A stretch of DNA of 64,000 nucleotides, from assembly GCA_016191845.1 (NCBI GenBank), contig JACPVF010000015.1, forward strand, positions 186,001-250,000. The letters are read 5' to 3'. This stretch comes from Chloroflexota bacterium. Its GTDB lineage: Bacteria > Chloroflexota > Anaerolineae > Anaerolineales > Villigracilaceae. Of this stretch, positions 1 through 64,000 are shown piece after piece. The notes beneath the pieces are model-generated. The model did not search any database and was not told where the DNA came from. It saw only the letters and a program-made list of their open reading frames with translations. The stretch's first letter is position 1, and every line of letters starts with the position of its first letter. The translations under genes were made by a program, and so were the position numbers.

Positions 1-441
1 CTGTCCGCCCGAGAGTTGCCCCGGGAGATGTCCGAGCCGCCCCGCCAGTCCGACCAGAGTGAGCAGTTCCTCTGCGCGTTTGCGACGCGCCCCTGCGTCG
101 AGGAATCCCACCATCGGGATTTCCACATTTTCGCGGGCGGTCAGTGTGGGCAGCAGGTTGTGCAGTTGGAACATGAAGCCGACGGTGCGGGCGCGGAAGC
201 GATCCACGTCGCGCAGAGTGGATAAGTCCTGTTCATTGACGAAGACCTTGCCGCTGGTGGGTGCATCGAGCGTGCCCAGCACATGCAACAGGGTGCTCTT
301 GCCGCTTCCGCTCGGTCCCATGACGGCCACGAACTCCCCCGCCTCGATGGACATGGTGACGCCATCCAGCGCGCGGATCTCCTCCCCGTCGCCGTAGACG
401 CGCGTCAGGTCGCGGGTTTCGATCATCAGATTGGCGTTCAT
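1..441 (-). CDS. ABC transporter ATP-binding protein, MacB/LolD type (3' end cut by window)
   Basis: ATPase of a MacB/LolD-like ABC system that would power the FtsX-type permease encoded upstream. Read on the minus strand from the ATG at 441, the frame stays open for 147 codons to the window edge. The Walker A motif GPSGSGKST lies near residue 42, the Q-loop region reads FMFQLHNLLPTLTARENV, and the ABC signature LSGGQ forms the last visible residues. Walker B and the H-loop are beyond the edge. The start overlaps the stop of the adaptor gene (ATGA), so the adaptor, this ATPase and the permease form one operon. Start choice is firm because of the overlap and the typical N-terminus. Confidence 0.9.
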   Translation of the reverse strand, partial: MNANLMIETRDLTRVYGDGEEIRALDGVTMSIEAGEFVAVMGPSGSGKSTLLHVLGTLDAPTSGKVFVNEQDLSTLRDVDRFRARTVGFMFQLHNLLPTLTARENVEIPMVGFLDAGARRKRAEELLTLVGLAGRLGHLPGQLSGGQ

Positions 442-1559
442 GGACTCACCTCGATATCGACAAAAGCGGTCATGCCCCAGCGCAGGCCGCCGGGGACGGA
501 ATCCAGCCCAACGACCGCGGTGTAGTTCACGCCCGAACCTTCGGCAGATTTATTCGCCACCCACAACACCTTGCCCTTGACCACTACATCGGGCAGCGCG
601 TCGAAGGTGACCGAGACCACGTCATCCGCGTGGACGCGCGCCGCGTCGATCTCGCTCAAGTCGGTGGTTTCGACGCGCAGACTGGCGAGGTCACCCAGTT
701 GCAAGATGGGCATGCCCGGCATGACCCATTCGCCGACCCGCACGTTCAAATTGCAGACCACGCCCTCGAAAGGAGCAGTGACCACGTAGGCGTCGAAAGC
801 CTCCTGCGCCGCATCGAGCCGTGACTTGGCCAGCGCAAGCTGGTCAGCGTGGGCGCCATCCAGCGTGCGTTCGTACTGGTATTTGGCTTCGGCCTCGGCA
901 GCCAGGGCGGCGTCCAGGTTGGCGTGGGGAACGTCACGCTCACGCATGGTGGCCTCAAGCCTTTTCACGGCCTCATCGTATTCGGCCTGTGCGTCGTCCA
1001 ACTCGCGCCTGGCGTTCTTATATTTCGAATCATCCTTCCCAAGACTCTTGTAGTTGTCGAAAGTTTCCTGCGCCTGTGCCAGATCCGCCTGTCGATCCTC
1101 GACATCCTTCTGGCGATCTTCGATGCGGTTCTCGATATCGTTCACGTTGATGTCGTTCCATTTTTTCTGCGCGGTTTCGCGGACTTTTTGCGTGTCCATG
1201 TACGCCAGCCACAGGCGGGCGCGCTCGCCGTCTTCGTTGCGGAGGATGGTATCGTAGGCTTGTTGTGCCGCATTCAGTTGCAGTTCCGCCGCGGCTTGAC
1301 CATCGAGTCGCACGAGGGCCTGTCCCGCGCTCACGCGTTCGCCCTCCTTGACGAGCACCTCGTCCACCGCCCCAGGGATGTGCGGACTCAATGCCGCCCA
1401 TTTTTCTGGAACCGCCACACCTGTTGCGGTGATAAGGACATCGGAGTTCGCCGCATCATCGGCCACGGGAGTGGGGGTGGCCTCCAGGCCAGAACCACAC
1501 GAGACCAACAGCAGGCTGGCAATCACGAGGGCAAAGAGAAATTTAGGGTAGGTTTTCAT
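438..1559 (-). CDS. HlyD/MacA-like periplasmic adaptor lipoprotein
   Basis: Membrane-fusion/adaptor subunit expected to couple the neighbouring ABC ATPase and FtsX-type permease to substrate export or lipoprotein handling outside the membrane. The N-terminus is a lipoprotein signal with lipobox LLVSCG. A biotinyl-lipoyl-like half (VDEVLVKEGERVSAGQALVR) is followed by a long charged coiled-coil of about residues 95-220, the second lipoyl half (VVTAPFEGVVCNLNVRVGEW) and a C-terminal beta-barrel. The ATG at 1559 is chosen over one six codons upstream because AAGGA sits about 7 bases before it and the signal peptide begins there. It follows the permease gene by about 20 bases. Confidence 0.88.
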   Translation of the reverse strand: MKTYPKFLFALVIASLLLVSCGSGLEATPTPVADDAANSDVLITATGVAVPEKWAALSPHIPGAVDEVLVKEGERVSAGQALVRLDGQAAAELQLNAAQQAYDTILRNEDGERARLWLAYMDTQKVRETAQKKWNDINVNDIENRIEDRQKDVEDRQADLAQAQETFDNYKSLGKDDSKYKNARRELDDAQAEYDEAVKRLEATMRERDVPHANLDAALAAEAEAKYQYERTLDGAHADQLALAKSRLDAAQEAFDAYVVTAPFEGVVCNLNVRVGEWVMPGMPILQLGDLASLRVETTDLSEIDAARVHADDVVSVTFDALPDVVVKGKVLWVANKSAEGSGVNYTAVVGLDSVPGGLRWGMTAFVDIEVSP

Positions 1560-1579
1560 GGCAACATCCTTCGTCAAAC

Positions 1580-3829
1580 TTATTCATACCTCAACGCCTC
1601 CACGGGGCTGAGACGCGTGGCGCGATAGGCGGGGTACAACCCGCCGATTACGCCCAGAAAGACAGAAAGCAAAATCGCTCGCGCAAAAATTTCTGGCCTC
1701 CACACCGGGGTGACCCAGGAGGAAAATGCGGCGCTCTGCTGCATCAACTCGACCATCACAAGCGACAGGACGATTCCCGCCACGCCGCCCAACACGCCCA
1801 ACAACACCGCTTCACGCAGGATCATTCCCAGCACCGACGTCCGCCGCCAGCCCAACGCGCGGAGCACACCGATCTCGCGCGTGCGCTCATACACTGACAT
1901 CAACATCGTGTTCAGCACACCCAGCCCGCCCGCGATGAGGGCGATGAACGAAATCCCATCCAGCATGGCATTGGAACTTTGGATGTCGGGCATCTGCTCG
2001 GCAAAGTCGGACGACAAAGCGGCGTACACACCTGGATACTTTGCATTGATCCGCTCGACCAATGCCTGAGCCTGATCGGGATCCTTGACCTTGACCGCGA
2101 TCATACTCACCTGCCGCGGCCGCCCGATGAAGTTCTGCGCGTCGCGCAGCGTCACCACGCCGCCCGTCTGCTCCCAGCCGATGTTGGTCTCGTAAATGCC
2201 CACCACCTTGAAGCGCGTCCCGCTCAATTCCACCACATCACCTACTTCTTTTTTGAGCGTATCAGCCATCAACCGTCCCAGCAGAATCTGGCGGTTGCTG
2301 GTGAGCATTTCCCCTTCGACGATGTTGAAACGCCGAATGGCAAATGAGCTGGGTGAATATCCTTGCAGCAAAAAGATCACGCCCGAGTCGGGCAGGATCA
2401 AGCCCGTGAACATCACCCCATTGGCACTATGCACCTGGGGCAGGGCCGCAATGGAATCCACCACACGCTCGTCGATCACGCTCAAGGTGGTGTCGGCGAT
2501 GTCCGCCTGGCGGATCAAAATCTCGGCTTGCGTGCCGTTCGCCATCCCCGTGAACGAGGCGACAAATCCCTGTACGACCGCCTCGAGGGAAATGATCGCT
2601 CCGACGGTCAGGCCAATGGCGCCGAGGGTGAGCAGGCTGCGCGTCGAGCGCTGCCATAGACTTTGGACAGCCATCCCGCCGAAAGGCAGACGTCGGACGC
2701 GGGCATTTCCACCCTCGTAACGGAGGGCCTCCACAGGCCGCAGCAGGGAGGCCCGCCAGGCTGGGTACAATCCGCCGACCAAGCCGAGGAGGAGCACCAC
2801 GCCCAGGGCCTGTGCGACCAGCCCGGGGGCGAGCGAACCGGTTTGCATCCCCATGAGCACCGTCACTTTGGAGAGCCCGATCAACAGCAGCCAGCCCATC
2901 AAGATCCCAAAGAGGCCGCCCACAAGACAAATGATGATCGACTCGCCGAGAATCATCCCCAGCACTTGATGACGCTTCCAACCCGTAGCGCGCAGCACAC
3001 CGATCTCGCGCGTGCGCTCGAAGATTGCCATGAGTTGCGCGTTCAACATGCCCACGCCCCCGATGACGATCGCCAACCCACCGATGACCCATACAAATCC
3101 TTCGAGGATGGATTGCATGGATTGTTGGTTGGCAAACTCGGATGTGCCGCTCAACAGTAGGTCGGGCCATTTGCGCGCCACGCGTTCCTCCACGCGTTCG
3201 CGCAGGCGTGTGTCTGCCAGGCGGATGTAGAAAATACTAACCTGATTGCTTTTGCCCAGCAGTTCCTGTGCATCTTCCAAACGCAGGAGCGCGCCGCTGT
3301 CTTCGAACACGTCGCCCGTCTCGTAAACGCCGACGATGCGATAGGTGGTGTTCGTAATGCGAAAGGTATCGCCCATGCTTTTCTTCATCACTTCCGCTGC
3401 GGCCGAACCCATCAGGATCGGTTTGCCGCGCAGATCGCGCGGGATACGATCGTAGAGTTCATAGCCTTCCTTGATTTTGAAACGCTCCAACATGAAACTG
3501 TCGGCGGGATACCCGAAGATGAAGAAGAACGGCTCGCTTTCGGTCTGGACCAGACCCTGTAACATTCCGCTCACCGCCTCGACCTCGGGCATGGCGGCCA
3601 ACCCATCGCCGACCTCTTCCTTTACCGCGCTGTAACTTACGTCCATCGTGTCGGGCTGGCTGAGCACCAGGTCGGCTTTGCTGCCTCGCATCATCGTGCC
3701 ATATCCCGCCTTGAAGCCATCTGCCAGTGCACCAAGCGCAATGATCACGGTGACGCCGACGCCGATCCCGATGATGGTCAGCAGGGTGCGGACTCTACGT
3801 CGCAAGAGGTTGCGAAAAATAATGGTCAT
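1580..3829 (-). CDS. Duplicated FtsX/MacB-type ABC transporter permease
   Basis: Permease of the MacB/LolC (FtsX) superfamily. At 749 residues it is about twice the usual length because it holds two complete units in tandem: N-terminal helix (RTLLTIIGIGVGVTVIIALG), extracytoplasmic MacB-core domain and three C-terminal helices, then the same order again. Both units carry the family hallmark near the core/TM junction, with TREIGVLRATGW in the first and TREIGVLRALGW in the second, and end with LRPVEALRYE and LSPVEALRYE. The two-unit format probably replaces a homodimer or heterodimer. AGGA stands 9 bases before the ATG. First gene of the minus-strand operon with the adaptor and ATPase. Confidence 0.88.
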   Translation of the reverse strand: MTIIFRNLLRRRVRTLLTIIGIGVGVTVIIALGALADGFKAGYGTMMRGSKADLVLSQPDTMDVSYSAVKEEVGDGLAAMPEVEAVSGMLQGLVQTESEPFFFIFGYPADSFMLERFKIKEGYELYDRIPRDLRGKPILMGSAAAEVMKKSMGDTFRITNTTYRIVGVYETGDVFEDSGALLRLEDAQELLGKSNQVSIFYIRLADTRLRERVEERVARKWPDLLLSGTSEFANQQSMQSILEGFVWVIGGLAIVIGGVGMLNAQLMAIFERTREIGVLRATGWKRHQVLGMILGESIIICLVGGLFGILMGWLLLIGLSKVTVLMGMQTGSLAPGLVAQALGVVLLLGLVGGLYPAWRASLLRPVEALRYEGGNARVRRLPFGGMAVQSLWQRSTRSLLTLGAIGLTVGAIISLEAVVQGFVASFTGMANGTQAEILIRQADIADTTLSVIDERVVDSIAALPQVHSANGVMFTGLILPDSGVIFLLQGYSPSSFAIRRFNIVEGEMLTSNRQILLGRLMADTLKKEVGDVVELSGTRFKVVGIYETNIGWEQTGGVVTLRDAQNFIGRPRQVSMIAVKVKDPDQAQALVERINAKYPGVYAALSSDFAEQMPDIQSSNAMLDGISFIALIAGGLGVLNTMLMSVYERTREIGVLRALGWRRTSVLGMILREAVLLGVLGGVAGIVLSLVMVELMQQSAAFSSWVTPVWRPEIFARAILLSVFLGVIGGLYPAYRATRLSPVEALRYE

Positions 3830-3862
3830 ATTGAATGTTCCTGAGTGTTTTGTCAGGTCAAA

Positions 3863-4549
3863 TTACCAGATACCCGGCAGGAGGCGATACCTCACCTTTT
3901 GGGTGTATTCGCGATAGCCAGGTAAGTCGCGCAGGAGGAGTATCTCCTCGTTAAAAATACGGAAGATCAACACCGGCAAGATCATCACGCCGGGCAGGAA
4001 GGCCCAGTACGAGCCAAGCGCCAACGGGGAAAATGCATAGGTGAGGAACGCGCCAACGTACATCGGATGGCGAACGAGAGCGTACGGTCCCGTGGAGACA
4101 ACCTTTTGTCCGGCTTCCACTTCTATGATGCGGGATGTGTAGGTGTTCGCCTTGAAGACCCACAGCACCATCAAATAACCGATGGCGACAATCGTGTCCG
4201 CGAGGATGGCTACCCAGGCAGGCATTTGCGACCAACCATACCGTTGATCCAGACCCGGAACGATAAAGGATGCCAAAAGGAAGATAAGGGAAACGCCAAT
4301 GATCTTCTGCTGTGCTCCCACGCGTTCACGCATTCGCATACGGCGCTCGAGCAGGGCGGGATCATTTTTGAGCAGGTAACGGAGCGTGACCAACATCAGT
4401 GTGATCATCATCACCAGCCACATCCATGCCTGCCAGAATTTCCACGTTCCGGCTGGTAGGAAAAGGAATAACCCCAGGAAGACAAAGAACATCACGACAC
4501 GCGTAACCACCAAGCGCGTGAGTTGTGCCAAAGACATGGTTTGGTTCAT
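3863..4549 (-). CDS. Isoprenylcysteine carboxyl methyltransferase-like integral membrane protein
   Basis: Member of the ICMT/PEMT-like membrane methyltransferase family, about 228 residues with five or so hydrophobic segments. The C-terminal signature is visible: TGPYALVRHPMYVGAF followed by EEILLLRDLPGYREYTQKVRYRLLPGIW, where the RHPMY region and the conserved ExxL..PGY..Y segment form the S-adenosylmethionine pocket in the family. Substrate is unknown; bacterial members are poorly characterised. The ATG at 4549 is preferred to one 11 codons upstream because AAGGAG lies 7 bases before it. It lies directly downstream of the ArsR-type gene on the same strand and is probably co-transcribed and under its control. 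Confidence 0.85.
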   Translation of the reverse strand: MNQTMSLAQLTRLVVTRVVMFFVFLGLFLFLPAGTWKFWQAWMWLVMMITLMLVTLRYLLKNDPALLERRMRMRERVGAQQKIIGVSLIFLLASFIVPGLDQRYGWSQMPAWVAILADTIVAIGYLMVLWVFKANTYTSRIIEVEAGQKVVSTGPYALVRHPMYVGAFLTYAFSPLALGSYWAFLPGVMILPVLIFRIFNEEILLLRDLPGYREYTQKVRYRLLPGIW

Positions 4550-4588
4550 GGGTTTCTCCTTTCCATGGCATGTGCTGAGCAAATCTTC

Positions 4589-4888
4589 TTACTCTTCCTG
4601 AACATGCCGAATTCCTTGTTGAAACAAGGTGATAATGTGCGGATCAACGAGGCTGTAATACACTTCCTTGCCCTCCCGTCGCGCAACCACCAACTTCATT
4701 TGGCGCAGTCCGCGCATGTGGTGGGATACGGCCGATTGGCTGATGCCAACCAGGTCCGCCAAGACGCTGACGTTCTTTTCGCCGCCCAACAAGACAGACA
4801 TGATCTGTACGCGGCTGGTATCGCTAAAGGCACGGAAGAGTTCAGCCACATGTGCGGCAGAGTGTTCATCGAGTATTTTTGAAGGCAT
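4589..4888 (-). CDS. ArsR/SmtB-family HTH transcriptional repressor
   Basis: Small winged-helix DNA-binding repressor of 99 residues. The helix-turn-helix reads VSVLADLVGISQSAVSHHMRGLRQM and the wing is VVARREGKEVYYSLVD, both typical of the ArsR/SmtB family. There is no ELCVCDL metal motif in the recognition region, because that position reads GEKNVSVLADL, so classic As/Cd sensing is not supported and the signal is unknown. The ATG at 4888 is chosen because AAAGGAG lies about 10 bases upstream; a longer frame to 4951 would run through the operator. Probably autoregulates itself and the methyltransferase-like gene through the palindrome at 4907-4932. Confidence 0.88.
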   Translation of the reverse strand: MPSKILDEHSAAHVAELFRAFSDTSRVQIMSVLLGGEKNVSVLADLVGISQSAVSHHMRGLRQMKLVVARREGKEVYYSLVDPHIITLFQQGIRHVQEE

Positions 4889-4906
4889 ATTTTTTGATCT
4901 CCTTTT

Positions 4907-4932
4907 AACACATGAAGATATATTCATATGTT
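4907..4932. promoter_or_regulatory. Palindromic operator of the ArsR-type regulator
   Basis: A 26-bp inverted repeat with 10-base arms (aacacatgaa on the left, ttcatatgtt on the right; 9 of 10 positions pair) around a 6-base centre. It lies immediately upstream of the ribosome-binding site of the ArsR-type gene. Size, symmetry and AT-rich ATGAA/TTCAT half-sites match ArsR/SmtB operators as known from the family, so autorepression is the natural reading. Confidence 0.7.
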
Positions 4933-5444
4933 TTATTATAAGTCGTTTCAATCAAATTTCAAGAGGCAATTTCCCTATGGATTAATCAACAATCGGATTT
5001 GACCAGCAGAGTATATATCTACAATCTATGCCGCTCCTCAAAATGAAGAGGGCAGCTTCTTGTAATTCAACAACACCTGCCTGTAAATCCATAAAGGATT
5101 CCTCGAATTTTGCCTCCCAGTTATTAAGCGCGTTGACATCGACAGTCTGACCTAACTCAGAGTTGAGTTCTGCTTGGTGCTATGATCATGACATCAAATT
5201 TGCTGTCAAAGGTTTCGTTGCCGACGACCACTTCCAAAAAACTGCCACATTTGACAGATAGGCTTTCCACAAGGAGGCGTTTGCTAGGCTTGTGAGGGTT
5301 GCCTTACCAATCCCGCGCAAAAAATCAAAAGCCTGAAGACGTTTGAGAAGGAGCCTTCGAAGGAATGGAGAGATAGCTCATATTTCGGTTTGCAGGTGGT
5401 TAAGGAAAGAACAAGGATAGCCGAGCAGAGCAAGTTGAAGTGAA
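4933..5444. other. Intergenic region with no recognisable gene
   Basis: About 510 bases between the divergent ArsR-type and narX-like genes. On the minus strand a 65-codon open stretch without a usable start (about 4983-5178) ends in a stop and reads like a decayed coding region (ELNSELGQTVDVNALNNWE and onward), interrupted upstream by stops. I could not place it in a family. No transposase motif or tRNA was seen. Confidence 0.4.
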
Positions 5445-5472
5445 TTGTTTTCATAAAACCGGATGTTATAAT
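5445..5472 (+). promoter_or_regulatory. Candidate promoter of the narX-like gene
   Basis: A perfect TATAAT at 5467-5472 with TTGTTT at 5445-5450, spacer 16 bases, about 42 bases before the kinase ATG. A short inverted repeat (TATCG at 5482-5486, CGATA at 5493-5497) lies just downstream of the expected transcription start and could bind a regulator. Confidence 0.5.
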
Positions 5473-5513
5473 GAAATAACATATCGAAACAACGATACCA
5501 CTCCCTCCTTTTC

Positions 5514-7436
5514 ATGTTGAATCGTCTTCAAGCTCAACTCGCTATTCTCTTAACGGCATTTGTCCTCCTTGTGGTCGTTTCTGTTGGAGTCACCTATTGG
5601 GGGTTGCAGGCTCAACAGCAGGATGCATTGGTCATTAATTTGTCTGGACGTCAACGCATGCTGATTCAACAGATGACGCGACTGGCTTTTCAAGTGCGGG
5701 ATGGGGATGAATCTGCGGCCGATGCTTTGAGGGAGGCTAAACAGACCTTTAGCCAGACATTATCTGCCCTGCGGGATGGCGGAGTTGTACCCTACCTGAC
5801 AAATGATGTTGTGAAATTGCCGGTCACGCGTGACCCGCAAATACTCGACGCGTTGGATGCGGTGGATTCAGCTTGGAAGGAATATCTTTTTACGCTGGAA
5901 TCAATGACTTCTTCTGCGTCTGAGTCTGTTTTGTTGCAGATTACTCTTGAAAAGCAATCCGATGATCTGGTTCAAAAGGCTGATACGGTGGTGCGATTGT
6001 ATGAGGTGGCTTCAGTTGCAAAGGTGAATCGTCTGCGCTCCATCCAGCTCACTTTTTTGGTGTGTGCCTTGGCTTTGCTGGCGGTTGGGGGGGGGATTAC
6101 GCGATACTCCCTGCTCAAGCCTCTCCGGGAACTGGGAGTGGCAGCGCAGTGTTTGGGGCAGAACGATCTTGATACGGCGGTACAGGTCGAGGGCCCAGAG
6201 GAGATGCGGGCATTGTCACGGGCGTTCGACGAGATGCGCTCCCGTCTCCACACTGCCCGCGAGGAACTCATCCATTGGAACACCACGCTGGAGCAGCGCG
6301 TTGCCCAGCGCACGCACGAACTAGAGACGCTTAATGAGGTTAGCCGTGAAATCTCTTCGCGGCTCGAAATTCAACAGGTGTTGAACTCTGTCACGGAAAA
6401 AGCACGTGTGCTGCTGGGTGGAGAGGTGGCATCGCTTTGCCTGGTGGATGCGAGCCAGCATTGGTTGAAATTGCAGGCAGTAAGTGGTCCGCAGGATGCA
6501 GTGGTTGGAGAGACCGTGCGCGCAGATGATGATTTTGCAAGCAATGTGTTGACGGGTGGACAAGCCATGCTTTGCGGTATGGGGAATTGCCAGGGCGGAT
6601 GTCGGATGTTGTCGGAAGAGTATCGTATCAGCCACTTGGCAGCACCCCTACGTATTGGTGATCGTGTAATCGGTGCATTGTGTGTGGGTAGCCCTTCTCA
6701 AAACCAGTTTGCTGCAGAGTCGGCGGATATGCTGACCAAGTTGGCAAATGTTGCTGCCATTGCATTGGAGAATGCCCGCCTCTTTGCGCAGGCGGAACGT
6801 GTGGCGACCCTGGAGGAGCGCCGTCGTGTTGCCGCAGAGATGCACGATGGCCTGGGGCAGACTCTCAGTTATCTTGGCTTGATGACCGATCAGGTGGTTG
6901 AGTTTTTGTCCGATGGGCGGGAAGGGGCGGCGATAGAACGCCTGCACAAAACCCGCGAGACGATCAGCCAGGCTACGAGCGAAGTCCGTCGTGCCATCAA
7001 CAGCTTGATGGATGAGACACCCGAAACGAACAACGACTTATGTGCCCGTCTGCATAAAGCTTTGGACGAGATTACATTGGAATACAATTTGAAAGCAGAT
7101 TGGCGTATGGAGCCCGGATTTTCTCCCCAGTGTTCACCACAAACGGTGGAACAAGTCTACAATATTACACGCGAGGCATTGGTCAATACTGCCCATCATG
7201 CCAATGCAAAGCAGGTTCGCGTGCAGATTGGACAAAACGGCGCGGATTATTTTGTGACGGTTGAAGATGACGGTCAGGGTTTTAACTCATCTCAACCCGC
7301 ACCAAGCGGACATTTCGGTTTGCAGATCATGCAGGCGCGTGCCAAACACATCGGTGGAAACGTTGAAATCCAGTCCATTCCGGGACTGGGGACACGAGTC
7401 ACATTGACATGGCCGGTGGAAACAGGAGAAAAATGA
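5514..7436 (+). CDS. narX: NarX-like nitrate/nitrite sensor histidine kinase
   Basis: Membrane sensor kinase of 640 residues. Order: TM1 (about 9-31), periplasmic PilJ/NarX-type four-helix domain with a P-box-like segment INLSGRQRML at 41-50, TM2 (about 176-197), HAMP (to about 250), GAF-like central module (about 285-430) with a cysteine cluster CGMGNCQGGC (Cys354, 359, 363), HisKA_3 dimerisation helix EERRRVAAEMHDGLGQTL with phospho-His444, and a C-terminal ATPase domain (DDGQGF, GHFGLQIM). The P-box and Cys cluster are features of NarX/NarQ sensors, and the gene stands before a nitrate reductase operon, so nitrate/nitrite sensing is likely. No clear Shine-Dalgarno. It overlaps the regulator gene by ATGA, so the pair is translationally coupled. 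Confidence 0.88.
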   Translation: MLNRLQAQLAILLTAFVLLVVVSVGVTYWGLQAQQQDALVINLSGRQRMLIQQMTRLAFQVRDGDESAADALREAKQTFSQTLSALRDGGVVPYLTNDVVKLPVTRDPQILDALDAVDSAWKEYLFTLESMTSSASESVLLQITLEKQSDDLVQKADTVVRLYEVASVAKVNRLRSIQLTFLVCALALLAVGGGITRYSLLKPLRELGVAAQCLGQNDLDTAVQVEGPEEMRALSRAFDEMRSRLHTAREELIHWNTTLEQRVAQRTHELETLNEVSREISSRLEIQQVLNSVTEKARVLLGGEVASLCLVDASQHWLKLQAVSGPQDAVVGETVRADDDFASNVLTGGQAMLCGMGNCQGGCRMLSEEYRISHLAAPLRIGDRVIGALCVGSPSQNQFAAESADMLTKLANVAAIALENARLFAQAERVATLEERRRVAAEMHDGLGQTLSYLGLMTDQVVEFLSDGREGAAIERLHKTRETISQATSEVRRAINSLMDETPETNNDLCARLHKALDEITLEYNLKADWRMEPGFSPQCSPQTVEQVYNITREALVNTAHHANAKQVRVQIGQNGADYFVTVEDDGQGFNSSQPAPSGHFGLQIMQARAKHIGGNVEIQSIPGLGTRVTLTWPVETGEK

Positions 7437-8083
7437 AAAAGGTCCGTGTATTACTGGCTGACGACCATGCACTGTTTCGCGAAGGTCTGGCAGGAATTAT
7501 CGGCGCGCAACCCGATATGCAGGTGGTAGGTGAATCTAACGATGGTTTGGAGGCTTTCGTCAAGGCGCAAGAACTCAAACCCGATCTAATCCTGATGGAT
7601 GTGCAGATGCCTGGTATGGATGGTCTGGAAGCGGCGCGGCAGATCAAGCAGATTCTACCCGATACGATTGTCGTCATGTTGACTGTCCGTGATGACGACG
7701 AAAAGCTGTTCGAGGCATTGCGGAACGGCGCGCAAGGTTACCTGCTGAAGGAGATCCGTTCCCAGGAGATGCTGGCGATGTTGCAAGGCGCATTGCGCGG
7801 CGAGGCTGCCTTATCGCCAAGCATGGCAGGCCGTGTGTTGATGGAGTTCCGCCGCTTGAGTAGGCATGATTCATCTAATATGGACGAAGATGCTGCGTTG
7901 ACCGAACGCGAACTACAGGTTTTGATGAGGGTATCAGAAGGCGCAACAGACAAGGAAATCGCCGCTGCGCTCAGTGTTAGCCTGAATACGGTCAAGACGC
8001 ACATACGCAATATTCTATCGAAGCTTCACGTTCGTACGCGGCGCGAGGCGGCAAAAACAGCACAAGCCAAAGGGATGCTATAA
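7433..8083 (+). CDS. narL: NarL/FixJ-family response regulator
   Basis: Partner of the upstream NarX-like kinase and probable activator of the nitrate reductase operon. 216 residues: receiver domain with LLADDHALFREGL acidic pocket, phospho-Asp in LILMDVQMPGMDG (about residue 55), the conserved Lys in GYLLKEI, then a LuxR/NarL HTH (LTERELQVLMRVSEGATDKE, then LNTVKTHIRNILSKL). The ATG at 7433 overlaps the kinase stop and has AGGAG just upstream; a longer frame from 7409 lies inside the kinase gene and is rejected. Confidence 0.92.
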   Translation: MKKVRVLLADDHALFREGLAGIIGAQPDMQVVGESNDGLEAFVKAQELKPDLILMDVQMPGMDGLEAARQIKQILPDTIVVMLTVRDDDEKLFEALRNGAQGYLLKEIRSQEMLAMLQGALRGEAALSPSMAGRVLMEFRRLSRHDSSNMDEDAALTERELQVLMRVSEGATDKEIAAALSVSLNTVKTHIRNILSKLHVRTRREAAKTAQAKGML

Positions 8084-8105
8084 AGCATAGAACTAATTCC
8101 TTTTG

Positions 8106-8136
8106 AAAAAGAGTGATTTCCAAATCACTCTTTTTT
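8106..8136 (+). terminator. Rho-independent terminator after narXL
   Basis: Hairpin with stem AAGAGTGATTT pairing to AAATCACTCTT over a 2-3 base loop, followed by a run of six T. It lies 23 bases after the narL stop and separates the regulatory pair from the structural operon. Confidence 0.88.
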
Positions 8137-8226
8137 CATTCTAAAGGCAGGATGGGGGACGATGGAATGACGGCATTATTTCCGTTAATCTTGCAATGAC
8201 TCTTGTTTGAATTGTTACATTACCTT

Positions 8227-8673
8227 ATGTCGAAACCGCGTGTTCTTCTTATCTGTTCCCAGCATCTCTTTGGCGAGAGCGTGGAGACGATTCTTCGTTC
8301 AAAGGATGACGTCGAACTGGTGGGCCCGTTGGGTCTGAATAACCCAGACCTCCACCGACAACTGTTAGTGGCACAGCCATCCGTGGTTGTGATTGCTGAC
8401 GAGAATCTACAAAGTGAGGCTGCAGCGGAACTTACCAAGCGGATTATCGAGTGGTACCCCGATTTGTCGGTGATCCGCACAGGGTTGAGCGAAAATGTGT
8501 TTCGCATTTTCTCAACTCATACAGAGCCCGCTGGCAGCGGCAACCTGTTCGATGCAATATATGATTGCACGATCCGAAACCGGAAGGCAAATGAGCCTGA
8601 CATCCTCACCTCAGAAATAGATAAGAGCCATCCAACCACCACTACCTCAGACGGGAGTTTGCCAAACCCATGA
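8227..8673 (+). CDS. Small receiver-like protein at the head of the nar operon, function unknown
   Basis: 148 residues from the ATG at 8227 (a TTG eight codons upstream is possible; neither has a good ribosome-binding site). The first 120 residues look like a degenerate receiver fold: PRVLLICSQHLFGESVETIL resembles the NarL receiver start, but the acidic pair is missing, and PSVVVIADENLQ stands where the phospho-Asp strand would be. The tail is polar and Thr-rich. There is no DNA-binding domain. The stop overlaps the cytochrome start (ATGA), so it is the first gene of the nar operon and may be a protein-interaction regulator. Function not assigned. Confidence 0.6.
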   Translation: MSKPRVLLICSQHLFGESVETILRSKDDVELVGPLGLNNPDLHRQLLVAQPSVVVIADENLQSEAAAELTKRIIEWYPDLSVIRTGLSENVFRIFSTHTEPAGSGNLFDAIYDCTIRNRKANEPDILTSEIDKSHPTTTTSDGSLPNP

Positions 8674-9241
8674 TGAATCTCGGTAAAAAATTCAAGACTC
8701 TGCCGTTGTTTCTACTCCTTGCATCAATTGCATTGTTCCTGACCGGTTGTGCCTCTACTTCCGTAGTCAAGGCCCAACCCGCTTCGGCGCAGGAAATTGC
8801 TGCTGGCAATATCGAAAACGGGCGGAGATTATTCATGGGCTATGCCCGCCTCCAAAATGACGGGCCGCCCTGCATGGGATGTCACAGCGTGGGGGATAAC
8901 GGACTCCTCGGCGGCGGCGCGATGGGACCCGACCTGACCAACGTTTCCACCCGCCTCAGTCAGGACGAAATCGCCTCCATCCTGACCAACAGCGGGTCGA
9001 CCCTCTCCCCCGTCATGCAGCCTATCTTCACGGATCATCCCCTGACCGCGAGCGAGCAAGCTGACCTGATGGCCTTCCTCAACGCCTCGGTTGGACAGCC
9101 TGAATCCAACAAGGAGATCTGGGTCTTCGGCATCAGCCTGGCGGGCTTCGTGGCGGCGGTTGGGGCGATCGGATTCATCTATCGCGGACGGTTGCGCAGT
9201 GTCCGCAGAGCATTGGTCAATCAAGCACAGAAGGAGTTGCA

Positions 9242-9245
<4 letters not shown>
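8670..9245 (+). CDS. Membrane-anchored monohaem cytochrome c in the nar operon
   Basis: 191 residues. An N-terminal lipoprotein signal (LFLTGCAS lipobox) is followed by a cytochrome c domain with a single CMGCH haem site (about residues 68-72) and a likely Met ligand in [10 protein letters not shown]-terminal transmembrane helix (about 151-172) ends in a basic cytoplasmic tail. It is thus held at both ends on the outer face of the membrane. By position it resembles NarC-type cytochromes encoded with narGHI in Thermus, proposed to carry electrons to or from the reductase complex. ATG ATG start overlaps the preceding stop; its own stop overlaps narG (ATGA). Confidence 0.87.
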
Positions 9246-12874
<3,629 letters not shown>

Positions 12875-12894
12875 ATGGAACAGGACACAACATT

Positions 12895-14385
12895 ATGAAA
12901 ATCCGCTCGCAAGTTTCAATGGTATTCCACCTCGACAAGTGCATTGGCTGTCACACGTGCAGCATCGCCTGCAAAAATATCTGGACGGATCGCCAGGGCG
13001 CGGAGTACATGTGGTGGAACAACGTGGAGACCAAGCCAGGCGTCGGTTTCCCGACCCAGTGGGAAGACCAGGAAAAATACAAAGGCGGCTGGGAACTCAA
13101 GAACGGCAAGCCGCAACTCAAACTCCAGAACCGTGTGGAGGCGTTGGGCAACCTGTTCTCGAATCCCGCGCTGCCCACGATGGATGATTACTACGAGCCG
13201 TGGACGTACAACTACGGCGACCTGTTCAACTCCCCGCTTGGCGATGACCAGCCCACGGCGCGCCCCATCTCGCGCATCGACGGCCAGCCCATCGAAATCG
13301 AATCGGGCCCCAACTGGGACGACGACCTGGGCGGCTCGAACATTTACGCCGCCAACGATCCGCTGCTGGACAACATGAGCGACGAAGACAAGCGTCGACT
13401 CTTTTCCATCGAGCAGCTTTTCTACTTCTACATGCCGCGCATCTGCAATCACTGCCTGAACGCAGGTTGTGTCGCAGCCTGTCCCTCGGGCGCGATCTAC
13501 AAACGCGCCGAAGATGGCATCGTACTGATCAACCAGGACAAATGCCGCGGCTGGCGCATGTGCGTCTCGGCCTGCCCGTACAAAAAGACCTACTACAACT
13601 GGTTGACGGGCAAATCCGAAAAGTGCATCCTCTGCTACCCGCGTCTCGAAACGGGACAAGCCCCTGCCTGCTTCCACTCCTGCGTCGGACGCATCCGCTA
13701 TCTGGGCGTGCTGCTCTACGATGCCGACCAGATCCTGGACGCCGTCAAAGTTTCGGACGATCAACTTGTTCAACGCCAGCGCGAGATGATCCTCGATCCG
13801 TTCGACCCGAAGGTGATCGCGGCCGCCAAAGAGAGCGGCATCCCCGACGGGGTCATCACCGCCGCGCAGCGTTCGCCCGTCTATTGCTACGTCAAGGAAT
13901 GGGAACTGGCGCTGCCGCTGCATCCCGAGTTCCGCACCCTGCCCATGCTGTTCTACGTCCCCCCGCTGCTGCCCGTCCTTTCTGTGGGACAGGAGAGCGG
14001 CACCCAGCGCGTGGAAAACGACCTGTTCTCTTCGCTGGAAAGTGCGCGTGTGCCCGTCCGCTACATGTCGCGCATGCTCGCGGCTGGCAACGATGAGTTG
14101 GTGGTCAAGGCCTACCAGAAGATGATCGCCGTGCGCCTCTACAAGCGCGCCGAAACCGTCGGCGATGTGACCAGCGACGAGGCGACCGCCGCCCTCGCCA
14201 AAGCGGGCATGAGCGCCGAGGAGGCCGAAGCCATCTACCAACTGACATCCCTGCCCAACTATCAAGAGCGCTTCGTCATCCCGCCCTACGGCCGCGAAGG
14301 TGACATCGAGGAAGTCTACGACCCGCAGCAGCGCAAAGCCGAGTCGGGATTCGGCAAACGCCAGAGTCCGCACCGAGGCCTGTAA
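12895..14385 (+). CDS. narH: Respiratory nitrate reductase beta subunit NarH
   Basis: Electron-transfer subunit of 496 residues linking NarI haem to NarG. Ferredoxin-type cysteine groups are visible: CIGCHTCSIAC near residue 17, CNHCLNAGCVAACPSG near 184, CRGWRMCVSACPYKK near 217 and CILCYPR near 244. The Trp in CRGWRMC replaces a cysteine, giving the [3Fe-4S] cluster typical of NarH. The frame begins MKIRSQVSMVFHLDKCIGCH, as expected for a cytoplasmic protein without signal. Sits between narG and narJ with short gaps. Confidence 0.97.
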   Translation: MKIRSQVSMVFHLDKCIGCHTCSIACKNIWTDRQGAEYMWWNNVETKPGVGFPTQWEDQEKYKGGWELKNGKPQLKLQNRVEALGNLFSNPALPTMDDYYEPWTYNYGDLFNSPLGDDQPTARPISRIDGQPIEIESGPNWDDDLGGSNIYAANDPLLDNMSDEDKRRLFSIEQLFYFYMPRICNHCLNAGCVAACPSGAIYKRAEDGIVLINQDKCRGWRMCVSACPYKKTYYNWLTGKSEKCILCYPRLETGQAPACFHSCVGRIRYLGVLLYDADQILDAVKVSDDQLVQRQREMILDPFDPKVIAAAKESGIPDGVITAAQRSPVYCYVKEWELALPLHPEFRTLPMLFYVPPLLPVLSVGQESGTQRVENDLFSSLESARVPVRYMSRMLAAGNDELVVKAYQKMIAVRLYKRAETVGDVTSDEATAALAKAGMSAEEAEAIYQLTSLPNYQERFVIPPYGREGDIEEVYDPQQRKAESGFGKRQSPHRGL

Positions 14386-14388
14386 GCC

Positions 14389-14943
14389 ATGCAAAAAGAC
14401 TCCCTGTGCATCCTGTACGATTCATTCACCGACCTGCTGGCGTATCCCACCTCGTCCATTTGGGAGCAGGCCGAAACCTGTCTCGCCCAGCTGCGCGAGT
14501 CGCATCCCGAAGCTGCCTCGGCCTTGGAGAGGTTCTCCCTCGGTCTGGGGCAGCGCACGCTGGAACAGATGGAAGAACTCTACACCACCACCTTTGACAT
14601 GCAGCCCGTCTGCTATCCCTACATCGGCTACCACCTGTTCGGCGAAAGTTACAAACGCGGCGCCTTCATGGCGCAACTGAACGAGGCCTATCACGCCTTC
14701 GGCTATTCCGCTGGACAGGACTTGCCCGACCATCTCCCCGTGACTCTGCGTTTCCTCGGTTTGGATTCCACCAACCGTCAGGGTGAGTTCTGCCAGGCAT
14801 TGTTGAATGAAGGCCTGGTTCCCGCCTTGGCGAAAATGCTCCAGACCTTCGACAAACAATCCACCAATCCCTACTTCGGACTCCTGACAGCGCTCCATAC
14901 AGTGCTTGTTCCCACCCTTGAAAAGGAAGTTGACCATGCTTGA
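14389..14943 (+). CDS. narJ: Nitrate reductase assembly chaperone NarJ
   Basis: TorD/NarJ-family chaperone of 184 residues that holds apo-NarG for molybdenum cofactor insertion. Family features: LLAYPTSSIWEQ at the start, LEQMEELYTTTFDMQP and CYPYIGYHLFGESYKRGAFM in the middle, and DLPDHLPVTLRFL later. It begins 3 bases after narH and its end overlaps narI by 8 bases, the usual gene order for cytoplasm-facing nitrate reductases. Confidence 0.94.
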   Translation: MQKDSLCILYDSFTDLLAYPTSSIWEQAETCLAQLRESHPEAASALERFSLGLGQRTLEQMEELYTTTFDMQPVCYPYIGYHLFGESYKRGAFMAQLNEAYHAFGYSAGQDLPDHLPVTLRFLGLDSTNRQGEFCQALLNEGLVPALAKMLQTFDKQSTNPYFGLLTALHTVLVPTLEKEVDHA

Positions 14944-15610
14944 CATTCTCCTCTTCGTTGTGTTCCCCTATTTGGCAGTTGCCATTGCGGTCGGAGGCAC
15001 GCTGTACCGCTACTTCACGAATCAATTTTCGTTCACCAGCCTGTCTTCGCAATTTCTGGAAAACGACATCCAGTTCTGGGGTTCGACCCTCTGGCACTAC
15101 GGCATCATCCCCACGCTGGTCATCCACGTGATGGGATTCACCATCCCCAAAGTGATGGAACTCATGCACAGCACGCCCGAAACGCTCTATCTGGCGGAAC
15201 TGGCGGGCAAGGTCTTTGGGATCATGGCGCTGGTCGGGGCGGGCGCGCTGTTCTATCGGCGTGTGGCATCCTCCAAGATTCGCATGGTCACCACGCCCGC
15301 CGACTGGGTCATCCTCGTTCTGTTGTTCTTCCAGGTATTCCTCGGGATGTGGATCGCCTTCGGCTATCGTTGGGGCGCGACGTGGTTCATCCAGACCGTC
15401 ACACCGTGGGTGGCCTCGCTGGCCACCTTCCAGCCCGCGCCGCAATACGTCGCTTCGCTGCCTCTCATCCCAAAACTGCACTTCCTGAACGCCACCCTGC
15501 TGATCGCCATCTTCCCGTTTGGGCGGTTGGTGCACATGGTCAGTTTCCCCGTCGAATATCTCTGGCGGCGCTTCCAGTTGGTGATCTGGACGCGGCGCAA
15601 AGTCGTCTAG
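14936..15610 (+). CDS. narI: Respiratory nitrate reductase gamma subunit NarI
   Basis: Dihaem cytochrome b membrane anchor that oxidises quinol, 224 residues with five predicted helices. Haem-ligating histidines are visible in FWGSTLWHYGIIPTLVIHVMG and in LHFLNATLLIAIFPFGRLVH. The ATG at 14936 is chosen over an upstream one within narJ because AAAAGGAAG lies before it and MLDILLFVVFPYLAV is the family N-terminus. Overlaps narJ; followed 9 bases later by the TDT-family channel gene. Confidence 0.95.
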   Translation: MLDILLFVVFPYLAVAIAVGGTLYRYFTNQFSFTSLSSQFLENDIQFWGSTLWHYGIIPTLVIHVMGFTIPKVMELMHSTPETLYLAELAGKVFGIMALVGAGALFYRRVASSKIRMVTTPADWVILVLLFFQVFLGMWIAFGYRWGATWFIQTVTPWVASLATFQPAPQYVASLPLIPKLHFLNATLLIAIFPFGRLVHMVSFPVEYLWRRFQLVIWTRRKVV

Positions 15611-15619
15611 GAGTCACCC

Positions 15620-16711
15620 ATGTGGAACCGCATCACCAGCATGGTTCAGGATGGCGTCCGCGACCTGTTTCCCGCCTACTTTGCGCTCGTCATGGCGACG
15701 GGCATCATCTCCATCGCCTGCCATCTTGTGACGATGGATTACCTGGCCTTCCCGCTGTTTTACCTCAACCTGTTTTTTTACGCCGCCCTCTGGCTCCTGA
15801 CCCTCGCCCGCCTCACGCGTCACCCCAAGCGGCTCCTCGCTGACCTGTCGAATCATCGCCTCGGCGCGGGCTTTCTGACCCTCGTGGCTGGCACCAACGT
15901 ATTGGGCAGCCAGTTCGTCATCCTAACCGCCAACACAAGCGCCGCCCTCGTCCTCTGGATATTGGGGTTGGCGCTCTGGCTCTTCCTCATCTATGCCCTC
16001 TTCACCGTGCTGACAGTCAAGGAAGAAAAGCCGACCATTGACACGGGCATCAACGGCGCGTGGATGTTATTCGTGGTCTCCACGCAATCCATCGTGGTGC
16101 TTGGCATGTTGCTCGCCTCCCGTTTCGCACCTCACGAAGAACTGTTCACCTTCGCCATGCTGGGTTTTTATCTGCTCGGCTGCATGCTTTACATCGTGCT
16201 GATCTCGCTCATCACCTATCGCTTCATGTTCTTCAAGATCGGCGCCGATGAAATGGGACCTCCCTACTGGATCAACATGGGCGCTGTCGCCATCACCACC
16301 CTGGCAGGCGACAACCTCCTGCTCAAGGGCACCGCACCCTTCCTCACCGACCTCATTCCCTTCATCAAAGGCTTCACGCTTTTCTTCTGGGCGGCGGGCA
16401 CATGGTGGATCCCGCTCCTCTTCCTGCTTGGCGCGTGGCGTCACATCTACAAGCGTTACCCGCTCACCTATCACCCCGTGTACTGGGGCTTGGTCTTTCC
16501 CATGGGTATGTACACCGTCGCCACCTTCCGTTTGGCGCAGGTGATGAAGTTGGATTTCCTCCTGCTCATCCCAAAATACTTTATCTATCTCGCGCTGCTC
16601 GCCTGGCTGATCACCACTTATGGATTGGCATACCAGTTGACTGCCACCCTCTTGAAAACACCAGTCGTAGAACAGACCAGCGACATGCTTCCCGCCGATC
16701 TCAAAAAATAA
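15620..16711 (+). CDS. TDT-family (TehA/SLAC1-like) membrane channel in the nar operon
   Basis: Ten-helix membrane protein of 363 residues, related to TehA, Mae1 and SLAC1 anion channels. The N-terminus reads PAYFALVMATGIISIACHL, the common first helix of this family, and the pattern of ten hydrophobic segments fits. Annotated relatives are called tellurite-resistance or C4-dicarboxylate transporters, but SLAC1-type channels conduct nitrate and chloride. It stands where narK nitrate/nitrite transporters usually stand and no narK is present in the window, so nitrate/nitrite passage is a reasonable inference. AGGAG lies upstream of the ATG, and the gene is tightly linked to narI. Confidence 0.8.
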   Translation: MWNRITSMVQDGVRDLFPAYFALVMATGIISIACHLVTMDYLAFPLFYLNLFFYAALWLLTLARLTRHPKRLLADLSNHRLGAGFLTLVAGTNVLGSQFVILTANTSAALVLWILGLALWLFLIYALFTVLTVKEEKPTIDTGINGAWMLFVVSTQSIVVLGMLLASRFAPHEELFTFAMLGFYLLGCMLYIVLISLITYRFMFFKIGADEMGPPYWINMGAVAITTLAGDNLLLKGTAPFLTDLIPFIKGFTLFFWAAGTWWIPLLFLLGAWRHIYKRYPLTYHPVYWGLVFPMGMYTVATFRLAQVMKLDFLLLIPKYFIYLALLAWLITTYGLAYQLTATLLKTPVVEQTSDMLPADLKK

Positions 16712-16718
16712 AAGTGAC

Positions 16719-17318
16719 ATGGAACTTTCCTCAACCTCGACCATGCCGAGTCTGGATGACCTGCTGACCCTCAGCGCGACTCATCACCACAAACTTTGTC
16801 CCCGCCAGGTACTCGGCGTTCGCATCGGACTTCTGGCTGGACTCCTGCTCGACCTGCCTTTGCCTCAACCCGAAAAGCGCCTGCTCGCCATCGCCGAAAC
16901 GGACGGCTGCTTCGTGGACGGCCTCTCCACCGCGACGGGTTGCCACGTTGGGCGGCGCACGCTGCGCATCGAAGATTACGGCAAGACGGCCGCCACCTTT
17001 GTGGATACGCTCACCGAGCAGACCATCCGCATTGCCCCGCGCGCCGAAGCCCGCGAACTGGCCTGGGACTACGCCCCCTCCGCCCGCAACAAGTGGGAAG
17101 CGCAACTGATCGGCTACCAGCATATCCCCGACAATCTACTGCTCGACTGGCGCTGGGTGGAACTGACTATCCCCGTGAAGCAGATCGTTGGCCAGGCAGG
17201 GAATCGTGTCTCGTGCGAATCCTGCGGGGAGGAGATCATCAACCAGCGGGAAGTGACACACGAGGGGACAGTCTTGTGCAAATCCTGCGCAGGCGAATCG
17301 TACTTTTTAGAAAAATAA
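16719..17318 (+). CDS. FmdE-family protein with C-terminal zinc ribbon
   Basis: 199 residues related to FmdE (subunit E of formylmethanofuran dehydrogenase, a molybdenum/tungsten enzyme). The FmdE domain spans about residues 8-135, with HHHKLCPRQVLGVRIGLLA and TDGCFVDGLSTATGCHVGRR. A C-terminal zinc ribbon reads CESCGEEI, then a gap of about 13 residues, then CKSC. FmdE-like proteins often occur with molybdoenzymes; a role in molybdenum cofactor handling for NarG is possible but unproven. Follows the channel gene by 7 bases and is the last intact gene of the nar operon. Start could also be the Met at 16743. Confidence 0.82.
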   Translation: MELSSTSTMPSLDDLLTLSATHHHKLCPRQVLGVRIGLLAGLLLDLPLPQPEKRLLAIAETDGCFVDGLSTATGCHVGRRTLRIEDYGKTAATFVDTLTEQTIRIAPRAEARELAWDYAPSARNKWEAQLIGYQHIPDNLLLDWRWVELTIPVKQIVGQAGNRVSCESCGEEIINQREVTHEGTVLCKSCAGESYFLEK

Positions 17319-17694
17319 AGACAATCGCACCGAACAGGAATTGTGTCGTCGTGATGGACGCAGTACGCGGCTTAACTCCAGGTGTTCTCCGACGATAGTC
17401 AAAGCCAGGAACACTTGCCAGAAAAAGACGACTTGAAAGATCTGTCAGCCAAACAGACGGAACAGTTATCCACTTTTCAGCGCGACGGTACGCTCGAGCA
17501 TGATTAGAGTCCCTAAAGACTAAGATCATCAAGAGATCATAGCCTAACGGGAACGACAGTAATGGATCCAACCATTGCCAACCGAGGTGTAACAGCCCTG
17601 TCCAGAGTGCGAAAAAAAGGGGAAGGATGGTAAGTAATAAAAAAGGATCGGGCTTTGGTTGGATTTCATAACATGTATCTGGGAAGTTCGCCAC
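17319..17694 (-). pseudogene. Frameshifted, truncated polytopic membrane-protein gene
   Basis: Three consecutive reading frames on the minus strand join into one protein. Frame one from 17694 gives LLLTILPLFFALWTGLLHLG and then DLLMILVF; after a one-base shift near 17516 frame two gives LGTLIMLERTVAL; a further shift gives FWQVFLALTIVGEHLELSR (17427 to about 17360). The patterns LMxxxFLGTLIxLERxVAL and LTIxGExLELSR belong together in a bacterial multi-helix membrane family that I recognise but cannot name surely. The 3' part is missing where the FmdE gene ends. It lies convergent to the nar operon. Confidence 0.7.
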
Positions 17695-17855
17695 AACTGG
17701 TCATTTCCTTTCCACACAGGTAATACAAACTCTCATCCTTGGGCTTTCCTGCAACGATATATAGTGGCTAATGATTTATTTATTTCTACTTGCAACATAA
17801 GGTTGGATGTGCGAATATCAGTGGGCTATAAATTCGTGATACAATAAAAATCATA

Positions 17856-18015
17856 TAGTGATCAGCAAGCGGCGAAGTCCGGTGAGATTCCGGCGCTGTC
17901 GCGCAACTGTGAAGTTAGTTATGTAGTTGAATAGGTATATGGTTGAGTAGTTGAACTACCACCATCGAACTAATAAACTGCGTACCTAACCAAGTCAGGT
18001 CGCCCGCCCTGGTCA
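17856..18015 (+). ncRNA. Cobalamin (AdoCbl-type) riboswitch
   Basis: Leader RNA that turns down the downstream corrinoid operon when cobalamin is plentiful. The conserved core is visible: GCGGCGAAGTCCGGTGAGAT, TCCGGCGCTGTCGCGCAACT, and the B12-box near 17991-18009 (AAGTCAGGTCGCCCGCC). A variable hairpin (about 17937-17975) separates them, as in the Rfam family. It precedes btuF by about 130 bases and is followed by an intrinsic terminator hairpin. Confidence 0.93.
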
Positions 18016-18078
18016 GTTCAACCACTTCTCGCGGAAAGGAGGTGGAGAGCGGTCCAGTTTGGATTGATTCTTTCACCT

Positions 18079-18108
18079 CCCCTGTCTAATTAGACAGGGG
18101 ATTTTGAT
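18079..18108 (+). terminator. Terminator stem of the riboswitch expression platform
   Basis: A perfect 22-base palindrome (CCCCTGTCTAA and its complement) at 18079-18100 followed by ATTTTGATT, 41 bases before btuF. A second, weaker stem around an AGGAGGTGG segment (18021-18050) lies between it and the aptamer and could be the alternative pairing partner. Transcription termination control is inferred from this layout. Confidence 0.75.
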
Positions 18109-18141
18109 TCACAACACATCACTCTTTGGAGAAGATATAGA

Positions 18142-19143
18142 ATGCTTCGCAAAACCCTTTGGTTCGTTACACTCTTGCTTATGTTGGTGTCAGGGGCATG
18201 TTCCCCCGCAACTACCGTCCTGACTAAGTCGCCAAATGTCACCGCACCAGCCACTGAGGTCCCAACCAAGGCGCCTGTTGCCACAGCAACTGCCGCCAGC
18301 GATGCCATCATCCTTACCGATGGGTTAGGTCGCGAAATTTTCCTCAAAACACCCGCCCAACGTGTGGTTTCACTTGCTCCCTCGTTGACCGAGATCCTTT
18401 TCGCCATTGGCGCTGGAAGTCAAGTTGTAGGACGCGATGAAAATTCCGACTACCCAGAGGAAACCTTGAAGGTCGAAAGTGTTGGCTCCACGTATCAAAC
18501 CCTGAACACGGAATCCATTCTCGCTCTCGATCCCGATTTGGTAGTGGCGGCCGGGATTAATAGTCCTGAACAGATCAAGGCGTTGGAAGATTTGGGCGTC
18601 ACTGTGTATTTCTTTGAAAACCCGACTGACTTTGCCGGGATGTATGAGCACCTGCATATCATGGGCAAGTTAACGGGCCATGAGGGCGAAGCAACAGATA
18701 TGGTTGAGTCGCTTCAAAAACGAGTGGAAGCGGTTCAGCAGAAAGTGGCGGCACTGACCGAAAGACCGACGGTTTTCTATGAGATCGATGGTTCTGACCC
18801 ATCCAAACCCTGGACCTCCGGCCCTGGCACCTTTATGGATGCCATGATTACCCAGGCAGGTGGTATCAATATTGGCGGCGTGCTATCCGATCCATTTGCG
18901 CAGATCAGTTTGGAGGAAATCGTCAAACAGAACCCCAATTTCATTATTTTGGGGGATACCAAATGGGGCGTTACGATTGAATCCATTGGCGAACGCGAAG
19001 GCTGGGGGGAACTGACTGCAGTGAAGGAAAGTAAGATCTTCTCCTTCGATGACAACCTTTCCAGCCGTCCTGGTCCCCGCCTGGTGGATGGGTTGGAAGC
19101 GTTGCTTGTCATCCTGCACCCTGAACTTGCGCCAGTGCCATAG
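18142..19143 (+). CDS. btuF: Corrinoid ABC transporter substrate-binding lipoprotein (BtuF-like)
   Basis: Extracytoplasmic binding protein of 333 residues, class III periplasmic-binding fold. Lipobox LVSGACSP near residue 22 followed by a Thr/Pro/Ala-rich linker. The core begins TDGLGREIFLKTPAQRVVSLAPSLTEILFAIGAG, followed by VGRDENSDYPEE, ALDPDLVV and TSGPGTFMDAMITQAGG, all typical of BtuF and related metal-chelate binders. Cobalamin/cobinamide as ligand is supported by the riboswitch directly upstream and the cob genes downstream. GGAG lies before the ATG. Confidence 0.9.
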   Translation: MLRKTLWFVTLLLMLVSGACSPATTVLTKSPNVTAPATEVPTKAPVATATAASDAIILTDGLGREIFLKTPAQRVVSLAPSLTEILFAIGAGSQVVGRDENSDYPEETLKVESVGSTYQTLNTESILALDPDLVVAAGINSPEQIKALEDLGVTVYFFENPTDFAGMYEHLHIMGKLTGHEGEATDMVESLQKRVEAVQQKVAALTERPTVFYEIDGSDPSKPWTSGPGTFMDAMITQAGGINIGGVLSDPFAQISLEEIVKQNPNFIILGDTKWGVTIESIGEREGWGELTAVKESKIFSFDDNLSSRPGPRLVDGLEALLVILHPELAPVP

Positions 19144-19155
19144 AAAGTAAAGGAG

Positions 19156-19190
19156 ATAGGCACATCAGCAACCCATGTTGGTGTGCCTAT
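19156..19190 (+). promoter_or_regulatory. Stem-loop between btuF and btuC
   Basis: Perfect 9-base arms ATAGGCACA (19156-19164) and TGTGCCTAT (19182-19190), with further partial pairing inside. It begins right after AGGAG at 19151 and ends 11 bases before the btuC ATG. There is no T-run, so it is not a terminator. It may stabilise the btuF part of the message or modulate btuC translation. Confidence 0.55.
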
Positions 19191-19200
19191 CAATATATTT

Positions 19201-20190
19201 ATGCGCCGCTTTATCTTGTCTACCCTCTTTCTTTTATTTGCCTTGTTTATCAGCTTGGCGGTTGGATCAGTCTTTCTCCCTCCATCTGATTTGTTTGCTG
19301 CGTTCACTGGACATGGTAGCCAGCTGGCGACTTCCATTCTGTGGAAGATCCGTCTGCCACGCACTGTGTTGATTGCGCTAACGGGCATGTCATTGGGCGG
19401 AAGCGGAGCAGCATATCAAGGCCTGTTCCGTAATCCGCTGGCTGATCCATATCTGCTTGGCGTAGCTTCTGGAGCAGGACTGGGAGCGGTGATCGCTATG
19501 AGTGTGAAATGGTCTTATACCTTTTGGGGACTCATGATTGTTCCGCTGGCAGCCTTCATCGGCGCGCTTCTGACAGTAGCTATTGTCTATTTATTGGCAC
19601 ATGTGGGCAAGGTGGTTCCCACGACCACGCTTATTCTCGCGGGTGTGACGGTTTCCTCTTTTGCGGTCTCGCTCACATCGTTTCTCATGCTGCGTTCTGA
19701 GGGAGAATTGCGCCGCGCCATGAGCTGGCTGATGGGTGGTTCCATCCAATTGGGCTGGGCGTCCGTCGTTGCCATGCTTCCTTATCTTGCCATCGGGCTG
19801 GCTTTCATCCTGCTGAACGGACATTCACTCAACTTGCTTCAATTCGGCGACGAGCAGGCACAGCAACTTGGCCTGAACATCTCGTTCACAAAAAAGACTC
19901 TCCTGGTCGCCGCTTCGCTTGCCACAGCTGCAGCTGTATCGTTTGCAGGCATTATTGGTTTCATTGGACTGGTAGTGCCTCACCTCATTCGACTTTGGGC
20001 TGGCCCCGATTACAGACAGTTACTTCCCCTCGCGGTTTTGGGTGGTGGAACTGTCCTTCTATTTTCCGATGTATTGGCACGCGTCGTTCTTTCTCCCCAG
20101 GAAGTCCCGGTGGGCATTATCACGGCACTGGCAGGCGCGCCGTTCTTTCTATGGGTGTTGCGCCGTACAAAACATAGGGGAGTTTGGTAA
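19201..20190 (+). CDS. btuC: Corrinoid ABC transporter permease (BtuC/FecCD family)
   Basis: Polytopic permease of 330 residues with about ten helices. Family signatures: RLPRTVLIALTGMSLGGSGA, FRNPLADPYLLGVASGAGLG, and near the end GLVVPHLIRLWAGPDYRQLL, where the ATPase coupling helix lies. The ATG at 19201 is chosen; an in-frame GTG six codons upstream lies inside the stem-loop. No strong ribosome-binding site precedes it. It follows btuF, but no ATPase gene (btuD) follows, so the transporter must borrow an ATPase encoded outside this window. Confidence 0.9.
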   Translation: MRRFILSTLFLLFALFISLAVGSVFLPPSDLFAAFTGHGSQLATSILWKIRLPRTVLIALTGMSLGGSGAAYQGLFRNPLADPYLLGVASGAGLGAVIAMSVKWSYTFWGLMIVPLAAFIGALLTVAIVYLLAHVGKVVPTTTLILAGVTVSSFAVSLTSFLMLRSEGELRRAMSWLMGGSIQLGWASVVAMLPYLAIGLAFILLNGHSLNLLQFGDEQAQQLGLNISFTKKTLLVAASLATAAAVSFAGIIGFIGLVVPHLIRLWAGPDYRQLLPLAVLGGGTVLLFSDVLARVVLSPQEVPVGIITALAGAPFFLWVLRRTKHRGVW

Positions 20191-20300
20191 TGTTTCGAGA
20201 TCATGATTATCTTTTTAGAAGACACTGCTCTTGTCCAGAGAATGACTGGGAACCGAGTGAGGAGGATCCTTCCCCTACCCAAAGATTACATATAAGAGAA

Positions 20301-20330
20301 GAGACGCTTCATACAAATGAGTTGCGTCTC
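20301..20330 (+). promoter_or_regulatory. Stem-loop between btuC and cobO
   Basis: Arms GAGACGC (20301-20307) and GCGTCTC (20324-20330) enclose a 16-base loop with a small inner stem. It sits in the 200-base gap between btuC and cobO, where no gene is visible. No T-run follows, so partial attenuation or message processing is possible. Confidence 0.4.
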
Positions 20331-20392
20331 CCATGTGTCATTATGAAAAACATCGCACGGAGATTCGCAATATGGCTAAAGGAGAAAATGTT

Positions 20393-20917
20393 ATGAGCAA
20401 AAAAGGCCTCGTGATCGTCAATACAGGAAATGGCAAGGGAAAATCTACCGCTGCATTTGGCACTCTTTTGCGTGCCTGGGGACGCGGGATGCGCGTATGC
20501 GTTATTCAATTCATCAAATCAGAGACAGGCAAATGGGGTGAGGTCAAAGCAGCCAATAAACTTGGCATCGAATGGCATATTAGTGGGGATGGCTTTACCT
20601 GGCTTTCAAAGGATATGGATGAAACTACCGCCCGCGCCCTTAAAGGCTGGGAGTTGGCACAGGAAAAAATCATCAGCGGCAACTATGACATGATCGTTCT
20701 GGATGAATTTACCTATCCGCTGAAATTTGGCTGGCTGGATGTTTCACAAACGATTGATTGGTTGAAAGCCAACAAACCGCCAGAATTGCACCTGATCATC
20801 ACCGGACGCGGTGCGCTGCCTGAGCTGGTGGAGTATGCCGATCTGGTTAGTGAAATGGGTGAGATAAAACACCCATATCAGCAGGGAATCCAGGCGCAGG
20901 CGGGCGTGGAGTTTTGA
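20393..20917 (+). CDS. cobO: Cob(I)alamin adenosyltransferase CobO/BtuR
   Basis: Transfers adenosyl from ATP to cob(I)alamin or cobinamide. 174 residues with the CobA-type P-loop [21 protein letters not shown], the [13 protein letters not shown] segment, DMIVLDEF and [20 protein letters not shown] near the end. The ATG at 20393 has AAAGGAG nine bases upstream; a longer frame from 20333 has no support. First of the salvage enzymes after the transporter genes. Confidence 0.94.
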
Positions 20918-20945
20918 TCAGGGAACGAAAACACAGGGATAAACA

Positions 20946-22004
20946 ATGCAACTTGTAGAGACCATTAAGCAAATCCAACCCCTCGATGAAACCGCGATGC
21001 AGTTGGCGCGTGAACGCCAGAACCTGATCACCAAACCTGCAGGGAGTTTGGGACGGCTGGAGGAACTATCCATTCAATTGGCGGGCATGATGGGGAAGCC
21101 CATGCCTGTTATCAGAAATAAAACCATCATCATCATGGCGGGGGATCATGGGGTTGTCGCCGAAGGTGTGAGCGCGTATCCGCAGGAGGTGACTCGGCAG
21201 ATGGTGTTGAACTTTCTTGCAGGCGGAGCGGCAATCAATGTATTGGCGCGCCATGTGGGTGCAAAAGTTGTCGTGGCGGATATGGGAGTTGCCAGAGAGA
21301 TTCCTACTGCCAGCGAAACTTTGATTCGGCGAAAGATCGGCACGGGAACAATGAACCTGGCCCGGGGTCCAGCCATGAGCTGTGAGCAGGCGGAGGAATC
21401 TGTTCAAAGCGGTATTGACATTGCATTGGGGGAAATATTCAAAGGTGCAGATATTCTGGGTGCGGGTGATATGGGCATTGGTAATACAACTCCATCTGCG
21501 GCGATTGCGTGCGCATTGATGAGCGTCCCGCCAGACAAGATTGCTGGGCACGGCACAGGTATAAATGATGAGGGGTTGGAGCGAAAGATTTCAGCGATCG
21601 TGTGGGGGTTAGAGAACAATCGCCCCAATACAGAGGACGGGCTGGATGTGCTGGCAAAGGTAGGTGGCTTTGAGATCGGTGGACTGGCTGGTGTGATGAT
21701 TGGCGCAGCGTCGAAACATGTGCCTGTCATGGTGGATGGATTCATTTCCACGGCGGCCGCGATGATTGCAGTGACCATCGCCCCACAATGCAAAAAATAC
21801 CTGATCGCGGCACATCGCTCCAGGGAAAACGGGCACATGCTCATGCTTGAATGGCTTGGGCTGAAACCATTGCTCGACCTGGACATGCGCCTGGGTGAGG
21901 GTTCAGGCGCGGCGATCGGGATTTCACTGGCGGAGGCAGCCTGTAAAGTTTTGTCTGAAATGGCGACCTTTGCAGAGGCAGGCGTAAGTGAAAAAGATTC
22001 ATGA
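20946..22004 (+). CDS. cobT: Nicotinate-nucleotide:dimethylbenzimidazole phosphoribosyltransferase CobT
   Basis: Activates the lower-ligand base (for example dimethylbenzimidazole) to alpha-ribazole phosphate. 352 residues, full length. Signatures: RERQNLITKPAGSLGRLEEL at the start, IIIMAGDHGVVAEGVSAYPQ, LGAGDMGIGNTTPSAAIAC, and the C-terminal LDLDMRLGEGSGAAI with the catalytic glutamate. Lies 29 bases after cobO and before cobS, with which it completes nucleotide-loop assembly. Confidence 0.95.
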   Translation: MQLVETIKQIQPLDETAMQLARERQNLITKPAGSLGRLEELSIQLAGMMGKPMPVIRNKTIIIMAGDHGVVAEGVSAYPQEVTRQMVLNFLAGGAAINVLARHVGAKVVVADMGVAREIPTASETLIRRKIGTGTMNLARGPAMSCEQAEESVQSGIDIALGEIFKGADILGAGDMGIGNTTPSAAIACALMSVPPDKIAGHGTGINDEGLERKISAIVWGLENNRPNTEDGLDVLAKVGGFEIGGLAGVMIGAASKHVPVMVDGFISTAAAMIAVTIAPQCKKYLIAAHRSRENGHMLMLEWLGLKPLLDLDMRLGEGSGAAIGISLAEAACKVLSEMATFAEAGVSEKDS

Positions 22005-22029
22005 CCACGATGAGCGCTAAGAAGGTTAT

Positions 22030-22764
22030 ATGACTTCAATCATTGCCGCCTTTCAATTCCTTACCATCTTCCCAACCATTATCCGCCGTATATTTACCCC
22101 ACAGGAGATGGGACGCGCCGTGGGATGGTTTCCGCTGGCGGGAGTGATATTGGGCTTCGCTGTCTATGGAGTAAACTATTCGGCCCGTTTGATATTGCCT
22201 CAAAATATCGCCGCCGTACTCACGTTGTTCGGATGGGTCATCTTCACACGCGCCTTTCACCTTGACGGCTTTATGGATTCGTGCGACGGTCTCTTTGGTG
22301 GCTGGACACCCGAGCGCAGGCTGGAGATCATGAAGGATTCGCGTATGGGAGCGTTCGGTGTGGCAGGTGGAATCTTGGTTCTGCTCACGAAGTACGCCGC
22401 ACTTTCCTCCATGAATATCGCTGTGATACTTCCCGCCTTGATCCTTGCGCCTGCGTTGGGGCGTTGGGCTTCGCCGCTGGTAATGTATACCTTCCCCTAC
22501 GCACGCGAAGATGGAATCGGTTATGAGATGAAGTGTAATGTCACCTGGCGTGAAGTTAGCTTAGCCACATTGATTGCGGGAATCGCAGCGTGGTTTGCCT
22601 CTGGCTGGATGGGTTTGGGAATCATGCTCGGTACAGTAGTTGTCGCGTTTTTGGTTGCGCGCTATGCCATGCGTTTATTGCCTGGACTCACAGGCGACCT
22701 TTATGGCACGATTACAACCTTGGTGGAAATGATGACTCTGATCGCTTACACAGCACAAATATGA
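22030..22764 (+). CDS. cobS: Adenosylcobinamide-GDP ribazoletransferase CobS
   Basis: Membrane-bound cobalamin synthase that joins AdoCbi-GDP to alpha-ribazole(-phosphate). 244 residues with several helices. The family signature FHLDGFMDSCDGLFGGWTPE carries the acidic Mg-binding DG..D..DGLFGG pattern, followed by RLEIMKDSRMGAFGV. Its stop overlaps the cbiZ start (ATGA). The acceptor substrates are supplied by cobT and cobU in the same operon. Confidence 0.95.
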   Translation: MTSIIAAFQFLTIFPTIIRRIFTPQEMGRAVGWFPLAGVILGFAVYGVNYSARLILPQNIAAVLTLFGWVIFTRAFHLDGFMDSCDGLFGGWTPERRLEIMKDSRMGAFGVAGGILVLLTKYAALSSMNIAVILPALILAPALGRWASPLVMYTFPYAREDGIGYEMKCNVTWREVSLATLIAGIAAWFASGWMGLGIMLGTVVVAFLVARYAMRLLPGLTGDLYGTITTLVEMMTLIAYTAQI

Positions 22765-23411
22765 AAACACCTATCAAGGGTATTTCCGTTCATACTTCAG
22801 ACACACACATCCATGTAGAGGCGTCGCATCCGCTTTATACATTGTCCTCGGGCGTGGTGGGAGGTGGGTTTCAAAAAACGCGGCACATTCTCAACATCAA
22901 GGTGGACAGGAATTATATGAGTTCTGGGCCTGCAGCGGATGTACGGCGTTTTGCTCACAGGTTGGATGTTCACGAAAACTTCATTGGCATGATGACCGCT
23001 GCCAACGTTGGTGCAGCAAAACCAGTTTTTCTTCAGGAACATGGCTTGACCGTTGGGGCGATTGTCACGATGGGGATGAGCAATGCCACCTGTGCGGGAA
23101 TCACGCCTCCTTTTCTACCTGATACAGCAGGTACGATAAATATCATCGCCATTCTTCATGCTCGACTGAGTCGGGCTGCGCTGGTCAATGCGGTCATGAC
23201 TGCCACAGAAGCAAAGACCGCCATGTTGTCTGAGCTCGGACAACGTACCAATGATGGACATCCCGCCACGGGTACCTCCACCGATTCGATCGTTATTGCC
23301 GCCAGCCATGAAGGTAACGTGATCCAGTACGCTGGAACTGCCACGCTTGCAGGCTGGCTGATCGCGCGTGCCGTTCGGCAATCCATCTTGCAAATCCAGT
23401 CTGGTAAATAA
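22761..23411 (+). CDS. cbiZ: Adenosylcobinamide amidohydrolase CbiZ
   Basis: Removes the aminopropanol side chain of adenosylcobinamide to give adenosylcobyric acid, so that foreign corrinoids can be remodelled with another lower ligand. 216 residues; hallmarks SSGVVGGGFQKTRHILNIKV, GMMTAANVG, TMGMSNAT and GHPATGTSTDSIVIA are visible. The ATG at 22761 overlaps the cobS stop; a longer frame reaching into cobS is rejected. Together with cbiB, cobU and cobS it makes this operon a scavenging-and-remodelling pathway. Confidence 0.92.
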   Translation: MKTPIKGISVHTSDTHIHVEASHPLYTLSSGVVGGGFQKTRHILNIKVDRNYMSSGPAADVRRFAHRLDVHENFIGMMTAANVGAAKPVFLQEHGLTVGAIVTMGMSNATCAGITPPFLPDTAGTINIIAILHARLSRAALVNAVMTATEAKTAMLSELGQRTNDGHPATGTSTDSIVIAASHEGNVIQYAGTATLAGWLIARAVRQSILQIQSGK

Positions 23412-23412
23412 A

Positions 23413-24333
23413 TTGATTACCTTGGTTGCACTTCTCTTTGACTTGTTCCTCGGTGATCCACCGAACCGTTTTCATCCCACCGCTTGGATGGGCAGCCTGA
23501 TCGCCTTCCTCAAGCGTTTCCGACCGCAGGGGTATCACCTTGTTGAGTTTGTCTATGGTTTTTTCATCGTCTTGACCGGGGTCTGTCTCACAGGTGGTGT
23601 CGCCTTTCTGTTGGAACGCTTTGCCGCTTCTCTCCCCGCCTGGGCTGGGGTGTTGCTTCGGGGACTTTGCCTCAGCCTGACGATCTCCCTGCGTGGTTTG
23701 GATCGTGCCGCGCATGATGTGCAATCCGCGCTTGAAAAGCGCGACCTTTCTGAAGCGCGGCGCTTGCTCTCGTGGCACTTGGTTAGCCGTGATACGTCGC
23801 AGCTGGATGAGTCTCAAGTCTCGGCGGCAACGATCGAATCGGTTGCTGAAAACGCCTCAGATGGAATCATCGCGCCGTTGTTCTTTTACCTCATCGGCGG
23901 GCTGCCAGCCGCTTTTGCCTATCGTTTCGCCAATACAGCCGATTCCATGCTGGGCTACCACGATGATGAGCACGAATGGCTGGGAAAATTCCCAGCGCGC
24001 TTCGACGATGGTTTGAATTTCATTCCCGCACGGCTGACAGGGTTGCTGATTGTTTTATCCGCTCCCTGGATTGGGGGAAATCTCAAATGTGCCTGGCAGA
24101 TTATGAGGCGAGACTCATGTACTACTGCCAGCCCCAATGCGGGTCTTCCCATGAGTGCGATGGCAGGTGCACTCGGCGTGGAATTGGAGAAGGTTGGGCA
24201 CTATCAACTTGGAAAGGGTCTGCGGCCGCCAACTCTGAATGACCTGAACCGTTCACGCCGATTGTTGTTTACTGTGGTCGGCGTATTCGCTTTGCCTGTT
24301 TTGATTTGGAGCATGTATGCTGCCTGGCGTTAA
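23413..24333 (+). CDS. cbiB: Adenosylcobinamide-phosphate synthase CbiB
   Basis: Membrane enzyme attaching aminopropanol (phosphate) to adenosylcobyric acid. About 306 residues. The frame begins LITLVALLFDLFLGDPPNRF, the family start, with FHPTAWMGSLI following. Internal signatures: LDESQVSAATIESVAENASDG and FAYRFANTADSMLGY, then PNAGLPMSAMAGALGV. No ATG lies close; the TTG at 23413, two bases after the cbiZ stop, is the best start. Overlaps cobD by 17 bases. Confidence 0.9.
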   Translation: MITLVALLFDLFLGDPPNRFHPTAWMGSLIAFLKRFRPQGYHLVEFVYGFFIVLTGVCLTGGVAFLLERFAASLPAWAGVLLRGLCLSLTISLRGLDRAAHDVQSALEKRDLSEARRLLSWHLVSRDTSQLDESQVSAATIESVAENASDGIIAPLFFYLIGGLPAAFAYRFANTADSMLGYHDDEHEWLGKFPARFDDGLNFIPARLTGLLIVLSAPWIGGNLKCAWQIMRRDSCTTASPNAGLPMSAMAGALGVELEKVGHYQLGKGLRPPTLNDLNRSRRLLFTVVGVFALPVLIWSMYAAWR

Positions 24334-25384
24334 ACCTTCCCAACACGGCGCGCTTGATTTTGCTGAACTTGAACGGCTTGGCATTCACCCCGATGAAGTC
24401 TTGGACTTCAGTGTCAACAGCAATCCATTTGGCACTTCCCCGCTGGTCCGGGAAGCGATTCTTTCCACATCATTGGAACGCTACCCTGACCGAGAATCGC
24501 TTGCCCTGCGCCGCGCCCTTTCGATGCGGTTGAATGTTCCAACAGAAGAAATCATCATTGGTAACGGCACGGCAGAGTTGATTCAACTGGCGGCGTTTGC
24601 TTTTTTGAATCAGGGAGATAATGTTCTTATCCTTGGACCAACCTTCGGGGAATATGAACGTTCAGCACGGTTGGTCGGAGCAAATATTCATTCCTGGCAG
24701 GCCCATTCCGAAACAGGATTCGCCATCCAGTCCAAAGAAATCCAGCAAAAAATGAGGGTGCTGCAATATCGCTTGGTTTTCCTTTGTAACCCGAATAATC
24801 CCACCGGGCAGGTTCTTTCGCTGAACAATTTGAACGAGTGGGCGGAGCACTATCCCGAAACCTTGTTTGTGGTGGATGAAGCATATCTGGCTTTTGTGTC
24901 TGGAATGCGATCTGCCATCTCGCTTCGACGAAAAAATATTTTGGTGTTGCGTTCGATGACCAAGGATCATGCCATTGCAGGGTTGCGTCTCGGTTACACG
25001 GTTGGCGATATCAAATTAATAGGTAAATTGGAAAATGTGCGTCCTGCCTGGAATGTCAATGCATTAGCGCAGGCGGCAGGATTGGCAGTCTTGCAGGATG
25101 AAAAACATCTTTCTAGAACGCTGACGAAGCTCCGTGTGGAAAAAGAAAATCTGGTTCAAGGATTGAAAGATTTGGGATATTTTCCCGTTCCATCATGTAC
25201 GAATTACTTCCTGCTCCCCGTTGGAAATGGTGCACAATTCCGTCGAAATTTATTGAGGTATGGAATTCTTGTCCGCGACTGCGCTTCGTTTGGTCTGATT
25301 GAATATGTCCGCATTGCAGCGCGTACGCGGACAGAAAATCTTCACCTGTTGAACACGCTTGCCGACCTTCGATCTCTACTATGA
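24317..25384 (+). CDS. cobD: Threonine-phosphate decarboxylase CobD (HisC-like aminotransferase fold)
   Basis: PLP enzyme that makes (R)-1-amino-2-propanol phosphate for the nucleotide-loop linker. 355 residues, aminotransferase class I/II fold. Visible: DFSVNSNPFGTSPLVREAI, the glycine-rich GNGTAELIQLAAF, FLCNPNNPTGQVLS, DEAYLAF, and the PLP lysine Lys216 in SMTKDHAIAGLRLGY. HisC is related, but the position between cbiB and cobC in a cob operon favours CobD. Confidence 0.9.
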   Translation: MLPGVKPSQHGALDFAELERLGIHPDEVLDFSVNSNPFGTSPLVREAILSTSLERYPDRESLALRRALSMRLNVPTEEIIIGNGTAELIQLAAFAFLNQGDNVLILGPTFGEYERSARLVGANIHSWQAHSETGFAIQSKEIQQKMRVLQYRLVFLCNPNNPTGQVLSLNNLNEWAEHYPETLFVVDEAYLAFVSGMRSAISLRRKNILVLRSMTKDHAIAGLRLGYTVGDIKLIGKLENVRPAWNVNALAQAAGLAVLQDEKHLSRTLTKLRVEKENLVQGLKDLGYFPVPSCTNYFLLPVGNGAQFRRNLLRYGILVRDCASFGLIEYVRIAARTRTENLHLLNTLADLRSLL

Positions 25385-25983
25385 AACTCTATCTCATTCG
25401 TCACGGACAAACCGCCTTGAATCATGCCCAACGCTTTCAAGGTCACATTGATACTCCACTGAATGAAGTCGGACGACAACAGGCAAAGGCTTTAGCGCGC
25501 CGTTTATCAAACCAATCCTTTGACATGATCTATTCCAGTGACATGCTCCGCGCCACTGAGACTGCCAGCATGATTTGCGGTTTGAACTTTCAGTCCGACG
25601 TTCGTCTGCGCGAACTCAAATTTGGCGACTGGGAAGGCTTGACCTACTCCGAAATTAAAGAAAAGTATCCCGATACTCTTCAGGCGTGGAAAGATAATTT
25701 TTATGACAATGCCCCACCCAACGGCGAAACCCTCTCTGACCTGGCGAAGCGCACGCGATCGTTTCTCGATGATTTACTCAAATGCCATAAAGACAAAACC
25801 ATTATGGTTGTCGCACACGGTGGAGTCTTGCAAGCATTGATTTGCCTTGCATTGAATATACCCCCGATGATGTACTGGCAATTTCATTTATCGCCAGCCT
25901 CACTTTCGGAAACTTCCTTTTACCCGGAAGGTGCTATTTTGAATTTACTCAACGACACTTCCCATCTTGGGGATGCTCCATGA
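25381..25983 (+). CDS. cobC: Alpha-ribazole-5'-phosphate phosphatase CobC (histidine phosphatase)
   Basis: Histidine phosphatase of 200 residues with the catalytic LIRHGQTALNH at the N-terminus, FDMIYSSDMLRATETA, the acidic ELKFGDWEGLTYSEI and the second histidine in MVVAHGGVLQAL. Family members act on alpha-ribazole phosphate or cobalamin phosphate in the late cobalamin pathway, and the operon context supports this over a phosphoglycerate mutase role. Start overlaps cobD and its stop overlaps cobQ (ATGA). Confidence 0.88.
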   Translation: MKLYLIRHGQTALNHAQRFQGHIDTPLNEVGRQQAKALARRLSNQSFDMIYSSDMLRATETASMICGLNFQSDVRLRELKFGDWEGLTYSEIKEKYPDTLQAWKDNFYDNAPPNGETLSDLAKRTRSFLDDLLKCHKDKTIMVVAHGGVLQALICLALNIPPMMYWQFHLSPASLSETSFYPEGAILNLLNDTSHLGDAP

Positions 25984-27482
25984 CAGCAAAAGTACTAATG
26001 ATTCAAGGCAGTAGTTCATCAGTGGGTAAGAGTCTGTTGGTTACTGCCCTGTGTCGCATATATGCACGGCGTGGAATCAAGGTTGCGCCGTTTAAAGCGC
26101 AGAACATGTCTAATAATGCTGCGGTGTGTGCGGATGGTGGCGAGATCGGGCGTGCCCAAGCACTGCAGGCTGCTGCTGCGGGAATCGCTCCCACTACCGA
26201 TCTGAATCCCGTCCTCATTAAACCCGAAGCGGATTCACGCTCTCAGGTGATTCTGAACGGTCGTCCCTGGCACACGTTGGAAGCCAGAACCTATTATGAG
26301 AAGAAATCTATTCTCTGGGAGCATGTCACTACCGCGTTGAATCGGTTGCGTAATGAATACGAACTCGTCATCGTGGAGGGCGCAGGCAGTCCCGCCGAAC
26401 TCAATCTCAAACGTGGCGATATCGTCAACATGGCAGTGGCACGTTACGCCAATGCACCTGTATTGCTCATTGGAGATATTGATCGGGGCGGGATCTTTGC
26501 TCAATTGCTTGGCACATTTTGGCTGCTTGAACCTGATGAACGGGATCTTCTGCGTGGCTTCATTGTCAACAAGTTTCGCGGCGACTTGTCCCTCTTCTGT
26601 GACGGCATTCAAATTTTGGAAGAGCGCGGGATGATTCCCGTGTTGGGAGTGATTCCCTACTTGAGAGGACTATCCCTGCCCGATGAAGATGCCGTTTCTG
26701 TGGAGGTTGCTTCCCTCTCCACTCAGCCTGCTTCAACCTCCCAAACGGACATTGCCGTTTTGGCGCTGCCGCGCATCTCCAATTTCGATGACTTCGACCC
26801 GCTGCGCGCAGAACCTGGCGTTCACATCCGTCACGTGGATTCTGCAGGTGGATTGGGAAAGCCGCATGCCATCATCATCCCCGGCACCAAGAGCACGGTA
26901 GCTGATTTGGATTGGTTGCAGCAGACAGGACTTGCGGAAGCTCTCATTCAATTTGCGCGAGCAGGCGGCGCGGTGGTCGGCATTTGCGGCGGCTATCAAA
27001 TGCTGGGTCAGACCATCCATGATCCATTCCATGTCGAATCGCAGAACCATTCAACAGAAGGATTGGGATTGCTGCCTGTGGAAACGACTTTTGTCGGACA
27101 GAAAGCCACGTATCAGGTACGCGCAAAGATTTTACATTTTGCATCCTCTGCAGCCCTGGCCGGGGAGTTTGTGGGAGGGTATGAGATTCATGCAGGCAAG
27201 ACTCAGAGTCAAACTCATTGGCTGGAAATTTCTTCTCGTAACGGTGAGCAGGTCAAGGTCCCGGATGGAGGTGTTTCATCCAATGGCAAGGTATGGGGCT
27301 GCTATCTGCATGGACTATTCCACAACGATTCGTTTCGTCATGCTTGGCTGAAAAGCCTGGGCTGGCAGGGCGATATATCCTCCCAGACTGTCCGCTTTGA
27401 AGAATCATTAGAGACTCTTGCAAACGCGGTGGAAGGTTCCTTGAATATGAAATTGCTGGAGGCAATTCTATGGGAAAAATAA
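25980..27482 (+). CDS. cobQ: Cobyric acid synthase CobQ/CbiP
   Basis: Glutamine-dependent amidase converting adenosylcobyrinic acid a,c-diamide to adenosylcobyric acid. 500 residues. N-terminal dethiobiotin-synthetase-like ATPase domain with VLMIQGSSSSVGKSLLVTAL and FKAQNMSNNAAVC; then GDIDRGGIFAQLLGT; C-terminal class I glutamine amidotransferase domain with the nucleophile in VGICGGYQMLGQ and the histidine in GCYLHGLFHND. Start at 25980 is fixed by overlap with the cobC stop. It overlaps cobU by 13 bases. It is the only corrin-ring tailoring enzyme in the operon. Confidence 0.94.
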   Translation: MTAKVLMIQGSSSSVGKSLLVTALCRIYARRGIKVAPFKAQNMSNNAAVCADGGEIGRAQALQAAAAGIAPTTDLNPVLIKPEADSRSQVILNGRPWHTLEARTYYEKKSILWEHVTTALNRLRNEYELVIVEGAGSPAELNLKRGDIVNMAVARYANAPVLLIGDIDRGGIFAQLLGTFWLLEPDERDLLRGFIVNKFRGDLSLFCDGIQILEERGMIPVLGVIPYLRGLSLPDEDAVSVEVASLSTQPASTSQTDIAVLALPRISNFDDFDPLRAEPGVHIRHVDSAGGLGKPHAIIIPGTKSTVADLDWLQQTGLAEALIQFARAGGAVVGICGGYQMLGQTIHDPFHVESQNHSTEGLGLLPVETTFVGQKATYQVRAKILHFASSAALAGEFVGGYEIHAGKTQSQTHWLEISSRNGEQVKVPDGGVSSNGKVWGCYLHGLFHNDSFRHAWLKSLGWQGDISSQTVRFEESLETLANAVEGSLNMKLLEAILWEK

Positions 27483-28039
27483 TTTTTGTCCTTGGCGGAG
27501 CACGCAGTGGAAAATCTTCTCATGTATTGCGTCTTGCTGAAGCGGCGGGTAAGTCTGTCACCTTTCTTGCCACAGCACAGGCACTGGACGATGAGATGTC
27601 CGCACGCATCAAGTCCCACAAAGAAGAACGACCTCTACACTGGCGGACAGTTGAGATTCCGCTTGGCATTGCACCGTATGTGGAAGGAATACAATCGGAA
27701 ATCGTCATTCTTGATTGCGTTACTTTATTGATTTCGAATTTACTGATGCAATTTTTGAAGGATGACTTTGTTGACGAAGCATTATTTGTGCGGTCCACGG
27801 ATAGGGAGGTTGACGAATTGTTGACAGCAATTCAACGGAGCGAACAGGAGTGGCTGATTGTCTCCAATGAGGTAGGTTTGGGTCTGGTGCCGCCCTATCC
27901 ATCGGGACGCATCTATCGCGATGCTCTGGGCCGTGCCAACCAGCGAATCGCCTCCCATGCCAATGAAGTGTACTGGCTGGTGGCTGGCATCCCGGTGCCG
28001 ATTCATCAGTTTCGGGTTTGGTCGCCCCATCAAATTTAA
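27470..28039 (+). CDS. cobU: Adenosylcobinamide kinase/guanylyltransferase CobU/CobP
   Basis: Bifunctional enzyme phosphorylating adenosylcobinamide and attaching GMP. 189 residues; P-loop FVLGGARSGKSSHVLRLAE, TFLATAQALDDEMSARI, RPLHWRTVEIP with the guanylylated histidine region, VILDCVTLLISNLL, and LIVSNEVGLGLVPPYPSGRIYRD. The C-terminal region after VYWLVAGIPV is near normal length. Last gene of the operon. No strong terminator was found in the following 200 bases. Confidence 0.93.
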   Translation: MGKIIFVLGGARSGKSSHVLRLAEAAGKSVTFLATAQALDDEMSARIKSHKEERPLHWRTVEIPLGIAPYVEGIQSEIVILDCVTLLISNLLMQFLKDDFVDEALFVRSTDREVDELLTAIQRSEQEWLIVSNEVGLGLVPPYPSGRIYRDALGRANQRIASHANEVYWLVAGIPVPIHQFRVWSPHQI

Positions 28040-28253
28040 AACTGGTCATTCCCTGAATATCAGATTTTCGATTAAGCAGAATACATGAGGTTTCATTTCT
28101 GCAAGCGTACATTTTCAAGTTTTCAGACACTTTATAATGATTCTCCGTTTCAGCCCGGCCGAAAAACGGGTCTCACCACAATCTGTGATGGATAACAAAA
28201 ACGCAAAGAAGTAATTTGTCTCTTGTAAACAATCATAAAACGCCGTAAAATAC

Positions 28254-28293
28254 GATTGAATATGATTGATTTTGATTGATTATGAATGAATGT
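28254..28293 (+). promoter_or_regulatory. Helically phased 10-bp repeat operator before the truncated DeoR gene
   Basis: Four consecutive 10-base units beginning gattgaatat, gattgatttt, gattgattat and gaatgaatgt run into the start codon region. A similar array stands before the intact DeoR gene. DeoR-family repressors commonly bind repeated sites of this spacing, so this is a probable autoregulatory operator. Confidence 0.6.
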
Positions 28294-28654
28294 GGAAGAT
28301 ATGCAATACAACTTCACCACTAACACTGACCGTCAAATTCAACTTCTACAACTGGTTGCCCAACGCCAGCGAATAGCTGTTTTCGATATTGTTGAGGAGT
28401 TTGCGGTTAGCGAGTCGACTGCTCGCCGTGACTTGGAGATCCTGGCCAGACAGGGCAGGGTTCAACGTGTGCATGGTGGGACGTTTGCCATCCAGTCCAC
28501 GCAACCCGAATTGCCCCTGCTGGAACGCGGCAATGAACGGGATGCTGAGAAGCGTCGTATCGGACAGGCGGCAGCAGCACTGGTGCGTGAAGGCGAGACA
28601 ATTTTTCGGAGGACGACGCCAGCGCATCATGATGGCTATAGCTCTTTCTTGTAG
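28286..28654 (+). pseudogene. Truncated DeoR-family regulator (5' duplicate of the gene at 32587)
   Basis: 122-codon frame. The first 105 or so codons are nearly identical to the intact DeoR-family gene at 32587: DeoR HTH (RQRIAVFDIVEEFAVSEST, ARRDLEIL, RVQRVHGG) and the first part of the sugar-phosphate sensor domain. Similarity stops abruptly after GETIF at 28606, and the last 17 codons are unrelated. The sensor domain is therefore missing. It could still make a DNA-binding fragment that competes with the intact repressor, but it is best read as a partial duplication. Confidence 0.8.
28292..28606 (+). repeat. 315-bp direct repeat, copy 1
   Basis: Covers the 5' part of the truncated DeoR gene, from GTGGAAGATATGCAATAC to GACAATTTTT. 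Matches 32587-32901 with only scattered, mostly synonymous differences. The two copies are in the same orientation and flank the giant sensor-regulator gene. Confidence 0.88.
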
Positions 28655-28682
28655 TACCGGCTCATCTTGAAGGTAAACAACC

Positions 28683-31600
28683 ATGTCACTATCTTCCAAT
28701 CGACGGACAATTGGCATTCTACCCGCCTACCAAGTGTATGGGAATTTGCCCGGTTATCTGGATTACGAGGGGACCTCAATTACAGACTATTTGCTTCACC
28801 TGATGCAGGGGGCATTGGCCGCGGCGCATGATTTAGATTGCAATGTGCTGATTGGCTGCGGTATGGGCCACACCTACCAAATGGGACGACCTTTCCCGGC
28901 TTGGTACACGGGTGAAAATAACACAACCTTTGTCCCACTTGGACCATGGAATACAGATGGCTTGATAGTGATTCCACCGTTGCTGAACGATAACCGTTCC
29001 CACCAATTGGCCGAATTGCGTCGGCAGGGGTTCCCTGTTGTTTTTACCGGCACGGGTGAACCGCCGCCATTTGTAATGACCGATGCATCCACTATTGCAT
29101 TGGCAGTTCGGCATTTACGGGAACACGGACATCGTCGAATTGCATTCCTGGCGGGGTATCCTCCGACAGAAACTAGAAATGATAGTTCAGACCGTCTGAC
29201 GATGTACAAGAAAACTATTAAAGAGTGCGGTCTGGAGCTGGATGAATCGTTGATCGCCTATGGTTATCACAATGTTCCAAGTGGCAGGGCAGCCATGCAA
29301 AGTTTGCTGGCAATGCCTGCCCCAGCCACGGCGGTGATTTGCAGTGATTACAGTTCTGCTCTTGGGGCCTTACAGGCAATTCATGAAGCCAACTTGCGAA
29401 TTCCAGAAGAGATCGCCTTGATTGCTTACGATGATTTTGCCGACGCCTGGGCACAGGAGCCGCCATTAACCACCGGCCATCAAAGGAATTTTGACTTGGG
29501 GTATGAGGCTGTTAGCCTGTTGCTGGATTACATCGAAGGACGCTGCACCGGCCCGACAATACGACAATTGTCCGAACAGTTGATCCTGCGCCAGTCATGT
29601 GGATGTGAACTCACAGCGCGACTGGCCCATGCCAAAGCATCAACCCTAACGAGCGGATGGCAGGAGGCTATGGCTATGCAGGCCTCCAGCCTCATATGGG
29701 AAGCAACCTTGCGAATCAGCAAGAATGAATTGGATGAACTATGCCGTATGGTGATGCAAGGTTGGCAACAAAGCACGCAGAACTGCGCATCGCCAACCTT
29801 CCTTGGAGCCCTTGAAAAGCTGATCAACCGGTTGTGTGAAGCGGGCGAGGATCCTCAGATTATTAACTTTGTTTTTGGCATTTTGTATACCAGGTACCCA
29901 GGTGCAATTGATGAAGTGCCGCGAAAGATGCTGGAACAAGCGCAGGCCCTAACATTGATGAAGGCAAAACACTACCTGGCAAGCAGGAACTACCGGGGCA
30001 AGACCGAAGCCGATTATCTGGGCATCATGACCGCCCGCTTGCAAAATGCTCTCAATGAATTCGAAATCCTTGAAATCCTTCTAAGCCACCTGCCTGGCTT
30101 GGGCATCGAGCAGATCAGGATTGCCTACCTCGAAGCCGAAGGAGATGATCCGTTCCATTGGAGCCTGCTTTGGGAGCGTGGCGCAGACAAAACCATCTCG
30201 TTCCGGCGCATACTGACTCACAGTCTACATCCCGATCAGCTTTTCTCCGATTTTCAAGCCTGTCAGGTGGCGATCACACCCCTGTTTTCTGAAGGCCGCC
30301 AGTTGGGCTACATGCTCTTTACCGCTCGTTCCTTGCACCTCTTGGCTGTAATTACCCGGCAAGTGGCAGCTGCAATTCGCGTTTGCGAGTTATACCGCCA
30401 GGCTGTGGAAGGCAAACGTCTGGCAGACGAAGCTAACCAAATGAAGTCGCGGTTCCTTTCGATGGTTAGTCATGAGCTACGCACCCCTCTCAATCTTATT
30501 TCGGGATTGAGTGCCATGTCATTGCGTAACCATGTCGACACGGTGGCTGACCCTGCCCAACATTATGCCGATCTCCAACGCATCCACGCCAACGCTGAAC
30601 ATTTGGGGCGGCTGATCAGTGATGTTCTGGATCTGGCGACCAGTGAAGCCGGGCAGTTGCGCCTTGTCTGCGAGCCACTCGATTTGCGTGAAACGCTTAA
30701 CATGGCAGTGATTCCAGGCAAACAACTTGTTGCTGAAAAAGGCCTGGTCTGGGCCGATGACCTGGAGCATTGTTCAGCCTGGGTGATGGGTGACCATATG
30801 AGAATCTGCCAGGTGGTGCTTAATCTAATCAGTAATGCCACCAAATTCACCACCAATGGTTCAGTTTCGTTGTCGGTCACGGTGGAAGGGGAACAGGCGC
30901 GGATTCAGGTCAAGGATACCGGCATGGGTATTTTGCCAGATGAGCAGGATACTATTTTTGGCGAGTTTTCACGCAGCGAAATGGCTTACCAACGCGGGAT
31001 CGGCGGCATGGGGCTGGGGCTGGCTATCTCCCGTCATTTGGTGGAGAAAATGGGCGGGACGATTGGCATCTCATCTACTGGTATTGACGGACAAGGCTCT
31101 ACTTTTTTCTTTACCCTTCCGACCATCTCCCCACCCATACCGTCTATCATATCGGAAGTTGTTGCGCCTCGCTCGGTACTGTTCCTGACCAGTCGGGTTG
31201 AAGACAGTGAGTGGTTGACTGAGCCGTTGCGGGAACGCGGCTTTCAACTGCGCATCAGTTATTTATCCCATGAACGGGATTGGTTGGCCAGGACGCTCTC
31301 CATGCAACCGGGTGCCATCCTGCTCGACCAACGGTTGGCTCGCGAACAAGGTTGGGAGATTCTGGCTGCCTTGAAACGGCACGCTGTTACTGAAGCTTTA
31401 CCAGTATTGATCTGCGGGCGTGATACCCCAATGCAATCCAATAACTTTTTAGAGCTGGATTACTTATTCAAACCGCTCACTCCAGAACAATTGGGATGTG
31501 CCCTGGAAACACTCGGAATCAAGGCGGATAATGCCTCTATCCTAGTGGTGGACGATGAGGCTGAAACCCGGGCCTACCATCTTCGTTTGCTGCGCCAACG

Positions 31601-32252
31601 ACTCCCAGGTTGCCAGGTTTTGGAAGCCGAGGGTGGCATACGTGCATTGGAACTACTTCACCGTCAACCGGTGGATTTGGTTCTGCTCGATTTGATGATG
31701 CCCGATATGGATGGGTTTACTGTCTTGCGTGAAATGCGTTCTTCCGAAGCGACTTGTGAAATCCCTGTAATTGTGCTAACCGCCCGCACCTTGAGCAATG
31801 AGGATATGAACCGGCTCAACCAGGGAGTGACCTCTGTGTTGACCAAGGGTATTTTTAATCCTGATGAAGTTGTCCATCATGTTGAAGCGGCCCTGGCGCG
31901 CAACCATCTGCTCGGCACGTCGGCGCAGAGATTGGCGCGGCAGGCCATTGCCTATATCCAGGCACACTACGATGAGCCAATTTCCCGCAAGGAAATTGCT
32001 GCTCATCTGAGCGTGCATCCCAATTACCTGACTGCCTGCTTTCAAAACGAGATGCAGATCTCGCTTGTGCAGTATCTCAACCGTTTCCGTATCCGCAAAG
32101 CAGCAGAGATGCTCAATACAAGTAAGAATAATATAACCCAAGTGGCTTTCAAAGTTGGTTTTTTAGACAGCGCCTATTTCAGCCGCCTGTTCCAGCGTGA
32201 AATGGGTATGGCGCCAAGGGAATATATAAAGTATAAGCCAGGAACGAAGTAA
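28683..32252 (+). CDS. LacI-type sensor / histidine kinase / receiver / AraC one-protein signalling fusion
   Basis: 1189 residues. Residues 1-300 form a LacI-like sugar-binding domain without its HTH (TIGILPAYQVYGNLPGYLDY; LREHGHRRIAFLAGYPP; IPEEIALIAYDDF). A linker/GAF-like part (about 400-580) leads to HisKA with phospho-His597 in FLSMVSHELRTPL, an ATPase domain (DTGMGILPDEQD, GMGLGLAIS), a first receiver-like domain (about 830-945, ILLDQRL), a second receiver with phospho-Asp1003 in LVLLDLMMPDMDG, and a C-terminal AraC HTH (about 1085-1189). No membrane segment, so the ligand is sensed in the cytoplasm. It probably controls the following sugar genes. Weak GAAGG before the ATG. Confidence 0.87.
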   Translation: MSLSSNRRTIGILPAYQVYGNLPGYLDYEGTSITDYLLHLMQGALAAAHDLDCNVLIGCGMGHTYQMGRPFPAWYTGENNTTFVPLGPWNTDGLIVIPPLLNDNRSHQLAELRRQGFPVVFTGTGEPPPFVMTDASTIALAVRHLREHGHRRIAFLAGYPPTETRNDSSDRLTMYKKTIKECGLELDESLIAYGYHNVPSGRAAMQSLLAMPAPATAVICSDYSSALGALQAIHEANLRIPEEIALIAYDDFADAWAQEPPLTTGHQRNFDLGYEAVSLLLDYIEGRCTGPTIRQLSEQLILRQSCGCELTARLAHAKASTLTSGWQEAMAMQASSLIWEATLRISKNELDELCRMVMQGWQQSTQNCASPTFLGALEKLINRLCEAGEDPQIINFVFGILYTRYPGAIDEVPRKMLEQAQALTLMKAKHYLASRNYRGKTEADYLGIMTARLQNALNEFEILEILLSHLPGLGIEQIRIAYLEAEGDDPFHWSLLWERGADKTISFRRILTHSLHPDQLFSDFQACQVAITPLFSEGRQLGYMLFTARSLHLLAVITRQVAAAIRVCELYRQAVEGKRLADEANQMKSRFLSMVSHELRTPLNLISGLSAMSLRNHVDTVADPAQHYADLQRIHANAEHLGRLISDVLDLATSEAGQLRLVCEPLDLRETLNMAVIPGKQLVAEKGLVWADDLEHCSAWVMGDHMRICQVVLNLISNATKFTTNGSVSLSVTVEGEQARIQVKDTGMGILPDEQDTIFGEFSRSEMAYQRGIGGMGLGLAISRHLVEKMGGTIGISSTGIDGQGSTFFFTLPTISPPIPSIISEVVAPRSVLFLTSRVEDSEWLTEPLRERGFQLRISYLSHERDWLARTLSMQPGAILLDQRLAREQGWEILAALKRHAVTEALPVLICGRDTPMQSNNFLELDYLFKPLTPEQLGCALETLGIKADNASILVVDDEAETRAYHLRLLRQRLPGCQVLEAEGGIRALELLHRQPVDLVLLDLMMPDMDGFTVLREMRSSEATCEIPVIVLTARTLSNEDMNRLNQGVTSVLTKGIFNPDEVVHHVEAALARNHLLGTSAQRLARQAIAYIQAHYDEPISRKEIAAHLSVHPNYLTACFQNEMQISLVQYLNRFRIRKAAEMLNTSKNNITQVAFKVGFLDSAYFSRLFQREMGMAPREYIKYKPGTK

Positions 32253-32547
32253 GATAGTTGAAAATTTAAACACGGAAGCGGCAAATGGGGGACTTGGTGC
32301 TTTGCGTTTAATAATTACATCCCTTTTGTTCAATGACCGCTTGTTTTTTAAGCATTTCAAAATTCAATATCCTGAATCATTTTAATAGCGCCCTGTTTTC
32401 CATTGGAGAACGAACATTTGCTGCATCTGCCCGCACAGCATTTCCGTTTGTTTTGTCCAATAGAGACTTTGTTTTGTACAAGATTCAAAAGTTGTAATTC
32501 GGGATAATAAAGAAAATTTTGGTCAATCGTGCAATGTAGGAAGAGAT
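32253..32547. other. Intergenic region without a gene
   Basis: About 300 AT-rich bases between the fusion regulator and the intact DeoR gene. I see no coding region, RNA gene or strong terminator; the last part must carry the DeoR promoter. Confidence 0.5.
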
Positions 32548-32577
32548 GACTGAATTTGATTGATTTAGATTGTTAAT
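32548..32577 (+). promoter_or_regulatory. Helically phased 10-bp repeat operator before the intact DeoR gene
   Basis: Three 10-base units (gactgaattt, gattgattta, gattgttaat) immediately upstream of the DeoR start, similar in motif and period to the array at 28254-28293. Likely DeoR binding site for autoregulation. Confidence 0.55.
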
Positions 32578-32586
32578 GACAGGAAC

Positions 32587-32901
32587 GTGGAAGATATGCA
32601 ATACAACTTCATCACCAACACTGACCGTCAAATCCAACTTCTACAACTGGTTGCCCAGCGCCAGCGAATAGCTGTTTTCGATATCGTTGAGGAGTTTGCG
32701 GTTAGCGAGTCGACTGCTCGCCGTGACTTGGAAACCCTGGCCAGGCAGGGCAGGGTTCAACGTGTGCATGGTGGGGCGATTGCCATCCAGACCACCCAAC
32801 CCGAATTGCCCCTGTTGGAACGCGGCAATGAACGGGATGCTGAGAAGCGTCGTATCGGACAGGCGGCAGCAGCACTGGTGCGTGAAGGCGAGACAATTTT
32901 T
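32587..32901 (+). repeat. 315-bp direct repeat, copy 2
   Basis: 5' part of the intact DeoR gene, matching copy 1 at 28292-28606 in the same orientation. After this point the two sequences diverge completely, marking the junction. Confidence 0.88.
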
Positions 32902-33369
32902 CTGGGTTCCGGTACGACCGCCCTGGAAGTGGCCCGCGCACTGCGAGAAACCAAGGCACTGACAGTCATCACCAACTCCCTGCCAGTTTTGAATGTGCTG
33001 GCCGGTTGGGAGTGCGCCGTTGTCTGCCTGGGCGGGATTCTGCGTTCGAGCGAGCTCTCGTTCATTGGGCATATTACCGAGCAGGCTTTGGCCGAGGTCC
33101 GTGTCGATAAGGTGATCATCGGGATTCGAGCCATTAGCTTGGAAGATGGCTTGACCAACGAATACCTGCCCGAGACACTCACCGACCGGGCTATCCTGCG
33201 TGCCGGACGGGAAGTCATTGTGGTGGCTGATCATAGCAAGTTTGGACGAGTGGCTTCTGCTCGCGTTGCACCCATCGAAGATGTGCAAACCATCGTGACA
33301 GATGATGATATCCCGTCTCAGGTTCGTTCTGCTCTTGAGACCCGCGGTTTGCGGGTAATTGCAGCCTAA
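32587..33369 (+). CDS. DeoR-family sugar-metabolism repressor
   Basis: 260 residues, full length. N-terminal DeoR HTH (RIAVFDIVEEFAVSESTARR, VQRVHGGA), then the ribose-phosphate-isomerase-like sensor: IFLGSGTTALEVARAL, LTVITNSLPVLNVL, CLGGILR, IIGIRAISLEDGLTN, VIVVADHSKFGRVAS. Family members respond to sugar phosphates, and tagatose-phosphates are common effectors for AgaR/LacR relatives. Start is taken as GTG 32587; ATG 32596 is also possible. It is followed 2 bases later by the amidohydrolase gene, so it heads the sugar cluster. Confidence 0.9.
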   Translation: MEDMQYNFITNTDRQIQLLQLVAQRQRIAVFDIVEEFAVSESTARRDLETLARQGRVQRVHGGAIAIQTTQPELPLLERGNERDAEKRRIGQAAAALVREGETIFLGSGTTALEVARALRETKALTVITNSLPVLNVLAGWECAVVCLGGILRSSELSFIGHITEQALAEVRVDKVIIGIRAISLEDGLTNEYLPETLTDRAILRAGREVIVVADHSKFGRVASARVAPIEDVQTIVTDDDIPSQVRSALETRGLRVIAA

Positions 33370-33371
33370 CT

Positions 33372-34409
33372 ATGCTTCTCAAAGACTTCCGCCCTACTGC
33401 AAAGCTAGTTGCCAAGACTACCCTGGTCGACAAGCCTCGTTTTCCTGTCATTGATGCGCATAACCATCTCGGGGAAACGTTTGGTGGTGGCTGGATTAAC
33501 CGCCCTTTGAACGAGATGTTGGCCGAAATGGAAGCGGCCGGGGTTGTCGGTTACGTTGACTTGGATGGTGGCTGGGGGGAGGATATTCTGGATCTGCACC
33601 TGAGCCACCTGGCACCCGCAGCGGACAAATTCCGCGTTTTTGGTGGTGTGGATTGGGCCAAATGGCCGGAGCTCGGCGAACATTTTCCTGCTTACGCGGT
33701 TGAACGCCTGCACGCCCAAAAAGAACGCGGCGCGTTTGGCCTGAAAATCTGGAAACCCTTTGGACTACATGTCCGCGATCAGTATGGCGACTTGGTCAAA
33801 GTGGATGATCAGCGTCTTGATCCGCTCTGGCAGGCTGCCGGGGAATTGGGGATGCCGGTTCTGATCCACGTAGCTGACCCGGTGGCTTTTTTCGATCCTA
33901 TAGACGAGACCAATGAACGTTGGGAGGAAATTGGAGCTCATCCCGATTGGGCCTTCACCAGTCCGCCTTTTCCCCCTTTTCTTGAGATCCTCAATGACCT
34001 TAAAAACTTGGTAAAGCACAACCTGGCTACCACCTTTATTGGCGCGCACGTTGGCTGCTATGGGGAAAATTTGGGCTTTGTAGCCGAAATGCTTGACCAG
34101 TGTCCCAACTATTTTATCGACACCTCCGCACGGATCGGTGAACTGGGCCGCCAGCCTTATACCGCCCGTCGCTTTTTCCTAAAATATGCTGACCGCATCC
34201 TATTTGGCATCGATGCTGGGATTCGCCTGGCGGAGTATCGCTTGAATTATCGCTTTTTCGAAACCGATGATGAGTATTTCAACTACAGCCTTGGCGATGT
34301 GCCTATACAAGGCCGCTGGCATGTTTGCGGACTGTGTTTGCCGGATGAGGTGCTGAGGAAGTTTTATTACGCTAACGCAGCCAAGTTGCTGAGATTTCCG
34401 CCTGCCTGA
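33372..34409 (+). CDS. Amidohydrolase-2 family TIM-barrel metal-dependent hydrolase
   Basis: 345 residues. The metal-binding HxH stands in FPVIDAHNHLGETFGG; further family positions are VLIHVADPVAFFDP, FIGAHVGCYGENL and ILFGIDAGI. Relatives hydrolyse or decarboxylate small carboxylic substrates and sugar lactones; the substrate here is unknown. It is not of the NagA/AgaA deacetylase type, so it does not itself show GalNAc use. Starts 2 bases after the DeoR stop. Confidence 0.8.
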   Translation: MLLKDFRPTAKLVAKTTLVDKPRFPVIDAHNHLGETFGGGWINRPLNEMLAEMEAAGVVGYVDLDGGWGEDILDLHLSHLAPAADKFRVFGGVDWAKWPELGEHFPAYAVERLHAQKERGAFGLKIWKPFGLHVRDQYGDLVKVDDQRLDPLWQAAGELGMPVLIHVADPVAFFDPIDETNERWEEIGAHPDWAFTSPPFPPFLEILNDLKNLVKHNLATTFIGAHVGCYGENLGFVAEMLDQCPNYFIDTSARIGELGRQPYTARRFFLKYADRILFGIDAGIRLAEYRLNYRFFETDDEYFNYSLGDVPIQGRWHVCGLCLPDEVLRKFYYANAAKLLRFPPA

Positions 34410-34503
34410 GGTGTAACTCTCAAACCAGGATCTTAAGAAAACATTTCCATGCAGGTCTGGTCTTTGTTTTTATCTTTCAAAACTGTTAGAAAGGAGTTTC
34501 TTG

Positions 34504-35562
34504 ATGGAATTAGGTCATCACACTCACGCTGAAATTTTATCTCAATTCGCAGCTTGGGCTGAAGCGCTGGAGGTGGTCACTCAGATGCGCCCAGCTTTGG
34601 ACGCCATTTTCCATGCGGATTATGACCAAGTTGTGTTCACTGGCTGTGGTTCAACTTATTACCTTTCGCTTTCTGCTGCGGCGCTTTTTCAGGAGTTGAC
34701 CGGCAAACTGGCGCGGGCTGTTTCTGGCGGAGAATTACTGTTGAATCCCGCAATAACCGTAACGCGAGATAGTATCCCTACCGGGGAAAAACTTTCGCGC
34801 CGCAAGACATTGCTGGTGGCAGTTTCGCGCTCAGGCTCGACCACTGAAACCGTCCGCGCAGTGGAACGGTTCAAACAGCAGCAGCGCGGTCCAGTGATTG
34901 CCATCACCAATTATGGCGATCAGCCGCTGGCCGGCATGGCAGATGTAGCCCTAGTTATTGAAAAGGGCCAGGAGGAGAGTATTGCCCAAACGCGCTCATT
35001 TGCTTCGATGTTTGTTGCAGCGACGGCTCTTGCTGCGGTGGCAGCCGGGGATGGCGGATTACTCGATGCGATGGACAAACTTCCGGCGGCGGGCGAAAGA
35101 CTCTTGGCAGCATATGAGCCGCTAGCGTGCGATTTTGGCGGGAATTTAAGCCTTGATCGTTTCTATTTTCTGGGCAGCGGTATCAGGTACGGCCTGGCCT
35201 GTGAAATCAGCCTGAAGATGAAAGAGATGACCCTGACCCACAGTGAACCCTTCCACTTCATGGAGTTTCGTCATGGTCCAATGAGTATGGTTACGAAACA
35301 GGCAGTGATTGTAGGATTTTTATCGGAGAAAAATTCCAATCGTGAACAAGCTGTGCTCAACGAGATGCGGAGATTGGGCGGAAAGGTTCTGTCGCTGGCA
35401 GAGACGGAGGCGCGGGTGGTTTTTGAATCGCAGATCCCGGAAAGTGTCCGTGCGGTGCTCTATCTCCCGGTTTTGCAGATGATGGCCTTTTACCGCTCGT
35501 TGGCGAAAGGTTTGAATCCCGACCGCCCTAAGAATCTGGCGGCGGTGGTTGTTCTCGAATAA
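34504..35562 (+). CDS. agaS: SIS-domain sugar-phosphate isomerase/deaminase, AgaS-like
   Basis: 352 residues with two SIS domains, like AgaS and the isomerase half of GlmS. Motifs: VFTGCGSTYYLSLSAAALFQ, then TLLVAVSRSGSTTETVRAV, VALVIEKGQEESIAQTRSF, and in the second half FYFLGSGIRYGLACEISLKM and SEPFHFMEFRHGPMSM. AgaS deaminates and isomerises galactosamine-6-phosphate to tagatose-6-phosphate, which fits the tagatose-type genes in this cluster; FrlB-like or other amino-sugar substrates remain possible. The ATG at 34504 has AAAGGAG upstream. Confidence 0.8.
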   Translation: MELGHHTHAEILSQFAAWAEALEVVTQMRPALDAIFHADYDQVVFTGCGSTYYLSLSAAALFQELTGKLARAVSGGELLLNPAITVTRDSIPTGEKLSRRKTLLVAVSRSGSTTETVRAVERFKQQQRGPVIAITNYGDQPLAGMADVALVIEKGQEESIAQTRSFASMFVAATALAAVAAGDGGLLDAMDKLPAAGERLLAAYEPLACDFGGNLSLDRFYFLGSGIRYGLACEISLKMKEMTLTHSEPFHFMEFRHGPMSMVTKQAVIVGFLSEKNSNREQAVLNEMRRLGGKVLSLAETEARVVFESQIPESVRAVLYLPVLQMMAFYRSLAKGLNPDRPKNLAAVVVLE

Positions 35563-35653
35563 GCATTTTGCAGGAGGTGCAGTTTTCAAGAGATACCGCT
35601 CGAGACTTCCAAGTTTGTCTGTTTGCTTAAAATAAATTTAAAAGGAGAAAAAA

Positions 35654-37006
35654 ATGAAACACCTGTATCGTTTGTTTGCCATGATGATTGTGGCCTCGGT
35701 TGTTCTTGCGGCTTGTGGTACAGCTCCGGTTGCGACTCAGGCTCCATCTGTCACTGAGCCGTCTGCCGCTCCTGTAGCAACGGAACCGGCCGCCACTGCC
35801 GCCCCCACTACAGAAAAGATTGAGTTGGTCTACTGGTCAATGTGGAATGAAAAAGAGAACCAGGCTATGGCAATTCAGGAAGCCATTAAGGCGTTTGAAT
35901 CTGCCAATCCCAATATCACCATCAAAGTGACCTGGAATGGCAGGCAGAATCAGACCCTGTTACGCAACGCGATTGCTTCTGGCACGAAGGTCGACTTTAT
36001 GGATCAGGATGCCGACCAGGTGGCGGGTGGGATGGTTGCTGCTGGGCAGGGATACCCGCTCAATGATCTCATCACCCCCGATTTTGAAGACATATTTGTT
36101 CCCAGTGTGTTACACATGTTCGATGTGGATGGTAAAACCTACCTCGTCCCATATGTTTATAACACCGCCCAGTTCTTCTACTCGAAGGATGCTTTTGATA
36201 AGGCTGGCGTGACTCCTCCACAGACTTGGGATGAGCTTCTGGCTGCTTGCGACAAACTCAATGCGGTCAATATCAATCCGATTGCTGTTGAAAGTGACAT
36301 TCAAGGTTACAACGCAGTTTATTTTACCTATCTGCTTGCCCGCTTGAAGGGGCCAGGTTGGATGCGCCAAGCCGCCTATGACAAGACCGGTGAAATGTGG
36401 AAAGACCCGGCCGTTTTGCAGGCTGCCCAGATGTCGATGGACCTATGGACCAAGGGCTGCATTCCGGACGTTTCCAAGGGTTACAAGTGGCCACAAGCCC
36501 AGGAAACCGTTGCTGCTGGCGAAACCGCTATGGAGTTGGTCGGCTCATGGCTGCCCACTGAACTTGTGAAAGCCACCGGCCCCGATTTCAAATGGGGTTC
36601 CTTCAACTTCCCCGAAGTATCGGGCGGCGCTGGCAAGTCTACCGACCTGATGGCGTTTATGTTGTCATACATGATTCTAAAGGATGCCCCGCACCCGAAG
36701 GAATCCTTCGAGTTCATTAAGTTCATGCTCTCCGAAGAGAATCAAAAAGGTATGGTCACTGCTGGTTTGGTGGGCGTGCCGCGCAAGGGCGTTGCTTGGC
36801 CCGCCAATATCGCTGACTCGCAAACTGCTGCTGAAACCGCCACCGTCGTTTTTGGTGAAGGCGACGGCCTGCAGGGTGCAGACGCTGAGTTGTGGGTAAA
36901 AGTGATTCGCGACCCGTTCAATGATATGTTCGTTGGCAAATTAACCCCTGAACAATTTGTCGAAAAATTAGTTGCGGATACTGCAACTTACTGGAAGGGC
37001 AAGTAG
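35654..37006 (+). CDS. Sugar ABC transporter substrate-binding lipoprotein (cluster 1)
   Basis: Family 1 extracellular solute-binding protein of 450 residues. Lipobox VVLAACGTAP then a Pro/Thr/Ala-rich linker, then VYWSMWNEKENQAMAIQEAI. Internal TYLVPYVYNTAQFFYSKDAF and GETAMELVGSWLP match carbohydrate binders of the MalE/UgpB type. AAAGGAG precedes the start. Followed after a stem-loop by the two permease genes, with no ATPase gene, as is usual when a shared MsmK/UgpC-type ATPase is encoded elsewhere. Confidence 0.9.
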   Translation: MKHLYRLFAMMIVASVVLAACGTAPVATQAPSVTEPSAAPVATEPAATAAPTTEKIELVYWSMWNEKENQAMAIQEAIKAFESANPNITIKVTWNGRQNQTLLRNAIASGTKVDFMDQDADQVAGGMVAAGQGYPLNDLITPDFEDIFVPSVLHMFDVDGKTYLVPYVYNTAQFFYSKDAFDKAGVTPPQTWDELLAACDKLNAVNINPIAVESDIQGYNAVYFTYLLARLKGPGWMRQAAYDKTGEMWKDPAVLQAAQMSMDLWTKGCIPDVSKGYKWPQAQETVAAGETAMELVGSWLPTELVKATGPDFKWGSFNFPEVSGGAGKSTDLMAFMLSYMILKDAPHPKESFEFIKFMLSEENQKGMVTAGLVGVPRKGVAWPANIADSQTAAETATVVFGEGDGLQGADAELWVKVIRDPFNDMFVGKLTPEQFVEKLVADTATYWKGK

Positions 37007-37021
37007 CTAGTTTCAAGACAG

Positions 37022-37045
37022 GGGGGTGGGGTTTTCCTCACCCCC
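37022..37045 (+). terminator. GC-rich stem-loop between binding-protein and permease genes
   Basis: Stem of about ten pairs (GGGGGTG with CACCCCC, extended inward) around a TTTT loop, followed by TCTCAGTTTTCT. Probably a partial terminator or 3' stabiliser that keeps binding-protein expression above permease expression, as known for mal-type operons. Confidence 0.6.
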
Positions 37046-37097
37046 TCTCAGTTTTCTATCATGGCTCTAGTTGTTTTTATTAGTCAGGAGGACGCCA

Positions 37098-37991
37098 ATG
37101 AAACCTCGTGCAAGTATGATCATTTTATTCCTGATGCCTGCCGGATTATTCTACTTGGCTTTGTTTTTGCTGCCAGCAGCCTGGGCCTTTTACTACAGCG
37201 CTTTTGATTGGTCAGGATTTTCAGACGAGATGACCTTTGTTGGACTAGGTAACTTTGTAAAGTTGCTGACCACAGATCCTATTTTCTGGAGCAGTTTTGG
37301 CAACACGCTGAAGATCATTTTTGTCGGTGGTTTTTTTACATTTACCTTGGCTTTCCTGCTTGCCATGCTGCTCAATTCAGGGATCAAAGGAAAAAAGGTT
37401 TTCCGCGCTTTGATTTTTCTGCCCAATGTTATTGCGACAATTGCTTTGACTACCATGTGGTCCTTTGCTATCTTCAGCCCGCGTAGCGGAGTCCTCCCCA
37501 ATTTTCTGAAGCTAATCGGCTGGACCTCAGCTTCTAAGTTCTTGTGGATGTCGGCCGACCATGTTTTCTGGTCGATGCTGATCGCGATTGTCTGGATCAA
37601 TGTGGGCTATTTTGTGGTCTTAATCCTGGCTGGGATGGATCGCATTCCTATCGAGTTTTATGAGGCGGCCCAACTCGACGGTGCGAGCATGATCCAGCAA
37701 TTCTTTCGCATCACCCTGCCCCTGATGTGGGATGTGTTGACGGTCTCGGTGGTTTTATGGTCGATCAGCGCCATCAAGGTCTTTGAATTCCCATTCGCCT
37801 ATATGGGCGCCGGGGAAGATCCCAATCTATATACCATCGGCGTTTACCTATATATCATGGGATTTGGAAAACGCCAGCCGATCTATCAACTTGGTTATGC
37901 CACTGCAATTGGTGTGTTGATGCTTCTTCTCATTATTGTGGTGAGTATTTTTGTGCGTCGTCTGATGCAGCGTGAATCTTTACAGTATTAG
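37098..37991 (+). CDS. Sugar ABC transporter permease, MalF/UgpA type (cluster 1)
   Basis: 297 residues with six helices. The inner-membrane binding-protein-dependent signature is visible in EAAQLDGASMIQQFFRITLP, the EAA loop that contacts the ATPase. The ATG at 37098 has AGGAGG 6 bases upstream. Partner of the downstream MalG-like permease. Confidence 0.92.
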   Translation: MKPRASMIILFLMPAGLFYLALFLLPAAWAFYYSAFDWSGFSDEMTFVGLGNFVKLLTTDPIFWSSFGNTLKIIFVGGFFTFTLAFLLAMLLNSGIKGKKVFRALIFLPNVIATIALTTMWSFAIFSPRSGVLPNFLKLIGWTSASKFLWMSADHVFWSMLIAIVWINVGYFVVLILAGMDRIPIEFYEAAQLDGASMIQQFFRITLPLMWDVLTVSVVLWSISAIKVFEFPFAYMGAGEDPNLYTIGVYLYIMGFGKRQPIYQLGYATAIGVLMLLLIIVVSIFVRRLMQRESLQY

Positions 37992-38001
37992 GAGAGCAAC
38001 C

Positions 38002-38901
38002 ATGGCTGCTATATCTACTAACCCAAATCTGCCGGATCAGGCCAGCTTTTCCACAAGAGCCCGCAAAGCACGCATTAAAAAGTTGCTGACACAGATTCCT
38101 GCCTATCTTATTTTAAGCCTATGGTCCTTTTTTACGATTTTTGTCATTGGTTGGGTAATTATCTCCTCCTTTAAAACCAATGCGGAAATATTTCGGACCG
38201 TTTTCGACCTTCCCAAAGTCTGGCAATTTAGCAACTACATCAATGCTTGGTCGCAGGGAAATTTTGCCCTGTACTTACGCAACAGTGTGTTCCTGACCAG
38301 CGCGTCAGTGGCTGGGCTACTATTGATTTCTGCGCCTGCCGCTTATGTGTTGAGCCGCTTCAAATTTATTGGTCGCAATTTCCTGACCATCACCTTTATT
38401 GCCGGAATGGGCATTCCCTATTCATTGGTGCTCATTCCCTTGTATGTGATTATGTCACGTCTTGGATTGATCAATAATCTCCCGGGGCTGATCCTGATCT
38501 ACATCAGCCTGTCCATCCCTTTTACAGTCTATATCCTGACTGGATTCTTTGTCACTTTGCCAAAGGAACTGGAAGATGCAGCAGTAATTGATGGCTGCAA
38601 CGAATTTCAAACTTTCTGGCATGTCATGTTACCCCTAGCTTCGCCTGGCCTGCTGACAGCAGGAATCTTCAATGCTATCGGCATGTGGAATGAATATCAA
38701 TTAGTCCTGGTCTTTATGGGCAATGAAGAGGGTCGGACCTTGGCCTTGGGGCTGTACTCACTTCAAAATGCAATGCAGTATACCGGCGATTGGGTTGGCT
38801 TGTTTGCCGGTGTTTGCATCATCATGGTTCCTACCATTGTTCTGTACGTAATCCTCTCCGAGAAAATGATTGCTGGGATTACTATGGGCGCGGTCAAGTA
38901 G
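38002..38901 (+). CDS. Sugar ABC transporter permease, MalG/UgpE type (cluster 1)
   Basis: 299 residues, six helices. The EAA loop reads LEDAAVIDGCNEFQTFWHVM with LPLASPGLLTAG following. The ATG at 38002 has AGGAG upstream and is preferred to one ten codons earlier inside the previous gene. It completes the importer together with the binding protein and MalF-like permease. Confidence 0.92.
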   Translation: MAAISTNPNLPDQASFSTRARKARIKKLLTQIPAYLILSLWSFFTIFVIGWVIISSFKTNAEIFRTVFDLPKVWQFSNYINAWSQGNFALYLRNSVFLTSASVAGLLLISAPAAYVLSRFKFIGRNFLTITFIAGMGIPYSLVLIPLYVIMSRLGLINNLPGLILIYISLSIPFTVYILTGFFVTLPKELEDAAVIDGCNEFQTFWHVMLPLASPGLLTAGIFNAIGMWNEYQLVLVFMGNEEGRTLALGLYSLQNAMQYTGDWVGLFAGVCIIMVPTIVLYVILSEKMIAGITMGAVK

Positions 38902-38925
38902 CCCCGATCCAAGCGGAGACTCATT

Positions 38926-40938
38926 TTGTCCACCTTGCGTCTTGCCACCCTCACCATGCCCGCTGCTGACCTTGGCATGGAAAATCCCTTACCACCACTG
39001 CGGAACGAGCAGGAATTGCATGTCGCCCAAAGTGTTGACCCTGCTGTCGCTGACGACATGCGCTGTAATATGAGCTACGGTCACTTGCACAGCCTGCTCC
39101 CTTATACCATGCAGGATAATTACACTCGCACGCGCCGCCTGCGCGACTTCCGCGTTGCCGTGCTGGAAAATGATATCCTGCGTGCCACCTTCCTGCTTGA
39201 ATTCGGTGGCCGTTTGTGGTCACTTTTGCACAAACCTTCCGATCGTGAACTACTCTCCGTAAACCCTGTTTTCCAGCCTGCTAACCTGGCTCTGCGTAAT
39301 GCATGGTTTAGCGGTGGCGTAGAATGGAACATCGGCACCATTGGTCATACACCCTTTACTTGTGCACCTCTCTTTGCCGCCCGCGTGGAAGGACAGGATG
39401 GGATGCCAGTCTTGCGCATGTACGAGTGGGAACGTATTCGTCAGGTCACATATCAAATTGACACATGGCTCCCCGATGGCTCTCCTGTCCTTTTTGTGCG
39501 GGTCGGCATTCGTAACCCTAATTCGAGAGAGGTCCCGATGTATTGGTGGTCGAACATCGCCGTGCCAGAAACACCTACCACGCGCGTGCTTGCCCCCGCT
39601 AACTCGGCTTACCGTTACACCTATGACGGTCTCAAGGTCATCCCTGTCCCTGAGTATGAGGGCGTGGATAATACCTATGCTGCCAAAATCAACCGCGCCG
39701 CCGACTTCTTTTTCCATATTCCCGACGACACACGTCCCTGGATCACCGCTTTGGATGAACATGGCAAGGGCTTGGTGCAAGTTTCCACGAGCCGTTTGAG
39801 GGGACGCAAGTTGTTTGTCTGGGGTATGGGGCGTGGCGGCAGAAAGTGGCAGGAGTTTCTCTCTGTTCCAGGACAGGCCTACATCGAGATCCAGGCAGGT
39901 CTGGCGCGCACACAACTGGAACACATCCCTATGCCAGCCTATGCCGAATGGGGCTGGCTGGAGGCTTATGGTCTCTTAGAAACGGACGCAGAAAAAATTC
40001 ACGGTTTGGATTGGAAGCAGGCTTCTTCCATGGTAAAAGAGGCAGTTGAAAAACTAATCCCACATCAAAAACTGGAAGCTGAATACGCTAATTCTGCATT
40101 CTTTGCAGATCGTCAGCCAGTGGAAATTCTCCAGCGTGGCTCTGGTTGGGGTGCATTGGAACGCCTGCGTAGGGAGGCAACTGGCGAGCCGCCCATGTGT
40201 TCGGCTGGATTGATCTTCGACGACCAGTCGCTTGGTGATGAGCAAATTCTCTGGATTTCTTTGTTGAGAAAAGGCAGTTTTCCCAAGCCTGCTGCAGGGT
40301 TGCTTCCCACGAGTTATATGGTGCAGGAAGAGTGGAAGGTGCTACTCGAATCATCCGCTATGCGTGACAATAATTGGCTGACCAGTTTGCACTTGGGCGT
40401 GATGCGTTTTTATAAGGAGGATTATGACGGCGCGCGCCAGGCTTGGGAATATTCCCTTCGGCTGAACAGGACACCCTGGGCTTTGCGTAACCTGGCGGTT
40501 TTGGATTGCAAGCAAAAGCGGCCCGAAGCGGCGCTTGAAAAATACATTGCTGCCTGTCGATTGAAAACTGGTTTGTTGCCGCTGGTGATCGAATGTGGAA
40601 AGTTCCTGGTCGAGGCTGGGTATCATCAACAGTGGTTGGCACTTTTATCCGAGCTTCCTATAGAGATCCACAATAAGGGACGCATCCGTTTGCTGGAAGC
40701 CCAGGCATTGTTGGCAGTAGGGGAGTTGAATCGGGTGAAGGAAATTATCGACAGTTTGCCAGTAATTGAAGACATTCGGGAAGGAGAGCGGGCACTCTCG
40801 CAGTTGTGGCTGCATTACCACGCCCAGTTCTTGAGCAGGCTCGAGAATCGTCCCTGCGATGACGACCTGCTGACGAGGGTGCGGAAGCAGTTTCCACTTC
40901 CAGCGGAACTGGACTTTCGTATGTCGGAAGAGTATTAG
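38926..40938 (+). CDS. DUF5107 protein with C-terminal TPR-like region
   Basis: 670 residues. The first two thirds match DUF5107: RVAVLENDILRATFLLEFGG, RLWSLLHKPSDRELLSVNP, WFSGGVEWNIGTIGHTPF, VPMYWWSNIAVPET and WGMGRGGRKWQEFLS. The fold resembles aldose-epimerase/carbohydrate-binding beta-sandwiches, so a role in handling sugars or oligosaccharides is likely. The last third is helical and TPR-like (GVMRFYKEDYDGARQAWEYS). No signal peptide. The TTG at 38926 has GGAG upstream; an ATG at 38956 is the alternative. Placed with the ABC importer, it may act on the imported sugar. Confidence 0.8.
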   Translation: MSTLRLATLTMPAADLGMENPLPPLRNEQELHVAQSVDPAVADDMRCNMSYGHLHSLLPYTMQDNYTRTRRLRDFRVAVLENDILRATFLLEFGGRLWSLLHKPSDRELLSVNPVFQPANLALRNAWFSGGVEWNIGTIGHTPFTCAPLFAARVEGQDGMPVLRMYEWERIRQVTYQIDTWLPDGSPVLFVRVGIRNPNSREVPMYWWSNIAVPETPTTRVLAPANSAYRYTYDGLKVIPVPEYEGVDNTYAAKINRAADFFFHIPDDTRPWITALDEHGKGLVQVSTSRLRGRKLFVWGMGRGGRKWQEFLSVPGQAYIEIQAGLARTQLEHIPMPAYAEWGWLEAYGLLETDAEKIHGLDWKQASSMVKEAVEKLIPHQKLEAEYANSAFFADRQPVEILQRGSGWGALERLRREATGEPPMCSAGLIFDDQSLGDEQILWISLLRKGSFPKPAAGLLPTSYMVQEEWKVLLESSAMRDNNWLTSLHLGVMRFYKEDYDGARQAWEYSLRLNRTPWALRNLAVLDCKQKRPEAALEKYIAACRLKTGLLPLVIECGKFLVEAGYHQQWLALLSELPIEIHNKGRIRLLEAQALLAVGELNRVKEIIDSLPVIEDIREGERALSQLWLHYHAQFLSRLENRPCDDDLLTRVRKQFPLPAELDFRMSEEY

Positions 40939-40967
40939 GGTAATGACGGATATCTGGAACCTGAAAC

Positions 40968-41297
40968 ATGAAATCTATTTCAATCGGTAAACTACGCGGA
41001 CTTCAGCAAATTGTATCCGAACGCAGAACCTTCACTGAGCTTGCGCTTGACCATCGTCAAAATCTTCGCAAAGTAAATCCCGCCTTCGTGGATGACGCCG
41101 AACTCTCACACTTCAAACTAGGAGCGATCTCTGCGCTTGCTCGCTGTGCAATGGAAAGCGCAAAGCGTCAAACCCTTTTATGTGCTGTTGCCACGGAAAG
41201 GCTCACCTGCCTCACTTCCCTCTGCTATGCCCTTGCTAGACCCTTTACTGACTTTTACCAAGCCGAAGCGCCTTTTGACTTGTATCAAACCTATTGA
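40968..41297 (+). pseudogene. Tagatose-1,6-bisphosphate aldolase LacD with internal deletion
   Basis: A 109-codon frame that keeps both ends of LacD but lacks about 200 central residues. Its first half (SIGKLRGLQQ, TFTELALDHRQNLRKVNPAF, VDDAELSHFK) and its second half (ERLTCLTSLCYALARPF, TDFYQAEAPFDLYQTY) align with the two ends of the intact LacD at 58039-58986. The deletion is in frame, and the Schiff-base lysine region is lost, so the product cannot be an active aldolase. Lies between the DUF5107 and PfkB genes, matching the intact lacD-pfkB order of the other cluster. Confidence 0.87.
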
Positions 41298-41314
41298 CTT
41301 TTAACTATTTGACT

Positions 41315-42235
41315 ATGAAACGATTCGACTTGCTGGTTGCTGGTGAAATCAACCCTGACCTAATTCTCTCTGGAAACATCATTCCTGAATTTGGACAGGT
41401 CGAAAAAATGGTTGAAAGTGCTTCGCTCACTATTGGCTCATCATCCGCCATTTTTGCCTGCGGAGCGGCAAGGCTGGGATTGAAGGTTGCATTCATTGGC
41501 GTATGCGGCGACGATGTTTTTGGTCACTTCATGCTCAATGAGATGTCCAAGCGCGGCGTGGATGTGAGCAATGTCATCGTCCGCGCGGATGGTCAGACGG
41601 GACTCAGCGTCATTCTCAACAATGGAGTTGACCGTGCAATTCTGACACATTCGGGCTTGATCGTTGAACTCCGAGCCTTGGACATAGCGGATGATTTGTT
41701 GCGCCAATCAAGACACTTGCATGTAGCGAGTTATTTCCTGCAAACCAAGCTCCAGCCCGATCTACCTGCCTTGTTCGGGCGCGCCCGCTCTTTCAGAGTA
41801 TCCACTTCGCTGGACACGAACTATGACCCATCCGAAAGATGGGCTGGTTTCGATGAATTACTTGCGGTTACGAATGTGTTGCTGCCAAATGAAGCGGAAG
41901 CGAAATCGCTTGCGGGTGCAGAAACTGCCGAGGAAGCGGCAAAAAACCTTGGTGCAAAGGTGGAGACTTTGGCGGTTAAGCTGGGAAAGGATGGGGCTTT
42001 GGGGGTATTGAGGAGTCGGAGAGTCCAAGTGCAAAGCATTCCAGCTAACGTCGTTGATACGGTTGGCGCAGGCGACTCGTTCGATGCAGGCTTTATTTAT
42101 GGATACTTAAATGGCTGGGAATTGGAGAAGTCTTTGCGGTTAGCATGCATATGCGGAGCATTATCCACACAACATGCGGGTGGCACGAATGGACAACCAA
42201 CCTTGGAGGAGGCCCTGAATTATGTATCTCGATGA
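41315..42235 (+). CDS. PfkB-family carbohydrate kinase (cluster 1)
   Basis: 306 residues, ribokinase fold. Signatures: [16 protein letters not shown] at the start, [20 protein letters not shown] (first PfkB region) and the anion-hole/catalytic [20 protein letters not shown]. Substrate is not fixed by sequence; with AgaS, LacD and GatZ neighbours, a sugar or sugar-phosphate of the galactosamine/tagatose route is likely. A close paralogue lies at 57087-58001 next to intact lacD. The ATG at 41315 is chosen; overlaps the downstream GatZ-like gene by 14 bases. Confidence 0.88.
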   Translation: MKRFDLLVAGEINPDLILSGNIIPEFGQVEKMVESASLTIGSSSAIFACGAARLGLKVAFIGVCGDDVFGHFMLNEMSKRGVDVSNVIVRADGQTGLSVILNNGVDRAILTHSGLIVELRALDIADDLLRQSRHLHVASYFLQTKLQPDLPALFGRARSFRVSTSLDTNYDPSERWAGFDELLAVTNVLLPNEAEAKSLAGAETAEEAAKNLGAKVETLAVKLGKDGALGVLRSRRVQVQSIPANVVDTVGAGDSFDAGFIYGYLNGWELEKSLRLACICGALSTQHAGGTNGQPTLEEALNYVSR

Positions 42236-43478
42236 AATTGTTGCAGCGCAAAAACGCGGGGAGGTGAAGGGGATTACATCTGTTTGTTCGGCGCATCCAG
42301 TTGTTATCGAACAAACCCTAAAGATGTTTGAGTATCCATTAATCGAAGCGACATGCAACCAGGTCAACCAGTTTGGCGGTTATACAGGCATGACGCCGAA
42401 GGATTTTGTAGCATACGTAAAAAGGATCGCCGAGAAGATAAACTTTCCATTCGAGAAAATCATCCTGGGCGGTGACCATCTTGGTCCGAATGTCTGGCAG
42501 AATGAACCTGCTGAGTCTGCCATGCAACAATCGGAGGAAATGATTCGCGAGTATGTAAAAGCGGGGTTTGCCAAGATTCATCTTGATTGCAGTATGCGTC
42601 TTATGGATGATCCACCCGGTGCCTTGGATGTTGAAGTGATCGCATCACGGGCGGCACGGCTGGCAAAGGTGGCTGAGCAATCATTTTCCTCTCTTCGTAG
42701 AAGGGGAGGTGATGGTATTCTGCGTTACATCATCGGCACAGAAGTACCCATCCCTGGCGGCGCGACGGAACACGAGGAAGGCGTCAGCGTGACAAAAGTG
42801 GAAGACGTGCTGCAGACTATCGAGATCACGCACCAGGCGTTTTTGAGGGAAGGATTGGAATCGGCATGGGAACGGGTACTTGGAGTTGTTGTCCAACCAG
42901 GCGTGGAATTTGGCGACGATTTCGTTTTGCCATATCAGCCGGCAAGGACCGTTAACCTTTCGAAATTTATCGAAGGCCAGGCGATGGTATATGAAGCGCA
43001 TTCCACCGATTATCAAACGTGTCATGCGTTAACGAACTTGGTCCGTGACCATTTTGCTATTCTAAAGGTGGGTCCCGGCCTCACGTTTGCTTTCCGGGAA
43101 GCGCTCTTTGCCCTGGCGATGATCGAGAATGAGATGATCGTGAGGGAGGAACGTTCCAATATCATGCAGGTTTTGGATCAGGTGATGTTGAAGCATCCCG
43201 AACATTGGATGAAGTATTATCACGGCAGCGAAGAGGAACAGGCATTCAAACGCAAATATAGCCTGAGCGACCGTGCCCGATATTATTGGGTCCAGCCTGA
43301 TGTACATGCGGCACTTCAATGTTTATTAAAAAATCTTGGCACAAGAACCTTGCCTTTTGCGTTACTTAGCCAATATATTGGAAAAACAAACCTCACAGCT
43401 GAACAGGCAATAAGGTGGAAAATAGATCAAACGCTGATGAATTATTTCCAGGCTTGTACAGGGGGAACATGCGAGTAA
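42222..43478 (+). CDS. GatZ/KbaZ-like protein (tagatose-bisphosphate aldolase class II accessory subunit or tagatose-6-phosphate 4-epimerase)
   Basis: 418 residues, TIM-barrel of the GatZ/KbaZ/AgaZ family (COG4573). Motifs: GITSVCSAHPVVIEQTLKMF, ATCNQVNQFGGYTGM, IILGGDHLGPNVW and KIHLDCSMRLMDDP. In enterobacteria the protein is a non-catalytic partner of the class II aldolase GatY/KbaY, which is absent here. From memory, an Agrobacterium homologue was shown to be a D-tagatose-6-phosphate 4-epimerase yielding fructose-6-phosphate; that activity would fit a stand-alone gene. Last gene of cluster 1. Confidence 0.85.
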   Translation: MYLDEIVAAQKRGEVKGITSVCSAHPVVIEQTLKMFEYPLIEATCNQVNQFGGYTGMTPKDFVAYVKRIAEKINFPFEKIILGGDHLGPNVWQNEPAESAMQQSEEMIREYVKAGFAKIHLDCSMRLMDDPPGALDVEVIASRAARLAKVAEQSFSSLRRRGGDGILRYIIGTEVPIPGGATEHEEGVSVTKVEDVLQTIEITHQAFLREGLESAWERVLGVVVQPGVEFGDDFVLPYQPARTVNLSKFIEGQAMVYEAHSTDYQTCHALTNLVRDHFAILKVGPGLTFAFREALFALAMIENEMIVREERSNIMQVLDQVMLKHPEHWMKYYHGSEEEQAFKRKYSLSDRARYYWVQPDVHAALQCLLKNLGTRTLPFALLSQYIGKTNLTAEQAIRWKIDQTLMNYFQACTGGTCE

Positions 43479-43748
43479 CAAACGAAGTTCTTCGATTTCA
43501 TTGCCTGTGATTTATCTATTTGGATTAACATGAAAATAGACTCTCTTGATTATCTTATGCGATTGCGAAAAACATCGAAACAACCTGTGAGTTCTGCACT
43601 AGGGTGCTTGGCATAGCGATTATCAACTTTGGGGAGAACAGAGAATCAATCTGTATGAAGTTGGCAAAGAATTTGAATCCAATCCTGGTTTTATTTGACA
43701 ATTAAAACGACTGGAGCAAAACGTCCGCGAGCGACGCGTTAGAAGTGA

Positions 43749-44138
43749 CCCCCCAACGGGCAGCCTGTTCGGATTACTCACGCTTCGCTCCCTGACCTGG
43801 GCTGGACTCTGTCCATTGTCATTCCCCTCAACGAAGCCACCACCGAGTCGCAGAATGTGGCGAGTTCCATCGAAGCTGATGCCATAGTGCGCAACACATT
43901 GCTCGTCATGGTGCTCTTTTTTGTCGGCGCGGTGCTAGTCACCAGCTGGCTCAGTCAGCGGTTTTTGGTGCGTCCCATCGCAGAAATACTCGGCCGTGGG
44001 CGCACCATTACCATGGGAGACTTAAACATATCTGTACCTGTCACATCGAACAATGAATTTGGCGAACTCGCTTCATCCTTCAGCGGGATGACCGACGAAC
44101 TCAACACTGCATTTGCGAACTTGCCCAGATCAGCTTGA
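43749..44138 (+). pseudogene. Remnant of a Cache-HAMP sensor or chemoreceptor
   Basis: An open frame without start (preceded by stops) encodes the end of an extracytoplasmic Cache domain (LGWTLSIVIPLNEAT), one transmembrane helix (TLLVMVLFFVGAVLVTSWLS) and most of a HAMP domain (RPIAEILGRGRTITMGDLNI, EFGELASSFSGMTDEL), then stops. Output domain and most of the sensor are missing. The 270 bases before it and the 230 bases after it show nothing else. Confidence 0.75.
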
Positions 44139-44365
44139 TTTTTCAATCCTAAGTAAATCTACATTAATTAGCATCTTAGCGAAGACAATTCATATTTGAG
44201 ACAGACTCCCTGCAATGGCAATACGCCTAATTACTGCTCCATGTGGACATGTGAAAATATTCCTAATATTGAATTGTATTGATGGATGTGCAATAATCGC
44301 CTAAGTTGGTGCCTACTGGTATATTCTTAAATTTTATAAGCTGGTTTTAGAGAAGGAGTACGAAT

Positions 44366-46726
44366 ATGCCCTCAATTTTTTCCAGCCTGACTCAGAGCGA
44401 TTTCGGCAGCAAAAAACATGGTAATTTTGAAGCGGTCATCAAAATCGGGGATGATCTTTGGCACTACTGGCGGGACAATACAGACGATAAGCGGCGATGG
44501 ATGCCGGGAGGCTCTGTCTGCCTGGGTGGTGTAGCGGGGGCGGGCGCCATTATTCAAAGCGATTTCAAAAACGGCGAGCACGGAAACTTTGAAGTGGTGG
44601 TGCCATTACACGGTGCTCGTGACCGTGTGGAATTGTGGCACTTTGCCCATGATAATTCAGATGTCAACACCCCCTGGCTCAAGATAAAACGTGTCACGGG
44701 CGAATTCGATCACGTTGTCGGACCGGCATCGATCATACAAAGCGACTTCTCGCATAATGGACATGGGAATTTCGAAGTGGTTGTGCCACTGATAGGTCCA
44801 CATGGGCACGCCGAGTTATGGCATTTTTTTCGGGACAATTCGAATGCTGACAATGAATGGATCAAGGTAAAACGAATCACCGGGGAATGGGATCAAGTCA
44901 TGGGGCCGGGTTCAATCACACAAAGCGATTTCAAGAGCGGTGAACACGGCAATTTTGAGGTGGTAGTGCCGCTGTTGGGGCCCAATGGCTTTAACGAGCT
45001 ATGGCATTTTTATCACGACAATTCGGATACGAGCAGCGACTGGGTAAAGGTCCGCCGAATCACAGATAAATGGGATCAAGTGAATGGCCCCGGAGCGATC
45101 CTTCAGAGCGATTTTGGAGACGGGGAGAATCATAATTTGGAGGTAGTTGTCCCTTTGAAAATGCCGAATGGCCACACAGAGCTATGGCATTTCTGGCACG
45201 ATACGGATGTGACTACGGATTGGCAGCGCGGGCAGATGATCACGGCTTCCACCAATGGATGGGCGAGTTTCATTCGCAGCGACTATGGCCCGGATGACCA
45301 CGATAATTTCGAGGTACTGGTCGAGGAATGCCAGCAATCCATCGTTCATTACTGGCACGATAATGCAAATGTCGATGTACCCTGGCTGCGAGGTGGGGTC
45401 TTGTGGGATGGGATTCGTTTGTTGGGTGAGCAGCCGATTGCCAGACTTCAAAATACCAAACGCATTGTCCAGTTGACCGGTGAACTGGATCGGTCCAATT
45501 GGCCTGGTCCCAATAGCGGACAGCCACCCAGCCTGGCCCATAACCGTACGGAGTCTCGTTTTGGGATTCGTGGCACGGATCTGGGGGCCTCCTTCCTTCA
45601 CAAGGGACGTATCTACTTCCTGTTTGGCGATACCTGGCGCAATCCTTACCGTCGCAATGAAGTAAACCTGGACAGCATTGCCTTTTGCACCGATTTCAAT
45701 CCAGATGACGGACTTGATTTGACCTTTTACAAACAACCACCTTTGGTTACCGATAATGCCTTCACCCAACTTGAATTCGACGTACCTTTGGATGGAGTCA
45801 GCTTTGGTGGAAGGATGATGGTGTTCTTCTCCACGGATCATACAATGGTGGCTGATTACAACCTGATGGGACGTTCGGTGGTGGCGAGTTCAGATAATGA
45901 TGGTTATGATTTTACATTCCTCTATGAATTCTCCCGCGACAAGTTCATCAATGTTTCTGTTGATGTAGTATCTGGGGAAGCGGTGGGTTTGCCTGAGTAT
46001 CGAACCGCGCTTGTGATATTTGGAAGTGGTCGGTATCGCTCGAGCGATGTGTACCTGGCTGTCATGCCACTAGAAGAAATCGTCAGTGGCCGCTTTATCC
46101 GCTATTATGCCGGGCGAAAAGGAACGACCCCGATCTGGGGGCACCACGAGGAAGAGGCGGTCCCTTTGTTCTGTGCAGGGTGTGTGGGTGAACTATCGGC
46201 ACGTTGGAATCCCCTATTACAGCGCTGGATCCTGTTATACAACGGCGATAACCCACGTGGTATCGTGATGCGTTCGGCTGAAAAGCCATGGGGAAAATGG
46301 TCCGGTCCGGTGATGGCGTTTGATCCCTGGCAGAACGGTGGATATGGAAAGTTCATGCATGTCGCCTGGGATGCTGATATCCCCACTAACCCTCACGACT
46401 TCGTTCATGATGATATGTTTGGATCGGATGATGACGGTTTCAAATGGCGGGAAAATGAATGGGGCGGGGAATATGGTCCCTACCAGATCAGCCCGTTGAC
46501 ACGGGGTGAGACTGGGAATTTTGCCCAAGTCTACTTCACCATGTCCACCTGGAATCCGTATCAAGTCATGTTGATGACCACAACCCTTCACATAGGCGGA
46601 CCAGAACTACCAGGCACCTTTCGCGGCACGCTCGAGCGATTGGGTTCCTGGCTAAGAAGAATTTTCAGCCAAATCCTCCGCGCCCTGCAGCATTGGACAT
46701 CCGTGGTTGGGAGAGGGTCACCCTAA
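44366..46726 (+). CDS. Lectin-like beta-propeller fused to DUF4185
   Basis: 786 residues. Residues 1-345 hold six repeats of about 57 residues built on QSDFxxGxHGNFEVVVPL ... ELWHFxxDNS ... W, like the blades of PLL-type fucose-binding lectins. About residues 385-760 match DUF4185 (FGIRGTDLGASFLHKGRIYF, FLFGDTWRNPY, DGVSFGGRMMVFF, CVGELSARWNPLLQRWILLY), a beta-propeller glycosidase-like family. No signal peptide or membrane segment is visible, so it is cytoplasmic or exported by an unseen route. A glycan-binding or glycan-cleaving role is inferred. AAGGAG precedes the ATG; a bidirectional terminator follows. Confidence 0.8.
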   Translation: MPSIFSSLTQSDFGSKKHGNFEAVIKIGDDLWHYWRDNTDDKRRWMPGGSVCLGGVAGAGAIIQSDFKNGEHGNFEVVVPLHGARDRVELWHFAHDNSDVNTPWLKIKRVTGEFDHVVGPASIIQSDFSHNGHGNFEVVVPLIGPHGHAELWHFFRDNSNADNEWIKVKRITGEWDQVMGPGSITQSDFKSGEHGNFEVVVPLLGPNGFNELWHFYHDNSDTSSDWVKVRRITDKWDQVNGPGAILQSDFGDGENHNLEVVVPLKMPNGHTELWHFWHDTDVTTDWQRGQMITASTNGWASFIRSDYGPDDHDNFEVLVEECQQSIVHYWHDNANVDVPWLRGGVLWDGIRLLGEQPIARLQNTKRIVQLTGELDRSNWPGPNSGQPPSLAHNRTESRFGIRGTDLGASFLHKGRIYFLFGDTWRNPYRRNEVNLDSIAFCTDFNPDDGLDLTFYKQPPLVTDNAFTQLEFDVPLDGVSFGGRMMVFFSTDHTMVADYNLMGRSVVASSDNDGYDFTFLYEFSRDKFINVSVDVVSGEAVGLPEYRTALVIFGSGRYRSSDVYLAVMPLEEIVSGRFIRYYAGRKGTTPIWGHHEEEAVPLFCAGCVGELSARWNPLLQRWILLYNGDNPRGIVMRSAEKPWGKWSGPVMAFDPWQNGGYGKFMHVAWDADIPTNPHDFVHDDMFGSDDDGFKWRENEWGGEYGPYQISPLTRGETGNFAQVYFTMSTWNPYQVMLMTTTLHIGGPELPGTFRGTLERLGSWLRRIFSQILRALQHWTSVVGRGSP

Positions 46727-46741
46727 GAAGCCCCATTATGC

Positions 46742-46774
46742 AAAAGTGCCCCGGGAAAACCCGGGGCACTTTTG
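46742..46774. terminator. Bidirectional terminator between convergent genes
   Basis: Long perfect stem (AAAAGTGCCCCGGG with its complement) around an AAAA loop; T-runs on both strands. It lies between the stops of the DUF4185 protein (+) and the SLH protein (-). Confidence 0.93.
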
Positions 46775-46793
46775 TACTCGCCAAAATAAACGA

Positions 46794-49700
46794 TCAAGGC
46801 AAGCTGAACGTTCGCACAAGAAAGACTGCCATCTGGGCACGGTTGACAACCGTGGCAGGACAATAGTTCCCGCCACCGCAACCGCCGGTGATCCCCTCTG
46901 AGGCCAGTTGCTCAATCCATGCGGCGGCCCAGTGATTGGTTGGGACATCGGTGAACACGCCTGTCGGGCTGGGCGGGGTGTAGGCCGCGCCATGTTCTGC
47001 CCTCAGGAGGAACACAGCCATCTGGTCGCGGGTGACGGGTGTTTCGGGGCAATAGTTTCCGTTGCCACACCCCCCCGTGATTCCTTCGGCATAGAGTTGC
47101 TCGATCCAGGCGGCAGCCCAGTAATTGGCAGGGACATCCCCGAAGACGGTCCCAGTCGCGGTAGGTGGAACATAGGAGTTGCCATGCTCGCCGCGTAAGA
47201 GGAAGACCGACATCTGGGCGCGGTTGACGGAGACCTCGGGACAGTACATCAGCGGGCTGGTGGAGCAGCCGCCAGTCACGCCTGCTGCATATAGGCGCTC
47301 GATGAAGGATCGTGCCCAGTAGTCGGCTGGAATGTCCGTAAAGAAGGAAACGCTGGCCATTGTGGTGAAAGACCACCATGTTCCGTTATTGGCGGATGTG
47401 ACGCCGCCCATGTTGTTGGCATGGATCTGCCAGTAGTATTTTGTGGAGGGGAGCAGGCCGCTCGCCACGGTGTTGTTGGCTGTTCCCACATTCGTCCATG
47501 GAAAGCAGTATCCATCGTTGGTGGTGTCGTAGCACACTTCGTATGAGATTGTGTCTGCCGAGGGGTCCCATGACAAAACAAGGCTTGCGGGTTGGTAGGT
47601 GACCGCATTGGTGGGAGAAGTCTTCTCGAAAGCAGCCGGGGTCGACCAGGGATTGAACTCATATGCTCCGATGTCGCAATACACGCTGCCGTCGTTGTTA
47701 CCATCCACCGGACGGGGCTTCCCACGCTGGTCATTGTTGTAGGTGGTTCCGCAACCGTTCACATTGCCAGGGATTTTATCCATGGCCGGGCTGTTGAGTT
47801 GTAGGGCATGTGTTTGGGTGGAACCACCGTTATTCAGTAGTGGATTTAGAAGCGGATCCTGCCCCGTGATGTCATGCAGAGAGGGGGCGAAGGAGCAACC
47901 GGTAAGGCTTTGGACCAGGTTGTAATCTTGTGAGATGATCTCTCCGCCGCAGTCGGGTGCAAGGCTATTCCAATCGCTATTTCCCGCCAGGATGCTGCTT
48001 TTTAGATTGACCGTCCCAAGATAGTTTCTAATCCCTCCGCCGAACCCCAAGCCGTTATGCTTGGTATCTGCAATGTTCCCGGTAATGGTTGAATAACTGA
48101 TATTAATTGTGGTATCAGAGCCATTTGAGATTCCTCCGCCAATCCAGCCTGCGGAATTGCCTGAAATGGTTGTATTTGTAATCGTGACCAGGTTATTGCC
48201 AAGATAGAGGGCACCTCCCTGGACAGGGGTGGTGTTATTGGCGAACAGGCTGCTGTTTATGGTGAGTTGGCCCCAACTCGATAAGCCTCCCCCTCCCTGA
48301 GCGGCGAAATTTCCGGTGATTTTGCTATCGGTAATCATGACAGCCCCAGTTTGCGCTACTCCGATTCCTCCGCCAATCGAATTAGTTCTGTTATTGGACA
48401 CAGTGGCGCGTATCAGAGACAGAGATCCACCCGAAGCTTGGACCAAAATGCCGCCCCCGCCCTGAGTGTCTGCAAAGTTGCCCGAGACCGTACTGTCGGT
48501 CAGTGTGACTCCTCCCCAGTCTGTGAAGATTCCCCCACCCCAGGCAGGGGTTGTATTGTTGGAAATCGTGCTGTTTGTTGCGGAGAATGAGCCGGTCAGG
48601 ACATAAGCTCCTCCACCCCCTTGTGTAGCCAAATTCCCATCTATGATGCTGTCAGTCAGGCTAACGGTCCCACCCCATTGGAAGATACCTCCCCCGCTAT
48701 TAGCCGTGTTGTTCATGATCGTAACATTGTCCAGATATACTCCAGTGTCATCCACGTAAATAGCGCCCCCTTGAACGGCATGATTATTCAAAAGAGTCGT
48801 ATTGATAAGATTAATGGAGCCAGTATTTATATAGATCGCCCCCCCCATGGTTGAGTCGTGAGTTTCAGGATAGATGCCATCTGCACAACCGTTTTTCACA
48901 GTGATATCACTGATAGTGACTGCGTTGGCCGTGATATACAGGATACGAAACTCACCAGGCTCGTGACTCTCGTTTAGGGTACAAGCTAAAGCGGGATCAC
49001 GCTGGATGGTGGCGTTATTGCCGTGAATCGTGACATCTTGGTATACCTGCGGAAGCCCGCTATCCCCGTAAGTGCTGTCCACGGGAAATGCCAATGTATA
49101 CGTGGCCCCTGCCTGCAATTCAATGGCGCTGAGTACCCCATCGGTATTGGCAGCATTGATCGCCTCCCACAGGGTGCAATGACTGACTCCGCAGACCCCG
49201 TCGCTGGCCTGGGCGGTGGAGTTAACCGTGTAGATCGGGCCGGGTTGGGCGGTCTCTGCTACCATGGTTGTGAAACTCCACCACGTTCCGCTGTTGGCAT
49301 CTGTGGTGCCGCCCGCATTTACTGCTCGCACCTGCCAGTAATAGGTGGTTAAAGGGGACAATCCTGAGATGTTGGTGAAAATTGAGGAGGTTGAATTCCA
49401 AGAGCCATCACAGGCGGAGTTGTTGTTTGTATCGTAGCAGTACTCATAATAGGAAACACCACTGCTGGTCTCCCAAGAGAGGAGGGGATTGAGGGACTGG
49501 CCGACAGCGCTATTCACGGGTGCAATTTTGCTGAAAGCGCCGGGTGGGGCTGGAATGGTCGTGAAACTCCACCAGGTGCCGCTGTTGGCGTAGGTGGTCC
49601 CGCTCGTGTTGACGGCCCGCACCTGCCAGTAGTAGGTAGTGCTATACGATAGGCCGCTGATCCCCACGGAAGTACCTGTCCCGGTCGATATCCACGAGCC

Positions 49701-50945
49701 ACCGCATGAACTGTCGTTGGAAGTGTCGTAGCAATATTCATAACTGGCGGCTCCGCTGCTGGAATTCCACGTGAGGGACAGGCTGAGCGGGCGATTAAGT
49801 AGCCCATTTGCGGGCGCGGACTTGCTGAAATCGGCGGGCGCACTGGAGGAGGTGGTGAACGACCACCAGACTCCGCCATCTGCTTCCGTTGTCCCGCCTG
49901 TGTTGATTGCATGGACCTGCCAGTAATAAGTCGTATTGGGCGACAACCCACTCAGCCCTGCGGAAGTGCTGCTGCCTGTGGAGGTCCAGGTTGCATTGCA
50001 AGTGGAATTATTGGAGGTGTCGTAGCAATATTCGTAACTGGCTGCTCCACTGCTTGTTCCCCAGGAAAGCGTGGGAGAGGTGGATTGGTTGGGGGATCCG
50101 TTTGCAGGCGTGGATTTACCGAAGGCTCCGGGTGCCGGCGGGGTTCCACTTGGGTTGCCCACCTTGGCGCCATTCACGCCGGTGAGCGTGTTCCCGTTGC
50201 TGGAACTATCCACAAAGGTAGTGGTGTCCCACCCATCGTCGAAGTGCCATAGGGCGTTGGTATTCCCATCGAATGTAAATGCAGTTGTAGGGACGGTATA
50301 GGTCGAGCCGCTATAGCGAACCGTATTCGAGATGCGGGTCTCTTCCAGCCACCCCTGGGCAGGGTTGATCCCCAGGTATCCGCCAACATTTAGGGCGGAT
50401 GAGGAATTTGGGATGCCAGGCGTCCATTCTGCGGCAGTGCTGGAGGTGGCCAGGCTGCCGTCCAGGTATAAGGCCATCAGGTCCTGGGAAACGGTGTACT
50501 CGTTGTCGAAGACGGCTGCCACATGATGCCAGCCTGTGGTCAGCTCGACGTTGTAATAGATGTATACATAATTGACCGGGTCGGTGTACAAGCGGAAGAT
50601 AAATCGATCTGCCTGGGCCGTGTAATAAAGAATGTATAGTCCATAAGATCCATTCTTCCAGAAGAGGGTGTCGTTGGTTGTGTTGGTCAGGTCTGGGACG
50701 TAGAAGAAGGTCTCCAAGGTGAAGTCATCAGTCGAACCTGTACCCACGTCCAGACTGACGGAATCAGCGGCGGTGGTGTAATCGTCTGCACCGTCCAATT
50801 CCAGGTCCAGACTGTATAGATCTGTTGGGGCTGTAGGGGTTGCCTGGTCTGCAGATACTTCCACGGAGGTCCCGAGGCTAAAACAGAAAACCGCCACCAA
50901 TGCAGCGATTAGGATGCGATACCAAATGGTATGCATGGTATTCAT
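46794..50945 (-). CDS. Large secreted beta-helix surface protein with SLH anchor
   Basis: 1383 residues. Signal peptide (ILIAALVAVFCFSLGTSVEV) ending near residue 32; LamG/concanavalin-like domain (about 45-245: YTTAADSVSLDVGTGSTDDF); three fibronectin-III-like repeats (about 270-560, each with YYWQVRAVN and WWSFTT); a right-handed parallel beta-helix (about 570-1080, with many xGGGIxxxxGxVxLTDSxxxGN turns); a fourth Fn3-like repeat; and three C-terminal SLH domains (about 1193-1383). The SLH domains carry a GGC...YCPE cysteine pair. It is likely held on the cell wall and may bind or cleave polysaccharide. GGAGG stands 6 bases before the ATG at 50945. Confidence 0.9.
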   Translation of the reverse strand: MNTMHTIWYRILIAALVAVFCFSLGTSVEVSADQATPTAPTDLYSLDLELDGADDYTTAADSVSLDVGTGSTDDFTLETFFYVPDLTNTTNDTLFWKNGSYGLYILYYTAQADRFIFRLYTDPVNYVYIYYNVELTTGWHHVAAVFDNEYTVSQDLMALYLDGSLATSSTAAEWTPGIPNSSSALNVGGYLGINPAQGWLEETRISNTVRYSGSTYTVPTTAFTFDGNTNALWHFDDGWDTTTFVDSSSNGNTLTGVNGAKVGNPSGTPPAPGAFGKSTPANGSPNQSTSPTLSWGTSSGAASYEYCYDTSNNSTCNATWTSTGSSTSAGLSGLSPNTTYYWQVHAINTGGTTEADGGVWWSFTTSSSAPADFSKSAPANGLLNRPLSLSLTWNSSSGAASYEYCYDTSNDSSCGGSWISTGTGTSVGISGLSYSTTYYWQVRAVNTSGTTYANSGTWWSFTTIPAPPGAFSKIAPVNSAVGQSLNPLLSWETSSGVSYYEYCYDTNNNSACDGSWNSTSSIFTNISGLSPLTTYYWQVRAVNAGGTTDANSGTWWSFTTMVAETAQPGPIYTVNSTAQASDGVCGVSHCTLWEAINAANTDGVLSAIELQAGATYTLAFPVDSTYGDSGLPQVYQDVTIHGNNATIQRDPALACTLNESHEPGEFRILYITANAVTISDITVKNGCADGIYPETHDSTMGGAIYINTGSINLINTTLLNNHAVQGGAIYVDDTGVYLDNVTIMNNTANSGGGIFQWGGTVSLTDSIIDGNLATQGGGGAYVLTGSFSATNSTISNNTTPAWGGGIFTDWGGVTLTDSTVSGNFADTQGGGGILVQASGGSLSLIRATVSNNRTNSIGGGIGVAQTGAVMITDSKITGNFAAQGGGGLSSWGQLTINSSLFANNTTPVQGGALYLGNNLVTITNTTISGNSAGWIGGGISNGSDTTINISYSTITGNIADTKHNGLGFGGGIRNYLGTVNLKSSILAGNSDWNSLAPDCGGEIISQDYNLVQSLTGCSFAPSLHDITGQDPLLNPLLNNGGSTQTHALQLNSPAMDKIPGNVNGCGTTYNNDQRGKPRPVDGNNDGSVYCDIGAYEFNPWSTPAAFEKTSPTNAVTYQPASLVLSWDPSADTISYEVCYDTTNDGYCFPWTNVGTANNTVASGLLPSTKYYWQIHANNMGGVTSANNGTWWSFTTMASVSFFTDIPADYWARSFIERLYAAGVTGGCSTSPLMYCPEVSVNRAQMSVFLLRGEHGNSYVPPTATGTVFGDVPANYWAAAWIEQLYAEGITGGCGNGNYCPETPVTRDQMAVFLLRAEHGAAYTPPSPTGVFTDVPTNHWAAAWIEQLASEGITGGCGGGNYCPATVVNRAQMAVFLVRTFSLP

Positions 50946-51140
50946 GGATTCCTCCCCGGGTTGGGGAGTTGCCCCAAACCCGCCTAGACAAAGGACAACA
51001 GTACCATTACTTTACAATTTTGAAAGGTGGATTCCAAGTGTCATTCATCACAAATAAAAATTCCGCGCTAGTTTAGTACAAGAATACCTAGGATCTGTAT
51101 GCAAATTAAGATTGTGTCACTCTGAGTGAAGTATGGCGTG

Positions 51141-51289
51141 AGTTCCACCGATCTGGACGCCATCAGCATCGTGGGCGGGACCTTATACTTCTCGACCGAT
51201 AACACGGCGTATGGAGCATGTACCTGGATGGCACATCCCCCGGCCTGACCAGCAGTAGTCTCGATATCGACGCATTCGATGTGCAGTAG
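51141..51289 (+). pseudogene. Fragment of a secreted-protein gene
   Basis: Two frames on the plus strand join into a beta-strand-rich fragment: SSTDLDAISIVGGTLYFSTD followed, after a frameshift near 51212, by MYLDGTSPGLTSSSLDIDAF ending at a stop. The pattern of a repeated LDAI/IDAF unit is like repeats in secreted Chloroflexota proteins. Start and most of the gene are missing. Nothing else is seen in 50946-51393. Confidence 0.5.
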
Positions 51290-51302
51290 TAAATCTTGAA
51301 TC

Positions 51303-51330
51303 AAAAAGGCGGCCCTCATGCCGCCTTTTT
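51303..51330. terminator. Bidirectional terminator
   Basis: Stem AAAAAGGCGGC pairing with GCCGCCTTTTT over a CCTCAT loop, with A- and T-runs. It would end transcription of the fragment at 51141-51289 (+) and of the minus-strand genes arriving from 51394. Confidence 0.88.
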
Positions 51331-51393
51331 GATTTGTACTAGTTTTGCTTGTCGCTTTTGATCAACAAATCAAGTATTCTCGATTAGTTCACC

Positions 51394-51780
51394 TTATCTT
51401 CTTTTTATATATGCTTCAACTGTAATTTCTGGATCGTCTCGGATGTCAACATCCCAACTCCCTGCGGCATATAAATTGGTTAGCTGTATTTTCCAAAACA
51501 TCGCCAAATCATTTGCAATCTTTTTGTAGAATGCTGGAGGAATATTTTCTCTGTCAGGATCGTTGTAAACAAGATAAGCGACTTCGACCGAAAAATAATC
51601 TACTTTCTCAAAGTCGGGCCAGATAATATCTAAAAAACTTATCCAATGAATTGCACGGCCATACATGATCGCGCTTTGAAGCTCGTCAATCACGTGAGTG
51701 GGATTTCCTTCTTGAAGCCTTTGGAATTCAGGAACATCCTGTAATCGAAACTCTCTGGATAAGCGATATTCTGGTTGCAT
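51394..51780 (-). CDS. Hypothetical protein, 128 residues
   Basis: Not recognised. The frame starts with a good ribosome-binding site (GGAGAAGATA before the ATG), lacks a signal peptide or membrane segment, and is rich in acidic and aromatic residues (RAIHWISFLDIIWPDFEKVD, PPAFYKKIANDLAMFWKIQL). It is clearly more AT-rich than the DnaI-like gene 41 bases upstream. It could be a recent arrival or a small accessory gene; no function is proposed. Confidence 0.6.
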   Translation of the reverse strand: MQPEYRLSREFRLQDVPEFQRLQEGNPTHVIDELQSAIMYGRAIHWISFLDIIWPDFEKVDYFSVEVAYLVYNDPDRENIPPAFYKKIANDLAMFWKIQLTNLYAAGSWDVDIRDDPEITVEAYIKRR

Positions 51781-51821
51781 TATCTTCTCCTCGCCAGAGA
51801 TGGCATTCAGGCTGGGAAAAC

Positions 51822-53339
51822 TTATTTTGCTTTTTTATGACCTGCTGCCGTGGACTTCCCCTTCGTCATCCTGCGATACGGAGGCATATCCACCACGTGG
51901 ACCTGGCTCTTGGCTGCGTCCAGGATCTTGTTCCACAACCCTGGGTAGTTGACCGCGAACGCGTCGGGCTTGAGCGTGGAGGTGATGACGGTCGGCAGGT
52001 GGGCGTAGTAGCGGTGATTCAGCACCTGGTAGAGTTTGTCCTCCGCCCACACGGAGCTGGCGCCGCTCTCCTTCAAGTCGTCGAGGATCAGCAGGGGGGT
52101 GGATTTGATCTCGTGGAAACGGCGATCAAACGAAACATCCGATTTGGGGCTGAAGGTCTGGCGCAGATAGTCGAGCAGGTCGCCCACTTCCACCAGGATG
52201 GCCTGTCCACCCAGGTCGATGCGGTAGTTGCCGATGGCGGCCGCCAGGTGGGTCTTTCCGCAGAAGGATCCGCCCAACAGCACCAGCCAGCCCTCGGGCT
52301 CCTCGGCGAACGTGATGGCGGCATTGACCGCCTTGCGCAGGGTCTTCAGATCCTCCTGCATCACCTTGACGCGCTGGATCTCTTTCTCTTTATACTTGTT
52401 TCCGAATTTATCCTGCTTCTCGGCGATGACGGTGGTGACGTTTTCCTTGCCGAGCTCATCCTCGCGCGTCTCGAAGGTTTTGAAGGTCATGGCCTTCATC
52501 TCGGGCAGCGATAGCATCGAGATGCCCGGGTTGCTGGTCTCGGTCGGGCGGCGGAAGTCGGGCGCGGTGATGCGGATGTGGTGCACGAACTCCTCGTCCT
52601 GCAGGCGCGAGCGAATGCGGCTCTCGATCTCGTCCAGCATCAGGTTGGTGGTGATGACCGTCGGAAGTTTGTTGATGTAGCGATAGTTCATGATCTGGAA
52701 CAATTTTTCCTGCGCCCAGCCCGTGGCGTTCTGGGTGCCGAAATCGTCCAGCACGAGCAGGTCGGCATTGCGGACCTCCTCGAAGCGGGCCTCGAAGGTG
52801 GTCTCGGGATCGTTGTAGGAGAAGCGCAGGGTGTCGAGCAGGTCGGGCACGGTAATGAACAGCGTGGGCCTGCCCATCGAGACGGCGAAGTTGGCGATGG
52901 CCGCCGCGAGATGGGTCTTGCCGCAGCCGTATCCACCTTCCAGCAACAGCCAGCCCTTGGGCGCGCGCGCGAAATCCTCCGCGTTGTCGCGGGTGACTTG
53001 CAGGTTGTGTACATCCTGCGGCGTCATGAACCTGGCGTTCTTGTTGCCACGCACCTCGAAGTTTTCGAAGGTCAGATGGCTCAGACGATCGAGGCGGCTC
53101 AGTTCGAACAGACGCTGGCGCGCGCCCTCGGCCACATCCGCGCTGCGGCACACGCAAGACTCCAGCCGTCCGAAGCGGGGATCGCCCACGGGCACATCAT
53201 AGCGCACATAGCCGACACCCCCGCAGTGCGGACAGTTCGGGTCACCCAGGGTCGTCTTCTCGTTTGAGGTATTCGGCGAACTCGCCGTCGGTGTATCGTC
53301 CGACATCCTGGCCAGCGTCTTGTCGATTCTTTCTTTCAT
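51822..53339 (-). CDS. Tandem DnaI/DnaC-like AAA+ ATPase (helicase-loader type)
   Basis: 505 residues with two AAA+ modules of the DnaC/DnaI/IstB group. N-terminal zinc-type motif CPHCGGVGYVRYD with Cys36, Cys39, Cys62, Cys64. Module 1: Walker A GGYGCGKTHLAAAIANF (about 133-150), Walker B LLVLDDFGTQ (about 195-204). Module 2: Walker A GGSFCGKTHLAAAIGNY (about 352-368), Walker B PLLILDDLKESG (about 410-421). DnaI-type loaders normally have one ATPase module; the duplication is notable. Lies between dnaD-like and (further upstream) dnaB genes, so helicase loading is the likely role. Start 53339 has AGGGAAAG upstream and overlaps the dnaD-like gene by 98 bases. Confidence 0.85.
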   Translation of the reverse strand: MKERIDKTLARMSDDTPTASSPNTSNEKTTLGDPNCPHCGGVGYVRYDVPVGDPRFGRLESCVCRSADVAEGARQRLFELSRLDRLSHLTFENFEVRGNKNARFMTPQDVHNLQVTRDNAEDFARAPKGWLLLEGGYGCGKTHLAAAIANFAVSMGRPTLFITVPDLLDTLRFSYNDPETTFEARFEEVRNADLLVLDDFGTQNATGWAQEKLFQIMNYRYINKLPTVITTNLMLDEIESRIRSRLQDEEFVHHIRITAPDFRRPTETSNPGISMLSLPEMKAMTFKTFETREDELGKENVTTVIAEKQDKFGNKYKEKEIQRVKVMQEDLKTLRKAVNAAITFAEEPEGWLVLLGGSFCGKTHLAAAIGNYRIDLGGQAILVEVGDLLDYLRQTFSPKSDVSFDRRFHEIKSTPLLILDDLKESGASSVWAEDKLYQVLNHRYYAHLPTVITSTLKPDAFAVNYPGLWNKILDAAKSQVHVVDMPPYRRMTKGKSTAAGHKKAK

Positions 53340-53886
53340 CTTTCCCTTTGTCCTTCCACCGTCTTAAAATCGCTTCGATATATTTCCAACTTCGAGCATT
53401 GCGCGCCACCGCGATCTCGAACGCCTCGGCAAACCACGGCTGGGGATATTCGCGTTCGGCCTCGCGCAGCATATCCGCGATCAACGGGGTCAGCGCGCCG
53501 ATATTCTCTTCATATAGCTGAAAAATATTTGAGTGCTCGACGGGCGGCATGTGCTGGATCTGACTCGGATCGACTCTGCCGCTTTGGATGGCCTCCGCCG
53601 CCATGCGTCCGCGCGGACTGTTGAGCAGGATGAAGGTCCCCGCCTCGGTCTGGACCCGCAGCAGGGTCCCGCGCGAAACGGCCTTGTCCACGCCATCAGC
53701 GAATCCACCGAACTCCTCCACCCGCAGAAAGCGGACCTGTCCCTCCTGGTGCTCGATGCGCCACAGGGCGTGCAGGGTGGCTTTCAATTCATCCAGGTCG
53801 TCGATCTCCGCCAGTAATTCGCGGAAGAGCGTATCAGGCATGGACGTAAAAGTTTCAGTGGAATTAAAACCGTCGAAGGGTTTCAT
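53242..53886 (-). CDS. dnaD: DnaD-domain replication initiation protein
   Basis: 214 residues. The C-terminal half has the DnaD/DnaB_2 domain: NIFQLYEENIGALTPLIADM and EIAVARNARSWKYIEAILRR, with the conserved W-K-Y-I-xx-IL segment. The N-terminal part (ELLAEIDDLDELKATLHALW) is a winged-helix-like region. In Firmicutes DnaD works with DnaB and DnaI to load the replicative helicase; the adjacent twin DnaI-like and DnaB genes support the same job. Met16 (53841) is an alternative start. The 98-base overlap with the next gene is unusually long. Confidence 0.85.
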   Translation of the reverse strand: MKPFDGFNSTETFTSMPDTLFRELLAEIDDLDELKATLHALWRIEHQEGQVRFLRVEEFGGFADGVDKAVSRGTLLRVQTEAGTFILLNSPRGRMAAEAIQSGRVDPSQIQHMPPVEHSNIFQLYEENIGALTPLIADMLREAEREYPQPWFAEAFEIAVARNARSWKYIEAILRRWKDKGKDERKNRQDAGQDVGRYTDGEFAEYLKREDDPG

Positions 53887-53895
53887 ACAATGGAA

Positions 53896-53927
53896 ATGTC
53901 ATTGCGAGCGGAACGAAGCAACGACAT
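53896..53927. repeat. Short dispersed repeat (collapsed form)
   Basis: Begins ATGTCATTGCGAG and ends AACGACAT, the same ends as the 159-bp element at 61292-61450 but with almost no middle. Lies in the 46-base gap between dnaB and dnaD. Confidence 0.6.
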
Positions 53928-53932
53928 GGCTC

Positions 53933-55306
53933 TTACGTATCGAAGGTCACGTGCTTGGTGGCCGCATTCTCGAACTTGGTCAGCGCGCCGCGGAAGATCA
54001 ACTCCACGCTGCCGACGGGTCCATTGCGGTGCTTCGCCACAATGATCTCAGCCACGTTCTGCTTGGTCGTGTCCTTCTCGTACTGGTCGGGGCGATAAAT
54101 GAACATGACGATGTCAGCGTCCTGTTCGAGCGAGCCTGACTCGCGCAGGTCGGAGAGCACGGGACGCTTGTCGGTGCGCTGCTCGACGGCGCGACTCAAC
54201 TGGGCGGCAGTCAACACAGGGACGTTCAGTTCGCGCGCCAGGATCTTGAGATTGCGCGAGATGTACGAGACTTCCTGCACGCGGTTATCGTTGCGGGTGT
54301 CACCGCCCATCAACTGCAAATAGTCGATGATGACCAGGTCGAGGCCGTATTCCATGTGCAGACGGCGGCACTTGGTGCGCAAGGCCAGCGGGGTGATGGC
54401 GGGTGTGTCATCGAGGAAGAGCTTGGTATCGGAGAAGACCTCAATGGCGTGGGTGAAGAGGGGCCACTCGGCCTCGGTCAGCTTGCCCGAGCGCAGACGC
54501 TGCGAGTCGATGCCCGTCTCCTGCGAGATGAGACGCTGCACCACCTGTTCATTGGACATTTCCAGCGAGAAGATGGCCACGTGCTTTTTGTGGGTCAGAG
54601 CGGCGTTCTTGGCCATCGAAAGCAGCAGGCCCGTCTTACCCTGGCCCGGGCGGCCTGCGATGATGATCAGGTCGGACTGGTTCAGGCCGTTCAGCATGCG
54701 GTCCAGGTCAATGAAGCCCGTCGGCACGCCCATAATGTCCTCGGGGCGCTTGGCCAGGTCATCGATGCGGTCGTAGTAATCGCTGAGGACTTCGCGGATG
54801 GGCTGGATATCGTGCTTGAGACGCCGCTCACTGACGTTGAAGATGGCCTTCTCGGCCTCGTCCATGACCGTGTCGACCACGGACTTCTCATCGTAGGCCA
54901 GCGCGGCGATCTGGTTGGCCGCATTGATCATTTTGCGGCGGATGGAGTGCCCCTCGACGATGCGGCCGTAGGATTCCGCGTTGAGCGAGGACGGCACCTG
55001 ATTGACCAGCGAGGTCAGGTAGGCGGGGCCGCCGATCTCGCCCAACTGGTTGACGCGATCCAGTTCCTCGCTGACGGTCAGCAGGTCGATGGGGATACGC
55101 TGCTCATGCAGGCGCGTAAATGCCTCCCAGATCCATTTGTGGCGGTGGATGTAGAAATCCTCCGCGCTGAGGAATTGGGCGACGTCGTAATAGACTTCGG
55201 GATTAATCAGCACCGCCCCTACGACGGCTTCTTCGGCTTCCCGACTATGCGGTATGCTCGGGGCGGCGGGGGCGGTGGATTCTTCCTGGGGCAGATAATC
55301 GGTCAT
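53933..55306 (-). CDS. dnaB: Replicative DNA helicase DnaB
   Basis: Hexameric 5'-3' replicative helicase, 457 residues. N-terminal primase-binding domain (PHSREAEEAVVGAVLINPEV), RecA-like C-terminal domain with Walker A IIAGRPGQGKTGLLLSMAKN, SLEMSNEQVVQRLISQETG (H1a region), Walker B VIIDYLQLMGG and LRESGSLEQDADIVMFIYRP. No intein. Downstream on the same strand are the DnaD- and DnaI-like genes; upstream is the bifunctional-nuclease-family gene, 10 bases away. Confidence 0.97.
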   Translation of the reverse strand: MTDYLPQEESTAPAAPSIPHSREAEEAVVGAVLINPEVYYDVAQFLSAEDFYIHRHKWIWEAFTRLHEQRIPIDLLTVSEELDRVNQLGEIGGPAYLTSLVNQVPSSLNAESYGRIVEGHSIRRKMINAANQIAALAYDEKSVVDTVMDEAEKAIFNVSERRLKHDIQPIREVLSDYYDRIDDLAKRPEDIMGVPTGFIDLDRMLNGLNQSDLIIIAGRPGQGKTGLLLSMAKNAALTHKKHVAIFSLEMSNEQVVQRLISQETGIDSQRLRSGKLTEAEWPLFTHAIEVFSDTKLFLDDTPAITPLALRTKCRRLHMEYGLDLVIIDYLQLMGGDTRNDNRVQEVSYISRNLKILARELNVPVLTAAQLSRAVEQRTDKRPVLSDLRESGSLEQDADIVMFIYRPDQYEKDTTKQNVAEIIVAKHRNGPVGSVELIFRGALTKFENAATKHVTFDT

Positions 55307-55315
55307 TTGGCGGGG

Positions 55316-55897
55316 TCAATTCGGGGTCGGGGGTGGCGGTTCGTCGCTGGGTTTGTCCTTGTCGTCCAACTTGTCGAGATCCAGTTTATCGAGGAAGTCC
55401 TCGAAGATGGACAGGCGGTTGCCCGAAACTTCTGGCGCGGGGCTGCTGGGCTTGGTCTCGGCGGGCGGGGGGGTGTTGGGCATATCCTGTTCAGGGATGA
55501 TGCCCGCCGATTCCATCACGCTCGGGTGGACCAGGATCGGGACGTGAGTGCGCACTGCCAGGGCAATGGCATCGGATGGGCGCGAGTCGATATTGACCTC
55601 GCGGCCATCCACCTCGGCGACGATGTTTCCATAGAACACGTCATTGTTCAAGTTGACGATCTCGACGCGGCGGACGCGTGCATTGAAGGCGACGAAAACA
55701 TTTTTAAGTAGGTCGTGGGTGAGCGGGCGGCTCATTTCGATTTCCTGCAAAGCAACGGTAATGGCCTCGGCTTCATACGGCCCGACCCAGATGGGCAGGT
55801 AGCGGTCCGCATCGGTCTGCCTGAGCACGACCACGCGCTGTGGTGACATCAGGCTGACGCGGACACTATCGATGGCAACTTCAATCATGTCTGACAT
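55316..55897 (-). CDS. Bifunctional nuclease family protein (DUF151)
   Basis: 193 residues. The first 135 match the BFN/DUF151 domain: RVVVLRQTDADRYLPIWVGP, EAEAITVALQEIEMSRPLTH, NIDSRPSDAIALAVRTHVPI. Some members show DNase/RNase activity, but the family role is poorly defined. The C-terminal 55 residues are a Pro/Asp-rich, probably disordered tail. GGAG precedes the ATG at 55897. Transcribed with dnaB. Confidence 0.9.
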   Translation of the reverse strand: MSDMIEVAIDSVRVSLMSPQRVVVLRQTDADRYLPIWVGPYEAEAITVALQEIEMSRPLTHDLLKNVFVAFNARVRRVEIVNLNNDVFYGNIVAEVDGREVNIDSRPSDAIALAVRTHVPILVHPSVMESAGIIPEQDMPNTPPPAETKPSSPAPEVSGNRLSIFEDFLDKLDLDKLDDKDKPSDEPPPPTPN

Positions 55898-56036
55898 AAG
55901 GGCTCCAAGTATCTTATTTTAGCATATCCCAAGTGCGGGCAGGTGAGAATAGCTGGAAAATCCGATGAACCTCTTATGAAGAGAAAACTCGATTTGCAAA
56001 ATTTCGATAATGCGACTATAATGCCCTTCGCTCAAT

Positions 56037-56112
<76 letters not shown>

Positions 56113-56123
56113 AGCAGTAAGAC

Positions 56124-56150
56124 AACCACCGTACCGGGACGGTGGTTTTT
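56124..56150 (+). terminator. Terminator after tRNA-Pro
   Basis: Stem ACCACCGT with ACGGTGGT around an ACCGGG loop followed by TTTTTG, starting 12 bases after the tRNA. Confidence 0.88.
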
Positions 56151-56243
56151 GTTTAAGTAAACATCAACCATAATTTAAAGTCCGTCGTCTTGAACGATGG
56201 GCTTATTGGTTGGTTTGGCGAATGTTGTGAAAAGGGTGCAGGG

Positions 56244-56855
56244 TCAAAACGCGATCTTGACATCCGATAGGATGGCACCTCCACCTTTGCCGTCCATCTC
56301 GATCTCGACGACGCCTGCAGGCGGAATCTTGAACAGGGAGAAGGGTCGCTTGGAAATGGTCCGCAGGATCACGTTGATGACCCCATGATGACTGACCAAC
56401 AACACCTTTCCACCCGAGTGCTGGCGGACGACCTGAGCGAGCGCCCCCCGCACACGGCGATACATCACGCTAAAGCTTTCCCCACCTTTCCAAACAGGAA
56501 CGAACCATCCCAGGATCAATTCCTTCCGCAACTGGGCGCGGTTCGGAGTCCACAGGATCGGCTGGCCTTCCAGGACGCCAAAGTGATGTTCCATGAGGCC
56601 ATTCAGGGGCGTTGGCTGTAACTGGACTGAAGCGCCGATGATCTGGGCGGTCTGCATTGCACGCCCGGACGGGCTGCAGTAGAAGGCGTCATATGGACGG
56701 CCGCGCAGCAAGTCGGCGGTGGCCTGCGCTTCCCCCAGGCCGCGCTTCGAGAGCGGAGCATCCAGATGACCATGAGTAATTCCCTGCTCCATCCATTCCG
56801 TGGTTCCATGGCGGACGAGGGTCAGTTTTGTTATTTTTTCGGTTGGATTATTCAT
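56244..56855 (-). CDS. Histidine phosphatase family protein
   Basis: 203 residues of the phosphoglycerate-mutase-like superfamily: LTLVRHGTTEWMEQG at the start, YDAFYCSPSGRAMQTAQIIG, an acidic patch LMEHHFGVLEGQP and the second catalytic histidine in VLLVSHHGVINVI. Substrate unknown; relatives include broad phosphatases and CobC. It lies just downstream of the decayed LacC-like kinase but in a different context from the cob operon. Confidence 0.85.
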   Translation of the reverse strand: MNNPTEKITKLTLVRHGTTEWMEQGITHGHLDAPLSKRGLGEAQATADLLRGRPYDAFYCSPSGRAMQTAQIIGASVQLQPTPLNGLMEHHFGVLEGQPILWTPNRAQLRKELILGWFVPVWKGGESFSVMYRRVRGALAQVVRQHSGGKVLLVSHHGVINVILRTISKRPFSLFKIPPAGVVEIEMDGKGGGAILSDVKIAF

Positions 56856-56897
56856 ATTGAATTTGCGGATGAGGACTGCTCATCCCTCTTTCGGGTT

Positions 56898-57090
56898 TTA
56901 TAACTTTGCGATCTTTATTTCTTGGCGGATTTTATCAAAATCCTGGCGCGAAAAGAGGCCTCTGCCAAAAGTCAACGCATGGGCTGTTCCTGCTGCCGCA
57001 GCCACACAGGTGGCACGATACACCCACGTGCAAAGAGTCGGCCTGCAAGGTTCTGTCAATGGCCGGGTTGGGGGTCATGCACAGGATCAC
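56898..57090 (-). pseudogene. Decayed LacC/FruK-like (PfkB) kinase with internal deletion
   Basis: The start is clear: GTG at 57090 overlaps the preceding kinase stop (GTGA) and reads [20 protein letters not shown], the 1-phosphofructokinase/tagatose-6-phosphate-kinase N-terminus. After about 25 codons the frame shifts directly to the family C-terminus, VAAAAGTAHALTFGRGLFSR followed by QDFDKIRQEIKIAKL and a stop at 56898. About 240 central residues, including the active site, are gone. It would have been the tagatose-6-phosphate kinase of cluster 2. Confidence 0.82.
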
Positions 57091-58001
57091 AGGAAGGTGA
57101 GCGCCTCTTCGAGCGTGGGCTGCGCGGCGGTCCCACCCGACCTGCGCGTCGAGAGCGCCCCGCACACCGCGCCCAGCCGCAACGACTTCTGCAATTCCCA
57201 TCCGTTCAAGTATCCATAGAGAAACCCAGCATCGAACGAGTCGCCCGCCCCAACCGTATCCATTACTTTTACAGGAATACTTTCCACCTGGACTTTTTGA
57301 CTCTTCGAGATTCCCAACGCCCCAGCTTTTCCCAACTTGATCGCCAGCGCCTCCACCTTTGGCCCAAGCCTGACCGCCGCTTCGTCGACATCTTCCGCGC
57401 CTGTGAGCGATTTTGCTTCGGTCTCATTGGGCAGGAACACATCCGTGGCCGCAAGCAATTTGTCAAAACCTGACCATTTCTCGTTGGGATCATAATTCGT
57501 GTCGAGCGAGGTGGTCAGGCCCAGAGAGTGAGCGCGCTCGAAGAGACGGGGCAGGTCTGCCTGCAATTTCGTTTGCAGGAAATAGGACGCGACATGCAAA
57601 TGCCGCGCCTGCGACAGCAAATCGTCAGTGATGTCGGCAGCCTGCAGGTCGGCGACCAGGCCGAGGTGCGTCAGAATGGCGCGGTCCACGCCGCGGTTGA
57701 GGATCACGCTCAGGCCCGTTGATCCGCCCTCGATGACGAGCACGTTGCTCATATCCACATGCTGCTTTTGCATTTCATCCAGCATGAAGCGGCCAAAGAC
57801 GTCGTCGCCGCATTTGCCGATGAACGCGACCTTGAGTCCCAGCCGCGCCGCACCGCACGCAAAGATGACCGACGAAGAACCGATCGTCAGCGTCGCCGCA
57901 TCGATCAGTTTTTCGACCTGACCGAAAGCGGGCGCGACATCACCCGTGAGGATGAGGTCGGGGTTGATCTCGCCAGCAACAAGGATATCGAAAGGTTTCA
58001 T
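57087..58001 (-). CDS. PfkB-family carbohydrate kinase (cluster 2)
   Basis: 304 residues, close paralogue of the kinase at 41315-42235 along its whole length (shared [70 protein letters not shown]). Substrate not fixed by sequence; context suggests a sugar of the galactosamine/tagatose route. Start at 58001 corresponds to the paralogue start. Downstream of lacD with a stem-loop between, and overlapping the decayed LacC-like gene by GTGA. Confidence 0.88.
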
Positions 58002-58011
58002 AAAATCGTAA

Positions 58012-58030
58012 GGGCGGGAGGTTCCCGCCC
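58012..58030 (-). promoter_or_regulatory. Stem-loop between lacD and the PfkB kinase gene
   Basis: GGGCGGGA and TCCCGCCC arms with a 3-base loop fill the short gap 58002-58038. No T-run, so probably a message-stabilising or translation-modulating hairpin. Confidence 0.5.
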
Positions 58031-58038
58031 CATGATCA

Positions 58039-58986
58039 TCAGTATGTTTTGTACCAGTCGAACGGCGCGTCGGCAGTGTAGAAATCGCTGACGGGTTTCG
58101 CCAGCGCAGTGCACAACGCGTTGAGGCGGATGAGACGTTCCTTCGCGGTGGTGCGCAGGAATTCGGCGCGCGCCTCGATGGGCATGGTGACGGCTTCCTG
58201 CCAGACGGCGCGGCCCACGGCGATGCCGCTTGCGCCCGCCTGACAGGCCGCGATGATCTGGCGCTGATAGGTCTCGAACGAGACGGCCGCCGAAAGCAAG
58301 ATCCATGGCGTGACGGAGGCGGCGCTGACCTCGGCGCAGGCGGCAAAGAGACGCTCGAGGTCGGTGTCGGCTGTGTCGAGCGGAAGCTCGGCCTTGAGCA
58401 GATCCACGCCTGGGATGGGCGTCAGACGGCGGGCGGTCTCGACCACCACGTAGCGTTTTTCGTCGCTGGTGAGCTTGGCATCGGTCAGTGAATAAGAGAG
58501 CGGTTCGAGCATCAGGCCGAGGTCGTGGCGGATGCATTCAGCAGCAATATTTTTGGTGAAGGCTTCGGCCTCGGCGGCGGTGGGAGAGTCGGGGTGATAG
58601 TAGACCAGCAGCTTGATCATGCTGGCGCCCATGCGCTTGGCCTTTTCCACGCTCCAGCCAGGGATAATCTGCGCGCGGCGCGCGGTTGCGTCGCCCGTGT
58701 AGCCCGTGGACTCGACCGCCACGACGAAGGCGGTGTTGCCAGGGATGGCGCCCGCCGCAATAGCCTGCGCGGCAGAGACTTCGGGGTCGAGCAGCACGGC
58801 GGTGGACTCAGCCGCCAGGGCAGCGGTGACGTCCACTTTGAAGCGGCTCAGTTCGGCATCGTCGACGAAGGCAGGGTTGGCCTTGCGCAGGTTCTGACGG
58901 TGGTCGAGCGCGAGACAGGTAAAGGTTCCGCGCGGGGAGGTGCATTGTTGCAGTCCGCGCAGTTTGCCGATGGATAAGGGTTTCAT
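58039..58986 (-). CDS. lacD: Tagatose-1,6-bisphosphate aldolase LacD
   Basis: Class I aldolase splitting tagatose-1,6-bisphosphate to dihydroxyacetone phosphate and glyceraldehyde-3-phosphate. 315 residues. Visible: GTFTCLALDHRQNLRKANPA, VLLDPEVSAAQAIAAGAI, AKRMGASMIKLLVYYHPDSP (Schiff-base lysine region), LEPLSYSL, LLKAELPLDT and TPWILLSAAVSFETYQRQI. It is the intact counterpart of the deleted copy at 40968-41297. Lies between the GH114-type and PfkB genes. Confidence 0.9.
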   Translation of the reverse strand: MKPLSIGKLRGLQQCTSPRGTFTCLALDHRQNLRKANPAFVDDAELSRFKVDVTAALAAESTAVLLDPEVSAAQAIAAGAIPGNTAFVVAVESTGYTGDATARRAQIIPGWSVEKAKRMGASMIKLLVYYHPDSPTAAEAEAFTKNIAAECIRHDLGLMLEPLSYSLTDAKLTSDEKRYVVVETARRLTPIPGVDLLKAELPLDTADTDLERLFAACAEVSAASVTPWILLSAAVSFETYQRQIIAACQAGASGIAVGRAVWQEAVTMPIEARAEFLRTTAKERLIRLNALCTALAKPVSDFYTADAPFDWYKTY

Positions 58987-58999
58987 GGTTCAGGTTCCA

Positions 59000-59085
59000 A
59001 GTTCCAGAATTAAGATTTGCAGGTTGCAAGCTTGAAGGTCGGATCGTCGACTCGCAATCTGCGACTTTCCAACCTTCAAACTCAT
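59000..59085. repeat. Short AACCTTC/AGGTTG low-complexity repeats
   Basis: The 100-base gap between the GH114 and lacD genes is full of variants of caggttgcaag, cttgaaggt and ccaaccttcaaac. The same words recur at about 59805-59842, inside the linker of the GH114 gene. Probably a slippage-prone repeat family. Confidence 0.45.
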
Positions 59086-59086
59086 T

Positions 59087-59953
59087 TTACGGACAGGTTT
59101 GCAGCCAGGCGTCCAGGCCGCGGTTCTTAAGGATGGTGCTGAAGCGCAGGCCTTTGGACTGTTCGCAGAATTTGGCAAAGTCACCTGGCAGGTCGGTGTA
59201 CTCGGCGGCGAAGACAGGCTTGCCCGCCTGGATGTACGGCAGCATCGACTCGGCGTCTCCATAATAGAAGTAATCTTCGGTGATGGCGAAGTCGTAGATA
59301 TTCACGAGGTCGGCCACCTGATCCGAAGCGTTCTTCTGGCCGATGGCGAGTCCGCGTTTGTGGGCTTCGTCAGCCAGCCAGAGCGCGTACTTCAACTGGT
59401 CTTCGTAGGTCAGCGGGAAGCCCGTGTTGTTGGTGTGGATCTCCATGTTATCGGGTTCCACGGCGTCGAAGCCTTTGGCCTTGCACAGGTCGAGGCGGGC
59501 CAGCATGATGGGCGCCAGCAGGTCGATGCGGCGGATGTCGAGCCACTTCTCGCCAGGCCAGCCGTCGTAATCCTTGCCGAGCACTTCGGCTGGGAACTGA
59601 TCCTTGTCGGGGCGCCAATCCTCGAAGGAGCCGACGCTCATGTAGCAGATGACCTTGCGGCCCTGGGCGTGGAGTTCGTCGATGATGGCCTGGTCCACGT
59701 ACAGGTCAATGTCGTAGACGTCGGCCTGGACGGTGGTGTCGATGTCGAGGTTGCCGATCTGCCACTGCCAGGTGAGTCCAACCGTGGGTTTCCACCAGGT
59801 TGTTGCAGGTTGCAGGTTGGAAGGTTGTAAGGTTGAAGGCATAAGAGTTGAGTCTTTCGTCGAAACGGAGTCAGGCAGCGGGGCCGATAGAGCGGGTGCG
59901 CATCCTAGCAGGAAAGAGGAAAGAAGAAAGAGGGTTGTGAGCCTAGACCACAT
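59087..59953 (-). CDS. Exported endo-alpha-1,4-polygalactosaminidase-like GH114 lipoprotein
   Basis: 288 residues. Lipobox [10 protein letters not shown] near residue 18, then a Ser/Thr/Gln-rich linker, then a GH114/TM1410-type TIM-barrel: [74 protein letters not shown] and [13 protein letters not shown]114 enzymes cleave alpha-1,4-linked galactosamine polymers. It should sit on the outer face of the membrane and feed the ABC importer of the cluster. Overlaps the GH4 gene by 11 bases, so the two are coupled. Confidence 0.85.
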
Positions 59954-61274
59954 GGTGTTTGAACTGCGGAAGGTAATCCTTGTGCTGGGCGAACAGTTCG
60001 TTGGTCATCTGCCTGATCTCGGCCAGCGACAGCACGGCGGAGGTCAGCGGATCGTGGCAGATGGCGCGATAGATGGCGGTGGGGTCACCTGTCAGCGAGC
60101 CCTGAATGGCAAGCTCCTCGATGCCGCTCGAAAGCTGGGTGAGCAGAGCGCACTCGGCAGGCAGCGCACCAACGTGGATGGGATGGAAGCCCGCGCGGTC
60201 GACGACCACGGGCACTTCGACACAGGCGTCCTCGGGCAGGTTGGTGATGAGATGCGTGTTGCGCACGTTGCCGTTGAACTTGAACATCTCGCCGCCGCGC
60301 AGGGCGTTGATGATGTAGGCGGCGTATTCGTGCTCGCGCTGCAAGTCCTGCTCGGTCAGCGGCTGGGCCAGGCGTTCCTTGACCTGATCCTTCCAGGTGG
60401 CTTCATTGTGTTGATATTCCTTGAGGATGTAGGCATACTCGCCAGGATTCCAGTTGGTGCCGTGCGTGCAGTATTTCTCGATCAGGTCGGGGCGCTTGCG
60501 GAACCAGGGGTTGTACTCGGAGTTGTGGCCGCTGCTCTCGGTGACGTATTTGCCGATGGCCAGATACATCTCGTTGCGGACGGGTTCCGCGTTGTAGATC
60601 TCGGCCCGCTCGCTGACGGCTTTGTGGATCAGGGGGTAGGCGTCCTCGCCGTTCCACTTGTATTCAAGATACCAGGCCTGATGGTTGATGCCCGCGCACA
60701 GGTAATCGATGTCCTCGTATTTTGCGCCGATCCATTCGGCCAGCATCATGGCTGTGCCCTGCACCGAATGGCACAGGCCCGTGGTGGTGATGAAGGACTG
60801 CTTCTGAATGGCCGAGACCAGCATGGCCATCGGGTTGGTGTAGTTCAACAGCACGGCGTTCGGACAATACTTTTCCATGTCGCGCACGATGTCCATCATG
60901 GGGTTGATGGTGCGCAGGAAGCGGAAGATGCCGCTCGGCCCGCGCGTGTCACCCACGTTGATGTCCACGCCGTATTTCTTGGGGATCTCGATATCGTGAC
61001 GCCAGACCTCGGTGGAGCCTGCCAGGATGGTGGTCAGGACCACGTCTGCGCCTTGGAGTGCCTCCGCGCGATCGAGCGTCGCCTCGACCTTGGCGGGACG
61101 TTTGCCCGCCTCGATCAATTTCTCCACGCCGCGCTTGGCCCATTCGAGGCGCTCGGGGTGGATGTCCATCAAAGAGATGGTGGCATCTTCCAGCAGGGGG
61201 AAGGTCAGGATGTCGCGCACCAGTTCGCCCGTGAATCCCAGGCTGCCTGCGCCGATGAAGGCGATTTTGGTCAT
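59943..61274 (-). CDS. Family 4 glycoside hydrolase (MelA/LplD-like alpha-galactosidase)
   Basis: 443 residues, NAD- and metal-dependent GH4 enzyme. Rossmann start [52 protein letters not shown], the metal-binding cysteine and histidine in [13 protein letters not shown], and [18 protein letters not shown]. The pattern is nearer to MelA alpha-galactosidase than to phospho-glycosidases, but galacturonidase or amino-sugar activity cannot be excluded. Cytoplasmic, so it would trim imported oligosaccharides. AAGGAG precedes the ATG. Confidence 0.88.
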
Positions 61275-61291
61275 AGTAAGTCTCCTTGTTT

Positions 61292-61450
61292 ATGTCATTG
61301 CGAGGGCTGTCGGTCGAGTAGAGCGAGTGTTCTTCTCGCTCGTACACTTGCACCGAACACAAGTGCGGTGTCGAGACCCAGCCCGAAGCAATCTCCTGTT
61401 TATTGGGAGGTTGCCGCGTCGGGCGCAAAGCGCCCTCCTCGCAACGACAT
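61292..61450. repeat. 159-bp element with terminal inverted repeats (MITE/REPIN-like)
   Basis: Ends ATGTCATTGCGAGG (61292-61305) and CCTCGCAACGACAT (61437-61450) are inverted copies with one mismatch. Inside are further palindromes: AGAGCGAG/CTCGCTC near 61320-61342 and GCAATCTCC/GGGAGGTTGC near 61388-61413. No coding capacity. The same ends occur in a collapsed copy at 53896-53927. Confidence 0.7.
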
Positions 61451-61472
61451 TTGGGATCTGTGATTTGCTGAA
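61451..61472 (+). repeat. 22-bp direct repeat, copy 1
   Basis: Begins TTGGGATCTGTGATTTGC; matches 61722-61743 at 21 of 22 positions. The pair brackets the 21-bp tandem array. Confidence 0.75.
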
Positions 61473-61680
61473 CTTCTTTTTGTTTGATATGAAGAACTTG
61501 TTACTTGATACGAAGAACCTATTTCTCGATGTTAAGTACTTGTTACTCGATGTGAGGAACCTGCTACTTGATGTTAAGAACCTGTTACTCGATATAAAGA
61601 GCTTCTTATTTGATGACAAGAACCTCTTACTCGATGTAAGGAACGTTATACAAAGCGACAAGTTCTTGTCATTCGAAAAT
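61471..61680 (+). repeat. 21-bp tandem repeat array (minisatellite)
   Basis: Seven clear units of exactly 21 bases at 61492-61638 with core AAGAACCTGTTACTCGAT, plus one degenerate unit before and two after. The period is a multiple of three and keeps reading frames open on both strands (plus strand KNLLLDV heptapeptides), although no ribosome-binding site or gene context supports translation. Lies between the minus-strand permease and GH4 genes. Confidence 0.9.
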
Positions 61681-61721
61681 CAGTAGCTCATGTTATGCAT
61701 CAATCAGTAGATCAGGAATTG

Positions 61722-61743
61722 TTGGGATCTGTGATTTCCTGAA
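61722..61743 (+). repeat. 22-bp direct repeat, copy 2
   Basis: Partner of 61451-61472, one mismatch; ends just before the stop codon of the MalG-like permease. Confidence 0.75.
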
Positions 61744-61744
61744 A

Positions 61745-62593
61745 TTATCGTTTCACGCCGCTCAGCGCGATGCCTTCGATGAATTGCTTCTGGGCGATGA
61801 AGAAGATGATCAGCAGCGGCAGGATGGACAGGAACGCGCCCGCCATCAACACGGTGAATTTGCCGCCGAGCTGTAATTGCTGTTGGAAGAAAGCCAGGCC
61901 GACCGTCAGCGTGGTTTGCTGCATGTCGGTGGGCAGGTACACCAGCGGATGCAGCAGGTCGTTCCAGGCATCCTTGAAGACGAAGATCGCCAGCGCCGCC
62001 ACGGCAGGCTTCGAGAGCGGCAGGTAGATGCGCCAGAAAATGTCGAAGAGCGAGGCGCCGTCCATGCGGGCGGCATCCACCAGGTCGCGCGGGATGGTGA
62101 GGAAATATTGTCGCAGCAGGAAGGTGCCGAAGGCTCCGCCCCAGAAGGCGGGCAGGATCAAGGGCCACTGTGTGCCGATCAGATGCATGTACTTGAAGAT
62201 GATGAAGTTCGGGATGAGCGAGACCTGCGGGGGAATCATCATGGTGGCCAGCAGCAGCGCGAACAGCAGGTTGCGTCCCTTGAACTTGACCACGGCGAAC
62301 ACGAAGGCCGCCATGGCGCAGGTCAGGACCTGGCCGATGACGGTCAGGATCGAGATCTTGAAGCTGTTGAACACCAGCGCGAGAAAGGCATTGTTGGGCA
62401 AAACCCGAAACAGGTCGGCATAGTTCTGGAACACGATCGGGTCGGGGATGAGGTTGCGCGAATATTGCTGGGCAGGCTCGCGGAAGGAAACCGAGATCAT
62501 CCACACGAACGGGAGCAGCATGGTCAGCGCGCCGATGCCCAGCACGAGATAAGCCAGCGTATCGAGGACGGTCTTTTGCAGAGACTTGGTCAT
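61745..62593 (-). CDS. Sugar ABC transporter permease, MalG/UgpE type (cluster 2)
   Basis: 282 residues, six helices; starts with the typical LAYLVLGIGALTMLLPFVWM and PDPIVFQNYADLF segments; EAA loop RDLVDAARMDGASLFDIFWR. Partner of the permease encoded 9 bases upstream. The 470-base repeat-rich gap follows before the GH4 gene. Confidence 0.92.
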   Translation of the reverse strand: MTKSLQKTVLDTLAYLVLGIGALTMLLPFVWMISVSFREPAQQYSRNLIPDPIVFQNYADLFRVLPNNAFLALVFNSFKISILTVIGQVLTCAMAAFVFAVVKFKGRNLLFALLLATMMIPPQVSLIPNFIIFKYMHLIGTQWPLILPAFWGGAFGTFLLRQYFLTIPRDLVDAARMDGASLFDIFWRIYLPLSKPAVAALAIFVFKDAWNDLLHPLVYLPTDMQQTTLTVGLAFFQQQLQLGGKFTVLMAGAFLSILPLLIIFFIAQKQFIEGIALSGVKR

Positions 62594-62602
62594 GGCAACA
62601 CC

Positions 62603-63490
62603 TTATTCGTAGACCACATAACGGCGTTCCCACCAGAACATCACGCCCATGAAGGCCGCCACCAGCAGCGCCAGTTGAATGGCCTGCGCGCTGGCATCGC
62701 CCATGCGGAAGAAGTGGAAGGCGTTGCGGTAGATCGAGAAGACCGCCACGGGCACCGAACTGTCACCGCCGCTGCGACGGGTGAGCATGTAAATGTAGTC
62801 GTAAGCCTGGAAGGCATTGATGGCGGCGATCAGGGTCTGGAAGAAAATGCTGGGCGTCACCAGCGGGATGGTCACGCGCAGGAATTGCTGGAAGCCGCTC
62901 GCGCCGTCGAGCTCGGCCGCCTCGTAATAATCGCGCGGGATGGCGGTCAGCCCCGCCAGGAAGATGATCATGCCCTCGCCGATCGCGCCCCACACGTTGA
63001 CGATCACCACCGACAGCATGGCGTTGTTCGTGCACAGCCAGCAGATGGGCGACAGGCCAACTGACTCGAGCATGAAGTTCAGGATGCCCGTATCCCTGCC
63101 GTAGATCATGTTCCAGACCAGGGCCGTGGCCACCGCCGACGTGACCGTGGGCAGGAAGTAGATCGTGCGGAAGATGCCCACGCCGCGGATCTTGCGATTG
63201 AGCAGCACCGCCAGCAACAGGGAAATGATGACCACGCCAGGCACATACATGGCCGAGAACTTCAACGTGTTCGAGAACGCCTCCATATAGGATTCATTCT
63301 GGAACAGTTGAACGTAATTGGAAAACCCTGCCCAGGTGGGCGCGCCGATCAGGTCCCAATCGAAGAAGCTTAACGTCAACGTGGCAAGCAGAGACCCGAT
63401 GGTGCCGAAGGCCAGTCCGATGATGGTCGGCACCAGCATCAGCCATAGCCAGAGTTTTTCACGTCCAAGCGGTTTGAGGCCGTATTCCAT
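62603..63490 (-). CDS. Sugar ABC transporter permease, MalF/UgpA type (cluster 2)
   Basis: 295 residues, six helices; EAA loop RDYYEAAELDGASGFQQFLR. The ATG at 63490 is preferred to the one two codons upstream because AAGGA then lies 6 bases before it. Separated from the binding-protein gene by a strong stem-loop. Confidence 0.92.
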   Translation of the reverse strand: MEYGLKPLGREKLWLWLMLVPTIIGLAFGTIGSLLATLTLSFFDWDLIGAPTWAGFSNYVQLFQNESYMEAFSNTLKFSAMYVPGVVIISLLLAVLLNRKIRGVGIFRTIYFLPTVTSAVATALVWNMIYGRDTGILNFMLESVGLSPICWLCTNNAMLSVVIVNVWGAIGEGMIIFLAGLTAIPRDYYEAAELDGASGFQQFLRVTIPLVTPSIFFQTLIAAINAFQAYDYIYMLTRRSGGDSSVPVAVFSIYRNAFHFFRMGDASAQAIQLALLVAAFMGVMFWWERRYVVYE

Positions 63491-63504
63491 GACCATTCCT
63501 TGCC

Positions 63505-63538
63505 AGCCCTGACAGGTTCAGATGAACCTGTCAGGGCT
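63505..63538 (-). promoter_or_regulatory. Perfect 16-bp stem-loop between binding-protein and permease genes
   Basis: AGCCCTGACAGGTTCA and its exact complement around a 2-base loop. On the transcribed (minus) strand no T-run follows, so it is more likely a 3' stabiliser or partial attenuator that sets the binding protein to permease ratio, parallel to the stem-loop at 37022-37045. Confidence 0.75.
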
Positions 63539-63546
63539 TTTGTGGA

Positions 63547-64000
63547 TTACTTGTTGTTCGCCAGAATCTCGTCCGCAGACTTGACCACTTCGTCCAGCGT
63601 GGGACCCAACTCGGCTTCGCCATCCCAGACGGGGATCAGCCCGTCGCCGACGACGCCCGCCCATTCCTCATAGCCCTTGAAGACGGGCTTCATATGCGCG
63701 AAGGCCAGCGAGTCGAGGAAGACCTTCTGGTCGAAGCTGCCAGCCTGCTTTAGGTAGGCATCGCTCTCCGCCACGGACTTCAATACGGGGATGGAAAATC
63801 CCAGCTCGGCCAGGCGCTTCTGCCCCGCTTCGCTCAACGCGAACTTGATAAAGGCAAAGGCTGCATCGTGATTCTTGGAATCCTTCGAGACGACAAAGCC
63901 CGCGCTGTTGACGCTGGTGGCCGCACCCTTCGGCCCCTTCGGCATGGGCGCCACGCCGAAGTTGATATTCGACGCCACGTAACCAGGCACCGCCCAGTGG
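63547..64000 (-). CDS. Sugar ABC transporter substrate-binding protein (5' part beyond window)
   Basis: C-terminal 150 residues of a family 1 extracellular solute-binding protein: VAPMPKGPKGAATSVNSAGF, VVSKDSKNHDAAFAFIKFAL, AELGFSIPVLKSVAES and a C-terminal DEVVKSADEILANNK. The frame is open to the window edge. First visible gene of the cluster 2 operon. Confidence 0.9.
   Translation of the reverse strand, partial: HWAVPGYVASNINFGVAPMPKGPKGAATSVNSAGFVVSKDSKNHDAAFAFIKFALSEAGQKRLAELGFSIPVLKSVAESDAYLKQAGSFDQKVFLDSLAFAHMKPVFKGYEEWAGVVGDGLIPVWDGEAELGPTLDEVVKSADEILANNK

Follow-up and report, generated by a model that had tools for sequence, protein, structure and literature searches.

Two related gene clusters lie in the window analysed here, a stretch of 64,000 nucleotides, and both are damaged (Table 1). 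Cluster 1 keeps only the two ends of an aldolase gene, lacD, and cluster 2 carries a gutted lacC-like kinase gene; a gatZ/kbaZ homologue in cluster 1 is intact. How, then, might tagatose 6-phosphate be processed in this bacterium? A sequence-only reading had proposed that AgaS plus GatZ, the latter acting as a tagatose-6-phosphate 4-epimerase, would deliver fructose 6-phosphate and make both LacC and LacD dispensable.

Table 1. Features of the two clusters, in window coordinates
Feature	Coordinates	Strand	Basis or remark
Cluster 1: DeoR-family regulator (AgaR-like, below AgaR cut-off)	32587..33369	+	PF00455/PF08220; NF040755 183 of 260 bits
Amidohydrolase PF04909	33372..34409	+	adjoins SIS gene in several relatives
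SIS-domain sugar-phosphate deaminase/isomerase (AgaS/GlmD-like)	34501..35562	+	PF01380; GlmD 148/580 bits; AgaS 100.7/529 bits; PDB relatives
Sugar ABC transporter: binding protein and two permeases	35654..38901	+	names from sequence reading and homologues in relatives
DUF5107/TPR protein	38926..40938	+	PF17128 116 bits
lacD remnant	40968..41297	+	both ends in frame; about 207 central codons gone
Intact PfkB-family kinase (IolC/ribokinase-like), proposed sugar 6-kinase	41315..42235	+	PF00294 186 bits; dN/dS 0.10 vs G239
gatZ, intact, proposed tagatose-6-phosphate 4-epimerase	42222..43478	+	PF08013 563 bits; residues; fold; dN/dS 0.11 vs G239
Cluster 2: lacC (1-PFK subfamily kinase) remnant	56900..57090 (lower end approximate)	-	internal deletion and frame break
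Intact PfkB kinase	57087..58001	-	paralogue of 41315-42235, 73% identical
Intact lacD (class I tagatose-bisphosphate aldolase family)	58039..58986	-	PRK12858 228 bits, cut-off 184; dN/dS 0.07 vs G001
GH114 glycoside hydrolase	59087..59953	-	PF03537 268 bits
GH4 glycoside hydrolase	59943..61274	-	PF02056/PF11975; PRK15076 alpha-galactosidase 511 bits, cut-off 486
ABC transporter: two permeases and C-terminal part of binding protein	61745..63999	-	

Two remnants and their intact neighbours

The loss of the LacD centre in cluster 1, noted in the earlier reading, was borne out. The remnant has 109 codons: residues 1-58 of a 313-residue LacD and its end, from about 266 to 313, remain in one shared frame, and a few middle codons ('ESAKR') may survive. 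It lacks the lysine of the 'DLLKAE' motif (K198 of the intact cluster 2 copy), which we take to be the Schiff-base lysine, and scores 25.9 bits on PRK12858. An intact PfkB kinase, whose open frame begins at 41294, sits between this remnant and gatZ. The cluster 2 kinase gene was likewise correctly read as gutted: what remains is a start of ~23 codons and, in a different frame, a C-terminal piece, and about 734 bp are missing relative to the congener G001. Both remnants have an intact kinase neighbour. The intact cluster 2 LacD lies below the TIGR01232 lacD equivalog cut-off (89.6 vs 432 bits), and pairwise dN/dS is low for lacD, gatZ and the cluster 1 kinase. Cluster 2 extends beyond the window end, where it has its own SIS, amidohydrolase and DeoR regulator genes (L278). 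Together the two clusters retain SIS, kinase, LacD and GatZ, the commonest gene set of Anaerolineales. The name AgaS proved loose: a SIS-domain protein is present in cluster 1, but it scores far below the agaS_fam cut-off (Table 1).

GatZ as a predicted epimerase

The GatZ homologue is intact, as had been claimed: PF08013 (cut-off 26.7 bits) matches positions 1-419 of 420 and no stop interrupts the gene, although the score falls slightly under the TIGR02810 agaZ_gatZ equivalog cut-off (554.6 vs 568.8 bits). C22, E42, D85, H86, E174, H260 and K282 match all seven active-site residues and metal ligands of E. coli GatZ (C20, E44, D87, H88, E171, H257 and K279, as given in an excerpt of PMC11907403); by the GatZ model in that excerpt, H86, H260 and E174 would be metal ligands and D85 catalytic. 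All seven are invariant in 14 aligned GatZ; another set of 30 has six of them without variation and E174 in no less than 90% of its members. When the predicted model (pLDDT 93) was searched with VIA-align, two GatZ-family structures came out on top (Z 55 and 52). Behind them came UxaE and tagatose 4-epimerases, at Z 23.6 to 24.9, and class II aldolases, which reached 23.2, with some ties. Foldseek ranked class II aldolases ahead of epimerases. No kinase fold appeared among the matches listed by either program.

A GatY/KbaY partner was said to be absent from the window, and it is. A class II partner elsewhere in the genome would have spoken against the epimerase proposal; PF01116 gave no match at E <= 0.001 in this genome (99.17% complete), in a search that was positive in 11 of 14 known genomes used as a control.

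Other bacteria are already known to carry out the epimerase reaction. Agrobacterium tumefaciens reportedly has a tagatose-6-phosphate 4-epimerase route, described by Wichelecki in 2015, and an enzyme of Caldilinea aerophila is said to have been characterised by Dai in 2020 for making tagatose. Caldilinea belongs to the same phylum, Chloroflexota. The excerpt of PMC11907403 cites the latter work, on a fructose 6-phosphate 4-epimerase, for GatZ activity. It also reports that deletion of gatZ abolished tagatose formation in E. coli, that gatZ or kbaZ expressed alongside hxpA, a phosphatase gene, brought it back while fbaA, kbaY and gatY did not, and that plasmid-borne gatZ without hxpA gave no restoration. 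The residues, the predicted fold, the missing class II partner and this literature support the view that GatZ would be a stand-alone tagatose-6-phosphate 4-epimerase. As far as the excerpted sources go, the proposed reaction and the active-site residues are shared with E. coli GatZ/KbaZ and the Agrobacterium route, membership of PF08013 being confirmed for E. coli. Unlike those systems, gatZ here belongs to an operon of amino-sugar type, beside a SIS enzyme and class I LacD, and no class II aldolase was found in the genome.

Gene linkage across Anaerolineales

We compared loci picked for holding gatZ or lacD, so that the sample covers lacC genes only where lacD is present. Since the fetched stretches reached up to 7.5 kb past gatZ (somewhat more in one batch) and were often ended by contig ends, locus absences mean absences within the stretch. 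Six of the 80 gatZ places, under 1,100 bases, were left out, giving 74 loci; three short second gatZ fragments (G190, G321 and G334) were not counted as gatZ places, and nine genomes with only divergent GatZ (~96 to 117 bits) formed a separate group in the genome counts.

No lacC-like gene was seen in the stretches around the 74 gatZ genes. The gene that follows lacD and the kinase is gatZ in 31 loci, a divergent gatZ in one and lacC in three. Among 81 loci with intact lacD, gatZ or its divergent form occurs in 51, lacC in six and both in none (P 0.0018, uncorrected for relatedness). These tallies leave out the lacD remnant of the window; another, in which the remnant passes for LacD, has 35 loci of the LacD-kinase-gatZ type. 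The LacC queries came from the same six loci, and weak LacC-search matches of 20 to 28 bits were set aside as another family of ~480 residues. The three relatives with lacC in that position are free of gatZ. One of them is G001, the only congener among 61 genomes searched, with lacC intact and the order regulator, amidohydrolase, SIS, ABC, GH4, GH114, lacD, kinase, lacC. Its LacC is below the lacC equivalog TIGR01231 (146 of 409.6 bits) and passes only the broader 1-PFK subfamily cut-off (282 vs 216 bits). Because lacC was not found in the stretches around the 74 gatZ genes, follows lacD and the kinase in gatZ-free relatives and is broken here but intact in G001, GatZ most likely replaces the LacC step here; to this extent the earlier view that LacC is dispensable holds. 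The exclusion is not universal. An alignment-based search of genome contigs gave 588 confirmed matches; among the best 80 of these, all named gatZ loci, 8 have a lacC-like gene within the 5-kb flanks, outside the order and in genera that we take to be Enterobacterales. The contig of a cultured relative, Thermanaerothrix daxensis (L234), holds lacD, the kinase and gatZ together with a regulator gene.

LacD behaves differently. It lies within 3.3 kb of gatZ in 46 of 80 gatZ places (in 43 it is upstream and on the same strand) and occurs in 50/78 gatZ genomes vs 33/322 others (400 genomes; odds ratio 15.6, uncorrected for relatedness). GatZ does not generally replace LacD, and we rejected that idea; nor is LacD shown to be dispensable here, as the sequence-only reading had it, with an intact cluster 2 copy at a dN/dS of 0.07. 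The co-occurrence counts against our explanation as well, since a pure bypass does not predict it.

Elsewhere gatZ does occur without LacD, in 28 of the 78 gatZ genomes. Fifteen of the 78 lack both LacD and a class II aldolase; three of these are under 70% complete (G188, G241 and G255). G025 stays in this count; it no longer serves as a clean example, since breaks or cuts also affect its SIS, binding-protein and kinase genes. Among the matches listed, remnants of lacD in aldolase-free gatZ loci amounted to one possible fragment (L109, 35 residues, E 1e-5), with none seen between GH4 and the kinase in L131 and L135. A further idea, that LacD is retained as a stand-in for a missing class II aldolase, was unsupported: LacD is present in 37/50 gatZ genomes with such an aldolase and in 13/28 without. 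gatZ and class II aldolases are not associated (p 0.37), and a class II gatY adjoins gatZ in 4 of 74 loci. In 18 of the 74 the stretch holds the kinase and no aldolase.

Proposed route and competing explanations

We consider it probable that the LacC step has been taken over by a GatZ epimerase route, a reading that draws on sequence decay, intact genes, residues, predicted fold and gene linkage. The ABC transporter would import a galactosamine-type sugar, the PfkB kinase would phosphorylate it, and the SIS enzyme would deaminate and isomerise the product to tagatose 6-phosphate. GatZ, metal-dependent and with a class-II-aldolase fold, could then invert C4 by retro-aldol/aldol chemistry to yield fructose 6-phosphate, standing in for the tagatose-6-phosphate kinase LacC. 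Cluster 2 would be the native version, with lacC broken here, and cluster 1, its own lacD broken, would supply gatZ. We infer the substrates, the direction, the roles of kinase and LacD, and the arrival of gatZ before the loss of lacC; LacD may be kept to handle tagatose bisphosphate that promiscuous phosphofructokinases produce. Of the earlier bypass, the predicted epimerase and the dispensable LacC are supported, the dispensable LacD is not. Points on the other side are a SIS enzyme that is no clear AgaS, the Foldseek order, the lack of restoration by gatZ without hxpA in E. coli, the 8 named loci with a lacC-like gene and an intact LacC/1-PFK-subfamily kinase on contig C18 (TIGR03168 237 bits). 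Neither this kinase, nor the intact cluster 2 lacD, nor the intact kinases beside both remnants had figured in the earlier reading.

With the C18 kinase and four PF00365 phosphofructokinases in the genome, tagatose 6-phosphate could still be phosphorylated. Under this alternative tagatose bisphosphate would come from the C18 kinase or from a promiscuous phosphofructokinase and be cleaved by the remaining LacD; the lost copies would have been redundant, and GatZ would have a side or balancing role. The intact, low-dN/dS LacD and the tight lacD-gatZ linkage agree with it, but the C18 kinase is just 34% identical to LacC of G017 and shares its EIIC-GAT PTS operon with a FucA/AraD-like aldolase, 15 gatZ genomes have neither aldolase, and 11 PTS-type gatZ loci lack both PfkB families searched for there (kinase and LacC). 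We regard it as rather unlikely. The lacD linkage, the four gatY neighbours and the NCBI model name TIGR02810 would suit a GatZ that is a non-catalytic stabiliser of tagatose-bisphosphate aldolase, with class I LacD in place of GatY. gatZ is, however, tied to two unrelated aldolase families, and therefore a shared metabolite fits better than a shared interface. The conserved catalytic residues, the lack of a class II association, the loci with kinase but no aldolase, the genomes with neither aldolase and the E. coli genetics in the excerpt of PMC11907403, which points to epimerisation by GatZ/KbaZ, further make such a stabiliser improbable.

That GatZ is itself the tagatose-6-phosphate kinase (old name AgaZ), a like-for-like LacC replacement, is suggested by its occupying the lacC place beside lacD and by PDB titles (2FIQ and 3TXV, putative or probable tagatose-6-phosphate kinase), and the proposal is repeated in an excerpt of the review PMC12118421. 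The predicted fold instead matches class II aldolases and C4 epimerases, the same E. coli genetics speaks for epimerisation (PMC11907403, excerpt), gatZ genomes without LacD or class II aldolase exist, and gatZ and lacC-like genes stand together in the 8 named loci among the best 80 of 588; this reading is very improbable. We give just as little credence to both deletions being assembly errors: the genome is in 18 contigs, but both junctions lie within one 455 kb contig, each remnant keeps both ends, the clusters are not near-identical (compare the kinases in Table 1), and relative G194 likewise lacks lacD between GH4 and the kinase.

Returning to the GatZ epimerase route, this genome has apparently been caught during the switch from lacC to gatZ; if so, it and G001 form a natural before-and-after pair in which a kinase step is replaced by an epimerase. 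A wider claim, which we put forward tentatively and at somewhat less than even chances, is that Anaerolineales degrade galactosamine-type sugars without tagatose bisphosphate, through a 6-kinase or PTS, a SIS enzyme and GatZ to fructose 6-phosphate. GatZ would have displaced LacC in the same operon place, lacD would then have become optional and been lost many times, and it would be a mistake to call the family a 'non-catalytic aldolase subunit' wherever it stands without GatY. If true, a widespread family so annotated would be an enzyme linking amino-sugar catabolism to glycolysis, and seemingly incomplete Chloroflexota pathway predictions (no LacC, no aldolase) would become complete. The operons also offer many candidate fructose/tagatose 6-phosphate epimerases, wanted for tagatose production.

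What is new is an operon whose steps are interchangeable (lacC with gatZ, kinase with PTS); a literature search found no description of it, judged by title-level information. The SIS deaminase/isomerase, the tagatose 6-phosphate intermediate and the DeoR-type regulator resemble the E. coli Aga/Kba and LacC/LacD pathways as presented in the excerpt of PMC12118421; unlike there, LacD replaces KbaY, gatZ replaces lacC and the exit is probably fructose 6-phosphate. The kinase is found in none of 11 PTS-bearing gatZ loci and in 57 of the 63 others, a pattern that reflects few independent events (3 pairs, not significant). The PTS-type gatZ operons of the order contain NagA and PTS genes, as does the Aga/Kba pathway in the same excerpt.

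Decay of lacD and lacC in the two clusters

The genome (4.63 Mb, completeness 99.17%) carries the window on contig C14, with two sugar clusters; the first four genes of cluster 2 (DeoR, amidohydrolase, the further binding protein and SIS) sit past 64000.

Coordinates of the clusters and other features (window positions unless a fetched stretch is named; L278 and L279 are stretches of the same genome)
Feature	Position	Strand	Content
Cluster 1	32587-43478	+	DeoR regulator, amidohydrolase, SIS protein, ABC transporter, DUF5107 protein, lacD remnant, PfkB kinase, gatZ
Cluster 2	from past window end down to 56900	-	DeoR, amidohydrolase, further binding protein, SIS, ABC transporter, GH4, GH114, lacD, PfkB kinase, lacC remnant
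gatZ	42222-43478	+	
Near-palindromic element	42688-42709		short; sits in frame within a variable gatZ loop
Cluster 2 kinase	57087-58001		
Repeated DNA	L278 12086-13000		open in two frames, ~11 kb past window end
PTS row (contig C18)	L279 5641-9547		EIIC-GAT PTS permease, LacC/1-PFK-subfamily kinase, FucA/AraD-like aldolase, PTS IIA/HPr-like gene

The sequence-only reading had described a LacD without its centre and a gutted LacC-like kinase beside an intact GatZ with no GatY/KbaY partner. That observation is confirmed as a whole, and the decay of both genes is real in sequence. What remains of the cluster 1 lacD is residues 1-58 and, in the same frame, about 266-313; the centre is gone. Of the cluster 2 lacC, the start survives together with a C-terminal fragment that lies in a different frame, and ~734 bp have been lost relative to the congener G001, whose intact lacC occupies the corresponding position. 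Compared with the intact lacD of G274, the N-terminal part of the lacD remnant is 84% identical (dN 0.08, dS 1.66) and the C-terminal part 60% identical (dN 0.33, dS saturated); judging from sequence, we take this deletion to be fairly recent. By pairwise dN/dS the remaining genes look constrained. The cluster 2 lacD gives 0.07 against G001; against G239, gatZ gives 0.11 and the cluster 1 kinase 0.10, with dS (1.3 to 1.5) near saturation. The cluster 2 kinase is just 78% identical to its G001 counterpart, its three neighbours being 92-96% identical, which may be read as gene conversion or as relaxed constraint reaching up to the broken lacC.

The genome encodes a single PF08013 protein, and a search of it for a GatY/KbaY partner found no PF01116 class II aldolase. 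Three PF01791 proteins are present: a class I fructose-bisphosphate aldolase, LacD, and a third that we read as DeoC by its sequence. There are four PF00365 phosphofructokinases and seven PfkB-family matches, including a LacC/1-PFK-subfamily kinase that belongs to the EIIC-GAT PTS operon on C18; that row reads like a galactitol-type pathway.

GatZ, LacD and LacC among relatives

A survey of 400 genomes of the order, probably Anaerolineales, found GatZ in 78 and LacD in 83, with 50 carrying both (odds ratio 15.6 and p 6e-22, uncorrected for relatedness). At 46 of the 80 listed gatZ places (45 genomes) lacD lies within 3.3 kb, and in 43 of these it is upstream on the same strand. GatZ is therefore not a general replacement of LacD. 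No association was seen between GatZ and class II aldolases (50/78 gatZ genomes vs 186/322 others, p 0.37), and 15 of the 78 lack both LacD (E <= 1e-20) and a class II aldolase (E <= 1e-30). On the gatZ tree (73 rows) there are at least 16 changes between presence and absence of lacD at the locus. Within the clade nearest the window's gatZ, lacD is kept in G239, G244 and G274, and no lacD is found at the locus in G194 and G315, the gap between the GH4 and kinase matches of G194 being ~66 bases. At four loci (L113, L114, L123 and L141) a class II GatY-like aldolase takes the usual lacD position beside the kinase and gatZ, as if unrelated aldolases were exchanged in one operon place. Beside lacD in L177, L183, L184, L185 and L186 there is also a divergent form of GatZ, which scores about 96-117 bits against PF08013. 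Many relatives (L020-L034, L036-L038) encode a protein of about 480 residues with weak PF08013 and PF01116 matches, perhaps a UxaE-like epimerase.

gatZ and lacC were found together in none of the 112 loci examined (gatZ in 74, lacC in 6). Counting its divergent form, gatZ accompanies intact lacD at 51 of 81 loci, and lacC does so at 6; the probability of no overlap is 0.0018 with relatedness ignored. The gene following lacD and the kinase is gatZ at 31 loci, divergent gatZ at 1 and lacC at 3. In the 61-genome set, only G001, G017 and G030, all without gatZ, give LacC matches at 51% identity or more; taken alone in that set, the exclusion could be chance. Nor is it a general rule: among 80 named gatZ loci elsewhere, 8 have a gene resembling lacC no more than 5 kb away, and 7 of those 8 also have a class II aldolase. 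SIS-kinase-gatZ rows occur also in Ignavibacteriales and Neomarinimicrobiota records (L213, L272), where aldolases of the searched kinds are absent from the 5-kb flanks. Of the proposed bypass of LacC and LacD, the LacC half is likely and the LacD half conjectural; as a general replacement of LacD it does not hold, gatZ and lacD co-occurring.

A putative route to fructose 6-phosphate

The most economical reading is a route in which a sugar 6-kinase (or a PTS) would feed a SIS deaminase/isomerase, giving tagatose 6-phosphate that GatZ would convert to fructose 6-phosphate. The cluster 1 gatZ would serve both clusters, leaving the cluster 2 lacC free to be lost, and the loss of the cluster 1 lacD left a second copy in place. 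We suggest that LacD may be kept beside GatZ to remove tagatose bisphosphate made by a phosphofructokinase side activity. None of the 11 gatZ loci that include a PTS permease gene has the PfkB kinase, against 57 of the 63 others that do (Fisher 3e-9). This fits a kinase that phosphorylates the sugar on entry, a task that falls to the PTS in the other operons; the exclusion is only suggestive, since the gatZ tree holds just three well-supported independent pairs. The PTS-type loci carry SIS-type genes, mostly NagA too, and turned up no lacC-like gene, consistent with exit through GatZ. We infer galactosamine as the substrate from GH114 (the polygalactosaminidase family), from the types of DeoR/AgaR and SIS protein encoded, and from the NagA genes of the PTS operons.

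The GatZ protein

The window's GatZ keeps each of the seven active-site residues described for its E. coli counterpart. Its AlphaFold2 model (pLDDT 93.2, pTM 0.91) best matches structures 2FIQ and 3TXV. After these, Foldseek ranks class II aldolases, with tagatose 4-epimerases from rank 35 on, and VIA-align ranks fructuronate/tagatose 4-epimerases (Z 23.6 to 24.9), with class II aldolases just behind (up to 23.2) and partly tied. According to PMC11907403, tagatose formation in E. coli requires gatZ and is restored by gatZ or kbaZ with hxpA, gatZ without hxpA having failed; the paper also cites epimerases from Agrobacterium, Sinorhizobium and Caldilinea. On these grounds the sequence-only reading was right about an Agrobacterium homologue being a tagatose-6-phosphate 4-epimerase, and the epimerase activity is not new. 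The enzyme is known; what varies is the pathway around it, apparently caught mid-switch.

The near-palindromic element in gatZ has a single match in the window. Other in-frame insertions, reading like PLPLGEGLGVR or SPRGRG, are seen in gatZ and kinase genes of relatives (L131 7958-8020, L140 and the L104 region), as if palindromic elements entered the variable loops of these genes.
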